Positions 1 through 64,000 of a stretch of 64,000 bases of DNA are shown piece by piece; the stretch's first letter is position 1; each line of letters opens with the position of its first letter. The DNA lies in contig JAOINB010000002.1 in the NCBI GenBank assembly GCA_028139135.1, positions 1 to 64,000 of the forward strand. The letters are read 5' to 3'. The DNA comes from Betaproteobacteria bacterium. GTDB taxonomy: Bacteria > Pseudomonadota > Gammaproteobacteria > Burkholderiales > Burkholderiaceae_A. Under the pieces are notes generated by a model that saw only the letters and a program-made list of their open reading frames with translations, made no database searches and was not told where the DNA came from. The position numbers were made by a program, and so were the translations under genes.

Positions 1-1001
1 CCCTTGTTGTGGGAACACTTGATGAAAATTTAAAAACACAAAGAATCGTCACGAGTTTTAGGGTTTTAGACACACTGCGGGCTGTCGACCTAGGAGGTTT
101 GTCGCTTCAAAGTCCTCAAGGAATCAATGAGGCTAGAACGGTCGCACACAAAGTTTCAGATTTTATTTTTGAGTCACTGACTGGAGAACCTGGTTTCTTT
201 TCCACGAGAATTGCTTACGTCGTGAGAAAAAATACGAGCAGCCATACCCTCATGATCTCTGATTCAGACGGATTTAATGAAAGACCTGCATTAAAATCTG
301 TCACTCCAATTATATCTCTAGCGTGGTCCCCAAAAGGAGATAAATTAGCTTATGTCTCCTTTGAAACTGGAAAGCCTGTAATTTTCATCCACCGGCTAGC
401 TACTGGTAAACGGACAATTCTAGCCAACTACAGAGGATCAAACAGTTCCCCTGCCTGGTCGCCAGACGGCAAGACACTTGCATTCGTTCTTACAAAAGAT
501 GGTACTTCTCAGATATATACTTCTTCTGTCGATGGGAAAAATCTTAAAAGGATTACTAGAGTTCGTGCCATTAATACCGAACCTAGTTTTTCAGCAGATG
601 GTAGTCGAATATTTTATACTTCGGATCAGGGAGGAAGCCCCCAAATATACTCAATTAGTTCTCGAGGTACGGGGAAGTCTAGGCGTATCACCTTCGAACG
701 AAGGTATAATGCGAGACCCGTAGCGGGTCCGAAGGGTTCATTCTTATCATACGTAACTCAGATTGATGGTAAATTTGTAATTGCGATTAAGGATTTGATC
801 AGTAATGAAGAGAAAATCTTGAGCAGAGGACCTAAAGACGATTCCCCGAGCTTTGCGCCTAATGGAAATTGGCTTATTTTTTCAAGTACAATAAGAGGAA
901 AAGAGATACTTTCTGCCGTGTCAGTCGATGGAAAAGTTAAAACAAGATTGTCTCTTGAATCTGGGAATATTAGAAGCCCAGCTTGGGGAAACATACCTTA
1001 A
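1..1001 (+). CDS. tolB: Tol-Pal system protein TolB, C-terminal part (5' end outside window)
   Basis: WD40-like beta-propeller repeats (SPAWSPDGKTLAFV, SPSFAPNGNWLIFSS) followed by pal and cpoB. Confidence 0.9.
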   Translation, partial: LVVGTLDENLKTQRIVTSFRVLDTLRAVDLGGLSLQSPQGINEARTVAHKVSDFIFESLTGEPGFFSTRIAYVVRKNTSSHTLMISDSDGFNERPALKSVTPIISLAWSPKGDKLAYVSFETGKPVIFIHRLATGKRTILANYRGSNSSPAWSPDGKTLAFVLTKDGTSQIYTSSVDGKNLKRITRVRAINTEPSFSADGSRIFYTSDQGGSPQIYSISSRGTGKSRRITFERRYNARPVAGPKGSFLSYVTQIDGKFVIAIKDLISNEEKILSRGPKDDSPSFAPNGNWLIFSSTIRGKEILSAVSVDGKVKTRLSLESGNIRSPAWGNIP

Positions 1002-1025
1002 CAACATTTGGGAAACTACTTACAC

Positions 1026-1622
1026 GTGAAAAAGCTTGTTTCCATCAGAAAAATATCTGTGCTACTTCTTGTAGTATCGGGATTCTTTTTTGTCAGTTGC
1101 TCATCAGTTAATTTAGAAGAGAATGAAGATAATCTCTTCTCTGCACCGATCAATGAGTCGCAGAATAGACAAAACGCAAATGGAGTAGGAAGTGATGGAA
1201 TACAAGATTCTGTAGAAATCTCATCGCAAAATCTCTCGCCAAAAGCTATATCTGAAATTTCTTTAGGAGAATATGATGGTTTCGAACCTTCCGTGTACTT
1301 TGATTATGATCGATTCGATGTAAAACCTTCGTATGTCGAAGTAATAAAGAAAATAGCTCAAATAATGAGGGAAAATCGAACATCTAAGATCTTGCTCGAA
1401 GGGCATTCAGATGAGAGAGGCACCAGAGAATATAACGTAGCTTTGGGTCACAAAAGAGCGGAATCTGTTGCAAAGGCACTTGAGGCAGAGGGAATAAACC
1501 GCCAACGCATGGATACAGTGAGTTTTGGTGAAGAGGATCCAGCAGATAACACTCCAAATGAAAAGGGCTGGGCAAAAAATAGAAGGTGTGACCTAATCTT
1601 AAAAAAGGGGGGAATACGTTAA
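1026..1622 (+). CDS. pal: Peptidoglycan-associated lipoprotein Pal (OmpA-like C-terminus)
   Basis: Signal peptide plus lipobox (FFFVSC), VYFDYDRFDVKPSY...LEGHSDERGTREYNVALGHKRAESV; GTG at 1026 is the more likely start than TTG at 1008. Confidence 0.9.
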   Translation: MKKLVSIRKISVLLLVVSGFFFVSCSSVNLEENEDNLFSAPINESQNRQNANGVGSDGIQDSVEISSQNLSPKAISEISLGEYDGFEPSVYFDYDRFDVKPSYVEVIKKIAQIMRENRTSKILLEGHSDERGTREYNVALGHKRAESVAKALEAEGINRQRMDTVSFGEEDPADNTPNEKGWAKNRRCDLILKKGGIR

Positions 1623-2399
1623 GTGAATAGAGCTTATCAGAGTTTAATCAGAACATATATGGTGTCAATCCTTGTAGTTCTTCAAACCACAGCCTTTGCT
1701 TTCATTGAGGATTCTGAAGCAAGAAGAGAGATTCTCAAAATGAGGATGCAAATAGAAGACTTAGAACAGTCGCTTAAGGAGGCTAACAGTATCATTGATG
1801 GGTACAAAGGTGGGCAAATAATATTATTGAACCGGATAGAAGAACTCAGCAAGGAATTAGCTAGATTCCGTGGGTTTTCGGAAGAGTTTACGGAAAAAGC
1901 GAACCGTACAGAAGAACGAATAACAGAATTTGAAGGAAGATTTGTTGAGATCATTGATAGAATAATTCAGCTTGAACCAAAAACTGTTTCACTAATGGGC
2001 CAGAAATTACTGGTGAAAGATGAAGAAAAACTCTTATATGAAAAGGCTACTAAGTCCATTTCCGATGGTAATTTTAAAAAGGGAGTGAGTCTCTTTTCAC
2101 AACTTCGGGAAAACTATCCATCTTCTCCACTTGTTGCATTTGCCTTACATTCAGAAGGTGTGGGTTATTATGTTTTAAAAAACCATGGTGCAGCTATTAA
2201 ATTACTTAAGCTGCTAAAAAAAAATTACTCAGAATACCCCAAATTACCTGAAGCAATGTTGACTCTGTCGGCTGCACTTGTCGAAACGAAAAAAAACAGC
2301 GAAGCCACAAAAATATTAAAAGAAATCGTTGAAAAAACACCATCGACAGATGCAGCCTTAACGGCGAAGGAGAGATTAAAAGCACTATCGAAAAAATGA
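1623..2399 (+). CDS. cpoB: Tol-Pal associated TPR/coiled-coil protein CpoB (YbgF)
   Basis: Position after pal, N-terminal coiled coil, C-terminal TPR-like repeats (GVSLFSQLRENYPSSPLVAFALHSEGVGYYVLKN). Confidence 0.85.
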   Translation: MNRAYQSLIRTYMVSILVVLQTTAFAFIEDSEARREILKMRMQIEDLEQSLKEANSIIDGYKGGQIILLNRIEELSKELARFRGFSEEFTEKANRTEERITEFEGRFVEIIDRIIQLEPKTVSLMGQKLLVKDEEKLLYEKATKSISDGNFKKGVSLFSQLRENYPSSPLVAFALHSEGVGYYVLKNHGAAIKLLKLLKKNYSEYPKLPEAMLTLSAALVETKKNSEATKILKEIVEKTPSTDAALTAKERLKALSKK

Positions 2400-2402
2400 T
2401 CT

Positions 2403-3488
2403 ATGGATACAGCATCGATTGAGCTAATAATTCTACTTTGTGGACTTTTATTAGGAGTAATTTTCGGCTTCGCTTGTCAGCGTTCAAGGTTTTGCTTTTT
2501 GGGAATTATATCTGATATATATATTTGTAGAAATCCGAATAGATTGTCCTTATATTTATTCACTCTAATAACTGCGGTTATAGGGGTCCAGCTTTTAGCA
2601 GGGCTTGGTTCAATAAATCCTGCCGATTCCACTTACATGAATATTAGTAATAAAACGATATCTTCTGTGTTTGGAGGACTATTATTCGGGATTGGAATGA
2701 CCTTTTGTTCCGGCTGCACTACCAGCACTCTCATTAAGTTTGGAGAGGGAAACATAAAATCATTGGTTATTCTAACTTTATCTGGTTTAGCTGCTATATC
2801 AACAATGCGAGGCTCTCTCGGTAGCATCAGAATACATCTATTTGAGGATAATTTCCTCGTAAAAAAAATTAATACTTTTTTTGAATATAAAGGTACATTT
2901 GGTATTGATATGCAATGGCTTTGGCTCATTTTATTGATAACCTACCTAACGTTTTTGTTATTTAAACAATTAAAAAATTTAGAAATCAGAAAAAATGCAA
3001 TTTGGGGATGCGTTATTGGAGTATGCATAGTCGGAGCCTGGTTTGTATCTGGTAATATTGGTTTTTTTGCTGAACACCCCGATACTCTCGAAAGTAAATA
3101 TATACTTACTAATTCCGGAAGACCAGAGTCATTCAGTTTTATTGGTCCACTAGCATACACACTCGAATTCTTTCTATATCAAAGTGATAGTAGTAAATTT
3201 ATCTCATTTGGAATTATTGTTCTTTTCGGACTATTACTTGGTTCCTATCTTTCAGCTCGTTTACAAAAAAGATTTAAGATAGAATTTTTTACAACTAAAA
3301 ATGATATTGTCTATTGTTTCCTCGGCTCTACTTTGATGGGATTCGGTGGGGTTACTGCATCTGGCTGCACCCTAGGGCATGGGCTTAGTGGCCTTTCACT
3401 TGGTTCGTTAAATTCTATTATTGTCGTGGGCTCAATAGCCATTGGTGCTGTTCTAGGTATACGTCATATGGAAAATAAAGTAGCTTAA
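2403..3488 (+). CDS. YeeE/YedE family (sulfur-compound) transporter
   Basis: Multiple TM segments with paired motifs FCSGCTTSTLIKFGEGN and ASGCTLGHGLSG. Confidence 0.85.
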   Translation: MDTASIELIILLCGLLLGVIFGFACQRSRFCFLGIISDIYICRNPNRLSLYLFTLITAVIGVQLLAGLGSINPADSTYMNISNKTISSVFGGLLFGIGMTFCSGCTTSTLIKFGEGNIKSLVILTLSGLAAISTMRGSLGSIRIHLFEDNFLVKKINTFFEYKGTFGIDMQWLWLILLITYLTFLLFKQLKNLEIRKNAIWGCVIGVCIVGAWFVSGNIGFFAEHPDTLESKYILTNSGRPESFSFIGPLAYTLEFFLYQSDSSKFISFGIIVLFGLLLGSYLSARLQKRFKIEFFTTKNDIVYCFLGSTLMGFGGVTASGCTLGHGLSGLSLGSLNSIIVVGSIAIGAVLGIRHMENKVA

Positions 3489-3540
3489 CCCATTGACCTG
3501 AGCACTAATTACAGATTAAAGTTACACTTTGGATGTGCGT

Positions 3541-3616
3541 GGGTCGGTAGCTCAGCTGGTAGAGCAGCGGACTTTTAATCCGTTGGTCGTGGGTTCGAAC
3601 CCCGCCCGGCCTACCA
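3541..3616 (+). tRNA. tRNA-Lys (anticodon TTT), CCA encoded
   Basis: gggtcggtagctcagctggtagagcagcggacttttaatccgttggtcgtgggttcgaaccccgcccggcctacca; cloverleaf stems pair, loop CTTTTAA. Confidence 0.95.
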
Positions 3617-3650
3617 TTTTTCTTCCTCAAACCACCGTTTTGGAAATAGA

Positions 3651-4154
3651 ATTATCGGTTCCTCGACCATTACCTTTGGTTACTCAGATACAGAAGATAG
3701 ACTCTGGATACGTTGTCTCAATGATGATGGGTCAGACAGAAAAATGTGGCTTACTCGAAATCTTTGTGAGAAGATATGTCAAAGTTTAGCCTCTACTCTC
3801 GAGAAAACAATGATTGAGAATATAGATAGAGAATCAAAATCACCAGAGGATATCCATAAATTGCTTGCAACTGAGCACCAGGTTGCGATTAATGATCTTT
3901 CAAAAAACAACAAAGTAGAAACACGTCCTGACTCCATAAAAACTAGGTACAGTACCCCAATAAAATTATGTAGCTCTATAAATATTAGTTTTGGAAAAGT
4001 TTGGAAATTGCAGTTTTTTTGCGCAGAAGAAGAAAACTCCTTTGAAATTAAGACGGACCGCCAAAACATACATCAGATAATGTCTGCTATTGTCAAAAAG
4101 TGTTCGCAGGCTAACTGGAATATTAATAGCCTCCCTGCTTGGAGGGTAGATTAA
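3651..4154 (+). CDS. Hypothetical protein; ORF extends upstream of ATG 3744, possibly from ATT at 3651
   Basis: In-frame upstream sequence IIGSSTITFGYSDTEDRLWIRCLNDDGSDRK looks protein-like; no ATG/GTG/TTG upstream in this frame before the stop inside the tRNA. Confidence 0.55.
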   Translation: MIGSSTITFGYSDTEDRLWIRCLNDDGSDRKMWLTRNLCEKICQSLASTLEKTMIENIDRESKSPEDIHKLLATEHQVAINDLSKNNKVETRPDSIKTRYSTPIKLCSSINISFGKVWKLQFFCAEEENSFEIKTDRQNIHQIMSAIVKKCSQANWNINSLPAWRVD

Positions 4155-4163
4155 AACACTCAT

Positions 4164-4388
4164 CTACTTTTTAAACTGATCCTTCCAGGCATCCACAGCC
4201 TGTCCCGCGCGTTTACCAGCGTCTTTTCTCATAGTACTTGACCCACGGTAGGCTTTTTTACGCTCATATTTTTTGCTCTCTACATAAGCTTTACGTTTTT
4301 CAAATACATAAACGGCTGAAATGCCAGCCCCAGAAAAAGCAACTAAACTCAATAATACGATAATAATCTTTCGTCTTAAGGAATCCAT
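4164..4388 (-). CDS. Small membrane-anchored basic protein, function unknown
   Basis: 74-aa ORF: TM segment (IIIVLLSLVAFSGAGISAVYVF) then K/R-rich tail. Confidence 0.5.
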   Translation of the reverse strand: MDSLRRKIIIVLLSLVAFSGAGISAVYVFEKRKAYVESKKYERKKAYRGSSTMRKDAGKRAGQAVDAWKDQFKK

Positions 4389-4645
4389 TTAAGTTATATT
4401 CATACTAGTCGATGCATTTACTATAACTATAACATTTTTCTTTGGAAAAACATTCATGTTCTCAAGTCTTCTGGCTACGCTGATCGCTACCCCTCTGGAA
4501 TTTTCCCCTCGTCTAATGTGGTGTGCAAAAGAATCGATTCATACGCACATAAGCTATTGTTTCGAGAAAAAGATAGATTGTAATGCCTATTCTTTCAAAA
4601 AACGGAAAGCATCGCGTAATAAAAAGATTTTCCCTTGTCGCCCTA

Positions 4646-5827
4646 CTAAGACTTAAGAAAAACAATTCTTATCATAATTACGAGAGTTATAATCGAGCTA
4701 ATCATCGGAAGTGCAAATTTGCCAGTCTCAAGAAAAATACGGAAGAAGAAATAACCTAGCTGTAAACATAGTATTACATTAAATGCTTTTAATCCAAAAC
4801 CGCTACGTGTAACTAGTAATATCAAGTACGTAATCCATGTAAGACCTGCAAAAAGGCCAGTGTAGTAATCCAAATCATTAATCGATATCTGATTGTGAAA
4901 ATACCCTCTGTCTGCTACATAGAACAATATGGCTAAAAGCGCCATGTGAATATAACGTTCATATTTTTCTAAAGGAATAAAGTTGTTTACATTAATTAAT
5001 CTCTTCACAGAAACGGTGTCTGACGAAATTAAGGGTACAGGCGTGGGCACTGAACCACCACTATTCTCAGAAATTTCCCGAATGTGGTCTTTAATTTTTT
5101 CGATCTTCTTTTTAGTTATTGTATCGTCATATATATTTCTCATCCCATAAATCGACTTATCGAGATTATATTTTTTTATTTCCGTAGCATTTGAAGCAAA
5201 TAATTCTTCCAGAGCAAACGAAACATTATGAAATATTACAGATAATGGCGATTGTATTCTTTCAACATTTAAATTCTCAGCCCAGTAGTTTTCATAGTTT
5301 TGTCTAGATACTTCTATAATCTCGTTAAAATTTTCCGGAAAATTCTTGTTGAAAAACTTGAAAAACTTATTCCAGTCCGCGCTAATTGCATCTGCAAAAA
5401 CTTTATGTTGTTTATCAAATCTTGGCAATATCCAGAGTGGTTTTTGGAGCTTAAAATTAGAACTTGTCGATACAGTAAAATCTATAACATATACGCGAGA
5501 TCCTTTTCCTAATTCATTATCTTTAGATGTAAGGTTACGAAGCGCTATGTCATAATGTAAAATTCCTAATTCATAAATAAAGTAAACCGCTTGAATCAAA
5601 TCTAGTGAAATAACTAATTTATTTTGAAATGATAGAACATTCCTCTGATCGTAGAGATTTTCTCCAACAAATTCCATCGTTATTAGTTTCTCTTTCGCGG
5701 AGCCCTTCAATAAAACAGGAACAGGAGCATTGCGTTGGTTTAGATACGTAAGTATTTGTATTTCTCTAAAATAGGAATATGAATTATCAAAACATTTCTC
5801 GAAATTCACCTCATTCATTTTTTTCAA
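4646..5827 (-). CDS. Protein kinase-like protein with short N-lobe and C-terminal TM helices
   Basis: HYDIALRN catalytic-loop motif, VIDFTVS in DFG position, several C-terminal hydrophobic segments; overlaps the PP2C ORF. Confidence 0.75.
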   Translation of the reverse strand: MKKMNEVNFEKCFDNSYSYFREIQILTYLNQRNAPVPVLLKGSAKEKLITMEFVGENLYDQRNVLSFQNKLVISLDLIQAVYFIYELGILHYDIALRNLTSKDNELGKGSRVYVIDFTVSTSSNFKLQKPLWILPRFDKQHKVFADAISADWNKFFKFFNKNFPENFNEIIEVSRQNYENYWAENLNVERIQSPLSVIFHNVSFALEELFASNATEIKKYNLDKSIYGMRNIYDDTITKKKIEKIKDHIREISENSGGSVPTPVPLISSDTVSVKRLINVNNFIPLEKYERYIHMALLAILFYVADRGYFHNQISINDLDYYTGLFAGLTWITYLILLVTRSGFGLKAFNVILCLQLGYFFFRIFLETGKFALPMISSIITLVIMIRIVFLKS

Positions 5828-6503
5828 TAAAGACGAGACATATGGACTTATCGTCTTTACTTCCTCTATCTTCGGATATGCCCAGTAAGGAATAAACTAT
5901 ATCTTGTAAATTAGTTTGATCAACTTTTTCTGAAATATTTTTATCCAATAAATGTGTTATGTCGCTATTTTTTATGAAATCACCGACTCCGTCTGACATA
6001 AGAAAAACGCAGGTCATATGGTCCTTTTTAAATCTGTGATAATGTACCAACTCAAAAATATCGGATCCAATAAGCTGCCAAGGATAGCCCTTGTAATCGA
6101 CATCCCTAGGTATACTAATGGTTTCTTCCCAACCCCCACCTAATTTTTGTATAAACACCTTGCAGTAACTATCTCCAATACTGATTATCTCGTATGAGTC
6201 GTGTAAAATATTTAAGCTTAGTAGTGTTGATGCTCCAGGGTTTTTTTGCGATGCATAAGCCTCATGTATGTCCATAACTATTTTTGATATCGCATGCTCT
6301 CTATCAATAGTCTCTGAGTCCAGAAAACTAACTTTTTCTGAGAATAAATGGGCTAACTCTGTAGCTAATTTTCCGCTACTTTCACAAGAATTTGCGCCAT
6401 CACATAAAGTAAAAATGTCGGCTACCTTAGCAAAGGCATCGAAACATTCATATTTAGTTTTCCCCCAATTAATTGCAGCCGCATATTCGTATGTCGTTTT
6501 CAT
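5811..6503 (-). CDS. PP2C-family serine/threonine phosphatase
   Basis: Motifs FTLCDGANSCESSG, GASTLLSLNI, SIGDSYCKV, FLMSDGVGDF, KDDKSI. Confidence 0.85.
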   Translation of the reverse strand: MKTTYEYAAAINWGKTKYECFDAFAKVADIFTLCDGANSCESSGKLATELAHLFSEKVSFLDSETIDREHAISKIVMDIHEAYASQKNPGASTLLSLNILHDSYEIISIGDSYCKVFIQKLGGGWEETISIPRDVDYKGYPWQLIGSDIFELVHYHRFKKDHMTCVFLMSDGVGDFIKNSDITHLLDKNISEKVDQTNLQDIVYSLLGISEDRGSKDDKSICLVFIEKNE

Positions 6504-7486
6504 TAAACTACTGTTGGACGTGGTGTTTTATCTGCAACAGCTCTCCCTTCGTGGGAAAACGGTTGGATTTCCAAAACCGGAAATTCGGCAGGATTCACAT
6601 TTGCTGTTAACGGCCTGGAATTCTCAGGGGGGACACCTAAATAGAGACGTTCTCCACTCCTCTTTATTGAATAATTTTTACCGTGCTCTAGAATTTCACC
6701 TTCTCCATTCCTACATGTTAAAGTTGCCTCATCGGGGACGATGTAGAACATTTTATCTAAAATTGAGTAAATAAAAATCTGATGCCTTGATACATACTTC
6801 GCTCTGATGTATATTGGGGTGATTCCGAAGTCAATACAGGCATTATCTGGGTTTTTTCCAATAAGCGTCGGTAATGTTACATCTTCAGACCTATGTCCAT
6901 CTTTATCGCTGATTAATAGCTTCACAACAACTTCATTTTTTATTTTATTAAGCTCAGACTTAGCATTGATATTTAAATGACTATCACCTTTTCTGTAACT
7001 CTTTTTTGGATTACCCAAATTAGCATGACTTGAAAAAAGAATCTTCCTGCCCCTAATAGAGATCAAATACTTCTCATCTTCCGATTTTTCCTCTAAACTA
7101 CTGACATCGATTTTAAAAATTGGAACAAACTCATCATCTATAATAACTTTCGCCCCACGATCAGAAAAGTATTCTTTTTGTAAGAAAGATTTACAAAATA
7201 CTTTGCGGAAATCTGGATTTATATCCTCATGCACCCTAAAGAATTCTTCAAGGGTGCGGGCTACCTCAATATCATTTGGAACAAATGTAAGAGACTGTAA
7301 AGGAAAATAAGATTCTTCTAGTACACTTTTCATGTATTTTCCCTCTATCTTATTTACAGCATTAGTTATAGCGCTCGTTGAAGAAGCCTTTAACTCCACC
7401 AGAAGTGTGTCTGCAAAGTTATCGGTATTATTTGAAGATAATATTTTTTCGTAACTTACAAATATTTTTTTGAACCAATTAAACAT
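6503..7486 (-). CDS. FHA-domain protein
   Basis: C-terminal LIGKNPDNACIDF...YVSRHQIFIYS FHA-like core. Confidence 0.75.
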   Translation of the reverse strand: MFNWFKKIFVSYEKILSSNNTDNFADTLLVELKASSTSAITNAVNKIEGKYMKSVLEESYFPLQSLTFVPNDIEVARTLEEFFRVHEDINPDFRKVFCKSFLQKEYFSDRGAKVIIDDEFVPIFKIDVSSLEEKSEDEKYLISIRGRKILFSSHANLGNPKKSYRKGDSHLNINAKSELNKIKNEVVVKLLISDKDGHRSEDVTLPTLIGKNPDNACIDFGITPIYIRAKYVSRHQIFIYSILDKMFYIVPDEATLTCRNGEGEILEHGKNYSIKRSGERLYLGVPPENSRPLTANVNPAEFPVLEIQPFSHEGRAVADKTPRPTVV

Positions 7487-7790
7487 ATCTATCCACTTTT
7501 GACGCGACTCTAATTATTTCAAAAAATTCTTTCTTGTCTTCCGATTGGGAATTTTTCATTTTGACAATTGTAACCTCTAACAAATATTTATTAAAATCTT
7601 CTATTTCATTTATTTGATCATAGAAAATCTCTTTGAATTCTATATTTGAGATTTTACTGTAAATACTCTCAGAAATATTCACCTTCAATGATTCTTTATT
7701 TTCAAGTCTTTTTTTTAACTCAATAACAAACGCTAATAAACACGCTTTAGCATTCATGTTTTCATCCGAATATTCGTATAGTGTCAGCAT
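7479..7790 (-). CDS. Hypothetical protein within SEDS/PBP/FHA module
   Basis: 103-aa ORF overlapping the FHA ORF start, co-directional. Confidence 0.6.
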   Translation of the reverse strand: MLTLYEYSDENMNAKACLLAFVIELKKRLENKESLKVNISESIYSKISNIEFKEIFYDQINEIEDFNKYLLEVTIVKMKNSQSEDKKEFFEIIRVASKVDRYV

Positions 7791-7814
7791 CCTAAAATAA
7801 AAAACCGGATCGCA

Positions 7815-9848
7815 TTAATCAAAAAAAATATATTTGAGTAATTTCATGTGTATATCAGCCGCTCTATTTGTGACATCAGAGGTTCCTTTTTCAGATACAA
7901 TTACTCCTATTGCAACGCTTTTATAGTCGTGTATTTTAATATTACCGTCAACTAGGTCTGCCAATTGTTTGATATTTGTAAGCCCTCCAAACAGAGTCTT
8001 GCCCTTATGGTTTTTGTCTTGAAAACTCACTGTGCCGGTCTTACCTTTAACTGGGCAAGTTTTTCCACATAGTTTATCAAATGTTCTAGCAAATGCGCTA
8101 CTAGCAGTTCCGGGGCCCTTCCAATCGGCTGTTTCGGGTAAAAGTGTTTTTTCTAAACCATTTAGAACTATTTGTGCAGCCTTAGAATCTTCCTCAGGGA
8201 GAAAATTCTCTTTTTTATATATTGGTGTCTGGTTATTATTCTTTTTTAATAAAAATGGTAATTTAGGGTACATATTGTTTTTTAATTGAGACAAATTTGC
8301 AATCATTGATGCAACGCCCAAGGCACTAACTCTAGAGTTTCCTCCTCCTATAGAGGTCTGTATTATTTGAGAAGTATTCCCTAACCTACGATCGTTACCA
8401 ACAACCGACTCATTAGAGTCATCCCGATACTTATTGTATCCGTCCCATGAAAGAAATTCTGCAATACCTCGTTCATTAAGATAAAGACTATCTTGAGTAG
8501 GCAAATATCCTAGAAACGGAGAAATATATGTGTCTAATTCATGCCCATCCGCAATAATTGAAACCCTTCCGCAGTTAAGATCAAATACTTTATAAAATTC
8601 CTCAGCTATTCCAAAAACTGAATTATTTGTGCAAGCAGTCGAAAATCCAAGCATGTTAGCAAAATAACTGGTATGCACCAACGTCATACATGTTTTTTTT
8701 TCGACTAAACCATCACAAATTGCTGCTCTTTCCCACCATTCATTTCTTTTTCCTGATAAATTCTCATTACTACCAGAGGTTTTTAATTGATTAGTCAACT
8801 CAAAAGAATCAACTTTTCCCTCAGAGGCAATGCCTAATGCAAAGAGTATTTTAGAAATTGATGCTGGCGGAGACCTAACAATTAATGCTGCCAGATCTCC
8901 TAAACGATCCATACCATTTTCTGAACAAAAGGTACCAAAACATTTAATTCCTAATATACTACTGTTTGTTGGATTAATCAGAACAATAGATAATCCCTCT
9001 AACCTATCAAAGCTGAAATTTTGTGATTTGCAAAGTTCTCTTCCCTCAAAACATTCTTCAAGAAAATTTAAAGATGTTTGAATCTTGGGATCTAAGGTTA
9101 AAATATAATCAAAATCTTCGTATCCCACCTTCTGCAATATGTTCTTGTTTACTTTCTTGATTCTGATAGTTTCTCTTAAACGCATCGCATTATCAATCAA
9201 ATTGTCTAAACCTGGAAAGTTATAAGCCAAAGAAATATTTTCTTTTTCGATAATGCACCTTTTTACGGGACCTGCCAAATAAACTAACTCTTCAGAGAAT
9301 AATTTATGATAAATACATTGTCCCCTATCTTGCCAATCTAAATTTTCAGTTAAAAATGTTTTGACAATCTTTCTTGTGTCTAATTCCTTACCTGTAACTC
9401 TAAGATTGATACGATTAATGATATCAAGATCTTGTATTATTTTTATACATTCACTTCGAGCAAATGGATGATAATATCTTCGTATGGAATCAATAAATTT
9501 TTCTTCCGTTATCGAGGAATACGTTTTTAAAGTTTTTATTGAGGAAGTGTAAATAATGTTTTTTACTCGTTGACTGCATGAGAATTGATCTATGAAATGA
9601 ATAAGACCTTTTGTTTTTGTGTTGCTCTTGTCCTGAAGATTCATCTTATGATCAAGAGAGGATTCACTTATACTCCAATCTTTTATTAATACGGAAACTC
9701 GCTCTACTTTATCTTTCGGAATATACGAGACGGATGAAAACTGCTCAGTTTGCAGAGACTTTGAGATGAGAATAGTGCTAACTGCTATAAACGTGCACAA
9801 GACGACTACAATGAGAAACCTGTTGACTAATACTTTGCTATAAATCAT
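7815..9848 (-). CDS. Penicillin-binding protein, transpeptidase domain (monofunctional bPBP-like)
   Basis: SISK (SxxK) and KGKTGT (KTG) motifs, N-terminal TM. ATG at 9848 overlaps the upstream stop (ATGA), so 9848 is preferred over ORF-track start 9983. Confidence 0.8.
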   Translation of the reverse strand: MIYSKVLVNRFLIVVVLCTFIAVSTILISKSLQTEQFSSVSYIPKDKVERVSVLIKDWSISESSLDHKMNLQDKSNTKTKGLIHFIDQFSCSQRVKNIIYTSSIKTLKTYSSITEEKFIDSIRRYYHPFARSECIKIIQDLDIINRINLRVTGKELDTRKIVKTFLTENLDWQDRGQCIYHKLFSEELVYLAGPVKRCIIEKENISLAYNFPGLDNLIDNAMRLRETIRIKKVNKNILQKVGYEDFDYILTLDPKIQTSLNFLEECFEGRELCKSQNFSFDRLEGLSIVLINPTNSSILGIKCFGTFCSENGMDRLGDLAALIVRSPPASISKILFALGIASEGKVDSFELTNQLKTSGSNENLSGKRNEWWERAAICDGLVEKKTCMTLVHTSYFANMLGFSTACTNNSVFGIAEEFYKVFDLNCGRVSIIADGHELDTYISPFLGYLPTQDSLYLNERGIAEFLSWDGYNKYRDDSNESVVGNDRRLGNTSQIIQTSIGGGNSRVSALGVASMIANLSQLKNNMYPKLPFLLKKNNNQTPIYKKENFLPEEDSKAAQIVLNGLEKTLLPETADWKGPGTASSAFARTFDKLCGKTCPVKGKTGTVSFQDKNHKGKTLFGGLTNIKQLADLVDGNIKIHDYKSVAIGVIVSEKGTSDVTNRAADIHMKLLKYIFFD

Positions 9849-11857
9849 TTGGAATAGCCTACTTTTTTTATCTTCATATTCATTCCTACGAAAAGGCCAA
9901 ATGTAAGACAGGGTAATATCATCGCGGTGAATCCAATACTCATGAAGGGAAGACTTATACCTGACAAAGGAATCAATCTCCAATTTCCAAAGGTACTTAA
10001 TATTATTTGAATAATACTACTGCATGACATATAAAAAATAAGTATGGACGGCAATCTATTTTCTTTCTCTCCTGTTAGGAATATATAAAATGATTTAGTA
10101 GCAACAAAGCAAAACAGTGCTGTTAAGACTGTAAGTAAAAATAGAGCTCCTCCAAACCCAAATACCTTCTCAATAAGTAGGGGCATATAATCGCTCAAAA
10201 CCTGCAAAGGAAGACATACCCCATGATCATTACACCATGAGTTTCCAACCAAAATATCATCTGACTCTGAATTCGTGAAATTGATCAATCTTGCAAAATC
10301 ACTAACCGATGCGTTCATTGGCTCCAACATTAACTCTATTCGTTGGTTAATTTTTTCAGTGAATGATCCAATCAAGCCAAGTATAACCATGATTACAATC
10401 CAAAAGAAAAAAAACCGTAGACCAAACACAATAGAGACTAAAATCATCACTAAAACTAGCGTAATAAATACCCCACCAATATCATTAAAGATAAATAAAC
10501 TCAAAAAAATAAAGGTAGAAGTCATTAGTACAAAATATAAGAATCCTCTAATAACGTATGAGTTTAGGTATTCTGATACGATAATTTTCTTGTTTGAATC
10601 CTTTTCCTTGAAAAGGATTTTTTTGAAATTAATTTTATTAAATGCATAATTACAATATTTTTGTATTAAAAATATCTCTCTAGAATAGCGACAAGTCATA
10701 AAAGAAGAAAATAATATTACAAATACTTTCATGATCTCAGACCCCATTGCAGCCGAAAAACTTGAATAACCGGCAACAACGAAAACAATACCGAAAAAAA
10801 CTAACTTTTCCTGATGCAGATGCATTCGTCCGATAAGAGATCTAAAGTAATCAAAATAAAATACTGAAATAAACAATAATGAATATCCAACCATACTAAT
10901 AACAATTTGTCGTTCAAATATATCTACAAACGGACTAATAATAAATTTAGAAGAAGTGAGTCCAAAATTAATACTTGCATCGAGTCCGATGTATAGTGAT
11001 ATACATATTGAGGAACATAATGATACAAAGTAGATGAGCATTGTTTTTGATTTATACTCGATAAAAAAGTAAACTATAAACATTAAAGGAAAAATGGCAA
11101 CCAACGATAGGTATTTTTTAAATACTGTAATTCTTTCATGAGTGGCTGCAAAATTATCTCCTTGCTCAAGTATCGTTCCCACACCCCATGAGACTTTTTT
11201 AAACTCACCAGTAACTTGTGAGTATATATTTCCATCTAATTCCAGTGATACTAAAAATAATTTTTTATATTGATTTTTCCTTTCTTTTGGATCGTCCAAA
11301 AGATCCTCTCTAATCTTTTGGAATTTTTCTACTAAGGAATTTGTGCGGTTTGTAAGTATTAATATAAGGAAATGATAATGTTCATTTTGATCAGCATTTT
11401 CTACCAAATTGTTTTTAAGGGAAATAAGAAACTCTAACTTTTCCTTCTTTTTTTGGTAAACCTGATCCCAAACTATATCATAAGGTTCCCCGGGATGGGT
11501 CTTCTCATCCTGATTCGAGAATATACTTGTAAAATAACTTTTGTACTTTCCATAACCGAATTCTTCAAAATTTCTGGTAATAAGTTCCCCAGTGAGGCAA
11601 TTAATTTCCTCTGCTTTGACTTGCCGGAAGGAAGAACATAAATTTTCGCTATCAGATATGTCATTTGATTCTTCAAATTTATTTTCGTTAGGATGATTAT
11701 ATTTTTGTTGAATGACTGTTTTCTGGTATGCTGTACTTAAAACATCAAAACGGTGCTCATTTCCTGTAAAGTCAGTATTTATCAAATAAATAATAACTAA
11801 TATCAACAATAAAAGAGAAATAGTATTTATATTCTTTATATTTAAAAAGCTTCGCAT
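9845..11857 (-). CDS. SEDS family (FtsW/RodA/SpoVE-like) protein with large N-terminal extracytoplasmic domain
   Basis: Polytopic; LSDYMPLLIEKVFGFGGALFLL matches the SEDS DFIF..EE.GF.G region; NWRLIPLSGISLPFMSIGFTAMI matches the conserved C-terminal P-x-P-F-x-S-x-G loop. Confidence 0.8.
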   Translation of the reverse strand: MRSFLNIKNINTISLLLLILVIIYLINTDFTGNEHRFDVLSTAYQKTVIQQKYNHPNENKFEESNDISDSENLCSSFRQVKAEEINCLTGELITRNFEEFGYGKYKSYFTSIFSNQDEKTHPGEPYDIVWDQVYQKKKEKLEFLISLKNNLVENADQNEHYHFLILILTNRTNSLVEKFQKIREDLLDDPKERKNQYKKLFLVSLELDGNIYSQVTGEFKKVSWGVGTILEQGDNFAATHERITVFKKYLSLVAIFPLMFIVYFFIEYKSKTMLIYFVSLCSSICISLYIGLDASINFGLTSSKFIISPFVDIFERQIVISMVGYSLLFISVFYFDYFRSLIGRMHLHQEKLVFFGIVFVVAGYSSFSAAMGSEIMKVFVILFSSFMTCRYSREIFLIQKYCNYAFNKINFKKILFKEKDSNKKIIVSEYLNSYVIRGFLYFVLMTSTFIFLSLFIFNDIGGVFITLVLVMILVSIVFGLRFFFFWIVIMVILGLIGSFTEKINQRIELMLEPMNASVSDFARLINFTNSESDDILVGNSWCNDHGVCLPLQVLSDYMPLLIEKVFGFGGALFLLTVLTALFCFVATKSFYIFLTGEKENRLPSILIFYMSCSSIIQIILSTFGNWRLIPLSGISLPFMSIGFTAMILPCLTFGLFVGMNMKIKKVGYSK

Positions 11858-11875
11858 AGATAAGCCTTAAGAAAA

Positions 11876-12211
11876 ATGAAGTCTAACATTTTTACTTTAA
11901 TAATATTTACTATATCATCACTCATATTATTTGGTTGCGATCAAATTTGGGATAGAGCCCTTGGAAAAATAAACAAAACTGGAAGCAATGACTTAACACT
12001 GACTAGCGAAGAAAACTCCCTGAAATCCTTGGATGGCTCTAGTAAGGAAAGTATTCTTAAGAAATCAGAGGAGGAAAAAGAAAGCATAGAGGAAGAGGAT
12101 ATATCTAGTGACAATAGCAAACCATTGAAAAAGAAATATGACGTAATAGGAACTAACAAAGATGGCCCTTACCGTTCCGGAGAAACTAATCGTATTCGTT
12201 CTGCAAAATAA
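11876..12211 (+). CDS. Small acidic/serine-rich putative lipoprotein
   Basis: Signal peptide and lipobox (LILFGC), charged body; divergent from SEDS gene by 18 bp, convergent with tssA. Confidence 0.6.
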   Translation: MKSNIFTLIIFTISSLILFGCDQIWDRALGKINKTGSNDLTLTSEENSLKSLDGSSKESILKKSEEEKESIEEEDISSDNSKPLKKKYDVIGTNKDGPYRSGETNRIRSAK

Positions 12212-12227
12212 CTAGCCCCTATAAGAA

Positions 12228-13373
12228 TCATTTTTTCTCTAAACGGGAAACAATGCCCTTTAGGGTTCCGTCAAATTTTCCAACGTCGTCAATAACTTCG
12301 TCAAGCGTCATAGTTCCCCACATCGAAACTCGTCGCAAAACATAAGAAGAAGGACTATGCGGCTCTATCGCTCTTAGTTTCTCCGATAAAATCCCAATGC
12401 TCTCATAAATCTGATTCCGAGAATCTTCCTTGTCACCTGACGACAATTTATCTTTTTCCGTTTCTAACCCAGGTCTTTCTCCTGGCTTCTCATTTTCTAT
12501 CTTGTTAGTGTTTTCTTGGACATTTTTATCAAAAGAGGTTTTCACTACTTTTGAATTATCTTTTCTAGTCTTATCATCATTAATTTTTTTGGCGCGAAGC
12601 AATCCCTGTTTAAATGATGAAACCTCTTCAATAAAGAGAGTTATTTTGGAAAATGAAACTGACTCTTTCTTAAGTTTTTTTTCTAAGAATAAATCTAACT
12701 TTTCTATAATAGCTATCGCCTCCAACGCATTGGACTCTAGCTCCTTTAAGTAATTCATATCTTCCTTGCTAAGACCTATTTCCGATATGCTCTTTTTGGA
12801 TTTTTTATTCTCTAAATTATTAGGAAGAGTAATTGATTTAGAATCACCGTTCTTCTCTATGAGATGGTCCAGATACGTAAGGCTCCATTCCCTTTGTTCA
12901 TTTCTCGGAAGAAAGACTATTTTGTCTTTAAAAAAATCAGGCCCTTTTGTTACCAACCATTTGTAAGGAGATATTCTTGCATCTGAATCGGAAATTTTAT
13001 ATTTTGGCCATAATGTGTCCCAGTATCTTTCAGTAAGTTTATACATCAGCAATAACCCACATCGTAATCCGTTCATACCGTAAAGATATGTCCATCCCTG
13101 TATTATGAATATACAGATTTCCAGGTCCTTGGTTTCCTTTTTTAATAAATCCTCAGCAATATCAGTCACCCGTTTCCAATCAGTTTGCTTCAAAGGTCTT
13201 TCCCATTCTCCCATTGGAAGATTTGGATCGTCCGCATTCTTTTCAGCCACTATTGCTAAATATTTATTTTCGTATCTGATCCATCTTCCAGAAGGATTTT
13301 CTTTTTCAATCGGTTCTAATAAATCCAATAGGTTTTCTGCCGTAATCGAAATCTTCTCACTCTCGGATGTCAT
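12228..13373 (-). CDS. tssA: T6SS protein TssA (ImpA N-terminal family)
   Basis: NPSGRWIRYENKY...EWERPLKQTDWKRVTDIAEDLLKKETKDLEICIFIIQGW; ATGA overlap with tssM. Confidence 0.9.
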   Translation of the reverse strand: MTSESEKISITAENLLDLLEPIEKENPSGRWIRYENKYLAIVAEKNADDPNLPMGEWERPLKQTDWKRVTDIAEDLLKKETKDLEICIFIIQGWTYLYGMNGLRCGLLLMYKLTERYWDTLWPKYKISDSDARISPYKWLVTKGPDFFKDKIVFLPRNEQREWSLTYLDHLIEKNGDSKSITLPNNLENKKSKKSISEIGLSKEDMNYLKELESNALEAIAIIEKLDLFLEKKLKKESVSFSKITLFIEEVSSFKQGLLRAKKINDDKTRKDNSKVVKTSFDKNVQENTNKIENEKPGERPGLETEKDKLSSGDKEDSRNQIYESIGILSEKLRAIEPHSPSSYVLRRVSMWGTMTLDEVIDDVGKFDGTLKGIVSRLEKK

Positions 13374-16300
13374 AGTTTCGGAATCTCTTCAGGGTACAAA
13401 GATGGCATCGTTAGGGTCTTCCCATCACTCTTTCTTTTTAAAATAATCTTCAAGAAAACCCTTGCATTAGATAGAGTTTTACTTTTCGAATTGATTTCGT
13501 CAAAAATTTGTACAGGAAATTCAAACCTTAATACTTCGCCAATCGTTTTTTGATCTTCTGTAATTTTATGCAGATTAATCATGTCAAACAAACTCCAATT
13601 ACCAGAAAACTTAAAAACCGAAGTCTTTCCGGAAACTCGGTAAAAAGGATTTTGTTTTTCTCGATATGGAGAAATATCAGTATCCGCAGCAAACCTCATC
13701 TCAAATTTAACAGGATCACCATACTTCCATGTTAATTTTTTATTTTCGTCAAAAAGACTTATTGAACTCTCCCCAGAATAAAAAACCCAAGATATGATCC
13801 TACTCCCGTATAGCTCTTTATCCTTATTTTCACGAAACACTACCTCGATATCATAACCCGTTTCGTCTTCTTTGCTTTTCATCAAATACGGAGAGAACAA
13901 CGCCTCTAATTGATTCAAATCAGAGTAAAAAGTATTAAGTCTATCAGTCAAGACCTTTTTTTTAATCAGAGGAAGGACCTTCTCTCTTTGTGGAAATTTT
14001 GAGAAAGTATTAATTACCTCAAATAAACTAGCGTCTTCCAATGCCTGATAATCCGTTACTGAGATATTATTATAAACTTTATTTGCAAATGGCTTCTTCT
14101 TCAGCAGCAAGCTTTCAAGGTCGATTGATGCAGAAGCCCATCTCTCCTCAATACTATAACGCCTTAAGTGATCACAACGGTTAGAAATTTCAGAGAAAAC
14201 TAAATTGTACTTAATACTAAAGAAGTTATTAGCTGGCTTATCTATTCCTTCTTTATCTAGTATGTCTCTACAGTTTTCAATCGAAATATTTTTATAAAGA
14301 ATCTCCAAAAAATCCTGCAGTCGTATCATAGCACTACCAGGTTTATTATTTGTATAATCAACAACCTCAGACTGCAATGATCCCCAGAAATTTTTTTCCT
14401 TCTTGTAAAACTGTGGAGGGAGCACATACAAGTAAGCCTTTGCTAAGTCACTTATTTTTTCTAGCTCGGTCATTTGAAATGAAAATAATTCCTTAAGACC
14501 CATAAAAGACTTTACAGAATAAGACGATTCAATCAGGTCTATCCCCCCATCCCAATTTTTTACCTTTTCAAAAGACGGAGAGAAGAAATCCTTTTTATTA
14601 AAGTAGTCAGTTAATATTCCTAGTCTACTGGCCGCATCAGAAACTAGAATATTATCAAGCAAAATAGCTTCATCATTATGATTCATATCTTCTACTAAAT
14701 CTCTAGCTTTCTTTACAAGAGCGATTGTTTCTGCATATTTTTTGGGATCCTCATTCTGTATATCAAAGAAGGGTATGTATTCCTCAACTTTTGTTTCTGA
14801 GTATGCTTTCTCTAATATAGATAAGGTCTGAAATACGACATTTTTATTTATTAGATTTTCAATTACTTCTCTTTCATATATCTCAAAGGATGGCATGCTT
14901 GATACAAGCTCTGGATCCCTAATTTCTTTTAAAGATTCAATCTTCTTAACTATATTTTCGTCCCAGAAATTTATTGAATCATTCAGTATGAAAGCTGTTT
15001 TAATTTCATCCAAGCTAATCTGTAGCATGTCATTTCTTGCAGAAGCATCATTCAATATAAGCTTTTTTAATCTCTTTATATCAGCATTCTGACCCATCGA
15101 CTGCATAAAAACAATTATCTCTTTTAACTTAGATAGGGACTTGATGTACTGATAGAGGTTTTTGTTTGCAGAATCAAAATCTATAACATATGAATCCTCG
15201 CCCGTACTATTAATTGACCTTCCCACTAAAGATAATAGCTTTTTCTCAGTTTGACTATCGATACTCTCTAAAATCCGTTTTCTATACTCTTTGGGAAAAA
15301 GCATTAAGTCCTTGTCCAAATATTTCTCTCTAGATTCTTTTAGAGCTAATGCATTGTCTAATGAATCAAGATTCCATTTAATAAAAGGCCTGTCTCCATC
15401 AATCTTGAATTGATAATCATTAGAGATTGACATGATTGGATCAGATAACAAAACCTCAATTGCTTTCTTTAAATTTTTTCTCTTTTCAGAAGTGGTAAGT
15501 ATTTTTTTTCCATCTTCATTACGACCTATCTCAATACCCTCCTCTGTTCCTCTTTCAGAAACTAAAGATTCATAGTTCACTCTTAATTTGGCAAAATCTT
15601 TAGCCACCTTAAGCTCGATATTAGATGATAAACTAGGACCTAGAAGAGAATTGTTTTCCACTTCCTGTAAAAACTCTTTATATCTATCTCCAAAATCTAG
15701 CTGCTCCTGAACCATCCATAAGCCTCCACCCTTTGCTAAAAGTATTTCCTGGTCTTTGATGTTAAGGAGAATATCGTTAAGAAGATTAATGATTTCCTCG
15801 CCGCTAAGTTTTATGTAATCTGCCCTTAAGAACTTTTCCTGTGCCTCAACTATTTTTCTTTCATCCTCAAGTAACGAGTTATAGGCAAATAACTCATTGG
15901 TTAAGCTAATAATTCCCTCGGTAAGAGAACATATTAAAGCTTTAGAAAAAATATTCGGATCTATAACCTCTGCATTTCTATTAACAGCCTTACTGAATAA
16001 TGTGGTTACCCCCGATAAATCTCCGTATAAGTCCGCTTGTAACGCAAAGCTTGCTAAGTATCGGAAGTCATCATTACTGGTTCTCCTAGCATATCGCAAA
16101 CGATTCATTGCTAGAACCGCTCTTTCTATTTCTTTTGCTCTAACTAAAAACTTTTCCAATGATATAAAATTTGGAGAATCAGAAAGTATTAGTGATCGAC
16201 CTTCAGCAGGAGACAACTTACCGTTAGCAGTTGCTGGAGCTTTGCAAGCATTATCCCTGTATACCAGGTTGCCAGTTACAGTATCATAAGGTAAGCCTGT

Positions 16301-17764
16301 TAAGTTAGCTGTCTTGAGCTCGAGCGACCTCCTAAAAGTATTGATAACCAATTCCCCAAATCCTTCCTTTACTCTAACATTAGCTCTTAAAAATACATCA
16401 TCGAAAATGGGCAATGACCCTGGCATAAAAACTGTACCATATTCATTTAACTTTCCTTTGAATCGTATCCTATCTAACTCCTCTAGTCCGATAATCAAAG
16501 CTACAGCTGTATTCCTATACCAATCGAAGTCTAGAGTATTACCTAACTTACTTGCCTCATACCTCTGCTTAGCATCCTCATTTAATCCTGCAATTCCCTC
16601 CGTTAGACGTGTTACGATTTGGTGCCCCTTTATTGCGGAAAAAACCAGCCCAATCGACCAGATAGAAATAAACGAGAGAAATATCCACTTCAAGAATCTG
16701 TTAGGGGCTGAGTTTTTAAATCTTTGATTGTTTGATGGCCTAAGTAGTCCAAACTCGCCAATAATTTTTTTCTCGAATAGATCTTTACAAAAGTTCGGTT
16801 TTTCATGGTTTGTCACCATGTATATTCCTCGAAAGAAGAATGGTTCATAGAACCCACTAGACTGTACGAGCGCTTCCGTATAGTCCATCAGCCCTTCTTG
16901 TAAATGTTTAATTTCTATGGGTAAAAGGAACTCACTTACCCTATTTTTTTTCTTTTTGGTGGCGGTTGCTACATCTACCACCAAACTAGCAACTGTTTCA
17001 CTAATTCCGTTTATTGCCTGAACAATCCACTCTTTCAAAAATGTTGAAGAGAGATCATTCGGATTCGACCATCCTAGAATACTATCTCGCATAGATTCGG
17101 GTAAGCTCTTCGAAAAAGATTCAAAGCCGGGAATATCCTCGCATCCGGAGACAATTAGATAAATCGGAACCCTGACTGAAAAACTGTTTTGCACCATCCA
17201 TATTCTCTGGCTAGCGGCTTTAGCAAGATTCAGTAATTGTACTTTGGCTGATTTGTCGTTAGCAGACTTAGAAAGTAATTTAGCGGGAACACTTACAACA
17301 ATAGAATCGATAGGTCTTCTAGGTCTATACTGATTACAAAGCTTTAGAAATTCTGTCCATTTAATGTCCTCTTTTACTGATTCATCTTCCTCTCTTAATG
17401 CACTTGATGAAAATTCCAGCACTAATCCCTTACTGAAATAATGCCAGCAAAAACTCTTACTGCCATCAAGATTCTTTGAAGATCTAGATCGCATCAGATT
17501 AATTGATTCAATCGGTATACGATCATCCTCTTTCCCTTCATTTAATAATATAATCCACGGATAATCATATTTCTTCGCCCCGGGAAGTAACGTTCTTTCT
17601 GATGCTCTAACCCCCTTTTTAAAGATCTCCCTAATCTTTTTTTTGCTAAGAGTAAAATCTATTTTCTTTTCTTGTTTTTTTAAGCCAAAAAAGATAGATA
17701 GCGAAAAAATAATCAAAGATATAAAGATAATTAAAAATAACCAGAAAAAAGATAAGTTACTCAT
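13370..17764 (-). CDS. tssM: T6SS membrane protein TssM (IcmF-like)
   Basis: 1464 aa, N-terminal TMs, IcmF-like domain (PIDSIVVSVPAKLL...RIWMVQNSFSVRVPIYLIVSGCEDIPGF). Confidence 0.92.
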   Translation of the reverse strand: MSNLSFFWLFLIIFISLIIFSLSIFFGLKKQEKKIDFTLSKKKIREIFKKGVRASERTLLPGAKKYDYPWIILLNEGKEDDRIPIESINLMRSRSSKNLDGSKSFCWHYFSKGLVLEFSSSALREEDESVKEDIKWTEFLKLCNQYRPRRPIDSIVVSVPAKLLSKSANDKSAKVQLLNLAKAASQRIWMVQNSFSVRVPIYLIVSGCEDIPGFESFSKSLPESMRDSILGWSNPNDLSSTFLKEWIVQAINGISETVASLVVDVATATKKKKNRVSEFLLPIEIKHLQEGLMDYTEALVQSSGFYEPFFFRGIYMVTNHEKPNFCKDLFEKKIIGEFGLLRPSNNQRFKNSAPNRFLKWIFLSFISIWSIGLVFSAIKGHQIVTRLTEGIAGLNEDAKQRYEASKLGNTLDFDWYRNTAVALIIGLEELDRIRFKGKLNEYGTVFMPGSLPIFDDVFLRANVRVKEGFGELVINTFRRSLELKTANLTGLPYDTVTGNLVYRDNACKAPATANGKLSPAEGRSLILSDSPNFISLEKFLVRAKEIERAVLAMNRLRYARRTSNDDFRYLASFALQADLYGDLSGVTTLFSKAVNRNAEVIDPNIFSKALICSLTEGIISLTNELFAYNSLLEDERKIVEAQEKFLRADYIKLSGEEIINLLNDILLNIKDQEILLAKGGGLWMVQEQLDFGDRYKEFLQEVENNSLLGPSLSSNIELKVAKDFAKLRVNYESLVSERGTEEGIEIGRNEDGKKILTTSEKRKNLKKAIEVLLSDPIMSISNDYQFKIDGDRPFIKWNLDSLDNALALKESREKYLDKDLMLFPKEYRKRILESIDSQTEKKLLSLVGRSINSTGEDSYVIDFDSANKNLYQYIKSLSKLKEIIVFMQSMGQNADIKRLKKLILNDASARNDMLQISLDEIKTAFILNDSINFWDENIVKKIESLKEIRDPELVSSMPSFEIYEREVIENLINKNVVFQTLSILEKAYSETKVEEYIPFFDIQNEDPKKYAETIALVKKARDLVEDMNHNDEAILLDNILVSDAASRLGILTDYFNKKDFFSPSFEKVKNWDGGIDLIESSYSVKSFMGLKELFSFQMTELEKISDLAKAYLYVLPPQFYKKEKNFWGSLQSEVVDYTNNKPGSAMIRLQDFLEILYKNISIENCRDILDKEGIDKPANNFFSIKYNLVFSEISNRCDHLRRYSIEERWASASIDLESLLLKKKPFANKVYNNISVTDYQALEDASLFEVINTFSKFPQREKVLPLIKKKVLTDRLNTFYSDLNQLEALFSPYLMKSKEDETGYDIEVVFRENKDKELYGSRIISWVFYSGESSISLFDENKKLTWKYGDPVKFEMRFAADTDISPYREKQNPFYRVSGKTSVFKFSGNWSLFDMINLHKITEDQKTIGEVLRFEFPVQIFDEINSKSKTLSNARVFLKIILKRKSDGKTLTMPSLYPEEIPKL

Positions 17765-18738
17765 TACAATTCTTTCAATTTTCTTTTGGTATTTTTTACA
17801 GAGATAAGGCTTGCTAATTGCTGATGTTTTGATTTTTTAATCAGAACAGTCTTCTGGGAATTTAAAATGTCACGCAGTGGCTTTGTCATTACTACATATG
17901 TAATCTGGGAGATAATTAAGAGCAAGGCAATTATTACCAATGAAATGAATACTGGCTTATTAACTCGAAAAAATTTGACGGGCTGTAAGTTAGACAATAT
18001 TCTCTCATAATGCACGCTATCAATCTTCTGCTCTCCATTTACTTCCGATTTTTTATTATCTAATCCTGGTTCTTTTCTGTTGATATAAACATAAAGTGAA
18101 CGTATGTATTCCTCAAGTTTATTTTCCGAATCCCTACCTCTGTATTGACCTTCGAATCCGATAATTAAAATTTGCAAATACAATTTGGCTAGTTCGATCA
18201 TCTGTTCAGGTTTCGAATTCAATACTTCGTCTATCCGATCAAATATTTTTTCTCCAGCTTCACTCGTCAAAAATATTTTTTCTTCAATTAGATAGTTAAT
18301 AAATTCTTTTTGCCCAGACCATGGTTCACTTAAAAATATCTCATCTGCCAATGCTGCGTAAATATACTTGACTTCCTCGTATCTTTCTTTCTCAGATGGA
18401 CTAGCAATTTTTAAAAAATCGATTTGTTTTAACTCCAGGATTCTACACACTCTATCTCGAACCTGTAATGCTAATAACATCTGTGGATTTTCTTCCACTG
18501 GGCTTGCATCAGATTTTAGAGCAATATTTTTTTTGTTAATATGATTGTTATGAATGGATAATTCAATCTCGCTGATTATAGAAAAAATTTGTTTAACAAA
18601 TTCTCTGAGTTGCGTTATAGCAAAACTGGATTGGCTGGTATCCTCACGTAGGCTTTTGACCGATTCGTGAATTGTGAAAGGGCTAGTCATTTTTGGTTCC
18701 GAATATGTATCGTTTGGGTCTTTCATTTCGTTCGTCAC
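17764..18738 (-). CDS. tssL: T6SS protein TssL (DotU family)
   Basis: IYAALADEIFLSEPWSG...ILIIGFEGQYRG motifs and one C-terminal TM. Confidence 0.9.
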   Translation of the reverse strand: MTNEMKDPNDTYSEPKMTSPFTIHESVKSLREDTSQSSFAITQLREFVKQIFSIISEIELSIHNNHINKKNIALKSDASPVEENPQMLLALQVRDRVCRILELKQIDFLKIASPSEKERYEEVKYIYAALADEIFLSEPWSGQKEFINYLIEEKIFLTSEAGEKIFDRIDEVLNSKPEQMIELAKLYLQILIIGFEGQYRGRDSENKLEEYIRSLYVYINRKEPGLDNKKSEVNGEQKIDSVHYERILSNLQPVKFFRVNKPVFISLVIIALLLIISQITYVVMTKPLRDILNSQKTVLIKKSKHQQLASLISVKNTKRKLKEL

Positions 18739-18743
18739 TTATA

Positions 18744-20063
18744 TTACTTTTCTCCTTGAACAAAAAGAATCATCCCTTGAGGAACCATATGAACAGGATT
18801 ACTAGAGGATGGGACCACAGTTATGCGATATTCCGAATTTTCTAGATCTTTTGGACAAATTACTTCAAATAACTCTATACCCGGGATAGCCTTCAGTTTC
18901 AGTTTAGAATCTGTCTGGATCCGTCTTCTTTTCATTCCGAGAATTCTTTTTTCTTTACACTTCATAACCTCGTTTGATTTTTCAATTATTATGGATTTGA
19001 TCCATGCTTCCACAGCTTCTTTAGGTATTCCCTTAACGCCAAAAACTAATGATTTGTCTACCCATTCTGGCCTTAAAACTATTTCAAAACTGTCTCCTAC
19101 TCTTGTAAACGGAACTTCATGGTAACTTTGACTTACACCTTCTAGGAATTTTAATAAATTTGTAAATAATGATGAGAAAGTACTATGCAAGTCTTCGTGG
19201 AGATACTTAGGAGGTAGATTAGGAATCCCTCCAAATTTCAACTGGCTTAGGGGTCCCAAAATTTCACACAGCACAAGATATAGTTGACGAGGTGAAACAT
19301 CCTTCATTTGCATCAAACTTTCTAGTTTTGGTAAAGATAATGCCATAAGACCTAATCTTTGAATTGTGGAGACTTGATCTGGATCAGAGAAATCGCCCTT
19401 TTGGGAATCAATTTGTCTGGCACAAAAAGTAGCCTTTGCTCTTAACTCCTCCGACAAATGCTTAAGCTCTTCTCTTAGAAATTTAGAGACACCAATATCG
19501 ATCAATGGGGGAATATAATCACCAACCTTGATAACTCCATCTACATTGTTTAAAACACATAATTTGAATGAGGAGTATGACCCAGGAGGTCTTTCGTTTG
19601 CAAATATCTTAAGGTTATAGGTTAATCTAGGTATATCGATAGGCTCTCCATCTTGAAAATCATCTAAAACAGGATCGCTCACTTTTTCTTCAAAACGAAA
19701 ATTTCCTTCCTTATTTTTCCTTGTTCCCAGGGGAAGGCCAATATAAATATCAATGGTCTCAGACTTTTTAACATTATCAGGTAGATCCTCTAGATTAATT
19801 TCCAGAGATGACGATTCTAATTTTCCATTCCACTTCAGAGCAGTACCGTCAGGCATAAATACTTCTAACGTCAATATTCGAAACTTACCGCCAGCTAGCA
19901 TTGCACTATCGATTTCAAAAGCCTTTATGCCCCATGCATCACAATGTCTACCCATAGAATGAAACGCTATTAGTTGATCTACCCTTGATGATTCTGTTTG
20001 AAAATGTTGTGGCGATAACAACATTCCTTCATGCCATTGGATTCTGTCTAAAATATTCATCAA
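18744..20063 (-). CDS. tssK: T6SS baseplate protein TssK
   Basis: RIQWHEGMLLSPQHFQ N-terminal signature. Confidence 0.95.
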   Translation of the reverse strand: MMNILDRIQWHEGMLLSPQHFQTESSRVDQLIAFHSMGRHCDAWGIKAFEIDSAMLAGGKFRILTLEVFMPDGTALKWNGKLESSSLEINLEDLPDNVKKSETIDIYIGLPLGTRKNKEGNFRFEEKVSDPVLDDFQDGEPIDIPRLTYNLKIFANERPPGSYSSFKLCVLNNVDGVIKVGDYIPPLIDIGVSKFLREELKHLSEELRAKATFCARQIDSQKGDFSDPDQVSTIQRLGLMALSLPKLESLMQMKDVSPRQLYLVLCEILGPLSQLKFGGIPNLPPKYLHEDLHSTFSSLFTNLLKFLEGVSQSYHEVPFTRVGDSFEIVLRPEWVDKSLVFGVKGIPKEAVEAWIKSIIIEKSNEVMKCKEKRILGMKRRRIQTDSKLKLKAIPGIELFEVICPKDLENSEYRITVVPSSSNPVHMVPQGMILFVQGEK

Positions 20064-20072
20064 TATTTCCTA

Positions 20073-20594
20073 TCAATTGGGTTTAATTGCATATGCGTTA
20101 AATTCATCAATATCAAAATCAATAACCACTATTCCTTCAAGATTATCAATTCTCGCTTTGTAATCTCCATCATTAAAATATTTTGCAAAGACCAATGCAC
20201 CAAAAACTCGTTCATCTTTGAAAAATTCATTGGGTACTGCTACACCATCTCCTGGAGCTAATTCCCAACTTCTTACAATGATCTCCTCAGAGAATGTCTT
20301 CAATAACGTATTTTTCTGTTCAAACCATTTTTTTGAATCTAGTTCTAAAATTTTTTTCAAAAGCGCATCATTTTTAATCAATGTAATATCAATCGCGATA
20401 GGATAATCCATATTTGCATTTTCTCTTATCAAAATATCTAGGGATTTCCAATACAGTTTTTCACCTGGTGGGAAAACATAGTTTTTCGCCGATTTATAGG
20501 CTTTTATTGGCGCATCTAGAACCCCACAACTTGTTAAAAAAGTGACTACGAATAAAAAAGATAAATTCCTGAAAACTTTTTTTAAGGTAATCAT
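20073..20594 (-). CDS. tssJ: T6SS lipoprotein TssJ
   Basis: Lipobox FLTSCG; IAIDITLIKND; position between tssK and upstream genes. Confidence 0.8.
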   Translation of the reverse strand: MITLKKVFRNLSFLFVVTFLTSCGVLDAPIKAYKSAKNYVFPPGEKLYWKSLDILIRENANMDYPIAIDITLIKNDALLKKILELDSKKWFEQKNTLLKTFSEEIIVRSWELAPGDGVAVPNEFFKDERVFGALVFAKYFNDGDYKARIDNLEGIVVIDFDIDEFNAYAIKPN

Positions 20595-20794
20595 TTCTTA
20601 CCTTCAGTCGACTGATCAAGCTGTGTATTTTTTTTCTTATCCAAAGATATTCTTTGATTTTTTTCCTTAATGGTCTCGATGGCATGTTCTTTTCCTAACT
20701 CATAGACAACTATCAATGAAACTATAAAAAAAATTAAAAAGCTCAAAAGGGCTATTATTGTTAATCGAGTAGTAAAGGAAAAAGTTATATTCAT
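20591..20794 (-). CDS. Small single-TM protein in T6SS operon
   Basis: 67 aa with TM (LTIIALLSFLIFFIVSLIVVYEL); 4-nt overlap with tssJ. Confidence 0.55.
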   Translation of the reverse strand: MNITFSFTTRLTIIALLSFLIFFIVSLIVVYELGKEHAIETIKEKNQRISLDKKKNTQLDQSTEGKK

Positions 20795-20805
20795 TTTATT
20801 ACCTG

Positions 20806-21180
20806 TTATTCCTTGTCGACGGTAAATTGACTAGGAGCTTCTACACTTATTGAACCAGTCCACAAACACTGAAGTTTAGATTTCTGAGTAACAGAGGGTA
20901 CGCCCTTTATTTTTACTTTTGTAGCAGTATCACTCCAGGGGAAAGGAGTGACTGGAATACATGGCATAGGCGATCCTCCGGCAGCTGCTACCGTAGGGTT
21001 AGCTGAGGTTGTACACATTCCAAAGGGGATTATATTTAGAAAAGGAACAGTGTCGAGCGCATTTCCAGCAGGCAAACCTGTCGTGGTCACACCATTTATA
21101 GGAAGCACTATAAACGGAGTCGGTACTGTACCACATGAACATTTTAAAAGACTGAGCGCACAAATAGCTTTAGGCATCAT
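20806..21180 (-). CDS. PAAR-like (DUF4280-type) T6SS spike-tip protein
   Basis: Cys-containing N-terminus, NIIPFGMCTTSANPTVAAAGG, PCIPVT, W-x-x-x pattern; ATGA overlap with MORN gene, downstream of vgrG. Confidence 0.75.
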   Translation of the reverse strand: MMPKAICALSLLKCSCGTVPTPFIVLPINGVTTTGLPAGNALDTVPFLNIIPFGMCTTSANPTVAAAGGSPMPCIPVTPFPWSDTATKVKIKGVPSVTQKSKLQCLWTGSISVEAPSQFTVDKE

Positions 21181-21782
21181 TCCCCCCGAAACACTTTAGT
21201 TAATGTACCAACCATATTTTTTTCTTTTTTATCTGAGATTCTTTTTCCTCGCTCATCGTACAATCTCGATTCTCCAATAATTTTTCCTTTACTGTAATCC
21301 GTTTCCTCCATGACGTTTCCATTTAACCAAAACCGAACCAATACTCCGTCCAGTTGACCTCGCAAATAAGTAGACCTTTGTATAAGAATCCCATCGGCTG
21401 TAAAATCTTCAGCAAGTCCCTCTAATAATCCATCCTTGTAATTCGCTTCTCTGACGCACTGACCCTTATTCCAGAATCTAGAAACCCCTTCACGTAAATC
21501 TTTCTCGAAGTTAATAATCGCGGATAACTCTCCAGTTTCATCAAATAGCTCTGTCGGTCCATCTAAATACCCCTGTTTAAAACTTCTTTTAGAACTGAGC
21601 TCTCCCTTAATATAAGTCTCTAAAAACCCATCTAGATTGCCTTCTTTAAAATTAACTCTTTGTTCAAGATTCCCTTCCATATCATAAAATTCACAAATAC
21701 CATCAAGTTTAGATCCTTTCATATGGGACCTTTGTTTTATCTGCTTGTTACTGTAAAACTCTTCTATTACTCTCGTCTCCAT
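21177..21782 (-). CDS. MORN-repeat-like protein linked to VgrG/PAAR
   Basis: Tandem ~20-23-residue repeats (G.LDG..E.Y...G.L....NFK.G.LDG...). Confidence 0.8.
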   Translation of the reverse strand: METRVIEEFYSNKQIKQRSHMKGSKLDGICEFYDMEGNLEQRVNFKEGNLDGFLETYIKGELSSKRSFKQGYLDGPTELFDETGELSAIINFEKDLREGVSRFWNKGQCVREANYKDGLLEGLAEDFTADGILIQRSTYLRGQLDGVLVRFWLNGNVMEETDYSKGKIIGESRLYDERGKRISDKKEKNMVGTLTKVFRGE

Positions 21783-21783
21783 A

Positions 21784-23898
21784 CTAACCCAGCCCTATCT
21801 GTGGGGAAGACACTGAAACATTAGCTCCGCCATTTATTTCTACCGAAGTCCCTCCTTTTAATTTTGAAGTGGTACTTCCTTGTAGTTCCAAACTCATAGC
21901 TTCAATCTTCAAAGATTGAGCCGCTTTGATTTCACACTTATCCTCAGAATTTATTTTAAAAGTCTTTTCTGACTCCTGTAAGAATTCTTTTTTTGTGAGA
22001 ATGCTAATTGAATCCTCTGCTTCGAGTAATACTTTCCCTTTAACTTTTATCGATAAGTCACCTTCAATATTAAGGGTATAGTCCCCTTTAACATTACACT
22101 CAAAGTTCCCATCAATATTTTGCGTAAAATTCTGACAATTATTTTTAATTTCATCTCCATTTATCGTCACAACTCTATCTTTTTCAACAAGATGATCTTC
22201 GCTACCCTCTAAAACCTTAACTGTCCTGTTACCCTTCTCTACTTTATGTATTTCATCACCCTTGAATATAGTGGTGGTTAGGTTATTCTCAATTTCGATT
22301 TTCATATCCTTATGGGCATGCAAGTAAAACTCTTCCTCATTCATTTTGTCTTCAAATCTAATCTCATTTCCAATACCCCTTCCGGCATTATTTTCTGAAA
22401 CAATGGAATTAACAAACCCAAATGGATCGTTGCTAAAATCTTGAGCCGTATTTTTCAGGTTTGATAAATCGGTAACAAAATTATCAGCAGTATCCTCCCT
22501 TGTATTTTTCGTGAAAGGCTTACTTCGAATAACGCTTTGTGTCTGTTTTGAAGGAAGATCTACCGGACGATCTCGTTCAGAGTTATAAACACATCCAGTA
22601 ACAACTGGTTTGTCTGGATCTCCATCAACATATGTAACCAAAACCTCCTGGCCAACTCTAGGAATGAACAAATGGCCCCAACCTGTATCTGCCCATGTTT
22701 GGGAAACTCGTAACCAGCAAGAACTATTCTCATTCCTTATATCAGATCTGTCCCAATGGAATTTTACTTTTATCCTACCGAGATTATCAGTCCAAATCTC
22801 CTCACCCGGAGGGCCAACTACAAAGGCAGAATGTGTTCCAGAAACTCGAGGTATCCTTGTTTTCTTTATTGGCCTGACAGGGTGGTCTATAGGTATTGCC
22901 TCGAATGAATTTCCATACTTCTCGTTTTTAAAAGAGTGAGTGACTGATTTTATAATGTAGTCCTGATTAACATCCTCGTTTCTGTACTCCTGAAGTGAAA
23001 AAAAAGATCCAGCCTGCAAGGAAAAACATAAGCTTTCGCCTCTGTTAACTTGCGATTCGAGTCTAAGTTGCTCCATCTCTTTTTTACTCTTTCCTTCAGA
23101 GGGGATTCCGTCAGCAAAACCTCCAAAGTATTTATAAATTTCCCCAAAGTCTTTTTCAGAAGAGTACGAGGCACTTGAGAGAACTCCTGCATTAAGATAA
23201 TCGTAACCTCTCAGGGAAACAGATTTTGGGCCAATTTCTGTAATGGATTCAAACTTTGTTACCGTATCAGAACCTACTCTTTCACTCTGATTAGAACGAT
23301 AAAAAAGTTGTTTTTGGTCGCACAGCTCATGACACTCTACAGAGTCACCTAAAACGAATGTGTGGTTGCCATTTTTGAACGTAAAAAAATAAAATATTCC
23401 TTCATCTTCCAATAATCGCGAGATAAAATCAAAATCAGACTCATCATATTGGACACAGTATTCCCTTTTTTCATAAGTATTTGTTAAGCGTGTTTCAAAC
23501 TCTACCTTGTTTGCGTTAAGTAACCCAACGATAATTTCTACTGCGTTTAAATTTTGAAAGATTCGCCTGTTTTCCGTATATTTTAAAAGAGAAACCCTAG
23601 GGATCACTTTTATTTCATAATACGAAAACTCAGTATCTAAACCCATTTGATTTATATATGAAATAATTCCATGAAATTCTTTTTTCGTTTGGCTATCATC
23701 AAAAATAGTAATTGATGCATCCGTACCTAGTAACTTTTCAGTTTCGATGGAGATATTGGAAGATCGTAGCTTCAGGTTAAATACAAACGTATCTGAAATA
23801 AATTCTTCTCCTAAAAATTCGTACAATAGTAATTCATCTTTGCCCAAGACTGTCTCTAGATGAATTAATAAGTTCCTTTGACTATAACCTGTTCTCAT
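21784..23898 (-). CDS. vgrG: T6SS spike protein VgrG (TssI)
   Basis: YCVQYDESDFDFISRLLEDEGIFYFF; GRIKVKFHWDR; gp5-like C-terminal repeats. Confidence 0.95.
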   Translation of the reverse strand: MRTGYSQRNLLIHLETVLGKDELLLYEFLGEEFISDTFVFNLKLRSSNISIETEKLLGTDASITIFDDSQTKKEFHGIISYINQMGLDTEFSYYEIKVIPRVSLLKYTENRRIFQNLNAVEIIVGLLNANKVEFETRLTNTYEKREYCVQYDESDFDFISRLLEDEGIFYFFTFKNGNHTFVLGDSVECHELCDQKQLFYRSNQSERVGSDTVTKFESITEIGPKSVSLRGYDYLNAGVLSSASYSSEKDFGEIYKYFGGFADGIPSEGKSKKEMEQLRLESQVNRGESLCFSLQAGSFFSLQEYRNEDVNQDYIIKSVTHSFKNEKYGNSFEAIPIDHPVRPIKKTRIPRVSGTHSAFVVGPPGEEIWTDNLGRIKVKFHWDRSDIRNENSSCWLRVSQTWADTGWGHLFIPRVGQEVLVTYVDGDPDKPVVTGCVYNSERDRPVDLPSKQTQSVIRSKPFTKNTREDTADNFVTDLSNLKNTAQDFSNDPFGFVNSIVSENNAGRGIGNEIRFEDKMNEEEFYLHAHKDMKIEIENNLTTTIFKGDEIHKVEKGNRTVKVLEGSEDHLVEKDRVVTINGDEIKNNCQNFTQNIDGNFECNVKGDYTLNIEGDLSIKVKGKVLLEAEDSISILTKKEFLQESEKTFKINSEDKCEIKAAQSLKIEAMSLELQGSTTSKLKGGTSVEINGGANVSVSSPQIGLG

Positions 23899-24934
23899 CT
23901 AACCTAAACTCCAACATTACACTATCCGGATTGGTCTTCGTTAAATCGCCGAGCCATGTATTCCAGCCCAGTCTCATCGTTGATTGTCTCGATAATTCAC
24001 AATTTTTTATTTCTTGCTGACCAAGATATAATTTTAGTAATACAGAAATATTTCGTGGTAAAAATCTGTAAATTAGCTTGACTAGTTCTGCATACTTCTT
24101 TCCAGTGGGAAGTAGAGATAAAAACGTTCTCATATCTAACTTTTTTATTTCAATTAAAAGACCGGAGGAAATATTCCAGGACTTTTTTCCTAATACGGCA
24201 TTTTTTCCTAATACGGCATTTTCATATCCTGTGCTTAAACTACTTCGCTGCAAAGCAATATCCGACCAAGAGCCGTTAAACTCACAGCAGGTAATATTAT
24301 TCAAATTCATTCTGTTTTTAATTAAGGTTAGGAGATTAGACGAAGATCGCGGAGCGCCTCCAAAAATACCTGCATGCCGCAACCATTGAACATCAGAAAA
24401 TGTTTTGAACTCCGTCGAAGACCTTCCAAGGGATGCCAGGCTATCAACAATCTTTTCAATGCTTGTCTGAGAACCCTTCTTCCAGGTCAAGGATGGATCG
24501 CGCTTCTTTTTTCCTAAGTAAAAAAGAGTAACTAAACGATGCAAAAAAATATCCAGGAAATCAGATGTAGCACAATCTTTTTTTCTCTCTCTATCAAGAA
24601 TTAATTCACAAAAGGTTTGAGGTAAAGGTCCCGAATTTGAAGTAAAAGAAAAAAAAGGTGTAGCTAAAGTAATGAGGTTTTTTTTTGTCTTGTCATATTG
24701 AATTGAGTAAACATCACTAGACTCGAAATTTAACGTGGTAACACCTTTAATATGAATGTGCTTTCTAACCTCTTCTTCATCTAAATTTTTCGTTTTGTAA
24801 CTTGCTATCCTTTCAAGTAAATAAATAGCACGCAAGAGGTCATACTTCTGAGAATTAGTCATCAAATCCTCTAATCGTAATTTTACATGTTTTTCCTCCA
24901 TTGATTTTCGATCATTAATTATCTCCTGGTTCAT
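23882..24934 (-). CDS. tssG: T6SS baseplate protein TssG
   Basis: Position between tssF and vgrG; FLDIFLHRLVTLFYLGKKKRDP...AGIFGGAPRSSSNLLTLIKNRMNL; RLGWNTWLG near C-terminus. Confidence 0.9.
   Translation of the reverse strand: MNQEIINDRKSMEEKHVKLRLEDLMTNSQKYDLLRAIYLLERIASYKTKNLDEEEVRKHIHIKGVTTLNFESSDVYSIQYDKTKKNLITLATPFFSFTSNSGPLPQTFCELILDRERKKDCATSDFLDIFLHRLVTLFYLGKKKRDPSLTWKKGSQTSIEKIVDSLASLGRSSTEFKTFSDVQWLRHAGIFGGAPRSSSNLLTLIKNRMNLNNITCCEFNGSWSDIALQRSSLSTGYENAVLGKNAVLGKKSWNISSGLLIEIKKLDMRTFLSLLPTGKKYAELVKLIYRFLPRNISVLLKLYLGQQEIKNCELSRQSTMRLGWNTWLGDLTKTNPDSVMLEFRLDENRL
24183..24218. repeat. Perfect tandem duplication of an 18-bp unit within tssG
   Basis: ttttttcctaatacggca x2; gives NAVLGKNAVLGK. 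Confidence 0.9.
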
Positions 24935-24935
24935 T

Positions 24936-26711
24936 TTATATATACTCCTGCGTACCAGACATGGGCGGCCATTCTATAAGCTTTTCATTTTCACAAATCA
25001 CAGAAAGACAAACAAATGAATTAATTGTTGTATATAACGAAAAGAATTTTGCCAAGACTAGGGTAAATAAAACCAGGGAAGAACCAACAAATGCATCTCT
25101 TTCAACCTCAATCGTTACGGACACGCCGGTACAGAAAGTCCTCCACGAAGCTTTTCGTAATCTTCTCACAGACTCCTTTGCGACAAGTTTCTTAATACCT
25201 CTAATTTGCTCAAAATCTCTAAGGTTACCTGTGGAAAATAAAGAGAGCATTTCCCGAATTTGTTGAATTCCAGTATCACCTGCTACTAACGAGTAATGAT
25301 TTAAAGTTAATAGAGACGTTAGCTGCCAGATAGAGCCTCCATCAAATGAAGGATCCCTCTGTGGTGTTGGCTCATAAAGTGATTTTATCTGAATTCCATC
25401 CGAGATATTTTCGGCATCAAATCGGGAGTTCGCAGGAATTTGTTCACAAAGTCGTCGGTTTGTACATAGCAAATTTGCGTATGCGGTAGCGTTTTTGACA
25501 ATTTCTCCTGAGAGATTTCTTTCAACAATACTAAAAAAAATATCCGAACCAGTAATATCTTTCCTTAAACTTTTTTCTCTTCTAGCTACCCAATATAAAT
25601 TGCTATTTTCTTCCTCATCTGAATCCTGATTTTCTGTAACAGTGGAAAAATCCCTAATTTTCTTAGGTTTGCTTCCTCCAGGCTCAGAGATAGTAATGCT
25701 ATCTATCGAATGTATTTCTGTGTACGAGTCTTTTTTTTTGTCTGCAATTAATAATTGATCCACTTTCTTATCAGATAACTTTATTGGCTCGCTTATTTTT
25801 GTAAAGAGATTTATTATTGGTACACAATTAAGCATTAAGTTGTGTTGCGTCATTGTTCTAAGCTTTTTGGGAAGAATGGAGAAATTGAACTTTAATATTA
25901 ATTTTCTCCCCGAAAAATTCCTCAAATCTATGTTCTTTAATGTTACAAAATTAAATTTTTTTTCAAATGCGAAGTATTCTTGCAAAAGACAGTATGCTGA
26001 CTGGCCTCCTTCTGGCAAAGGAAGAGCTAATTCTTCCTCATCAAACCCTTTATACTCAATGTTATTTTTGGAATATTCTCTGATGTTACCTTTTTGATCA
26101 AGAAGAGTTACTCCTTGCAGTTTATTTGTCAAATTTTCTTGAAATAAAGAAATCATTTTCCAATCAGCGTTAATGTGAAAATCCAAAGATGGAATGACTA
26201 ACTCAGACAAGTCGGAATCCTGGATTGTTTGGATATGTACAAAAAAATTCTCATCATCGTCGAATGAGACTCTGGCAATCTCTAACGGAACAAAGAATAA
26301 GTCCCAGACCGTTCTAAATGCGCAAACCTGGTTGGTATCTGAACATGCCAGTAACTTGGAATGCCTAGGAATTTGTAAAGGTTTCGTTAATTTGCCCAAT
26401 CTTTCATTTGATCTAAGATTGACAATAGTCAACGATGGAATAGGTTGTAAGAGTGACGGACAGAACTTATCTAAAACATGATTTGCAATTTGTGAATAAT
26501 CCCTATCTATATCTCTACGTACTCTAGCCGACAAGAAAGCAAACGATTCGATAAGTCGCTCAACATGAGGATCTAATGACTCGCTTTCTCTTAGATCTAA
26601 TCTCGAGGCAACCTGTGGGTATTTTTTCCCAAAATCTTTTCCCTCTCTACGTAAATATTCGAGCTCTCGAGTAAAATAATCCATTAAATCTAATTCTCGA
26701 TTAACCGACAA
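24936..26711 (-). CDS. tssF: T6SS baseplate protein TssF
   Basis: DYFTRELEYLRREGKDFGKKYPQVASRLDL. Confidence 0.95.
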   Translation of the reverse strand: MSVNRELDLMDYFTRELEYLRREGKDFGKKYPQVASRLDLRESESLDPHVERLIESFAFLSARVRRDIDRDYSQIANHVLDKFCPSLLQPIPSLTIVNLRSNERLGKLTKPLQIPRHSKLLACSDTNQVCAFRTVWDLFFVPLEIARVSFDDDENFFVHIQTIQDSDLSELVIPSLDFHINADWKMISLFQENLTNKLQGVTLLDQKGNIREYSKNNIEYKGFDEEELALPLPEGGQSAYCLLQEYFAFEKKFNFVTLKNIDLRNFSGRKLILKFNFSILPKKLRTMTQHNLMLNCVPIINLFTKISEPIKLSDKKVDQLLIADKKKDSYTEIHSIDSITISEPGGSKPKKIRDFSTVTENQDSDEEENSNLYWVARREKSLRKDITGSDIFFSIVERNLSGEIVKNATAYANLLCTNRRLCEQIPANSRFDAENISDGIQIKSLYEPTPQRDPSFDGGSIWQLTSLLTLNHYSLVAGDTGIQQIREMLSLFSTGNLRDFEQIRGIKKLVAKESVRRLRKASWRTFCTGVSVTIEVERDAFVGSSLVLFTLVLAKFFSLYTTINSFVCLSVICENEKLIEWPPMSGTQEYI

Positions 26712-27180
26712 AGCTTTGCTCCTCTATAGAGTAATCTGTAAATTCACTTTCTGATGATATTAAAAAAGAAACCGGTTCTGTAGACTGATCAGTCTGTAAG
26801 TCTCCTGAAATCTGAAATTTCAGTTCTGCTTTATTTTGACTATCGACAATGTGCTCGATATTTATATTTTTTAACCTTGGTTCGAAAAATAGAAACGCCT
26901 TCGTCAAGATCTGATGAATTTCACTTCTATTTTCGGAATTTTGAACAGATTTCCCGTAAAAATCCGGTAATCCGTAATCTAAAACTGTGAGAATTTTCTT
27001 ATTCAGAAATTCTGAGGACGTGAGCCTCGACCTTGTTTGCGTAATCCTGATAAGTTCTTTAAATACGGATCTTTCAAGTTGTTTTACATCTAACCAATGA
27101 GCTACCTCCCTCTTTTTATCTTCTACTTTCGCCAATCGATCAAAAAGAGGAGCGTATCCACCGGTTTTTAAACGAGACAT
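26701..27180 (-). CDS. tssE: T6SS gp25-like baseplate protein TssE
   Basis: LTSSEFLNKKILTVLDYGLPDF and gp25-like C-terminus; overlaps tssF. Confidence 0.88.
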   Translation of the reverse strand: MSRLKTGGYAPLFDRLAKVEDKKREVAHWLDVKQLERSVFKELIRITQTRSRLTSSEFLNKKILTVLDYGLPDFYGKSVQNSENRSEIHQILTKAFLFFEPRLKNINIEHIVDSQNKAELKFQISGDLQTDQSTEPVSFLISSESEFTDYSIEEQSFVG

Positions 27181-27207
27181 TTTCTATCCCCAGCATTAAG
27201 CTAATCT

Positions 27208-27702
27208 TTAGGCTGGCAGATTTAAACTTAAATCCCATCCAAAAGAATCATTCCCTGGGCTTACAACGTCAACGCCCTGCTGTTTGTATTCAATTTGAAT
27301 CTTCTGGAAATTAAGCTTAAAAATGTCAGTCGGAAATTGCCCTTCGCCACCCGCTTGAGTTTTAATATCCGAAACCATAGCGTTTTGCATAGTAATTACA
27401 AATATGGGCATAAAGGCACCAGAGGCTGTACGCCCAACCCTAAGAGTCGCAGAATGTACAGTAGCATTTGCACAGGATGAAAAGAGCGCTGGTGTGGACA
27501 GGTCAGACATTTTTGTAAGTATCATATCTGAAAATGTAACTCTCCCCGCAGTCCTCTCAGTGTTTGCAATGTCCATTTGCATTGGCATCGTAGCCTGTAT
27601 TTGCCATGTTTTGCATAAAATACCCGCCTCATCATCTAAAAGAATTGTGTCATTACCCTTAACGTCAGACAAAACAAGATGGTAAATATCATTCGAGCTC
27701 AT
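27208..27702 (-). CDS. hcp: T6SS tube protein Hcp (TssD)
   Basis: 164 aa, Hcp-like beta protein located between tssC and tssE. Confidence 0.88.
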   Translation of the reverse strand: MSSNDIYHLVLSDVKGNDTILLDDEAGILCKTWQIQATMPMQMDIANTERTAGRVTFSDMILTKMSDLSTPALFSSCANATVHSATLRVGRTASGAFMPIFVITMQNAMVSDIKTQAGGEGQFPTDIFKLNFQKIQIEYKQQGVDVVSPGNDSFGWDLSLNLPA

Positions 27703-27760
27703 GGCTTATACTCCACTAATGTAAGTTGTTTTAAAAGTTTTTATGTTTTGATGATGCATT

Positions 27761-29236
27761 CTAACTAGCAGGAGGAGGCAACTCAGCAACCAACCTTATT
27801 GACGCTGTGAGTTCTTCCATCTGAAAATGAGGCCTAATAAAAACTACTGCTTTATAAGAGCCAGGTTTGCCAGGAATCTCAGAAACATCGATCCTAGCAT
27901 TTCCGAGTGGTAAGCGCGCTTTCGTTTCCTGAGGAGCACTATCATTCAAACAAACGTAATCAGAAATCCATGTGTTAAGGTAGGTTTCAACGCTTTGCCT
28001 AGTTTGGAAACTTCCTACTTTGTCTCTCATAATGACCTTAATGTAATGTGCAAAGCGTGACGAAGCCAACATGTATGGCAACCTAGAAGATAGCTGAGCA
28101 TTCGCATTTGCGCTATCCAAATTATAAAGCTTAGGTTTATTAACTGTTTGTCCACCAAAAAACGCGGCGAAATTAGAACCTTTTGAATTTACAATTGCTA
28201 TAAAACCTAAATCATTCAGCTCTTTTTCCCGTCTATCAGTGATAGTAACCTCTGTGGGACATTTCAAAACAATATCCCCTTCATTTGTTTTGTATGTATG
28301 AGCGGTCATTCCTTCAACCTTGCCACCTCCTTCAACCCCTCTAATTGCACTTGTCCAACCATATTTTGCAAAAGCATCTGTAATTCTTAAACCCAGTTGG
28401 TATGATGAGTTTGCCCACAGATATTTAGAGTGATCTTTACCGTCGACATCCTCTTCAAATGAAAACGATTCAACAGGGACAAATTTTGCCCCGAACGGTA
28501 ATCTGGCAGCATACCTAGGTAGGACTAATGATACATACCTTGAATCTTCAGAATCCCGGAATGCCTTCCATGTAATTAATTCTGCACTTTCGAATATTTT
28601 AGACATATCCCTAGGTGTGCCTAACTCAGTAAAGGCTTTCATATCAAATAATGCTGGATCAGCCGCCGCGACAAATGGAGCATGTGCGGCTGCGGCGACT
28701 TTTGAAATTCTCTCCAAAAGAGAAATGTCTTGTGGATGTCGACTAAAATAGAAATCTGACAGTAGCATAGAATAAGGACTACCACCAAAAGTACCGTATT
28801 CATCTTCGTAAACTTTTTTAAACAAGTTACTCATATCATAATCAACTGCTGTTTCTAAATCCTTGAGCAACTCTTTCTTCGAAACATTCAACAATCGGAG
28901 CTTTAGTTTCGGACCGGTCTCCGTTCCGAAGACCATGTCTCTCAAACCTGTCCACGCAGCTTCCAGACCCTGGAAGTCGGGATGGTGCATAATCGCATTC
29001 AAATGATCTGATAAAAGAGAATCAATTGATGAAATCCTATCGTTTATCATAGCTACAACATCCTTATCAGGACTGAATTTCATGCCCTCATCTAGAAGTT
29101 CTGTAGCGAACTGTCCCAACATCAATTTGGCGTAAGACTCTTGCGAGGGGTTGCTCACCATACCCCCTTCTTCAATGATTCGCTCAATTAAAGACAAGTC
29201 GGTCTTAATATCTTCTCCTTTTCCGCTATCAGCCAT
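27761..29236 (-). CDS. tssC: T6SS contractile sheath large subunit TssC (VipB)
   Basis: HHPDFQGLEAAWTGLRDMV, PRYAARLPFGAKFVPVESFSFEE, FAHYIKVIMRDKVGSF. Confidence 0.97.
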   Translation of the reverse strand: MADSGKGEDIKTDLSLIERIIEEGGMVSNPSQESYAKLMLGQFATELLDEGMKFSPDKDVVAMINDRISSIDSLLSDHLNAIMHHPDFQGLEAAWTGLRDMVFGTETGPKLKLRLLNVSKKELLKDLETAVDYDMSNLFKKVYEDEYGTFGGSPYSMLLSDFYFSRHPQDISLLERISKVAAAAHAPFVAAADPALFDMKAFTELGTPRDMSKIFESAELITWKAFRDSEDSRYVSLVLPRYAARLPFGAKFVPVESFSFEEDVDGKDHSKYLWANSSYQLGLRITDAFAKYGWTSAIRGVEGGGKVEGMTAHTYKTNEGDIVLKCPTEVTITDRREKELNDLGFIAIVNSKGSNFAAFFGGQTVNKPKLYNLDSANANAQLSSRLPYMLASSRFAHYIKVIMRDKVGSFQTRQSVETYLNTWISDYVCLNDSAPQETKARLPLGNARIDVSEIPGKPGSYKAVVFIRPHFQMEELTASIRLVAELPPPAS

Positions 29237-29265
29237 TTTTTTACCCCTAATAATTCAATTAATAT

Positions 29266-29823
29266 TTACTTCTTCCCGACGTCCGATGATTTTTTACCGC
29301 CAGCTTCGTTTTCTCCAGAAGAATCATCGGTCTCCGGCAGTGCCTCTGTTTTGAGCTTTTTAACCTCATCCTGACTAGCTGCAATTTCGGAGAGAACTGA
29401 GTTGAGTTCGTCATTTCCGTCTAGCTTGGTAACCAAATCCCTTAAATATTGCCTTGCACGAAGAAGTTTTTCTAATCTAGGGACTTGCTTTACGATACTC
29501 TCTGGATGAAAATCGTCAAACTTTCCAAACTCTAAGTCAATTTTTAACTCTCCCTCCCCTTTTAATACATCTGGTATCTTGACACCCACCTTCGGGGATA
29601 TCTTCGCCATGACTTCATTAAAATTATCCCGGTCGATCTCAACAAATCGCCTATCCCGCAACTTCGGCTGTGAATCTACTCCGTCCCCCGACAGATCTGC
29701 CAATAGCCCTACTACAAAGGGAAGTTCTTTTTTCTCCACCGCATCGCCGATTTCCACGTCGTATGTAATTTGCACTCTTGGTGGCCGGTTTCTACCTACC
29801 CATTTTTGCAGACTATCAGCCAT
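29266..29823 (-). CDS. tssB: T6SS contractile sheath small subunit TssB (VipA)
   Basis: RPPRVQITYDVEIGDAVEKKELPFVVGLLADLSG; SD GGAGG before ATG. Confidence 0.97.
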   Translation of the reverse strand: MADSLQKWVGRNRPPRVQITYDVEIGDAVEKKELPFVVGLLADLSGDGVDSQPKLRDRRFVEIDRDNFNEVMAKISPKVGVKIPDVLKGEGELKIDLEFGKFDDFHPESIVKQVPRLEKLLRARQYLRDLVTKLDGNDELNSVLSEIAASQDEVKKLKTEALPETDDSSGENEAGGKKSSDVGKK

Positions 29824-29845
29824 TTAAACCCTCCATTTATTGGTT

Positions 29846-29859
29846 TATACTTTAGTATA
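29846..29859. promoter_or_regulatory. Inverted repeat TATACT-TT-AGTATA upstream of tssB (putative operator)
   Basis: 12-bp core ATACTTTAGTAT (29847-29858), 23 nt before tssB ATG; partial second copy ATACTTTAGT at 29870-29879. Confidence 0.6.
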
Positions 29860-29897
29860 TATTATTATCATACTTTAGTTTAATTTCAAGTTTTTTT

Positions 29898-30572
29898 TTA
29901 CTTTAATTTTTTCAACAACTTATCAGCCATTACGGTTGCTAATCGGCTCCTCATTTTTACAACTGTAAGGCGTTCCTGCTCGTCGTAAGCCAAACGTTCT
30001 ATAGTTTTAATTAGATCTTTCCTACACGAATTTATTTTTTCTTGGGTCGAAGTGAGTTGCTTACGCAAATCCTCCCTCTTTTTTACCTCAGAAGATAATT
30101 GGTCAAATGCATCAGAAACGCTTTCCCATGGGGATACTGCAGTCTGAGGAGGCTCTTTGTACAAATCAGAAAATAAATCAGATAAGCTCGTGCCGAGCTG
30201 ATCCAATTTCTTTACAGAATCGGTGTCCTTTTTGGTATTATCCTTCCGATTCCCCAGAGCTGAATCAACGAGTGAATTAGTTTGAGCTACCTTTCTGGCT
30301 AGAGAGTCTATGCTGGCATTATCATTAATATCTGTTAGTTCTTGCTCTAAAAAATCTTCCTCTAAATCCGGTGTTTTTTCCGTATCTTCAACTTGAGTAT
30401 TTGGAATAGGCTCATACTCATCTGCAAAAAATTCATCTTCCTTTGGCTCGTTTGCTGAATCTTCTTTTTTTTCTGGACCAAGCTCTTCCCACCCCTGGTT
30501 TGGGACATAACTACGTAAACCCTCCATCATCCCCAGAGATGACTCGCTAGCTGTCGAAGTTTTTTCAGGCAT
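29898..30572 (-). CDS. Hypothetical acidic coiled-coil protein upstream of T6SS operon
   Basis: 224 aa, acidic N-terminal half, C-terminal coiled coil (LRKQLTSTQEKINSCRKDLIKTIERLAYDEQERLTVVKMRSRLATVMADKLLKK). Confidence 0.65.
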   Translation of the reverse strand: MPEKTSTASESSLGMMEGLRSYVPNQGWEELGPEKKEDSANEPKEDEFFADEYEPIPNTQVEDTEKTPDLEEDFLEQELTDINDNASIDSLARKVAQTNSLVDSALGNRKDNTKKDTDSVKKLDQLGTSLSDLFSDLYKEPPQTAVSPWESVSDAFDQLSSEVKKREDLRKQLTSTQEKINSCRKDLIKTIERLAYDEQERLTVVKMRSRLATVMADKLLKKLK

Positions 30573-30613
30573 GTTAATACTAAAGAGTAATTTTATAAAT
30601 AGTAATGCTATCC

Positions 30614-30625
30614 ATACTTTAGTAT
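30614..30625. promoter_or_regulatory. Inverted repeat ATACTTTAGTAT in divergent intergenic region
   Basis: Exact 12-bp match to the tssB and parA sites; degenerate relatives at 30577-30589 and ~30649-30660. Confidence 0.6.
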
Positions 30626-30675
30626 AATTAAGGATGCATTTTTGTCAACACTTAAGTATTGTTAATTGGTGCCTC

Positions 30676-32427
30676 ATGTTTAATAAGCATAACTTTAACT
30701 GGCTGTTTTTTAAGACAGCAATACATCCCAACTTCCACCTCCTCAACATATTTTTATGTTTATTTGGAGGATTTTTCACGGTTGCTTTCAGTTCTCATGC
30801 GATAGATTTCATGCAAATTTGGACTGGGGTAGGGGTATTAACAAGTACTATTGCCATGCTTTTTGCCTCTACTTCTTTATTTTTATCCTCATTGACTATC
30901 CTCTATTGGTTATTTTACGGTGGTTTCTTATTATTAGATTTATATAACAATTCTTTAGCGTTTTACATATACCTACCATGTGTAATGTCATTAATAGTTA
31001 TTTTTGATTCTGGAAATAAAATCACTCTCGCACTCACGCGTTTTTTCCTACTAGGGTTAATTAGCCAACTGGTTTTCGCATTTCAACAAAATTACAACAC
31101 AAAAACTGGTATTTTCGTTGTTGTTGGGCTGGCGGCGGCTTTCATATTTTTATTTAACCAGAGCAAAAAACAAATAAAGCTAAAAAACACGGAACTGGCA
31201 ACAATTCGTTTACGAAATTTATTGAAAAAAATTCACGAGGAAAAAAAAGAAATTCTAATTGAAAGAAAAATAGCATCCAACTTCCTAGCATCATTTGTTC
31301 ACGACCTAAGACAACCAATTCACGCTATTAATCTCTATATCTCTTCAATGGAAAGAATCTTAATCAAGCAAGAATTAGAAACTATACACTCAAGCCGGCT
31401 CGGCTATTCTCTCCGACGATTAAAAATGAGTATTAGATATATGAATAATATTTTGGATGGACTACTCGAAGCAACCAAATTAGACCAGGGAATTACTACG
31501 CCAAAAATTCAAACTATAAATCTAACCAACTTTTCGAAAAAAATTATTAATCAATACAGCGAAGATGCCTCTGAATTAGGATTAAAATTAAGTTTCAAAT
31601 CTAAAATTTCAAAAGCTTTATACATAAGCACAGATCCACGGCTATTGGAAAGAGTTTTAAGAAACCTTATATCTAATTCACTCAAATTTACTGATGAAGG
31701 GGGAGTGCGATTAAGACTAAACAGTTCCAGTAACTCAATAATTCTTTCAGTAATTGATACCGGAAGAGGTATACCAAATAAACTTCAAAAAATAATTTTT
31801 GAAGAATTTTCCCAAATACCCTCAAAAAGTGAAATCGCAGAAAATACTGGATTAGGACTAGGCTTATCTATCGCAAAACGGTTAACTAGCAAAATTGGGG
31901 GGGAATTAGTAATACGCAGCACAGAGAATCTAGGCTCCATATTTAGCATAAGGCTTCCTGCCAACTATACGAAACCACATCAGTTAAGAAGTACTGAACT
32001 AGAACAGGCTCTAGAGCAAACTATAATCCCTCAAATCACACTTACTGATCCTCTAACAACCATTGTCTTGTTAATCGACGAAGACCGCTCATCTAGAGAC
32101 GCATTTAATACTCTAGAACCCGAACTCAGTTTGCGTATTGTTTCTGGCTCAAATTCTCAAAATATTTTAGAGTCGTATAAGAATTTAAGTACCCCTCCCA
32201 GATTGATAATTGTGAATAGCAGTAACCAAAAGGAAAAACCTTTAGATTCAATCGATCGGCTAAGATTTGAATTTAATAAAGATTTCCCGGTTATATTTTT
32301 ATCATCTGACGTAGAACGGGATAGCATGTTGTACAGAGGTATGAAAAACTCTGAATTTATTCAAAAACCTGTGTCGATAAATGGAATACAAAATATGATT
32401 TCAAAACTATTTGAAATCAAAATGTAA
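30676..32427 (+). CDS. Hybrid sensor histidine kinase with C-terminal degenerate receiver domain
   Basis: TM region, H-box FVHDLRQPIHAINL, N-box LERVLRNLISNSLKFT, G-boxes DTGRGIP and GLGLGLSIAKRL. Alternative start ATG 30634. Confidence 0.85.
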   Translation: MFNKHNFNWLFFKTAIHPNFHLLNIFLCLFGGFFTVAFSSHAIDFMQIWTGVGVLTSTIAMLFASTSLFLSSLTILYWLFYGGFLLLDLYNNSLAFYIYLPCVMSLIVIFDSGNKITLALTRFFLLGLISQLVFAFQQNYNTKTGIFVVVGLAAAFIFLFNQSKKQIKLKNTELATIRLRNLLKKIHEEKKEILIERKIASNFLASFVHDLRQPIHAINLYISSMERILIKQELETIHSSRLGYSLRRLKMSIRYMNNILDGLLEATKLDQGITTPKIQTINLTNFSKKIINQYSEDASELGLKLSFKSKISKALYISTDPRLLERVLRNLISNSLKFTDEGGVRLRLNSSSNSIILSVIDTGRGIPNKLQKIIFEEFSQIPSKSEIAENTGLGLGLSIAKRLTSKIGGELVIRSTENLGSIFSIRLPANYTKPHQLRSTELEQALEQTIIPQITLTDPLTTIVLLIDEDRSSRDAFNTLEPELSLRIVSGSNSQNILESYKNLSTPPRLIIVNSSNQKEKPLDSIDRLRFEFNKDFPVIFLSSDVERDSMLYRGMKNSEFIQKPVSINGIQNMISKLFEIKM

Positions 32428-32428
32428 A

Positions 32429-33079
32429 CTAGTACTTTGTCGACACAATACCCAATTTCTGAGCGACGAGAACAGCTTGAGTCCTGTTAACAACTCTCAA
32501 TTCTTTAAAAATACCCCCAACGTGAGATTTTGCAGTAATTTCAGTTATCCCTAATGCTTGAGCTATATCTTTATTCATCTTTCCCTCACATATCATTGAT
32601 AAAACCTGAATTTGCCTATCAGTCAGTTGAATCTGTCGGATATCTTTAACATTACAGTAACCATTTGCAGAAAGCCAACGGCTCTTTGGTTGCTGATTAT
32701 TAACTAGAGTTTTGATTAAATTCATACTCTCAGTAACTGACGCTCCTTTACTTATAAAGGCGGTTACTCCGGATCCAAAGCAAGCCCCAACTTGAAGCTC
32801 ATCATCATTGCCTGATACTGTAATAAGTTTTATCTTCGCCTCAACTGAGAGTATTACCCTAATGGCAGCTAGACCCGTTATACCCTTTAAACCAAGATCC
32901 ATTAAAACCCACCATACTCCTTCTGGCTCAGTCATCATATTTGAGCCATTAAAACAACTGAGAGACTCTTCCAAAGACGAATATGCCTTCACAGTAGAAT
33001 TTGGGAAAGTTTCTTTCAGAGCAGTTTCCATTGACTGCCTAACCAGGGGGTGATCATCTATGACAACAAATTTAATAAT
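32429..33079 (-). CDS. NarL/LuxR-type response regulator, apparent ATT start
   Basis: KFVVIDDHPLVRQSM is in frame upstream of ATG 33031; LTDRQIQVLSMICEGKMNKDIAQALGITEITAKSHV HTH. Confidence 0.8.
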   Translation of the reverse strand: MIKFVVIDDHPLVRQSMETALKETFPNSTVKAYSSLEESLSCFNGSNMMTEPEGVWWVLMDLGLKGITGLAAIRVILSVEAKIKLITVSGNDDELQVGACFGSGVTAFISKGASVTESMNLIKTLVNNQQPKSRWLSANGYCNVKDIRQIQLTDRQIQVLSMICEGKMNKDIAQALGITEITAKSHVGGIFKELRVVNRTQAVLVAQKLGIVSTKY

Positions 33080-33093
33080 TACAACCTCCGTCT

Positions 33094-33588
33094 TTACACA
33101 AAATTAAGTAAATAAAAAAATATATACAAAAACATCAGTACGATGGGTCCTATTGATTCTACAGATTGCAAATTACCGTTTGCCTTTTTTCTTTCATCCA
33201 TCCGATCGTCTTCTTTCCAATCCGAACCACTAAATTCACCTACTCTAAACTTAGCTATCTCTTGTTTTACTTCGTTAAACTCATTTGCTAGATCTTCTTT
33301 ATGACATATTTCCACATTTTTTTTTGAACTGGACATATCTTGACGAGGGAGGATATATTCATTACTTGATAAAAATTGATCATAGTTTATCCCTAAAGCC
33401 TCTGCAACTCTTTTTACACAATCAATGCGATGTTCATACTCCACGAAAGAATTCCCCTCTTTGCCATTCTCTAATTCATTAATTTGCTTCTCTGTTAGCC
33501 CAGTAATAATGCTTAGCTCAGACACTGAAAGTCCATGGTCATATCTCGCGTCTTTTAGTCTCCTAAAATTAATTGTTGTATTTAACAT
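33094..33588 (-). CDS. XRE-like HTH protein with C-terminal TM
   Basis: LSVSELSIITGLTEKQINELENGKEG HTH; C-terminal PIVLMFLYIFFYLLNF. Confidence 0.7.
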   Translation of the reverse strand: MLNTTINFRRLKDARYDHGLSVSELSIITGLTEKQINELENGKEGNSFVEYEHRIDCVKRVAEALGINYDQFLSSNEYILPRQDMSSSKKNVEICHKEDLANEFNEVKQEIAKFRVGEFSGSDWKEDDRMDERKKANGNLQSVESIGPIVLMFLYIFFYLLNFV

Positions 33589-33609
33589 ATTAGTGATACG
33601 TTATCCTAT

Positions 33610-34977
33610 CTATTGAAGTATATGTCTAGCGTGCAAATGGTAAAAGAGTCTCTTGTCCGGGGAGTAAATTTTTTCTAGTGTAACAACAAATGCATTACCG
33701 GTTCGAATAAGCAACCAACCTGTTGCACGCTTACTTGTACTAATTGTATTCTCGAGATGCGTTATCTCTGAATTACCCTCAGAAATAATCCTAAGCTTAT
33801 CCCAAATAACACCGGAATGAAAAAATTTGTCAAATGGACTAATCAGCGTTCTCCATGTGTTGGACATCCTATAAATAGCAAAATTATGGTCTAAAAGACC
33901 AGTTATTTTAAAACTATCTCGATTATTAATTATTGATTTACAAAATATCTCAAAATCGAAATCGATATGCCTCAACATCCAAAGCATATATTTGGCCTGC
34001 TTCTCATCTAATACTTTTTCTGTTCGTACGGCAAACATACGCAACGTATTGTTTGGGTCTTTGTATGTAAGCCTAGATAAGGTAATCGCTTCCTCGATTC
34101 TGTCCATAAAAACTGAATCAAAATGCCTCTTTTCTGTAAAACACGTTCCTAATTTACTGAGGGCTATTTTATTAGCGAAAATAATATTACCATCCTTGTC
34201 AGTTAGAAAAAGAAAAGCGGGAAAGTTATACAAAACAGTCTTTATAACTGAAGTCTCTGCTAAGGTAGTTTTTAGGTCTTCGATAACGCTAGCCCGAGTA
34301 GTTGTTCTTCTCGCTTCATCAACTACATAATTGAATTGGAAAACGAGCGCGATTAAAATAGTCTTCACGACCAACCAGGCGAAAAATAGTCCACTATGTG
34401 TTACAAAATATAATTCATTGTGTATTTGAGATACTACCCATACTGACCATAAAGTAATAGCAATTACTGTCACCAAATTTAAATTTATAAAAAATCTACC
34501 CCTTACTGATCCTCGTTGAGAAAAAGGGATACATTGATAAAGAATAAATCCTAAAATAATTATAAATGATAAAGATAGTAGGATATTTAGTTCACGTATA
34601 GCACTCCCCTCGGAAAATGAAATATAAGCTATTAAAAAAAACAGAGGTAGAGGTGTTAAAGCTATGGTTACTATTGTCCAAAACTTTTTTTTTGCTGGAT
34701 ACGACAAGATTATACATATCAACATTAATGCAAAAATATCGAAAAAAATCAGTGAGTCATTTAAATCGTGCAAAGGTGTATTGGTGTTAATTCCGAATTT
34801 ATTTTCTTCGAAAAAAAAAATACTCAATGGATGAATCAAAAAAGACAATCCAACGACAGCTTTAATAGAAAGCATCTCCTTCGAGAATCTTTCATACGTA
34901 AGTTGCAATCCCTGAAAAATAAAAAAAATGCTGCAAGCTAAAAAAAAAGAGGTGAGAGAAAAACTGTCAAGATACAT
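33610..34977 (-). CDS. 7TM-like membrane protein with PAS-like domain
   Basis: About seven hydrophobic segments followed by VLYNFPAFLFLTDKDGNIIFANKIALSKLG; MYLDSF start preferred. Confidence 0.6.
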   Translation of the reverse strand: MYLDSFSLTSFFLACSIFFIFQGLQLTYERFSKEMLSIKAVVGLSFLIHPLSIFFFEENKFGINTNTPLHDLNDSLIFFDIFALMLICIILSYPAKKKFWTIVTIALTPLPLFFLIAYISFSEGSAIRELNILLSLSFIIILGFILYQCIPFSQRGSVRGRFFINLNLVTVIAITLWSVWVVSQIHNELYFVTHSGLFFAWLVVKTILIALVFQFNYVVDEARRTTTRASVIEDLKTTLAETSVIKTVLYNFPAFLFLTDKDGNIIFANKIALSKLGTCFTEKRHFDSVFMDRIEEAITLSRLTYKDPNNTLRMFAVRTEKVLDEKQAKYMLWMLRHIDFDFEIFCKSIINNRDSFKITGLLDHNFAIYRMSNTWRTLISPFDKFFHSGVIWDKLRIISEGNSEITHLENTISTSKRATGWLLIRTGNAFVVTLEKIYSPDKRLFYHLHARHILQ

Positions 34978-35857
34978 AACTATCTCTATCTCCTCTATAA
35001 CCACTAAGATAAATTACGGGAAATTTATTTTTCGCAGAAGAATAAAAATTTCGTTTTAAGCAGTCGCCGGCTATAGGAAAAAACACTTTCCCTGAAGAGC
35101 TGGCATTAATTATTTGGAGAATTTTTGTTTGCACCTTTTCTTCTAAGCTGAAAATAAACCCAACTGCTAATAGCAATACAAAAATTATCTTTATTTTTTT
35201 CGACCTATTTTTCTCAGTTTCTGTCGACACTTCTACTTCTTTTTTATCTGAGGGAATGTCTTCTACAGTCTGATCAATTGGTTTTTTTAAATCATTAGTG
35301 CGAGATAAAGATACATCGTCCGTATCTTCTCGGATTTCAATATCTTGAGCATCATATAAAAAGAATGTATTTCCAAATGTGTCTATCTTCTGCTTTACTT
35401 TTTTAGAGGATATACCAATGTTAAAAAACAGTATCATCTTATTTTTTTCGGGCTCAGCCTTCTCCGAAAGAGATCGTAAAATGGCTATCTCATTTTCATC
35501 TAGTTTTTCTCCATTTTTCAACATCAAAATAGTTTTAGCGTTCCTATCTGCCTCATTATGTTCCTCATAGTTACCGACTAAATCGGAAAAAGCCTCACCA
35601 TAATTATCAACCAAGGAATCGGCGATAAACTTTTCTAACTCGTTATTACCGTAAAAAACGGCAGTAGGATTCTTTTTAACTAAAGACTTTTTCAAGCTTG
35701 AAGCGAGTTTGTTTAATAAAAACAAATTATTACAACAAACAATAGTATTTCTTTTGTCTTCTTCCAGAAAAGCTAATAACTCTTCGCCTTTCATATCTCT
35801 AACTCTTTCCGAAGGCTGCCCCAATTCAGGGTCAAATTTTTGCACACGGTTCCCCAA
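34967..35857 (-). CDS. Hypothetical protein with C-terminal TM
   Basis: 296 aa, one TM (IIFVLLLAVGFIFSL) and short C-terminal tail; overlaps the 7TM-PAS gene. Confidence 0.55.
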   Translation of the reverse strand: MGNRVQKFDPELGQPSERVRDMKGEELLAFLEEDKRNTIVCCNNLFLLNKLASSLKKSLVKKNPTAVFYGNNELEKFIADSLVDNYGEAFSDLVGNYEEHNEADRNAKTILMLKNGEKLDENEIAILRSLSEKAEPEKNKMILFFNIGISSKKVKQKIDTFGNTFFLYDAQDIEIREDTDDVSLSRTNDLKKPIDQTVEDIPSDKKEVEVSTETEKNRSKKIKIIFVLLLAVGFIFSLEEKVQTKILQIINASSSGKVFFPIAGDCLKRNFYSSAKNKFPVIYLSGYRGDRDSYVS

Positions 35858-35874
35858 CAGACTTATAATCTCAA

Positions 35875-36765
35875 TTATTTGGAACCAATCACAGATTCCA
35901 GAATTTTCGACAAACCAGAGAGGTTTTTTCGTCCTTTAGCCACAGTATTGCCCTCAGAGTATTCAGATTTACCGATCGGTGCGTCTCTTCCTGAAAATCG
36001 TGTTCCTGGCTTCTCAGCCATGTATCTACTGAGCTTTGTATTATGAGTATCAAGAAATCTCCTATCGGAAAACTTTACTTTTACAGCCCTTGCTGTCTGT
36101 TTATGTATAGTTCCTGCCTGTTGAATTGACTGCGCACAGCGACTGTATGATTGGCTCGCCAACGATTCATTTACATCAAATACAAATTGTTTTTTAAATA
36201 ATTGCCTGACAGAATCGTCGTTATAAATTGGGGGTAAAAGCATGAACGGTACAGAAAAATCACGCGCGCTGAAAGGGTCAGTGGCAAGTTCTGCTTCGGA
36301 TACCCTTGATGGACAAAGAAGTAAAGTTGGAGAGATACCAACTTTAGAATTGAAAACCCAATCAATTGTTTCGATAAATCTGGTTGTAGCACTCAACTCG
36401 ATGCTTGAAACACTGGTTGGAACAACAACCAAATCAAATTCATATAGAATTTCAGGGTCCATCGCAGCAGTCCATGTCAAATCACAGATTAAAACCTCGA
36501 CCTTATTTAGGTATCGCCTGACTCTATTCCTGCAATCAATTAACCACCGCCTAGCATCAAAGTCGTCTAGGACACAGTGTTCTGTAACTACGTCCGAGGA
36601 ACGAGCTTCCCTAACCCAAGTACTTGAGGACCCGTGTGGATCCAAATCAAGTAATACTGTGCTTTTGAAAGCTTTTTCCGAAAACCATACTGACAAATTG
36701 GCTGAGAGAGTACTTTTCCCCACGCCACCTTTTTGACTAACAACCAAAATTCTCAACGTATCCAT
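35875..36765 (-). CDS. ParA/MinD-family ATPase associated with T6SS locus
   Basis: MDTLRILVVSQKGGVGKSTLSANLSVWF (Walker A), VLLDLDPHGSSSTWV; ATG 36765 preferred over 36816. Confidence 0.85.
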   Translation of the reverse strand: MDTLRILVVSQKGGVGKSTLSANLSVWFSEKAFKSTVLLDLDPHGSSSTWVREARSSDVVTEHCVLDDFDARRWLIDCRNRVRRYLNKVEVLICDLTWTAAMDPEILYEFDLVVVPTSVSSIELSATTRFIETIDWVFNSKVGISPTLLLCPSRVSEAELATDPFSARDFSVPFMLLPPIYNDDSVRQLFKKQFVFDVNESLASQSYSRCAQSIQQAGTIHKQTARAVKVKFSDRRFLDTHNTKLSRYMAEKPGTRFSGRDAPIGKSEYSEGNTVAKGRKNLSGLSKILESVIGSK

Positions 36766-36788
36766 ATTTACATCCGCGTACACTATGT

Positions 36789-36800
36789 ATACTAAAGTAT
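36789..36800. promoter_or_regulatory. Inverted repeat ATACTAAAGTAT upstream of parA-like gene
   Basis: Reverse complement of ATACTTTAGTAT; 23 nt before ATG 36765, same spacing as tssB. Confidence 0.6.
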
Positions 36801-36932
36801 TAGAATAATACGCCATTCATACAACTATGGCAAGCTATTGTTTAGAAAATCGGTAGAACGAATTTATTCATTAACGGTTTATCCGACCGAAAGAACACAT
36901 GCATGTTAAAAAGTCTTAAGTAAGCCGGTAGA

Positions 36933-36971
36933 GCCCCGGCGACTGCAAACTCTCATTTTAGTCACTGGGGC
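36933..36971. other. GC-rich hairpin in the hupB-parA intergenic region
   Basis: GCCCCGGCGACT ... AGTCACTGGGGC, 12-bp stem with one wobble and one mismatch. Confidence 0.5.
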
Positions 36972-36988
36972 ACAAAATTTCTATTAAA

Positions 36989-37267
36989 CTATCGCTTATT
37001 TACAGCGTCTTTAAAAGCTTTTCCGGCAGTAAATTTAACAGTTTTAGAAGCGGGGATTTTAATTTCCTCTCCTGTTCTAGGATTTCTGCCCATCCTGGCT
37101 GCCCTTTTCCCAGAGCCAAAAGTACCAAACCCGACAAGTTGAACGTTTTCTCCTTTGGAAACGGCCTTTATAATGCAATCTATGGTGGTCCCTAATACCT
37201 CATCAACTTTCGATTTTGGCAGGCCAGAGGAACTAGATATGGAATCAATTAAATCAGCTTTATTCAT
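36989..37267 (-). CDS. hupB: HU-family DNA-binding protein
   Basis: [25 protein letters not shown]...[49 protein letters not shown]. Confidence 0.95.
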
Positions 37268-37341
37268 GTATACCTCGAGAAGAAAGAAACAGTTTCAATT
37301 CTATCAATTTCTGTAGGCTTTTTGCCTTTTTTTGCAAATTT

Positions 37342-38022
37342 ATGTCAAATTTTTTCAATTCGAATGTTAAAAGTTTTGTGTTGCGGAGCGGAAGAGTTAC
37401 AAGCGCCCAAAAAAGAGCGATCCGTAGCTATTCTAGATTTTTTTGCGTTCCGTTCTCGAAAAAGGAACTACTACCCGAAAAAGTCTTTGGAAATAATAAC
37501 CCACTTGTTCTTGACATAGGATTCGGAATGGGTGAAGAAATCATTGACTTTTCGATAAGGAATCCCACGAAAAACATTTTGGGAATTGAAATGTACAAGC
37601 CCGCTATCGGCAATCTTCTCAAAAATATTTATGACAAAAATATTAAAAATATAAAAATCGTAGAATACGACGCTTATCTCGTTCTAAATTACATGATTCC
37701 GGATGAATCAATCGATGAAATTCACATATATTTTCCCGATCCCTGGCCTAAAAAAAAACATATTAAAAGGAGATTGCTTGATGAGGAGTTTGCAGAAATT
37801 ATTGCTAGAAAGTTAAAAAACAACGGGGAAATAAAATGTGCGACAGATAATAGTAATTATGCAGACCAAATCTTGAGCGCCCTTGATAAACAAAAATGCA
37901 TGCAAAACAGAAACGATCGATATGGCAATCGGCCAAAAGATAGGACAACTTCAAAATTTGAACAAAAAGCTTTTGATAATGAATCCAAAATTTACGAAAT
38001 CTCTTTCCAAAGATCAAACTAA
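37342..38022 (+). CDS. trmB: tRNA (guanine-N7)-methyltransferase TrmB
   Basis: LDIGFGMGEEIIDF, IHIYFPDPWPKKKHIKRRL. Confidence 0.93.
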   Translation: MSNFFNSNVKSFVLRSGRVTSAQKRAIRSYSRFFCVPFSKKELLPEKVFGNNNPLVLDIGFGMGEEIIDFSIRNPTKNILGIEMYKPAIGNLLKNIYDKNIKNIKIVEYDAYLVLNYMIPDESIDEIHIYFPDPWPKKKHIKRRLLDEEFAEIIARKLKNNGEIKCATDNSNYADQILSALDKQKCMQNRNDRYGNRPKDRTTSKFEQKAFDNESKIYEISFQRSN

Positions 38023-38807
38023 GGTGCCAAAAAAATTATCAATATTCCGGCTAAAATACGGTAGACAGCGAAAACTATCAAGCTGTGACTCTTAAGGTAA
38101 GAGATCAAAAATTTAATGACTAAAAAAGCAGATAAGAAAGAAGTAAAGAAACCAACGACGAAAACCTGAATATTTTCTAAGTTAACTTCTTCAAATTTCA
38201 AATAAAGAGAATAAATTGTTGCTGTTAGGATTACTGGTACAGCAAGCAAAAATGAAAAGTTGGCAGCTGTGGAACGGTTTAGACCAAAATACATTCCTCC
38301 AATGATAGCCGCACCTGACCTGCTAAATCCCGGAATTAAAGCTAAGGTTTGAATCAACCCTATTTTCAGAGCATTATTTTTTGATATATTTTGAATACTT
38401 TCAACCCTTTGTTTTTCGTGCCGATGCAAAAATTCAACGTGGAGCATTAGTAATGCGCCCATTATGAACGCCAACCCCACAAACAGAGTGTCGAAAAGAT
38501 TTTCTAGTATAAATTTACCAAATAACAACCCAAAAATGCCTATAGGAAAAAATGCTATGATGAGGGAACGAAGAAGATTTCGGTTTCTAAACGTCACAAG
38601 ATCTATAAAATCCCTTCTATAGTATAAGATGACTGCTAAAAGCGCTCCGGATTGAATTGCAACATCAAATACTTCCGAGTACACCTCATCGAATCTAATT
38701 AAATCTCCAAAAAAAATTAGATGTCCCGTTGAAGAGACAGGTAAAAACTCGGTAGCTCCTTCGATTAAACCAAGTATAAGCGCTTTAAGGGAACTACTAG
38801 TATCCAA
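38019..38807 (-). CDS. uppP: Undecaprenyl-diphosphatase UppP (BacA)
   Basis: EGATEFLPVSSTGHL, PGFSRSGAAIIGG. Confidence 0.95.
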   Translation of the reverse strand: MDTSSSLKALILGLIEGATEFLPVSSTGHLIFFGDLIRFDEVYSEVFDVAIQSGALLAVILYYRRDFIDLVTFRNRNLLRSLIIAFFPIGIFGLLFGKFILENLFDTLFVGLAFIMGALLMLHVEFLHRHEKQRVESIQNISKNNALKIGLIQTLALIPGFSRSGAAIIGGMYFGLNRSTAANFSFLLAVPVILTATIYSLYLKFEEVNLENIQVFVVGFFTSFLSAFLVIKFLISYLKSHSLIVFAVYRILAGILIIFLAP

Positions 38808-38946
38808 AAAAATCTCCTGAATTAATCTTAATACCCCTGAATATACTTGAAAGACCCTAACCTAACAATCTATAACCAGGACTTTAAAACCCATACATGC
38901 AATAATAAATTTTGTTAACATCTAAATAGAAATAATTGGAAAAAAG

Positions 38947-40236
38947 ATGAATAAAGCCTTAATGATATGCGTTGTGCTGACATTTACTACAAATATATCA
39001 GCGATGGACCTAATCAGTGCTGTTGATATTGCATTCAAGAGTGATCCTCAGTTTTTAAGGGATAAAAATTTACTCGATAAGCAAAAAGAATTAGTTAACC
39101 AGGCTCGGGCTCCACTTATGCCGAATATTTCCATCTCGGGTTCATATGCTGATACAGAAAACTCAACGAGCATTGATACAAACACACAAAATGTTGGCGT
39201 CACGTTATCACAAACAATATTTGATAGAGAGAAATTTTTAACTTTGGAGCAAAGCCAACTTAACGTTATGGTGGCAGAACTAAATTTTTTAATATCTAAA
39301 GAGCAGACAATTCTTAGAATAGTTGATGCTTATTTTAATATTTTAATTGCTCAGAATAATTTAAAAACAATTCAATCGGAAAAAGATGCTGTTAAAGAAC
39401 AACTAGAGTTTGCAAAGAGAAATTTCGAAGTGGGAACGTCAACAATAACTGACCAACAAGAGGCACAAGCAAGATTTGATTTAATCAGAGCCTCTGAAAT
39501 TAGAACGAAAAATAATCTGGCTATTGCAAGAACAAATTTAGAAAAATCATTACTTGTATCATTGCCCGAAAATTTAGTAGGTATTAACAAAAGGGTAAGA
39601 TTGGAAAAACCTAAGTTATCTAAGCCAGAAGAATGGATGCAAATTGCTAGAGATAACAATTTAAAAGTCAAAATAGCAAAAATTAGAACAAAGCTTGCAA
39701 CCCTTGACCTAAAGAAAAGAAAGATTGCGAGGATGCCTAGCTTAAATCTCAGTTTAAGCGCAAACAACTCAACTGTAGATTCCACTACCAGTATCACGCA
39801 AGACATTAAAACTGCAACCTTAAGCATTTCAGCCCCGATATACAGAGGCGGAAGCATCTCCGCATCCGAACGTCAGGCTATTTCCGAGTTGAAGAGGGCA
39901 GAAAATACTCTCGAATTCGAAATGCTAAATGCCGACCGTATCGCCGGTAAATCCTTCCGAACCTTTATCGCAGGACTATCTCAGGTCGAAGCATTAGAAG
40001 CGGCTGAGGAGTCTAGTAAGGTAGCGTTAGAATCAAACAAACTAGGTTATGAAGTTGGTGTTCGCATCAATATTGATGTGCTTAACGCCCAAAGACAACT
40101 TTTTTCCACTCAGCGAGACTTAGCTATTGCTAGGTATGATGCCTTACAAGCGAAATTAGAACTACTCAGCGCTACCGGTAATTTAGATGCATCTGCAGTA
40201 AAGCAAATGAGCCAATTGATTAGCGATTCGAATTAA
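38947..40236 (+). CDS. tolC: TolC-family outer membrane protein
   Basis: Signal peptide; DPQFLRDKN, ISQTIFDREKFL, VGVRINIDVLNAQRQLF. Confidence 0.9.
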   Translation: MNKALMICVVLTFTTNISAMDLISAVDIAFKSDPQFLRDKNLLDKQKELVNQARAPLMPNISISGSYADTENSTSIDTNTQNVGVTLSQTIFDREKFLTLEQSQLNVMVAELNFLISKEQTILRIVDAYFNILIAQNNLKTIQSEKDAVKEQLEFAKRNFEVGTSTITDQQEAQARFDLIRASEIRTKNNLAIARTNLEKSLLVSLPENLVGINKRVRLEKPKLSKPEEWMQIARDNNLKVKIAKIRTKLATLDLKKRKIARMPSLNLSLSANNSTVDSTTSITQDIKTATLSISAPIYRGGSISASERQAISELKRAENTLEFEMLNADRIAGKSFRTFIAGLSQVEALEAAEESSKVALESNKLGYEVGVRINIDVLNAQRQLFSTQRDLAIARYDALQAKLELLSATGNLDASAVKQMSQLISDSN

Positions 40237-41560
40237 ATCTTTGCCAATCATTTACGATGATATCCGCATATTTTTCCGAGGAACCACCTCGCCTTACAAT
40301 AAAATCAAAAGCATTGTCACGGAGACTATTGCTTTTATTTTTGTCGTTCAAGATTTTTTGGCCTTCTGAAAACCATTCATTGTATGTTTTTATCAGTACT
40401 GCTCCCCTTTCCTTAATTAGATCATTAGATATTTTTTCAAAATTAAACATATAATTCCCAAAAAAAATAAGCTTCTTTTGGATACATGCTTCTAGAGGGT
40501 TTTGACCCCCCTTTCTTATGACACTCCCTCCTATCAGAACGATGTCCGAAGCAGCCAAATACATTTGCACCTCACCGATACTGTCTCCTATCAAAATGCT
40601 AGGACATTCCTTCAGGTGGACACTTTCCTTCCTTAGAAAGTTTGTTTTGGTATCTGCGATACATCCAGCTATTTTAACTTCATTAAGAACTTTGTAAAAT
40701 CGCTCGGGATGCCTTGGTACTATAATCAACACTTGATCTTTTTCAGAAAACATTCTTTGTTTCCATAAAGTGGAAATTTCTTTTTCCTCACCCTCCCTTG
40801 TACTTAAGGCTAACCAGATAGTTTTTTTTGCTAACCGACTGCGTAGTGCAGCGCCATTATGCAGGTGATGCTTTTTGGGGCGAACGTCAAATTTCAAATT
40901 ACTAAGTACAGGCACCTCCCTTTCAAATCCCAATTCTTGAAATCGGGCACTGTCCTTATCAGATTGCGCTACTATTACATCAATTTCATTTAAAATTCTA
41001 CGAAAAAACCTTTTACCTATTTTGTAAGCACGAAACGAACTTGGAGATAATCGTCCATTAACAAGAATGACCCTTGTTTTGTTTATTTTGCAAGATCGAA
41101 TTAAATTGGGCCATATTTCAGTTTCCATCAGCGCAAGAACAGATGGTTTCAAATTTTTACAAAATCTTTCGGTAGCCCATGGAAAATCAAAAGGTAAGAT
41201 CTCCATTCTAAATTTTTGCGCATTCAAGGAATTAACTGTGTTCAAATACTGCTGCATATAATCCCAGGCAGTCTTAGTAGTAACAGTAAGAAAGATCATA
41301 CAATCAGGGTCCCTTTCATGTAGCTTTTCTAATAATGGAGTTACTCCTTGAACCTCTCCTAAAGACACAGCATGAATCCAAAAGAGGTTTTTTTTTAATT
41401 GCTTGTTACTATTTTGTATTATATTAGAAAACCCAAAGAACCGAACCATGAAGTGTTCTTTGAAACCTTTGATTTTTTTTTTACATAGGAACTGTACAAA
41501 CAAAAAAGGTATCAAAGACAAAAGCACAACCTGATAAAAGATATAAAAAAGTCGAAACAT
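40220..41560 (-). CDS. waaA: 3-deoxy-D-manno-octulosonic acid transferase
   Basis: WIHAVSLGEVQGVTPLLEKL, MEILPFDFPWATERF, LMETEIWPNL, GGSVIRKGGQNPLE. Confidence 0.93.
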   Translation of the reverse strand: MFRLFYIFYQVVLLSLIPFLFVQFLCKKKIKGFKEHFMVRFFGFSNIIQNSNKQLKKNLFWIHAVSLGEVQGVTPLLEKLHERDPDCMIFLTVTTKTAWDYMQQYLNTVNSLNAQKFRMEILPFDFPWATERFCKNLKPSVLALMETEIWPNLIRSCKINKTRVILVNGRLSPSSFRAYKIGKRFFRRILNEIDVIVAQSDKDSARFQELGFEREVPVLSNLKFDVRPKKHHLHNGAALRSRLAKKTIWLALSTREGEEKEISTLWKQRMFSEKDQVLIIVPRHPERFYKVLNEVKIAGCIADTKTNFLRKESVHLKECPSILIGDSIGEVQMYLAASDIVLIGGSVIRKGGQNPLEACIQKKLIFFGNYMFNFEKISNDLIKERGAVLIKTYNEWFSEGQKILNDKNKSNSLRDNAFDFIVRRGGSSEKYADIIVNDWQRFNSNR

Positions 41561-41578
41561 GTCTTAATAATCTGTATT

Positions 41579-42964
41579 TCAAAATGGTAAGGAAATATTT
41601 TTCATAATTGCCATTAATGAATTTCGAAAATCCTTCTTTATACTCTCTAACGCTACTTTTGAATCTCCTTCAAAGCGAAAGACAACAACTGGAGTTGTAT
41701 TAGACAGTCTCGCTAATCCGAAACCATCCTCATACTCTATGCGAATCCCATCCAAGAAATGAAAATTCTTGGCGCGAGGGAAAAGTTTCTTATTTTTTAA
41801 TCTCTTTAATAGATCGTCAGCCGAAAAATCCTTGATCTCAAGTTTAATCTCAGGGGTGCAAAACGAATCCGGAAGGTCTCTAAAAAGGTGGGTTATATTC
41901 TCTTCATCAGCTAAAATTGAAAGTAATCTTGCACCAGCATAAATGGCGTCATCAAATCCAAACCAATGATCGTTAAAAAAAATATGACCACTCATTTCTC
42001 CCGCTAAAAATGCTCCAGTTTCCTTTAATTTAGATTTCATGAATGAGTGGCCTGTTTTCCACATTATAGGGCAACCGCCATAGTCTGTTATCCATTTATG
42101 AAGGTTTCGCGAACATTTAACATCATAAATAATGGGTGCTCCTGGATTATCTTTTAATACATCTTTGGAAAAAATCATCATTTGTCGGTCGGGCCAAATA
42201 ACATTTGAATCGCTGTCAACCACCCCAATCCGATCTCCATCCCCGTCAAAGGCGATACCGAGATCCAGTTTTTTTGATCTTACGAGTTTAATTAAGTCCT
42301 CTAGATTTTTTGGGTCGGCAGGATCGGGATGGTGATTGGGAAAACTGCCATCAGGTTCGCAGAAAAGGCTGAACACTTGACAACCCATAGCTTCATAGAT
42401 GGAACATGCAATGGGTCCGGCGATCCCGTTCCCCGCATCCACACCAACTCTTAAGGATCGGCTTAAATTCTGTTTAGCCAGGACTGCATTTTTATAAGAA
42501 TCTATTATTGGAGTGTTACCATGATCTTTACTTGCTTTGATAGTTTTAAAATAAAAATTATCTGATTCTATTTTTTTATATAAAAGCTGTAGATCATCTC
42601 CCCAAAACGGCAAGCTCTTGATCATAATCTTCAATCCGTTGTATTCCGGTGGATTATGACTACCGGTGATCATGACCCCCGTTTGTCCTTCCTGAAAAAA
42701 AGAGCCAAAATATAAGACGGGCGTCGGAACCTCTCCGTAATCTTTTACGATAATATTTCTTTCTTGAAGGGCAGACTTAAATATGCTTGAGAATTCTAAA
42801 CTTGAATCCCTCATATCTCTCCCTAATCCGCAAATTTGAACTTTCCGCTGATTCAATATTTCGCCTAAGGCTAATCCAATAAGATAGATGGATTCATTAG
42901 ATAAATCTCTACCAACTACCCCTCGTATATCGTAAGCTCTAAATATTGATTTGGAAATCTTCAT
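41579..42964 (-). CDS. Phosphomannomutase/phosphoglucomutase (AlgC-like)
   Basis: FRAYDIRGVVG, TGSHNPPEYNGLKIM, AFDGDGDRIGVVD, GEMSGHIFF. Confidence 0.93.
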   Translation of the reverse strand: MKISKSIFRAYDIRGVVGRDLSNESIYLIGLALGEILNQRKVQICGLGRDMRDSSLEFSSIFKSALQERNIIVKDYGEVPTPVLYFGSFFQEGQTGVMITGSHNPPEYNGLKIMIKSLPFWGDDLQLLYKKIESDNFYFKTIKASKDHGNTPIIDSYKNAVLAKQNLSRSLRVGVDAGNGIAGPIACSIYEAMGCQVFSLFCEPDGSFPNHHPDPADPKNLEDLIKLVRSKKLDLGIAFDGDGDRIGVVDSDSNVIWPDRQMMIFSKDVLKDNPGAPIIYDVKCSRNLHKWITDYGGCPIMWKTGHSFMKSKLKETGAFLAGEMSGHIFFNDHWFGFDDAIYAGARLLSILADEENITHLFRDLPDSFCTPEIKLEIKDFSADDLLKRLKNKKLFPRAKNFHFLDGIRIEYEDGFGLARLSNTTPVVVFRFEGDSKVALESIKKDFRNSLMAIMKNISLPF

Positions 42965-42993
42965 TTTTGCTAAATTGTTGTTAAAATTTACAC

Positions 42994-43812
42994 ATGGCTA
43001 CATACGTTATCGGAGACATTCATGGATGCATCGAAACCTTAGTCTCCCTGGTTGATCACCTTGATTTAAAAAAAAATGACGAACTATGGTTTTGCGGCGA
43101 TCTAGTAAACCGTGGCCCTTCTCCCACTAATTGTATTAGATTTATTAAATCTCTCAAAATAAAAACTGTTTGTGTCTTGGGAAACCATGACTTGTATTTA
43201 CTCAGGTTAATAGGTGAAAATTCAAGAAATAGTAGGGATGTAGGAATCAAAGCCCTATTAGAAGCTCCTGACAAAAATGAATTAATCGATTGGTTAAGGC
43301 ATCGTCCATTAGCTCATGTTTCTGGAAAATATATTTTGGTGCATGCTGGGATATATCCTACTTGGGATATCAACACTATCAAAAAACTATCACGCGAAAT
43401 AGAGACAGAACTACAATGCGAGAACTGGCAGAGATTTATTTCTAATTTGTGGGGAAATTGCTCCAAGGTTTGGCACTCTGAGCTAAAAGGGGAAGATCGT
43501 AATCGAGCCATAATCAATATATTTACTAGGATGAGATATTTAAAGCCTAGCGGAGATTTGGACTTTTCGGTAAAAGATGCACCCTCTTCACAGAACTCCG
43601 ACCTAATTCCCTGGTTCAATTTTAAAGGAGCATTAAAAAGAGAAGAAAGAATACTCTTTGGTCACTGGTCATCTCTTGGTCTAATTATACGGAAAGAGTT
43701 CGTTTCACTAGATACTGGTTGCGGTAGAGGAGAACTGCTAACTGCAATCAGACTAGGTGACAATCGTGTATATACTAAAAGAGTCATTGATGATATAGTT
43801 CCAGCATCTTGA
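42994..43812 (+). CDS. apaH: Symmetrical bis(5'-nucleosyl)-tetraphosphatase
   Basis: YVIGDIHGCIETL, WFCGDLVNRGP, LGNHDLYLL, VHAGIYPTW. Confidence 0.93.
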   Translation: MATYVIGDIHGCIETLVSLVDHLDLKKNDELWFCGDLVNRGPSPTNCIRFIKSLKIKTVCVLGNHDLYLLRLIGENSRNSRDVGIKALLEAPDKNELIDWLRHRPLAHVSGKYILVHAGIYPTWDINTIKKLSREIETELQCENWQRFISNLWGNCSKVWHSELKGEDRNRAIINIFTRMRYLKPSGDLDFSVKDAPSSQNSDLIPWFNFKGALKREERILFGHWSSLGLIIRKEFVSLDTGCGRGELLTAIRLGDNRVYTKRVIDDIVPAS

Positions 43813-44548
43813 TTCTGATTTGAGAAGCTAGGTATTTTCTTCCCTCACTCGGTGTTCCATCGCCGGTATTTTTTATAGCACTTGCTGGCATTATCTGCAA
43901 CTCAGCCGATAAGTTGGAATTCTTAATTATTCTAACTACAGACTGTAGTAAAGTCATATCCCCGACATATGCACATGCCTCAGTAAATACATCGTCCTTC
44001 TTGTATTTGATAAGGACCGGTAGCAAAGTCAGTTTCTCATTGTCTAAAAATAGCGAGAATAAACCCGAATGAAATTTCTGTATTGTCTTACCAGGAGAAG
44101 TCTTACCCTCTGGGAAAAAAGCGTATGACTTCTTTAGATCTAAAGACTTCTGAGTAACTTTCTCCGAAACTTCCTTTATACTTTTCCGACGATTTCTATC
44201 AATAAAAATTGTCCCAGCCATTTCTACTAAACCACCAAGAAAAAACCACTTTTTGATTTCTTTTTTTGCTATAAATGACACCGGTAGAACGGAAAGTAAG
44301 ACAAAAATATCTACCCAAGAAATATGATTAGACACTACGATAAACGGGTACGCAGGTAGTTCGTTTTTTTTTCCTTTGCATATTACTCGAAGACCGATTA
44401 ATGAAAGAAGAATTTTCGACCAATAATTGATAACTTTTTTTTTTATATTTGACGTTCGAAGCGGAGACATCAAAAATAACACGAGAAAACCAAATACAAC
44501 CCAAATAATTAGAAAAGTAAATCTCAAAAGAATTTTTAAATGGACCAT
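43784..44548 (-). CDS. plsC: 1-acyl-sn-glycerol-3-phosphate acyltransferase
   Basis: VVSNHISWVDIFVL (shifted HX4D form), FFPEGKTSPG. Confidence 0.85.
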   Translation of the reverse strand: MVHLKILLRFTFLIIWVVFGFLVLFLMSPLRTSNIKKKVINYWSKILLSLIGLRVICKGKKNELPAYPFIVVSNHISWVDIFVLLSVLPVSFIAKKEIKKWFFLGGLVEMAGTIFIDRNRRKSIKEVSEKVTQKSLDLKKSYAFFPEGKTSPGKTIQKFHSGLFSLFLDNEKLTLLPVLIKYKKDDVFTEACAYVGDMTLLQSVVRIIKNSNLSAELQIMPASAIKNTGDGTPSEGRKYLASQIRIKMLELYHQ

Positions 44549-44551
44549 CCG

Positions 44552-45859
44552 CTAATCCTTCGAAAAAACTAAACGTCCGTTCATTATTGTCGCATGTACT
44601 TTTCCATACATCTCGTAGCCCAGAAACGGTGAGTTTTTTCCCTGAGATAACAGTTGCTGCTCTTCTATGATCCAACTGTCATTCACTCCAAAAACAGTCA
44701 CGTTTGCTACAGCTCCTTCCTCAACTCTAGGAATTTTTTCGTTCAAAATGGCGCAGCATTTAGTACTTATAAGATTTAATGCTTGATTCATCTCTATTTT
44801 GTGCCTTTTAGCCCAACTTATAGTTAACGGTAGCAATAACTCAGTACCGATTTGCCCCTCTGTAGCTTCAGAAAAAGGTAAGGTTTTTTCTTCTATGTCA
44901 ACAGGCGTATGGTCCGAGCAAATAAAATCTATCGTGCCATCAAGCAATCCCTCGGTAAGAGCATCCCGATCTCTCTGTCCACGAAATGGTGGGTCAGCCT
45001 TACAATTCGTGTTAAAAAATCCAACATCTAAATCAGTAAGATGTAAATAATGTATTCCCACATCAGCTGTAATTCTCAAGCCCTGTTTCTTCGCCTTTCT
45101 AACAATCTCCACACTTTCAAGAGAAGATAAACGACATAGGTGTAATCTTGCATTTGTCATTTCAGCTATTTTAAGCAATGTTATTAAAGAGAGTGTTTCG
45201 GCACAATCAGGTACACCTTTTAAACCTAACCTGGTACAAGTCAAACCACTATGCATGTCTCCGTCTCGTCCGATCCATGGGTCTCTGGGTGATAACCAAA
45301 TTGGAAAATCAAAATTTGATGCATATTGAAATGCATTGAGTAATACTTGATTATCACGAATAGGTTGATTTGCTTGCGAGAAACCTATACAACCGGCTTC
45401 GAATAATTCTCCCATTTCTGTAATGTGCTGCCCCCCCAACCCTTGAGTAAGTGCTCCCAGGGGAGTTACTATAGCTTTTTTAAAATCTATAGATTTATTA
45501 ATTAACATTTTTACTAATCCTGGTTCATCTAGCACTGGATCAGTATCTGGCGGACATACCAATCTAGTAATTCCCCCTCCAACAGCAGATTTTAATTCTG
45601 AATACATAGTCCCCCTATATTCAGAACCCGGCTCTTTGATTCTTACCGCACAATCTGTGAAAGAACTTGTCACGATACAATCTTTCGCGTCTATTTTAAG
45701 AGAAGATGATGAAACAGGTCCCGAGGTAGTATTAAGGTCTATTCTTTGAATTTTTCCTGAAGAAATCGTTATGTTTTTAGGGATAAATTTTTTAGCTGTA
45801 TTGCAATATACGAGTCCGTTTAGAATTTCTATCGTTTTAAACTCTTCTTCCTTATCCAT
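44552..45859 (-). CDS. Dihydroorotase-like protein PyrC' (likely non-catalytic)
   Basis: DHOase fold motifs but the N-terminal HxH is absent ([14 protein letters not shown]); directly downstream of pyrB. Confidence 0.85.
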
Positions 45860-46835
45860 TGTCTCTTTCTAGTCTTTCCTGATGTAGTAAATCCATTACC
45901 GCCATTCTGATAGCTATTCCAAAAGTCACCTGCTTCAAAATAACTGAACTAGCAGAGTCTGCTACTTTCGAATCAATTTCTACGCCTCTATTCATAGGTC
46001 CAGGATGAAGAATAATCACATTTTCATCACAATTCTTCATTGCGTCTTCAGTAAGTCCATAAAACTTAAAATACTCTTTTGCACTCGGTAAAACGGGACT
46101 TGATATTCGTTCATTTTGTAGTCTTAGGACAATGACTACATCTACATCTTTTAATCCCTTGTTTAAATCCGAAAAAACCGTAACACCCATCTGTTCAATA
46201 TCCATAGGCAATAGCGTCTTGGGAGATATGACTCGGATCTCAGGTACTCCTAAAATGGACAACGCCCAGATATCTGATCTAGCGACCCTTGAGTGAGAGA
46301 TATCCCCTATGATTGCTACCCTTAAATTACGGAAATTCTTTTTAAAGAATCTTATAGTGTACATGTCAAGTAAAGCCTGGGTTGGATGAGAGTGACAACC
46401 GTCGCCGGCATTCAATACCTGTATATTTGGAGAAACCCGATTTACGTGATTTGCAATAAGGTGTACAGCTCCACTACATGAATGACGAACAATAAACATA
46501 TCGGCTTGCATTGCAACAAGATTATCAACAGTATCTAAGAGAGACTCCCCCTTAGACGAACTTGAACCAAGAATATTTAATTTCATTACATCCGCTGAGA
46601 GCCGTCGTGCAGCAATTTCAAATGTCGAACTAGTTCGGGTTGAATTTTCAAAAAAAATATTAAAGACACATCGCCCTTTTAATACTGGATAGTTTTTTAG
46701 AGCAATATTGTCCCCCAATGAGAGAAATCTATTTGCACGATCAAGAACTCTAATCAAATAATCTCGCGGAATACCCTCTATAGTTAATAGATGATTCAAA
46801 CCACCATGTTTATTTATTTGCGTAGAATAACTCAT
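45852..46835 (-). CDS. pyrB: Aspartate carbamoyltransferase catalytic subunit
   Basis: [48 protein letters not shown]. Confidence 0.95.
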
Positions 46836-47214
46836 CTAACACCACTTGTAATATCAACGCCGCCGCCCTTGCGTCATCTTGCCCCTTACCTTTTGACAAG
46901 ACAGAAGTATAAGACTCGTCCACTAACCGTACTTTTTTACCGGTTTCAAAGCTAATATTTCTGGCGAATTTTTTACAATTACTTGCCAAAGGATGCATAC
47001 TTCCATCAAGATGGGAAGGGAAACCAACCACTATTAACTCAGGATCCCAAGAAAAAACCTCTTCCTTAGCTGCCTTGAACCCTTCAATTTTTGACTTACT
47101 ATATAAAATTTTAAGTGGAGAAGCGACCCCACTAACTGTATTCCCAATGGAAACACCTATTTTTTTGAGTCCGTAATCAAACCCTATAAGTGTCGAATTA
47201 ATCTTCTCTTGCAA
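46810..47214 (-). CDS. ruvX: Putative pre-16S rRNA nuclease / Holliday junction resolvase-like RuvX (YqgF)
   Basis: [34 protein letters not shown]. Confidence 0.9.
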
Positions 47215-47231
47215 AAGTCTGCATTCTCATT

Positions 47232-47819
47232 TTAAGCGTGTCCAATAAAATTCGATAAGTTATCTGGATGAATGCCTAGTATTTTAAAAGCCTCTGCAAA
47301 CCTCACATCAGCTGGTGTATCGAAAAGAAGCTTATTATCCTTTAAAGGAATAGTCAACCATGAGTTTGAAGCCAACTCCGTATCCAGTTGACCCGGACCC
47401 CATCCGGAATACCCTAGAGACACCAGTATTTTCTCAGGACCGACTCCTTTCGCTGTGGCTTCAAGGATATCCTTCGATGAGGTCAGGGCTAACGCCTCAT
47501 TTATTTTTAAGGTTGATGCCCAGGTACTAGCTGGCTCATGCAACACAAAGCCTCGGTCCTGTTGTATCGGACCCCCATAATACACAGGCTCTGAAGCTCC
47601 TCGATTTTCTTGACCATCCTTACTTCCTAAGTTTAATTTTGTCAGAAGTGCCCTTAGGTTTAGTTCACAGGGCTTATTTATGACTATTCCCATAGCCCCT
47701 TCTCCACTGTGCTCAGCAAGGTAAACAACGGATTTAGAAAAAATCGGATCTAAAAGTCCAGGCATTGCAACTAAAAGATGATGGTTTATGTACGGAGAAC
47801 CTGTAGTATTATTAGACAT
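47232..47819 (-). CDS. yqgE: YqgE/AlgH family protein
   Basis: HHLLVAMPGLLDPIFSKSVVYLAEHSGEGAMGIVINKP; start corrected from 48077 to ATG 47819 (MSNNTTGS). Confidence 0.9.
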   Translation of the reverse strand: MSNNTTGSPYINHHLLVAMPGLLDPIFSKSVVYLAEHSGEGAMGIVINKPCELNLRALLTKLNLGSKDGQENRGASEPVYYGGPIQQDRGFVLHEPASTWASTLKINEALALTSSKDILEATAKGVGPEKILVSLGYSGWGPGQLDTELASNSWLTIPLKDNKLLFDTPADVRFAEAFKILGIHPDNLSNFIGHA

Positions 47820-47865
47820 ACGATATAGTGTACTGCAAATTTTATTCATCGCAAACCGTCCTAAT

Positions 47866-49353
47866 ATGAAATGCAATTTATATGGAGGTTCTCTTATTTG
47901 GTTACGTAGAGACCTACGAATCATGGAGAATGAGCTCGTCAAGAACGCTCTTTTAAAAAATAAAAAATTGGTTTTCTGTTTTGTTTTTGATGATGTGATT
48001 CTCAAAAACATAAAAAGAAGTCCCTTTGCCATCCTGGATAGTAAATCATTGCATGTGGATAAGAGATTAGGGTTCATTTATCTAACCCTGAATGACATCA
48101 AAAAAAAACTACAAGAGTTAGGGTCTGATCTCTTAATCTTAAAAGGTGATCCAGTCAATTTAATCCCCAAAGCCGCCAAAGCGGTCAATGCAGGTCATGT
48201 ATTGTGGTCAAAGGACTATGAACAATACGCTAGAAAAAGGGACAAAAAAATCTCTCAGTCACTTGAAAATCTCAACATTAAGTCATCACAAATAAAAAGC
48301 CAATGTGTTTTTGAAGAATTCGAGGTTTTAACTAATGAAGGTAATCCCTATACGGTATTCACCCCGTATAAAAAAAAATGGTTAATGAAATTTTCAGACC
48401 TAAATAATCCTTGGCGAGATTACAGCAAGAAACAGCTAAGTGAATGTGTGGGAAAAGTCGATCATCTAAATGAAATGCCAGAAATTGAAGAGCTAGGTTT
48501 TTCATCAGATAGCAAACAAATAAAACTGCACTTTGGTTCTGACGGGGCTAAAGAATTAGTCAACAATTTTTTTAAAGTAATTAAACATTACGATCATTGC
48601 AGAAATTTTCCCGCAAAAATGGGGGTTTCGTATTTATCTACTCATTTTCGTTTCGGGACAATTTCTGTAAAAAAAGTTGTTCATTCAATTTTTACAAAAA
48701 TACAGGGGTGTAAACAAGATGGTATTGACACAGAAGGAATGCAGTCATGGTTATCAGAATTAATCTGGAGGGATTTTTACATGCAAATCTTATTCCATTT
48801 TCCTCATGTAGAAACTGGATGTTTTAAAAGGAAATATGACAGGTTGATTTGGGATATAGATGATGATCTATTTATCAAGTGGACAGAAGGAAAAACTGGC
48901 TACCCGTTAGTTGATGCTGGTATGAGACAGCTAAATGAAACGGGATATATGCACAACCGCTTACGAATGGTCACCGCAAGTTTCCTAACTAAAGATTTAG
49001 GGATTAATTGGCAGGAGGGTGAAAAATATTTCGCGAATAAATTGTTGGACTTTGATCTTTCTGCGAATAATGGAGGTTGGCAATGGGCCGCTTCTACCGG
49101 ATGTGACGCGCAACCTTACTTTCGAATATTCAATCCTACAAGTCAGGCGAAAAAATTCGATCCTGAAGGTGAATTTATAAAAAAGTACGTTCCTGAACTT
49201 AGTAATCTTTCCTCCAAGCTGATACACGAGCCCTGGAAAATAGAGGGATTACTAGGGGGCGAAGCTGACACAAAATACTACACTAGGATTGTTGATCATG
49301 AGAAAGCAAGGAAAAAAACTTTGGATAGGTTTAAGGCAGTTACCGATAACTAG
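47866..49353 (+). CDS. phrB: Deoxyribodipyrimidine photolyase
   Basis: LIWLRRDLRIMEN, TGYPLVDAGMRQL, NGGWQWAASTGCDAQPYFRIFNP; start corrected to ATG 47866. Confidence 0.93.
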   Translation: MKCNLYGGSLIWLRRDLRIMENELVKNALLKNKKLVFCFVFDDVILKNIKRSPFAILDSKSLHVDKRLGFIYLTLNDIKKKLQELGSDLLILKGDPVNLIPKAAKAVNAGHVLWSKDYEQYARKRDKKISQSLENLNIKSSQIKSQCVFEEFEVLTNEGNPYTVFTPYKKKWLMKFSDLNNPWRDYSKKQLSECVGKVDHLNEMPEIEELGFSSDSKQIKLHFGSDGAKELVNNFFKVIKHYDHCRNFPAKMGVSYLSTHFRFGTISVKKVVHSIFTKIQGCKQDGIDTEGMQSWLSELIWRDFYMQILFHFPHVETGCFKRKYDRLIWDIDDDLFIKWTEGKTGYPLVDAGMRQLNETGYMHNRLRMVTASFLTKDLGINWQEGEKYFANKLLDFDLSANNGGWQWAASTGCDAQPYFRIFNPTSQAKKFDPEGEFIKKYVPELSNLSSKLIHEPWKIEGLLGGEADTKYYTRIVDHEKARKKTLDRFKAVTDN

Positions 49354-49362
49354 CGTTTATAC

Positions 49363-49527
49363 TTAGATTTCCACCATATCAAAATCAGATTTTTGTGCTC
49401 CACACTCAGGACAGGTCCAGGTGATAGGGACATCTTCCCACTTGGTCCCTGGCTCAATACCCTCATCCGGAGAGCCATCCTCCTCGCTATAAATCCATCC
49501 ACAGATAAGACACATGTAACTCTTCAT
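49363..49527 (-). CDS. Rubredoxin (54 aa; missing from ORF track)
   Basis: Manual translation MKSYMCLICGWIYSEEDGSPDEGIEPGTKWEDVPITWTCPECGAQKSDFDMVEI; two CxxC motifs. Confidence 0.93.
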   Translation of the reverse strand: MKSYMCLICGWIYSEEDGSPDEGIEPGTKWEDVPITWTCPECGAQKSDFDMVEI

Positions 49528-49725
49528 TTCACTCTCTTAAAAATCAAGTTGCTGGTTATCGCACTTGTAGCCTGGAAGTAAGCGGAAATGTATAGGGTAA
49601 AATTTAACATACGAATAAAAAAATAAAAAACTATCAAATAAAAAGCGGTTTTAAAGCAACAAGTATACTAATACTGTGTCCACCATAGCGTAAAATACAA
49701 GGATTAGGAAAAAAATTATAGAAAA

Positions 49726-51033
49726 ATGCAAAATATTTCAAAAAGCCAAAACTTTTTTAATAAAGCCAAAGACTTGATTCCTGGCGGAGTCAATAGCCCT
49801 GTCAGGGCTTTTAATTCTGTAGGAGGAATTCCTCGATTTATTCAGAAAGCTTCTGGACCTTATTTGTTTGATGTAGATGGCAACAGATATGTAGATACGA
49901 TTTGCTCCTGGGGACCAGCCATCGTAGGGCACGCAAATGAGGAAGTTATTTCGGCGGTAAAGAACTCTTTATCAAATGGGTTGAGCTTCGGGGCGCCTAC
50001 TGAAGGGGAAACGATCCTCTCGGAAATGATAAAAGAACATGTAAACTCTGTTGAACAAGTGAGGTTAACATCATCTGGTACTGAAGCTACAATGTCAGCG
50101 ATCCGACTTGCAAGGGGGGCTACTAACAGAGACAAAATTGTGAAATTTGAAGGTTGTTATCACGGTCACGTAGATTCTCTTCTCGTAAAAGCAGGTTCAG
50201 GCTTGCTAACATTGGGAAACCCAACATCTGGAGGCGTTCCAAAGCCTTTTGCTGGCGAAACTATTGTATTGCCGTATAACGATCCTCAGGCATTAGTCGA
50301 ATGTTTTGAATCCTTTCCGGATGAAATTGCAGCTGTCATCATTGAGCCAATAGCTGGAAACATGAACCTTGTAAAACCTAATAAAGAATTTGTTAAGTTA
50401 CTACGAAATACCTGTGATAAATTTGGTTCGTTATTGATATTTGATGAGGTTATGACCGGTTTCAGAGTGAGCCTCGGTGGAGCCCAGCGAATACACGACA
50501 TCAGCCCAGACTTGACTACTTTTGGAAAAGTAATTGGAGGTGGTATGCCAATGGGTGCCTTTGCCGGTAAAAAGGAAATCATGAAACACCTCGCTCCTTT
50601 AGGGCCAGTTTACCAAGCCGGTACTCTTTCAGGCAATCCTATAGCGGTAGCCGCAGGAATTGCGACGCTAAAGATTGTCTCACGACCTAATTTTTTCAGA
50701 TCACTTGAGTTGCTCACTAAGGAACTAATTGTTGGATTGAGAGATATTGCAAAAGATCAGGAAGTTGAAGAATTTTCCTCTGATTACGTAGGTGGTATGT
50801 TTGGAATATATTTTAGACCCGAGATTCCAAAAACGTTTAATGATGTTTTAGACTCAAATATAGATCTATTCAAACGGTTCTTTCACGAAATGCTAACTCG
50901 AGGTGTTTATCTTGCTCCTTCCCCATATGAAGCCGGGTTCTTATCTATAAAACATGAAGGAAAACCTGTTCAGCAAATTCTAGAAGCTGCCAAAGAGTCC
51001 TTTGACGCAATAAATGGAAAAAACGAACGATAA
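49726..51033 (+). CDS. hemL: Glutamate-1-semialdehyde 2,1-aminomutase
   Basis: [42 protein letters not shown]. Confidence 0.96.
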
Positions 51034-51859
51034 AAATGTTCGTGGCCGATTTGCTCCATCACCTACCGGTCCTTTACACTTAGGTTCTCTAGTCACTGCT
51101 CTGGCTAGCTTTTTAGACGTAAAATCTGAAAATGGCAAATTTTGGCTACGTATAGAAGACAGCGACAGTCAAAGAAGTAAATCAAAGTTTATCGGATTGA
51201 TAAAACAACAGCTAATTGACCATGGGATTGTATGGGATGTTTGGCCTAATCTAGGGCATGAAAAGGATGGCGTGATTTATCAAAGCGAAAGACAACATAT
51301 TTACTCCAATTTTATGTATTATTTGAGCTCGGTAGACCGGACCTTTCTATGCAAATGCACGAGAAAGTCATTGTCACAAAAAAACCACCTTGTTAAATAT
51401 CTAGAATCCGGAGAAATTCGATACCCTCAAATTTGCAGAAATCGCAAGGGCACCTGTTTATCGCAAGTACAAACCTTACGATTGAAGTCAACCAATCGTG
51501 ATGACTTTGTTATAAAAAGGTTGACTACGGGAGACTTTTCTTATGCTTTTACTGTTGTAATTGATGACTACCTTCAGGGAGTAACGAGAGTCGTGAGAGG
51601 GGATGACCTAAAATTTACTATAGAGCGAAATCGACAAGTGCAGACAATCCTCGGATTTCCTTTTCCAACAATACTGCACGTACCAGTGGTCAGGGATTGT
51701 AATGGCAGAAAGTTGTCAAAAACAGACGAGCACTCAAAATTACTAGGAGGAAAATTCATCAAAAAACAGATTACACAAAGCTGGACGCATCTTAGGAAAA
51801 ATATGCCTTCTTCATGGATAGAAAAAGTTACACCCGCTTATGAGACTTTTTTTTTCTAA
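51014..51859 (+). CDS. gluQ: Glutamyl-Q tRNA(Asp) synthetase
   Basis: [37 protein letters not shown]; short GluRS-like. Confidence 0.9.
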
Positions 51860-52455
51860 AAATACCCTAAATATGTAAATAAAACATATATAAAGAATAT
51901 CGATAGACCCGTCCATCCAATAACCTCAGAATATTTTCTTAATTTTTTTTCTAGGTTATTACCGCCCTTTGAGACAATAAAACCAATAAGAAAAAATCGC
52001 ATACCACGCCCTAGGAGTGATGCTATTAGGAATGGTATAAACGCTAATCCAGCAACCCCAGAAGCTACAGTAAATACCTTATAGGGGATAGGCGAAAAAC
52101 CAGAAATTAAAACAACCATAACACCCCACTCAGTCATCCATTCGATTGTCATCTCTACACTTTTTTCATCGAATATCCAACTTAAGGTGCTTAAAAATAA
52201 CTCTGAGAAATAAATACCAATAAGATATCCAATAACCCCACCAAGGACAGAGAAAGTTGTTGTAAGCATAGCAAAATAATAAGCTTTCTTGGGATTAGAG
52301 ATACTTAGAGGAATCAACAAAAGATCAGGTGGTATTGGGAAAATAAAGGATTCAGCAAAACTCACTGTAGAAAGTAAACTTACGGCATGCCTGGATTTTA
52401 CCCAAAGCATGATTGTATCGTACAACCTAGTAAATAAATTTCGCATTATTAACAT
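51856..52455 (-). CDS. DedA/SNARE-associated (YqaA-like) membrane protein
   Basis: VSFAESFIFPIPPDLLLIPLSI, SGFSPIPYKVFTVASGVAGL. Confidence 0.85.
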   Translation of the reverse strand: MLIMRNLFTRLYDTIMLWVKSRHAVSLLSTVSFAESFIFPIPPDLLLIPLSISNPKKAYYFAMLTTTFSVLGGVIGYLIGIYFSELFLSTLSWIFDEKSVEMTIEWMTEWGVMVVLISGFSPIPYKVFTVASGVAGLAFIPFLIASLLGRGMRFFLIGFIVSKGGNNLEKKLRKYSEVIGWTGLSIFFIYVLFTYLGYF

Positions 52456-53008
52456 CCAATTTATCTAATTCAGTGATAACCTCATTTAAATTTTGACAAA
52501 TTTTTGTATTTGATAGCTGCTCTTTTGATAAAAACTCTTCGTCAACTACATGCCTGAGAAATAAAAGCAATTTAGAATAGTAACTATTGAAGTCCACTAA
52601 TATCAAAATTTTATTTTCAACACCCATTTGTATTTTTGCCCATAAATCGAAAAGCTCATCAAGCGTTCCAATTCCTCCGGGTAGAACAATAGCCACGTGA
52701 CAGTTTTCTATGAGTTTTTCTTTTCTTTCACTTAAGGTTTTAACTATAGTAACTTCGTCAATATTTTTTAAAATAGGCTCGGTCTCAGCAAGTTTTTCCG
52801 TTATTATCCCGTGCACTCTTGCTCCACTTTTCTTAGCAGCCAGAGCTACGGAGCCCATTATCCCCTTACTGCCTCCTCCGTAGAATACGACATATTTATT
52901 TTTCCCTAGAAAATTACCTAAATTTCTAGCAAAGTCTACCCAAACTTCTTTTTTACCTGTACGGTGACCACAAAAAATGCAAACTCTTTTGGTTACTTCA
53001 GTATTCAT
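52427..53008 (-). CDS. LOG-family (TIGR00730-like) protein
   Basis: VCIFCGHRTG, YGGGSKGIMG, VLPGGIGTLDELFDLW. Confidence 0.9.
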   Translation of the reverse strand: MNTEVTKRVCIFCGHRTGKKEVWVDFARNLGNFLGKNKYVVFYGGGSKGIMGSVALAAKKSGARVHGIITEKLAETEPILKNIDEVTIVKTLSERKEKLIENCHVAIVLPGGIGTLDELFDLWAKIQMGVENKILILVDFNSYYSKLLLFLRHVVDEEFLSKEQLSNTKICQNLNEVITELDKLDVNNAKFIY

Positions 53009-53628
53009 CTAACATTCCACTACTATTCAGATGACTGGTCTCAGCCCACTTCATTATCTTAAAATCGTTTCTGCATCTTTCTATCAAAAAAAATGCTCCG
53101 TTTGGTATTACCCATTTTCTTTCTGAACTCAAAGGTTCATTCATGATTATCCTGTATAGGATATCGAGAACGCCGCCATGAGTCATACACACGACAACCC
53201 CTTTTATATCGATAGTGGAAAGAAAATCTAGAAATTTTTTTACTCTAATGTAGACATCGTATAAGCTCTCACCACCATCAGGTCTGTAATTTTTTTCAGC
53301 CGTCTTACATAAGATCAATTTTTGTTCGTAGGCTTTAGCAGACGTGACATTTCCCATTTCAAAACCTTCAACTACCCCTAACCCTCTTTCAATCAAATTT
53401 TTTGAACATATAATTGCTTTTTGTTTTCTCCTAGCTAACGGCTCTATGGTGCTATATGCTCGCTTTAATGGACTCGAAAATATCAACTCTACACAATCTT
53501 TCTCCAGAGCCTCACTTATTGCAAGAGCTTCATTATGACCGTCACCGTCTAAATCAGTATTGATATGACCTTGGATTTTTTTTTTTATTCCAATCTGTTT
53601 GCCCATGCCTGATTAAAACTATTTTCAT
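52998..53628 (-). pseudogene. Histidine phosphatase (phosphoglycerate mutase-like) interrupted by +1 shift at an A11 tract
   Basis: N-terminus MKIVLIRHGQTDWNKKK in one frame, KIQGHINTDLDGDGHNEALAIS... in another; join at T11 on + strand (53576-53586). Confidence 0.8.
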
Positions 53629-54494
53629 GCTCGACTTTCCCCCTGAAAAATTACAATACTCGCTATAAGTATTACAGCACAACCTATACCTATTTGCCAT
53701 GTAATAACCTCTCCCAAGAATAGCACGCCCCATATCGTTCCGAACATAGGTACAGAATAAGTAACGCTGGATGAAGCAGTAGGACCAAAAAATTTTAATA
53801 CCTGAAAATATAATAGGTATGCAAAGCCTGTACAAAAAACCCCTAAAATCGCCAACGAATATAATCCCTCTAAAGGAATCTCCGGAAACTCATCTAACGT
53901 AAAGTAATTAATTGGAGTAAGAATAATGAAAGCACTTATTAATGACATGAAAGATAAAGCAATTAATGATTTATTTTTAAAAAAATGAGTAACAAATATA
54001 CCGGATAAAGAATAACAAATCGCTGCACCAATAGATGCTAAACAAGATATGAAAATCTCTCTACTAAATGACACAGGGCCAAGCCCAACAACCAGTACAA
54101 CACCTAACGTCCCAATCAAAACTGCAAGCCCCGTTTTCTTAGTCGGAATAGTTCCAAAAAATGCTCTTCTAACACAAACTGTTATTAATGGTACTAGGGA
54201 GTTTATCGTTGCTAAATAGCTTGCCGGTAAATGCATCGCAGAGAAGCTGGTCAACGCAAATGGTAACGCACTGTTTAGAAGTCCTAAACCAAATAAAAAA
54301 AAAATTTGGGACGGTATCTTGCTAAATAAAAAAAATGGTAGCAAAAAGATACAGGCGAAAAAAATTCTTCCGTTAGCAAGACTTATAAAATCAAAATGGG
54401 AGGAAGCTAACCGCAAGAAGATGAAAGAAAGTCCCCACAAAGAGGCGAGCAATATAAATATTGTTATATTGAACAGGTAATTTTTTCCTAACAC
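53625..54494 (-). CDS. EamA/DMT-family transporter
   Basis: Ten hydrophobic segments; two EamA-like halves. Confidence 0.85.
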   Translation of the reverse strand: MLGKNYLFNITIFILLASLWGLSFIFLRLASSHFDFISLANGRIFFACIFLLPFFLFSKIPSQIFFLFGLGLLNSALPFALTSFSAMHLPASYLATINSLVPLITVCVRRAFFGTIPTKKTGLAVLIGTLGVVLVVGLGPVSFSREIFISCLASIGAAICYSLSGIFVTHFFKNKSLIALSFMSLISAFIILTPINYFTLDEFPEIPLEGLYSLAILGVFCTGFAYLLYFQVLKFFGPTASSSVTYSVPMFGTIWGVLFLGEVITWQIGIGCAVILIASIVIFQGESRA

Positions 54495-55552
54495 TAATTG
54501 GTAAATTGTAAAAGTTGAGATCTGGTAAATCTTGCGATATTTCTTTCCGGATCGTTTGCTTCAATAGAATACTTTTCACCTTTTATCCATAAGAAAACAT
54601 TTTCTGGATCTCCTACAACAACATAAATTGGGTACTTTTCTATTAAAACCTTTTCATTTTCTTTTACAACAAATTCGTTAACAGACTGATCTGCAAACTT
54701 TATCCACAACCATGTTGTACTTCTCACGTCGAAAATTACGTTAGGAACATCTTCGTCAATACCTAACATTTCAGGATTTATATCTTTCGCAACGATGAAA
54801 GGTTTAAACTCATCAAATTCTAATTTTTTATTTGAAAGGTTCTCATTTGAATTATTAACGCTTTCGCTAATCTCATTTAAAAGATCCGCATATTGTTGAG
54901 ATTCGTATATGTCTTTCTCATTAGCAGTCTCACTACTAATAAACTCACTTTTTTTTTGCGTCATTGATGTTGGGGAACCACTGTTACTACCGATTTTTTC
55001 ATCTGAGAGGCTCGCTCTATTATCTAAAAAATACACTGCTGTAACTGCAAGTAAGACAAGCCCATAGGCATATCTGAGTAGGATGCGGTTTTTTTCCAAT
55101 AGCTTATTTTTCTCTTGATGCTCCATACGAAGCTGCGAATAGGACATTGGCGTGTATCTAGAAAAAATCTTTGATTTCCTAGCATTCCCACTTGCGGGTT
55201 TGGTATGGATTTGGCTGGAACTTTCCCCTGAATTACCAACTGCAATTTTTTCATCCGCGGGAGCATCTTTTTCCTCATCCTGAGCTTCTTGGTTAGTAAC
55301 TCTTCGCTCTAACTCTTTTATTTTTAGTTCAGAGAAATTAAGGGCTAGCGCATAACGTCTTAACAGATCTAAATAAAATGGAGGTCCATAAAAAATTCTT
55401 AACTCGCCCTCCTCGATCGCATTTATGTGGTGCTTTGTAGTTCTCAAGTCAAGAACAAAGTCCGTGCTAGTTTTATTAAATGCCTCTCTTGCTTTTGCAA
55501 GCTCAATCCCAACATTTTTTATTTCAACCTGAGAAAAATCATCAAATGTCAT
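54494..55552 (-). CDS. RodZ-like HTH-TM protein
   Basis: N-terminal HTH region (VGIELAKAREAFNKTSTDFVLDLRTTKHHINAIEEGEL), one TM, C-terminal DUF4115-like domain (TTWLWIKFADQ). Confidence 0.7.
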   Translation of the reverse strand: MTFDDFSQVEIKNVGIELAKAREAFNKTSTDFVLDLRTTKHHINAIEEGELRIFYGPPFYLDLLRRYALALNFSELKIKELERRVTNQEAQDEEKDAPADEKIAVGNSGESSSQIHTKPASGNARKSKIFSRYTPMSYSQLRMEHQEKNKLLEKNRILLRYAYGLVLLAVTAVYFLDNRASLSDEKIGSNSGSPTSMTQKKSEFISSETANEKDIYESQQYADLLNEISESVNNSNENLSNKKLEFDEFKPFIVAKDINPEMLGIDEDVPNVIFDVRSTTWLWIKFADQSVNEFVVKENEKVLIEKYPIYVVVGDPENVFLWIKGEKYSIEANDPERNIARFTRSQLLQFTN

Positions 55553-55602
55553 TAGAAAACCGTATTAGAATATTATTTGGAAGCAGGACACTTTAAAGTT
55601 TA

Positions 55603-56070
55603 ATGGTAAAAAGCAAAGATAACCATATGGAATGTGAAATAAAATGGAATGCCGGTGATGGAATATCTTTTGCCGCTAGAACTGGGTCGGGTCATGTAAT
55701 TCCATTAGATACGGCAAAAGAGGTTACTGGAACATCTATAGGGCCTCGTCCCATGGAAACGTTTCTTGTTGGGGCAGTCGCTTGCACTCAGTATGATCTC
55801 GTCGCAGGTATTAAACAAGCTGGGGGAATTCTGCATTCCTGCAAAGCTTTTGCTAGCGGAATTCGAAGTGAAAACAGTCCAAAAATATTTACAAAAATCT
55901 CAGTACATTTTTCCATAGAATCGGACAATATTTCCCGTGAAGCGGTCCAGCAAATTTTGGATGCCTCTAGGGAAGTACACGGGTCAGCAATGAAGATGCT
56001 CGGGCAAAGCGCAAAAATACTATTCGAATTTGAGCTTTTGACCAGTAATTCCCCACCTACGATTAAATAA
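55603..56070 (+). CDS. OsmC family protein
   Basis: GPRPMETFLVGAVACTQYDLVAGIKQAG. Confidence 0.85.
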   Translation: MVKSKDNHMECEIKWNAGDGISFAARTGSGHVIPLDTAKEVTGTSIGPRPMETFLVGAVACTQYDLVAGIKQAGGILHSCKAFASGIRSENSPKIFTKISVHFSIESDNISREAVQQILDASREVHGSAMKMLGQSAKILFEFELLTSNSPPTIK

Positions 56071-56099
56071 AACTAGTGAATCATAGAAACAATTTTTGA

Positions 56100-56606
56100 T
56101 TACCTTGATATAAGGTCTGCCCTGCGGTTTACTGAAAAGCCAGCTTCAGAATTAATACTATTTCGTGGCCTCTCTTCGCCATAGCTGATACTCTCGATTC
56201 TATCACCATCGATTCCCATCGATACAAGAGCTGCTTTAACCGCATCTGCCCTTCGTTGTCCGAGAGCTAAATTGTATTCGATAGTCCCTCGCTCATCACA
56301 ATTTCCCTCTATCCGTAGCCTCGAACCTGGAATAGCTCGCATGTACTCGGCAAAAACCTCAATCGTAAGGGCAAATTGTTCCTTGACTTCAAACTTATCG
56401 TAATCAAAGTAAACTGATGGTTCTGTTGAAGCTAACTTTTCGGCAGCTAACATTCCAGGGGTAACTATTTTAGTTTCAGCGAAGGCATCTCCCGTTTCGC
56501 CAGATGATTCGACAACCTGAGAACCCTGGTCTACCGGGGCATCCTGCCGAGTCGCACAACTAGCTAAAAACATAAGTGCGATAACAACAACTAATCGATT
56601 GATCAT
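56100..56606 (-). CDS. Second Pal-like lipoprotein
   Basis: Lipobox FLASC; VYFDYDKFEVKEQF...IEGNCDERGTIEYNLALGQRRADAVK; ATG 56606 preceded by GGGGG SD. Confidence 0.88.
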   Translation of the reverse strand: MINRLVVVIALMFLASCATRQDAPVDQGSQVVESSGETGDAFAETKIVTPGMLAAEKLASTEPSVYFDYDKFEVKEQFALTIEVFAEYMRAIPGSRLRIEGNCDERGTIEYNLALGQRRADAVKAALVSMGIDGDRIESISYGEERPRNSINSEAGFSVNRRADLISR

Positions 56607-56698
56607 AATGTATCCCCCTGAACATCCATATGATAACTCCTCTATTATAAGCAGTTTAGCCATGCGTTTAAAGCGAAACAGATGTAATTTCAGGATAA

Positions 56699-57478
56699 TT
56701 ATTTTTGAACTGTTAGTCCAAAACGCCATATCCCATTGCAGTTGAAAGGAACAATCATCAGTATGTGCTCCAAAACCCCCAGGGTCATTAGACTTGCAAG
56801 AAGTATATTCCCAACATTCTGGCTAGTTCCCAACGACATAAATGCGTTGTTCCAAAACAACAAGTTAATCGTAAAAGCTAACGCGAAGAGAAATGGAAAT
56901 AATGCATTGCATGACTTCTGTCTGAAATAAGTTGATAAGTAGGCTATTTTATCTGGCAAAAAATTAATATAAAGGTTACGTACACCAAAAAATAAATTCA
57001 GTTTCGAACTCGTACGCATGCCCCACAATATTAAAAATGCGTAAAAACCCACATAATTTTCCCCATCTTTGGTTACTAAGAATATTCCTAGTGCTAACAC
57101 TAGTATATGTATCTCGTGATGGAGAACTGCTTGAAAGGCTTGTTTAGCCCTCTCAAAACCTTTCAAATTTGGTGAGCACGATACTTTCCTCGGCCCAGTC
57201 ACCCAGCCGACAAGAAAAGAGGATTCTAGCCAAACCCAAATAAGAATTGTGGATAAAAAAGAGCCATATGCAGCATAACTACCCTCTGAATGCTGCGAAA
57301 AATAATACAATCCAAAAAAACCTAGTTGCATTAATATTGCTGAAAGGAACATTAATCCTATTATCTTAGAAACGTAAAGCTTCCGTGTTACAGCCAATAG
57401 AAGTATAGTTCCCAACCACCAAATCAAAACAGCACTTGCAAAGGGGACTATGAACGCGACGTGCCCGGCTTCGCTCAT
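56699..57478 (-). CDS. puhE: Photosynthetic complex assembly protein PuhE
   Basis: Polytopic, WVTGPRKVSCSPNLKGFERAKQAFQAVLHHEIHIL; next to acsF. Confidence 0.88.
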   Translation of the reverse strand: MSEAGHVAFIVPFASAVLIWWLGTILLLAVTRKLYVSKIIGLMFLSAILMQLGFFGLYYFSQHSEGSYAAYGSFLSTILIWVWLESSFLVGWVTGPRKVSCSPNLKGFERAKQAFQAVLHHEIHILVLALGIFLVTKDGENYVGFYAFLILWGMRTSSKLNLFFGVRNLYINFLPDKIAYLSTYFRQKSCNALFPFLFALAFTINLLFWNNAFMSLGTSQNVGNILLASLMTLGVLEHILMIVPFNCNGIWRFGLTVQK

Positions 57479-57500
57479 AAATTAGTCCATAAGATTATCG

Positions 57501-58580
57501 TCACCATGACGGCTTCACCCGAAAATCTTCTGGAAGCTTATTCACTAGTGATTTCATAAAGAACAACCTAGCAAAACATACTCCTAACTTTACAAAAAGA
57601 ATCATCCGTCTAATGGAAAACATCCCTTTAGTTCCACATTGTTCTATTTGCTCATTTAAGTAGCTTAGCTTTTTTAAACTTTTTAAAAAATTGGGGTTTT
57701 TAATATCTAATAACAATGGAAACACCTGCTTAGAAATCTCAGTTGTAATTTCAAAAACTTGAATATCATACTCAGTAGGACTAAGATTCAAAGCCTTATG
57801 AAGCTTAGGCCTTTTATGGTCTCTGACAAACATAGTTGCAAAAACCGCCAGTAAAAAGAATTTAATCCATAGCAAATTGACTCCTTTTAATAAAGATGGG
57901 TCTGACCGCATGAGCAGCGCAAAAGCCTCACCATGCCTGAACTCATCGTTGCACCATTTTTCAAACCAAAGGAAAATTGGGTGAAACCTGAATTCAGGGT
58001 ATTTCTCAACTTGCCTGTATATTGAGATGTATCTCGCATAACCAATCTTTTCTGAAAGGTACGTAGCGTAAAAGATAAATTTTGGTTTAAAAAACGTGTA
58101 TTTCTTCGCTTTTGTCAGAAAACTCAAATCAACACCTATATTGAAATCCTTCAACCACTGGTTAATGAATCCAGCATGACGAGATTCGTCTCTTGCCATA
58201 TAACCAAAAAGTTTTTTCATATCATCATTTTTAGCTCTTTTCTTTATTTCTGCATAAAGAACACATCCCGAGAACTCTGATGTTATAGAACTAATTAAAA
58301 AATCTACAAACTCGTCGTAGACCTCCGGTGAGATTTTAGAATAATTTTCTTGCATATCTTTTGGTCTTTGGAAATGATCTATATTGGAGTCTCTCTCAAA
58401 CTCACACATCAACTTATCCCATTCTTCACGAACCCCGTCGATGCTAATTTTATCAATCGCGGCAAAGTCTGTTGTATAAAAGCGGGGGGACAGCATTGTT
58501 TCCTCAAGTGCTTTTTCCGTGGACAAATTTATCGATAAGTCTTTTCCGGGAGAACCCAGGGAATCGCCTGTTACTGCCAT
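57501..58580 (-). CDS. acsF: Aerobic Mg-protoporphyrin IX monomethyl ester oxidative cyclase
   Basis: LSPRFYTTDFAAIDKISID, ESRHAGFINQWL, EKWCNDEFRHGEAFALLMRSDP. Confidence 0.95.
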   Translation of the reverse strand: MAVTGDSLGSPGKDLSINLSTEKALEETMLSPRFYTTDFAAIDKISIDGVREEWDKLMCEFERDSNIDHFQRPKDMQENYSKISPEVYDEFVDFLISSITSEFSGCVLYAEIKKRAKNDDMKKLFGYMARDESRHAGFINQWLKDFNIGVDLSFLTKAKKYTFFKPKFIFYATYLSEKIGYARYISIYRQVEKYPEFRFHPIFLWFEKWCNDEFRHGEAFALLMRSDPSLLKGVNLLWIKFFLLAVFATMFVRDHKRPKLHKALNLSPTEYDIQVFEITTEISKQVFPLLLDIKNPNFLKSLKKLSYLNEQIEQCGTKGMFSIRRMILFVKLGVCFARLFFMKSLVNKLPEDFRVKPSW

Positions 58581-58597
58581 ATTTGTACCTCCATTTA

Positions 58598-59038
58598 TTA
58601 AGTATCCCTATCCTCAATCAATTCAATGAAAATCCTTGAATTTGACGCGCCGAAAGCCGTTAAGTCCAGATGTAAATCTGAAATAGGGTCTCTTAGCGAC
58701 AACAAACCATCCTTTCTGGCTATTAACTCGAATGGCTCCTCTGGCCCAACACCCATTAAAATCCTCTCCTTAACTAAATTTCGCAATAAAACTCGAACGA
58801 AAGCTTCTCCTTCAATGACGTTTAATATCTCTCCATCTATATCTGTGATTCGAATGGAGCCGTCAGGATGATCATAAAAATGCAGTTTTTTAGATATGAC
58901 TATTTCAGATAAATCTATTGAATTATCATCGGACTTAAAATGGTTTTTAAAAATCCAAGTGCTTATAAGCACCAGAGCAAGAATTGAGATCACCACTTTA
59001 ACAATGGGTAACATCGGGTCTTGTTTTAACTGTGTCAT
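58598..59038 (-). CDS. puhC: Photosynthetic complex assembly protein PuhC
   Basis: Single TM then RITDIDGEILNVIEGEAFVRVLLRNLVKERI; position. Confidence 0.85.
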   Translation of the reverse strand: MTQLKQDPMLPIVKVVISILALVLISTWIFKNHFKSDDNSIDLSEIVISKKLHFYDHPDGSIRITDIDGEILNVIEGEAFVRVLLRNLVKERILMGVGPEEPFELIARKDGLLSLRDPISDLHLDLTAFGASNSRIFIELIEDRDT

Positions 59039-59053
59039 AAAGCTTTTCCTTTC

Positions 59054-59674
59054 CTAGAGTAGTCCTTTTTTCGCGTTTGCTCGATTTACTAAGAGTTTTT
59101 GTTCTTCCCATGAACTTGTGAGACGGGAAGCAACAACCTCTACGTCTTTGAGACAAGACAACCGGGGTCTTGGAGCGGAAAAAAACCAGGGCCTGCAATG
59201 AGGCCAAAGGTGAAGGTAGGCTATTTTATTATCGGGAACCAGTTTTATCGAAATATCTCCTGACTTATCCTGATACTCTTTGCATGCCGCTGTTTCAATT
59301 TTGCTAAATGGGATATTAAGACTCAAATTTAAAACAATGCCTATGCGCATGACCACACGCTTATCAGTGATACTGTAAACAGTGGTAGAGGATATTAAAT
59401 GACTAATAGCCAAGAGAAGGAAGATAGCGACCATACCCAACGACATATAAGACATGAATTTAATAATTACATCTTTCAGGGTCAGCGCTTCGCTATTAAA
59501 AATTAAAGCCATACATGAAAGTATTAGAAAGTAAATAAACAAATGTGGCAGAAAAAAAATTCTCCTTGCAATTAACCAGGCACATGGACTTCCCTGCCAT
59601 AAAACTTTCTCGGAAGCAGGAAGAGACTCAGGAAACCCGAAAGTTGGTTCAAATTCGTGCGTGTGTCCGTTCAT
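59054..59674 (-). CDS. puhB: Photosynthetic complex assembly protein PuhB
   Basis: LPASEKVLWQGSPCAWLIARRIFFLPHLFIYF; bPH2-like; position. Confidence 0.88.
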   Translation of the reverse strand: MNGHTHEFEPTFGFPESLPASEKVLWQGSPCAWLIARRIFFLPHLFIYFLILSCMALIFNSEALTLKDVIIKFMSYMSLGMVAIFLLLAISHLISSTTVYSITDKRVVMRIGIVLNLSLNIPFSKIETAACKEYQDKSGDISIKLVPDNKIAYLHLWPHCRPWFFSAPRPRLSCLKDVEVVASRLTSSWEEQKLLVNRANAKKGLL

Positions 59675-59696
59675 ATTTCTACCCTTTTTCTTAAAT

Positions 59697-60473
59697 CTAG
59701 AAAACCGATTCTCTTCGACGTGGAAACGCCATTAAAGTACCCGCTCCGTAGTATCCCATAATCTTCTCCTCTTCTAACAAGCTTATGGTGTTCGCATTTT
59801 TCAAACCTGGTACGTCATCGAACTGTGAGCTCATGATTGAATTAATAAAAATAGCGTTCTTTTTTATTACTGAGAGATTAAACGGAGCCAAAACCGAGTT
59901 ACCAGATAGAGTTTTAATTTCTAGATAACGAATAATATGTTCCGATCTGTCGACCCACACATCGACACATGTTCCACCAACCTTTCCTTCGAGACCAAAG
60001 ACCTCTAGACCTCTAGGGTCCGTGTCAGAGGCAAGAATTTCAAAAGAATTTTCTATCCTCATTGGAACAATCTTAAAATCTCCCTCAGCCGTTAGATCAG
60101 GATGATCTATTCTTTGAGAAAAACTACCCGGGCCAATATCATCGAGCATCGGACTAGATCCTGATGGTTCTAGAGGGGCTCCAGGAAAAAGGTTTATGGG
60201 AGATCCAGCTGGCGAAGGAGCTGTATCATCGCGTGCGTGAGGTGCCTCAAAATTGCCGTGATATTTTGTTTTAAAAATCTTTTTTGTTGGCATAGGCAAT
60301 AAACCAGTTGCCTTTTTACCCGACCGTTTACCAAACCCATCAGATTCAAGAGGAAATCCTTCTCTCTTGCTTTCTATGGTTAAATAAATTACGAGACCAA
60401 AGAAAAAAATCCAAAATAGATACAGTACCAGTTGAGCAACGTCAACATACTGAGTAATAGCTCCGCTTTCCAT
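59697..60473 (-). CDS. puhA: Photosynthetic reaction center H subunit
   Basis: GAITQYVDVAQLVLYLFWIFFFGLVIYL; DPRGLEVFGLEGKVGGTCVDVWVDRSEHIIRYLEI. Confidence 0.95.
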   Translation of the reverse strand: MESGAITQYVDVAQLVLYLFWIFFFGLVIYLTIESKREGFPLESDGFGKRSGKKATGLLPMPTKKIFKTKYHGNFEAPHARDDTAPSPAGSPINLFPGAPLEPSGSSPMLDDIGPGSFSQRIDHPDLTAEGDFKIVPMRIENSFEILASDTDPRGLEVFGLEGKVGGTCVDVWVDRSEHIIRYLEIKTLSGNSVLAPFNLSVIKKNAIFINSIMSSQFDDVPGLKNANTISLLEEEKIMGYYGAGTLMAFPRRRESVF

Positions 60474-60484
60474 ATTTTTCTCCT

Positions 60485-61930
60485 TTAATTTGGAAATCTC
60501 GCCAAACCAAATTTTTTGGAGTTTGGCGAAAAAGAACCTCCTGGTTTACCTGCAAGAGGACCAATTACAACTAAAACTAAAAATAGTAAAAATATTTCGA
60601 GGTGATAAACACCCAAGTAACCCGCTAAGTTGGGAGGTAAAACAGTTTGTGATACAGTGCCGAGGGATAAAATATATTCTGTAAAATCTCGCAAAAGTCC
60701 TCCCAGGGCAATACCTGCTCCCATTGATAGTGCCTGGATAGCACCCCAGGTGCCCAAAACTAAGCCCGAAAACTCCCCAAAATTAATGTGCATCGCTGCG
60801 GTTAGACAAGATATGGAGAATAAACCTCCTCCAAAACCAATCAGAAACACACCAACAATAAAAAACTCAATTATTTTAGTAGGTTCGGAGAAAACTATAA
60901 ATGAAAATCCTACGATCCCAACTAATGCTCCAAACGCAGCAAGTCTGTTTGGATTTATACTTTTGGTTAAAATATAAGCAGCTACACCAAATGCTAAAAA
61001 AGCTCCTGAGGAAGAAAAAGTTGTCAAAAGGGTTGTTTCACTTACGGACATAGCTAAAATCTCACCACCGTAGGGTTCTAAAATTACGTCCTGCATACTA
61101 AAAGCAATTGTTCCAACAGCCAGCGCCAAAAAAAACCTTCTAACATTTAAATCTGATGTCAATTCTCTCCACGCACTTGCAAACGAGGGATAGACTTGAT
61201 GTTTAGCTGTTTTGTTGGGGCTACGAGCTTCTTGTTTCCATAATGCCAACATGTTAAGACAAAAAGTTAGAACCGCGACTCCTTGAATCACCTGGATTAA
61301 TTTTATTTGACTGAAAGGCTCAAGCATGGAACTTAACACGATGCCACTTACCATCATACCTAACAAAAGCATTGTATACATTAGCGCAACAACTCGTGGC
61401 CTTAAAGGTTCATCAACTATATCTGTAGCTAATGCTAGACCGGCAGTTTGCACTATTTGTGCTCCACTTCCCACAAGCAGAAAAGAACAGGCTGTAGCAA
61501 TCACTGCAAAAAATTTTGGCCAGTGAGTATCCCCCGATAGCAGAATTAAGGCAAATGGCATCGTAGCCAACCCGCCGAACAAAAGCAAACTTCCCACCCA
61601 CAAATAAGGGATCCTTTTCCACCCGATTGCAGACTTATGTGTATCTGATCGAAACCCAATCAAGGCGCGAAAAGGAGCAAAGACTAGGGGTATCGCAACC
61701 ATTATCGCTACCAAAGAAGATGACACTCCTAACTCGACAATCATTACACGGTTAAGGGTTCCAACGAGGAGAACGAACGCAATTCCTACTGATACTTGAA
61801 AAAAAGATAATTGAATAAGTTTCTGGAGCGTATTATTCTTTGATGCTACGTCTGAAAATGGCAAAAGAATAGGATTAATATGTTTCCATCTTCTTGAAGC
61901 TGTGATAAGTTTTTTTGAAATGTCAAACAC
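60485..61930 (-). CDS. lhaA: LhaA/PucC-family (BCH) light-harvesting assembly transporter
   Basis: 12-TM MFS-like, FAPFRALIGFRSD, SMQDVILEPYGGEI; GTG 61930 overlapping the bchM stop is the likely start. Confidence 0.92.
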   Translation of the reverse strand: MFDISKKLITASRRWKHINPILLPFSDVASKNNTLQKLIQLSFFQVSVGIAFVLLVGTLNRVMIVELGVSSSLVAIMVAIPLVFAPFRALIGFRSDTHKSAIGWKRIPYLWVGSLLLFGGLATMPFALILLSGDTHWPKFFAVIATACSFLLVGSGAQIVQTAGLALATDIVDEPLRPRVVALMYTMLLLGMMVSGIVLSSMLEPFSQIKLIQVIQGVAVLTFCLNMLALWKQEARSPNKTAKHQVYPSFASAWRELTSDLNVRRFFLALAVGTIAFSMQDVILEPYGGEILAMSVSETTLLTTFSSSGAFLAFGVAAYILTKSINPNRLAAFGALVGIVGFSFIVFSEPTKIIEFFIVGVFLIGFGGGLFSISCLTAAMHINFGEFSGLVLGTWGAIQALSMGAGIALGGLLRDFTEYILSLGTVSQTVLPPNLAGYLGVYHLEIFLLFLVLVVIGPLAGKPGGSFSPNSKKFGLARFPN

Positions 61931-62663
61931 GACGAAGCTCCACCGCCTGAGATGCATAAAAGTAGGTAGAAACTCTTTTCATACCCGAAATTTCCCACCC
62001 ATTCAAATTTTGCGAAATTAAGTTACAGATGGCATCCTCTGATGACGGTTCAACAGCGGGAGCTCTCTCACTTTTAGGAAAAAATTTACCAAGAGCGAAT
62101 TTAACAGCCAATAAGGGAGTAAGAGGAACAAACGTAAAAATAATTGATTCATTCGCCCTTTTACACAGTTCATTCACGAGAGCAATGGCATTTGCGGACT
62201 TATAGTGGATAGTAGAGTCCATTAGTACAATATGGTCAAAGTCACCAAAAGATGGATCTAACATGTCGCCCCAAACGAACTTTAACTCTCCATCATGTTT
62301 ACACTGATCGTTTCTTGAAAATCGTTCCCGAGCTATCTTTATAAGACTGGGGGAAATGTCCACAGCAACTACATTAGCATTCCTTGTTACTAAATCCATG
62401 GCTAGATTGCCAGTTCCACAACCTGCATCTAAGACAGACTTTCCTGAGAGATTTTCACCAAATCGCTCTAAGATATGGTGCTGCATTCTTTCCCTGCCTT
62501 TTCGAACTGACTCTCGGATAAAATTGAGGTTCTCATCGTTTGACGTCAATCGATCCCACGCCTTAACAGCAGTCTTGTCAAAATACTGTGCGATTTGATG
62601 GCGTTTATCTTGGTACTCCTGCTCTAACAAAGGCGCTCTTTCTGGTTTCCACAACATATTCAA
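61923..62663 (-). CDS. bchM: Magnesium protoporphyrin O-methyltransferase
   Basis: VLDAGCGTGNLAMDLVTRNANVVAVDIS, SAM-MTase; gene order bchHLM. Confidence 0.93.
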   Translation of the reverse strand: MNMLWKPERAPLLEQEYQDKRHQIAQYFDKTAVKAWDRLTSNDENLNFIRESVRKGRERMQHHILERFGENLSGKSVLDAGCGTGNLAMDLVTRNANVVAVDISPSLIKIARERFSRNDQCKHDGELKFVWGDMLDPSFGDFDHIVLMDSTIHYKSANAIALVNELCKRANESIIFTFVPLTPLLAVKFALGKFFPKSERAPAVEPSSEDAICNLISQNLNGWEISGMKRVSTYFYASQAVELRRV

Positions 62664-62672
62664 TTCCTAATT

Positions 62673-64000
<1,328 letters not shown>

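What the first reader, a model, noticed from the sequence alone, without database searches (positions are those of the whole stretch)
4646..11857. T6SS-linked SEDS + PBP + FHA + PP2C + kinase module (candidate peptidoglycan-synthesis/phospho-signalling system)
Immediately after tssA, co-directional genes encode a FtsW/RodA-like SEDS protein, a transpeptidase PBP, a 103-aa protein, an FHA protein, a PP2C phosphatase and a kinase-like membrane protein. Most neighbours overlap or nearly abut. Kinase/phosphatase/FHA trios (PpkA-PppA-Fha) are established T6SS post-translational regulators, but a dedicated SEDS-bPBP pair is not a canonical T6SS component. The gene set resembles the actinobacterial pstP-rodA-pbpA-pknA/B-fha operon. 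Hypothesis: a cell-wall synthase under phospho-control that remodels or repairs peptidoglycan at T6SS assembly or attack sites, or that couples wall state to firing. Similar neighbourhoods may already exist unremarked in other proteobacteria.
Basis: partly seen in the sequence, partly recalled or inferred. Interest (0 to 1): 0.88.

Follow-up and report, generated by a model that had tools for sequence, protein, structure and literature searches.

The report
Phospho-regulated cell-wall synthase gene set
Next to a type VI secretion gene cluster, this marine bacterium carries a conserved six-gene set that looks like its own cell-wall-building enzyme pair with a built-in protein-phosphorylation switch; related bacteria carry the same set without any detectable secretion system, so it is probably a separate, undescribed machine rather than part of the weapon.

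Summary
Six co-directional genes (window 11857 to 4646, minus strand) encode a divergent SEDS protein, a class B PBP, a ~100-aa protein, an FHA protein, a PP2C phosphatase and an N-lobe-truncated kinase with C-terminal membrane helices. Gene ends overlap or lie within 24 bp, and all six are under purifying selection. They are not housekeeping: ftsW, ftsI, PBP1A and mreD-mrdA genes exist elsewhere in the genome. The module SEDS form a clade apart from FtsW and RodA, and the SEDS catalytic Asp and PBP SxxK are conserved.

The T6SS interpretation is weak. The module sits beside T6SS genes only in this genus. In a sister genus it lies on a different contig from the T6SS. In six further genomes, five of them Comamonadaceae-named MAGs, it is a stand-alone six-gene operon. 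Nine of 20 module-bearing genomes have no detectable T6SS. Within the home family it does co-occur with T6SS (11/14 against 2/12, p = 0.005, uncorrected for phylogeny).

Best reading: an independent SEDS-bPBP synthase with its own kinase/phosphatase/FHA control, resembling the actinobacterial pstP-rodA-pbpA-pknA/B-fha locus in gene content. Its cellular role is untested.

The parts
9845..11857 (-). Divergent SEDS (FtsW/RodA/SpoVE superfamily) protein, 670 aa: TM1, ~210-aa extracytoplasmic insert with conserved cysteines, then a SEDS core; D556 aligns with the FtsW catalytic Asp
   Evidence: PF01098 2.3e-7; hhalign prob 96.7%; TM scan; separate clade 100/100
7815..9848 (-). Class B penicillin-binding protein, 677 aa: one N-terminal TM, Cys-rich periplasmic domain, transpeptidase domain with S330xxK333 and K603TGT; SxN motif not canonical
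   Evidence: AlphaFold model and Foldseek hits to PBP3/PBP2; SxxK aligned with FtsI; start codon
7479..7790 (-). Conserved ~100-aa protein of unknown function, no TM segment predicted
   Evidence: homologues in the same position after PBP in genus g1, genus g2 and Comamonadaceae-type genomes
6503..7486 (-). FHA protein, 327 aa: conserved N-terminal alpha/beta domain, C-terminal FHA domain, C-terminal invariant TPxP (usually TPRP) tail
   Evidence: AlphaFold and Foldseek; alignment A10
5811..6503 (-). PP2C-type Ser/Thr phosphatase, 230 aa
   Evidence: PF13672 2.8e-9
4646..5827 (-). Protein kinase lacking the Gly-rich loop, catalytic-loop and DFG-position Asp/Asn conserved, invariant TPxP linker, C-terminal TM helices
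   Evidence: only PF00069 match found in this genome
11876..12211 (+). 111-aa lipoprotein gene on the opposite strand between tssA and SEDS, conserved in the genus; shows the module is not simply continuous with the tss genes
12228..29823 (-). Neighbouring T6SS cluster (tssA, M, L, K, vgrG, G, F, E, hcp, tssC, B and others); context, not shown to belong to the module

Best explanation
The six genes form a self-contained peptidoglycan-synthase system. The SEDS protein polymerises lipid II and the single-TM class B PBP crosslinks the strands, as RodA-PBP2 and FtsW-FtsI do. The membrane-anchored kinase phosphorylates Thr residues, plausibly the TPxP sites in its own juxtamembrane linker and in the FHA protein's C-terminal tail. 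The FHA domain reads such phospho-Thr and docks regulator to synthase, and the PP2C phosphatase resets it. The unit is evolutionarily independent of the T6SS and in this genus merely lies next to it, or has been secondarily coupled to it. Shown by computation: gene set, folds, catalytic-residue alignment for SEDS and PBP (SxxK, KTG), operon-like spacing, co-inheritance, purifying selection, non-housekeeping status, occurrence without T6SS. Inferred: enzymatic activity, phosphosites, FHA docking, direction of regulation.
For: Same six genes kept together in three lineages in two arrangements. SEDS, PBP and FHA trees all separate the same three groups, so the genes travel as a unit. All six genes pN/pS 0.14-0.40. 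SEDS and PBP folds and active-site motifs. FHA fold. In G000 the module kinase is the only PF00069 match, so the signalling is probably dedicated. Separate ftsW, ftsI, PBP1A and mreD-mrdA genes. Nine module genomes without TssF, eight of them also tested and negative for TssC/VipB.
Against: PBP's second motif (SxN) is not canonical; the nearest invariant Asn lies in a (K)RNEWWE block, so transpeptidase activity is not assured. The kinase lacks the Gly-rich loop. Module proteins evolve faster than FtsW (33% against 60% identity between G000 and G002), which suits an accessory or conflict-related role as well as a synthase. The genomes are uncultured MAGs and single cells; there are no functional data.
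Confidence: 0.68

Rival explanations
1. T6SS-dedicated wall synthase: SEDS-PBP rebuilds peptidoglycan at T6SS assembly or attack sites, with the kinase/PP2C/FHA trio acting as the T6SS threonine-phosphorylation pathway.
For: Next to tssA in the T6SS cluster of this genus wherever contigs allow. Family-level co-occurrence 11/14 against 2/12, Fisher p = 0.005. No other ppkA/pppA/fha gene was recognised among the T6SS-cluster genes scanned in the window. T6SS machines do use wall enzymes such as TagX (PMC10564176), and Burkholderiales T6SS use PpkA-Fha (PMC12607579).
Against: Six stand-alone operons in genomes without detectable T6SS, plus three sister-genus genomes without it. In the sister genus module and T6SS are on different contigs. 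An opposite-strand gene separates tssA from the module. The co-occurrence is not corrected for phylogeny.
Confidence: 0.17
2. Repurposed SEDS/PBP: the pair acts on another glycan, or serves as a catalytically weak lipid II or beta-lactam sensor that signals through the kinase, rather than as a bulk synthase.
For: Very long branch from FtsW/RodA, ~210-aa extracytoplasmic insert in SEDS, Cys-rich PBP periplasmic domain and non-canonical SxN, atypical kinase.
Against: Catalytic Asp, SxxK and KTG positions are conserved across all members, which a pure sensor would not need for SEDS.
Confidence: 0.12
3. Housekeeping elongasome or divisome genes displaced next to the T6SS.
For: SEDS-bPBP pairs are normally housekeeping (established knowledge).
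Against: Separate ftsW and ftsI in a dcw cluster, PBP1A and mreD-mrdA exist in the same genome; many close relatives lack the module.
Confidence: 0.02

Closest known systems
Actinobacterial pstP-rodA-pbpA-pknA-pknB-fhaA/fhaB locus (PMC6554272, PMC11898655)
   Same: SEDS, class B PBP, PP2C phosphatase, membrane kinase and FHA protein clustered together; single SEDS-bPBP pair under Ser/Thr phospho-control; FHA model resembles the FhaA FHA domain among other FHA domains.
   Different: Betaproteobacterial and accessory (housekeeping copies exist elsewhere); kinase has no Gly-rich loop and no Pfam sensor-domain match; SEDS carries a large extracytoplasmic insert; extra ~100-aa protein; FHA N-terminal domain does not match FhaA_N (PF12401).
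T6SS threonine phosphorylation pathway PpkA-PppA-Fha (PMC5995506, PMC12607579)
   Same: Kinase, PP2C phosphatase and FHA protein encoded beside T6SS genes in this genus.
   Different: No NCBIfam match of the FHA protein to any family, T6SS ones included; the trio is always joined to SEDS-PBP and occurs without T6SS.
RodA-PBP2 and FtsW-FtsI synthases
   Same: SEDS plus class B PBP fold, catalytic Asp, SxxK and KTG.
   Different: Separate, strongly diverged SEDS clade; only one RodA was in the tree.
T6SS-associated wall enzyme TagX (PMC10564176)
   Same: Peptidoglycan enzyme encoded in a T6SS locus.
   Different: Degrades peptidoglycan rather than synthesising it; a different kind of enzyme (similarity to the module proteins was not tested here).

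Membership tests
SEDS (FtsW/RodA/SpoVE) superfamily | PF01098 homology over the core TM region | tested here: met
   PF01098 above cut-off; hhalign prob 96.7% over 327 columns
SEDS (FtsW/RodA/SpoVE) superfamily | Catalytic Asp in the long extracytoplasmic loop | tested here: met
   invariant LSDY Asp (D556) aligns with E. coli FtsW HTDF Asp
FtsW or RodA orthologue | Groups inside the FtsW or RodA clade | tested here: not met
   module SEDS form one clade, 100/100, apart from nine FtsW and one RodA
Class B penicillin-binding protein | Single TM and transpeptidase fold | tested here: met
Class B penicillin-binding protein | SxxK, SxN and KTG motifs | tested here: inconclusive
   SxxK and KTGT invariant; no canonical SxN
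T6SS Fha/PpkA/PppA (threonine phosphorylation pathway) | Match to the T6SS FHA, kinase or phosphatase families | tested here: not met
   no NCBIfam T6SS match for FHA, PP2C or kinase at E <= 0.1
T6SS accessory component | Occurs only with T6SS | tested here: not met
   9 of 20 module genomes without TssF, 8 of these also without VipB; family-level association only
T6SS accessory component | Needed for T6SS activity | not testable with these tools
   needs mutants
Actinobacterial pstP-rodA-pbpA-pkn-fha locus | FhaA_N domain in the FHA protein | tested here: not met
   no PF12401 match at the module locus at E <= 10
Actinobacterial pstP-rodA-pbpA-pkn-fha locus | PASTA kinase | tested here: not met
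   no PASTA match in the kinase; C-terminal TM helices only
FHA domain protein | FHA beta-sandwich fold | tested here: met
   Foldseek to FHA domains, prob 1.00, target TM up to 0.81
Protein kinase | Conserved catalytic-loop Asp/Asn, DFG Asp and alpha-C Glu | tested here: met
   invariant E22, D93, N98, D116
Protein kinase | Gly-rich loop | tested here: not met
   proteins start at about the beta-3 position in all members

The most novel reading that the evidence does not exclude
A third kind of SEDS-bPBP peptidoglycan synthase in Gram-negative bacteria, neither elongasome nor divisome, with its own built-in kinase/phosphatase/FHA switch, present in scattered uncultured aquatic Burkholderiales-type bacteria and in one marine genus placed next to, and possibly coupled with, a type VI secretion system.
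Probability: 0.5. Interest if true: 0.75.

Novelty: new variant of a known kind. Interest (0 to 1): 0.58.

Why it matters
Phospho-controlled SEDS-PBP synthesis is best known from the essential actinobacterial locus, where kinase, phosphatase and FHA roles are hard to separate from growth. An accessory, six-gene Gram-negative version with housekeeping synthases kept apart would allow the control logic to be studied in isolation, would add a new SEDS clade, and would warn against reading every kinase/phosphatase/FHA set beside a T6SS as T6SS regulation.

Tried and rejected
Housekeeping copies: rejected. Defence system: PADLOC matches are only weak kinase/PP2C-fold matches. FhaA_N homology of the FHA N-terminal domain: not found. 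Plasmid-borne copies: none for SEDS or FHA. Weak SEDS matches in other families of the order: four checked are FtsW (L101, L106, L104) or lie in dcw clusters (L102, L104). Promoter scan around tssA-SEDS: no excess over shuffles. Sequence-profile searches of the PDB for PBP and FHA found nothing useful; folds were needed. Stable neighbours of the stand-alone operons: none informative. Literature searches for a T6SS-SEDS-FHA link found no such description in the held library. Wider search with the FHA profile: 6 of 398 genomes of the order (all in the home family), 2 of 300 in the family of G061, 1 of 399 in the phylum.

Full report
Observation. Along the set the spacings are SEDS/PBP -4 bp (ATGA overlap, using the ATG at 9848, where most relatives start), PBP/p103 +24, p103/FHA -8, FHA/PP2C -1, PP2C/KIN -17. 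Against close relatives, pN/pS is 0.21-0.25 (SEDS), 0.28-0.31 (PBP), 0.16-0.17 (p103), 0.14-0.16 (FHA), 0.14-0.18 (PP2C) and 0.32-0.40 (KIN), so all are maintained as proteins.

What the proteins are. SEDS reaches PF01098 above its cut-off. Profile-profile alignment to six FtsW/RodA proteins, including E. coli FtsW and MrdB, has probability 96.7% and places the invariant LSDY Asp (D556) on the HTDF Asp of FtsW, the known catalytic residue (the catalytic role is established knowledge). A hydropathy scan gives one TM, a ~210-residue extracytoplasmic insert with two invariant cysteines, then a SEDS-like TM core. The PBP has no Pfam hit, but its AlphaFold model (pLDDT 75, pTM 0.67) matches FtsI/PBP3 and PBP2 transpeptidases, including PBP2 from the RodA-PBP2 complex and M. 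tuberculosis PbpA. SxxK and KTGT are invariant; the SxN motif is not canonical. The FHA protein's C-terminal domain matches FHA domains, among them FhaA of M. tuberculosis; the model is good in that part but its overall pTM is low (0.41). The kinase profile finds solved protein kinases at about 2e-6 starting at the alpha-C region. Alpha-C Glu, catalytic-loop Asp and Asn and DFG Asp are invariant; the Gly-rich loop is absent in all members. An invariant TPxP motif occurs in the kinase linker and at the FHA C-terminus; that these are phosphosites is inference.

Not housekeeping. The genome (1.49 Mb, 85.6% complete) has a full ftsW followed by murG, ftsI, a PBP1A gene, and mreD followed by an mrdA cut by a contig end. 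Module SEDS form one clade (100/100) apart from nine FtsW and one RodA (RodA sampling is minimal). Between G000 and G002, FtsW is 60% identical and module SEDS 33%. The module kinase is the only PF00069 match found in G000.

Distribution. Twenty genomes with the module were found: seven in the window's genus (G000-G006), seven in a sister genus (G010, G016, G018, G022-G025), and six others (G061-G065, G679). Record titles behind them name Burkholderiaceae, Betaproteobacteria, Burkholderiales and Comamonadaceae MAGs or single cells (G679 has no name). In the window's genus the order is tssA - [lipoprotein on the other strand] - SEDS - PBP - p103 - FHA - PP2C - KIN, where contigs allow. In the sister genus SEDS-PBP is divergent from FHA-PP2C-KIN and, where a T6SS is found, lies on a different contig from it. 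In G061-G065 and G679 the six genes form one stand-alone operon (in G063 the PP2C ORF was not picked by my simple caller) with no T6SS gene nearby. SEDS, PBP and FHA trees give the same three groups, so the genes have travelled together. Sampling suggests rarity: 6 of 398 genomes of the order, 2 of 300 of the family of G061, 1 of 399 of the phylum.

Relation to T6SS. TssF is absent from G016, G018, G025, G061-G065 and G679; VipB was tested in all of these except G679 and is absent. The other eleven have T6SS genes, G003 by tssM and tssA beside the module at a contig end. Within the home family the table is module and T6SS 11, module only 3, T6SS only 2 (both on broken contigs), neither 10; Fisher p = 0.005, without phylogenetic correction. 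In the window's genus the genes on the far side of the module are syntenic too, so shared synteny is weak evidence for a functional link. I conclude the module is independent of the T6SS, with a secondary link in this family possible.

Most likely mechanism. A SEDS-bPBP pair that makes peptidoglycan locally, gated by phosphorylation: the membrane kinase, held near the synthase by its C-terminal helices, phosphorylates TPxP sites; the FHA protein binds phospho-Thr; the PP2C resets. Enzyme identities rest on fold and residue conservation; every regulatory step is inferred. When and where in the cell it acts is open.

Comparison. The closest known locus is the actinobacterial pstP-rodA-pbpA-pknA-pknB-fhaA/B cluster (PMC6554272, PMC11898655). 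The gene content matches; membership fails on the FhaA_N domain, the PASTA kinase and the taxonomic setting, so 'works like' is the fair claim. T6SS PpkA-PppA-Fha (PMC5995506, PMC12607579) shares the trio but not the SEDS-PBP pair; the FHA protein here matches no NCBIfam family. TagX (PMC10564176) is a T6SS-linked wall enzyme of opposite activity. Searches of the held open-access library found no description of this module; subscription papers are mostly outside it.

Limits. MAGs and single-cell genomes, absence calls limited by completeness, one RodA in the tree, root position of the module tree unsure, no functional data.

Noticed in passing
window 11876-12211 (+): Small lipoprotein (lipobox ...GCDQ) on the opposite strand between tssA and SEDS, conserved in the genus with a C-terminal VIGT/PYRS-like motif; could serve the T6SS or the module.
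   Followed up: partly
window 12228-36816: No ClpV-type AAA+ protein was seen among the T6SS genes examined in the window; the rest of the genome was not searched for it.
   Followed up: no
window 30634-33031: A histidine kinase (30634-32427, +) and a LuxR-type response regulator (32429-33031, -) sit beside tssB/tssC and stay there in the sister genus, a likely regulator pair for this T6SS.
   Followed up: partly
window 20806-21782: A DUF4280 protein and a MORN-repeat protein downstream of vgrG are kept in most T6SS loci of both genera of the family.
   Followed up: no
L070 (G006) and L075 (G023): The PBP reading frame is split in these two MAGs; assembly error or pseudogene not distinguished.
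   Followed up: no
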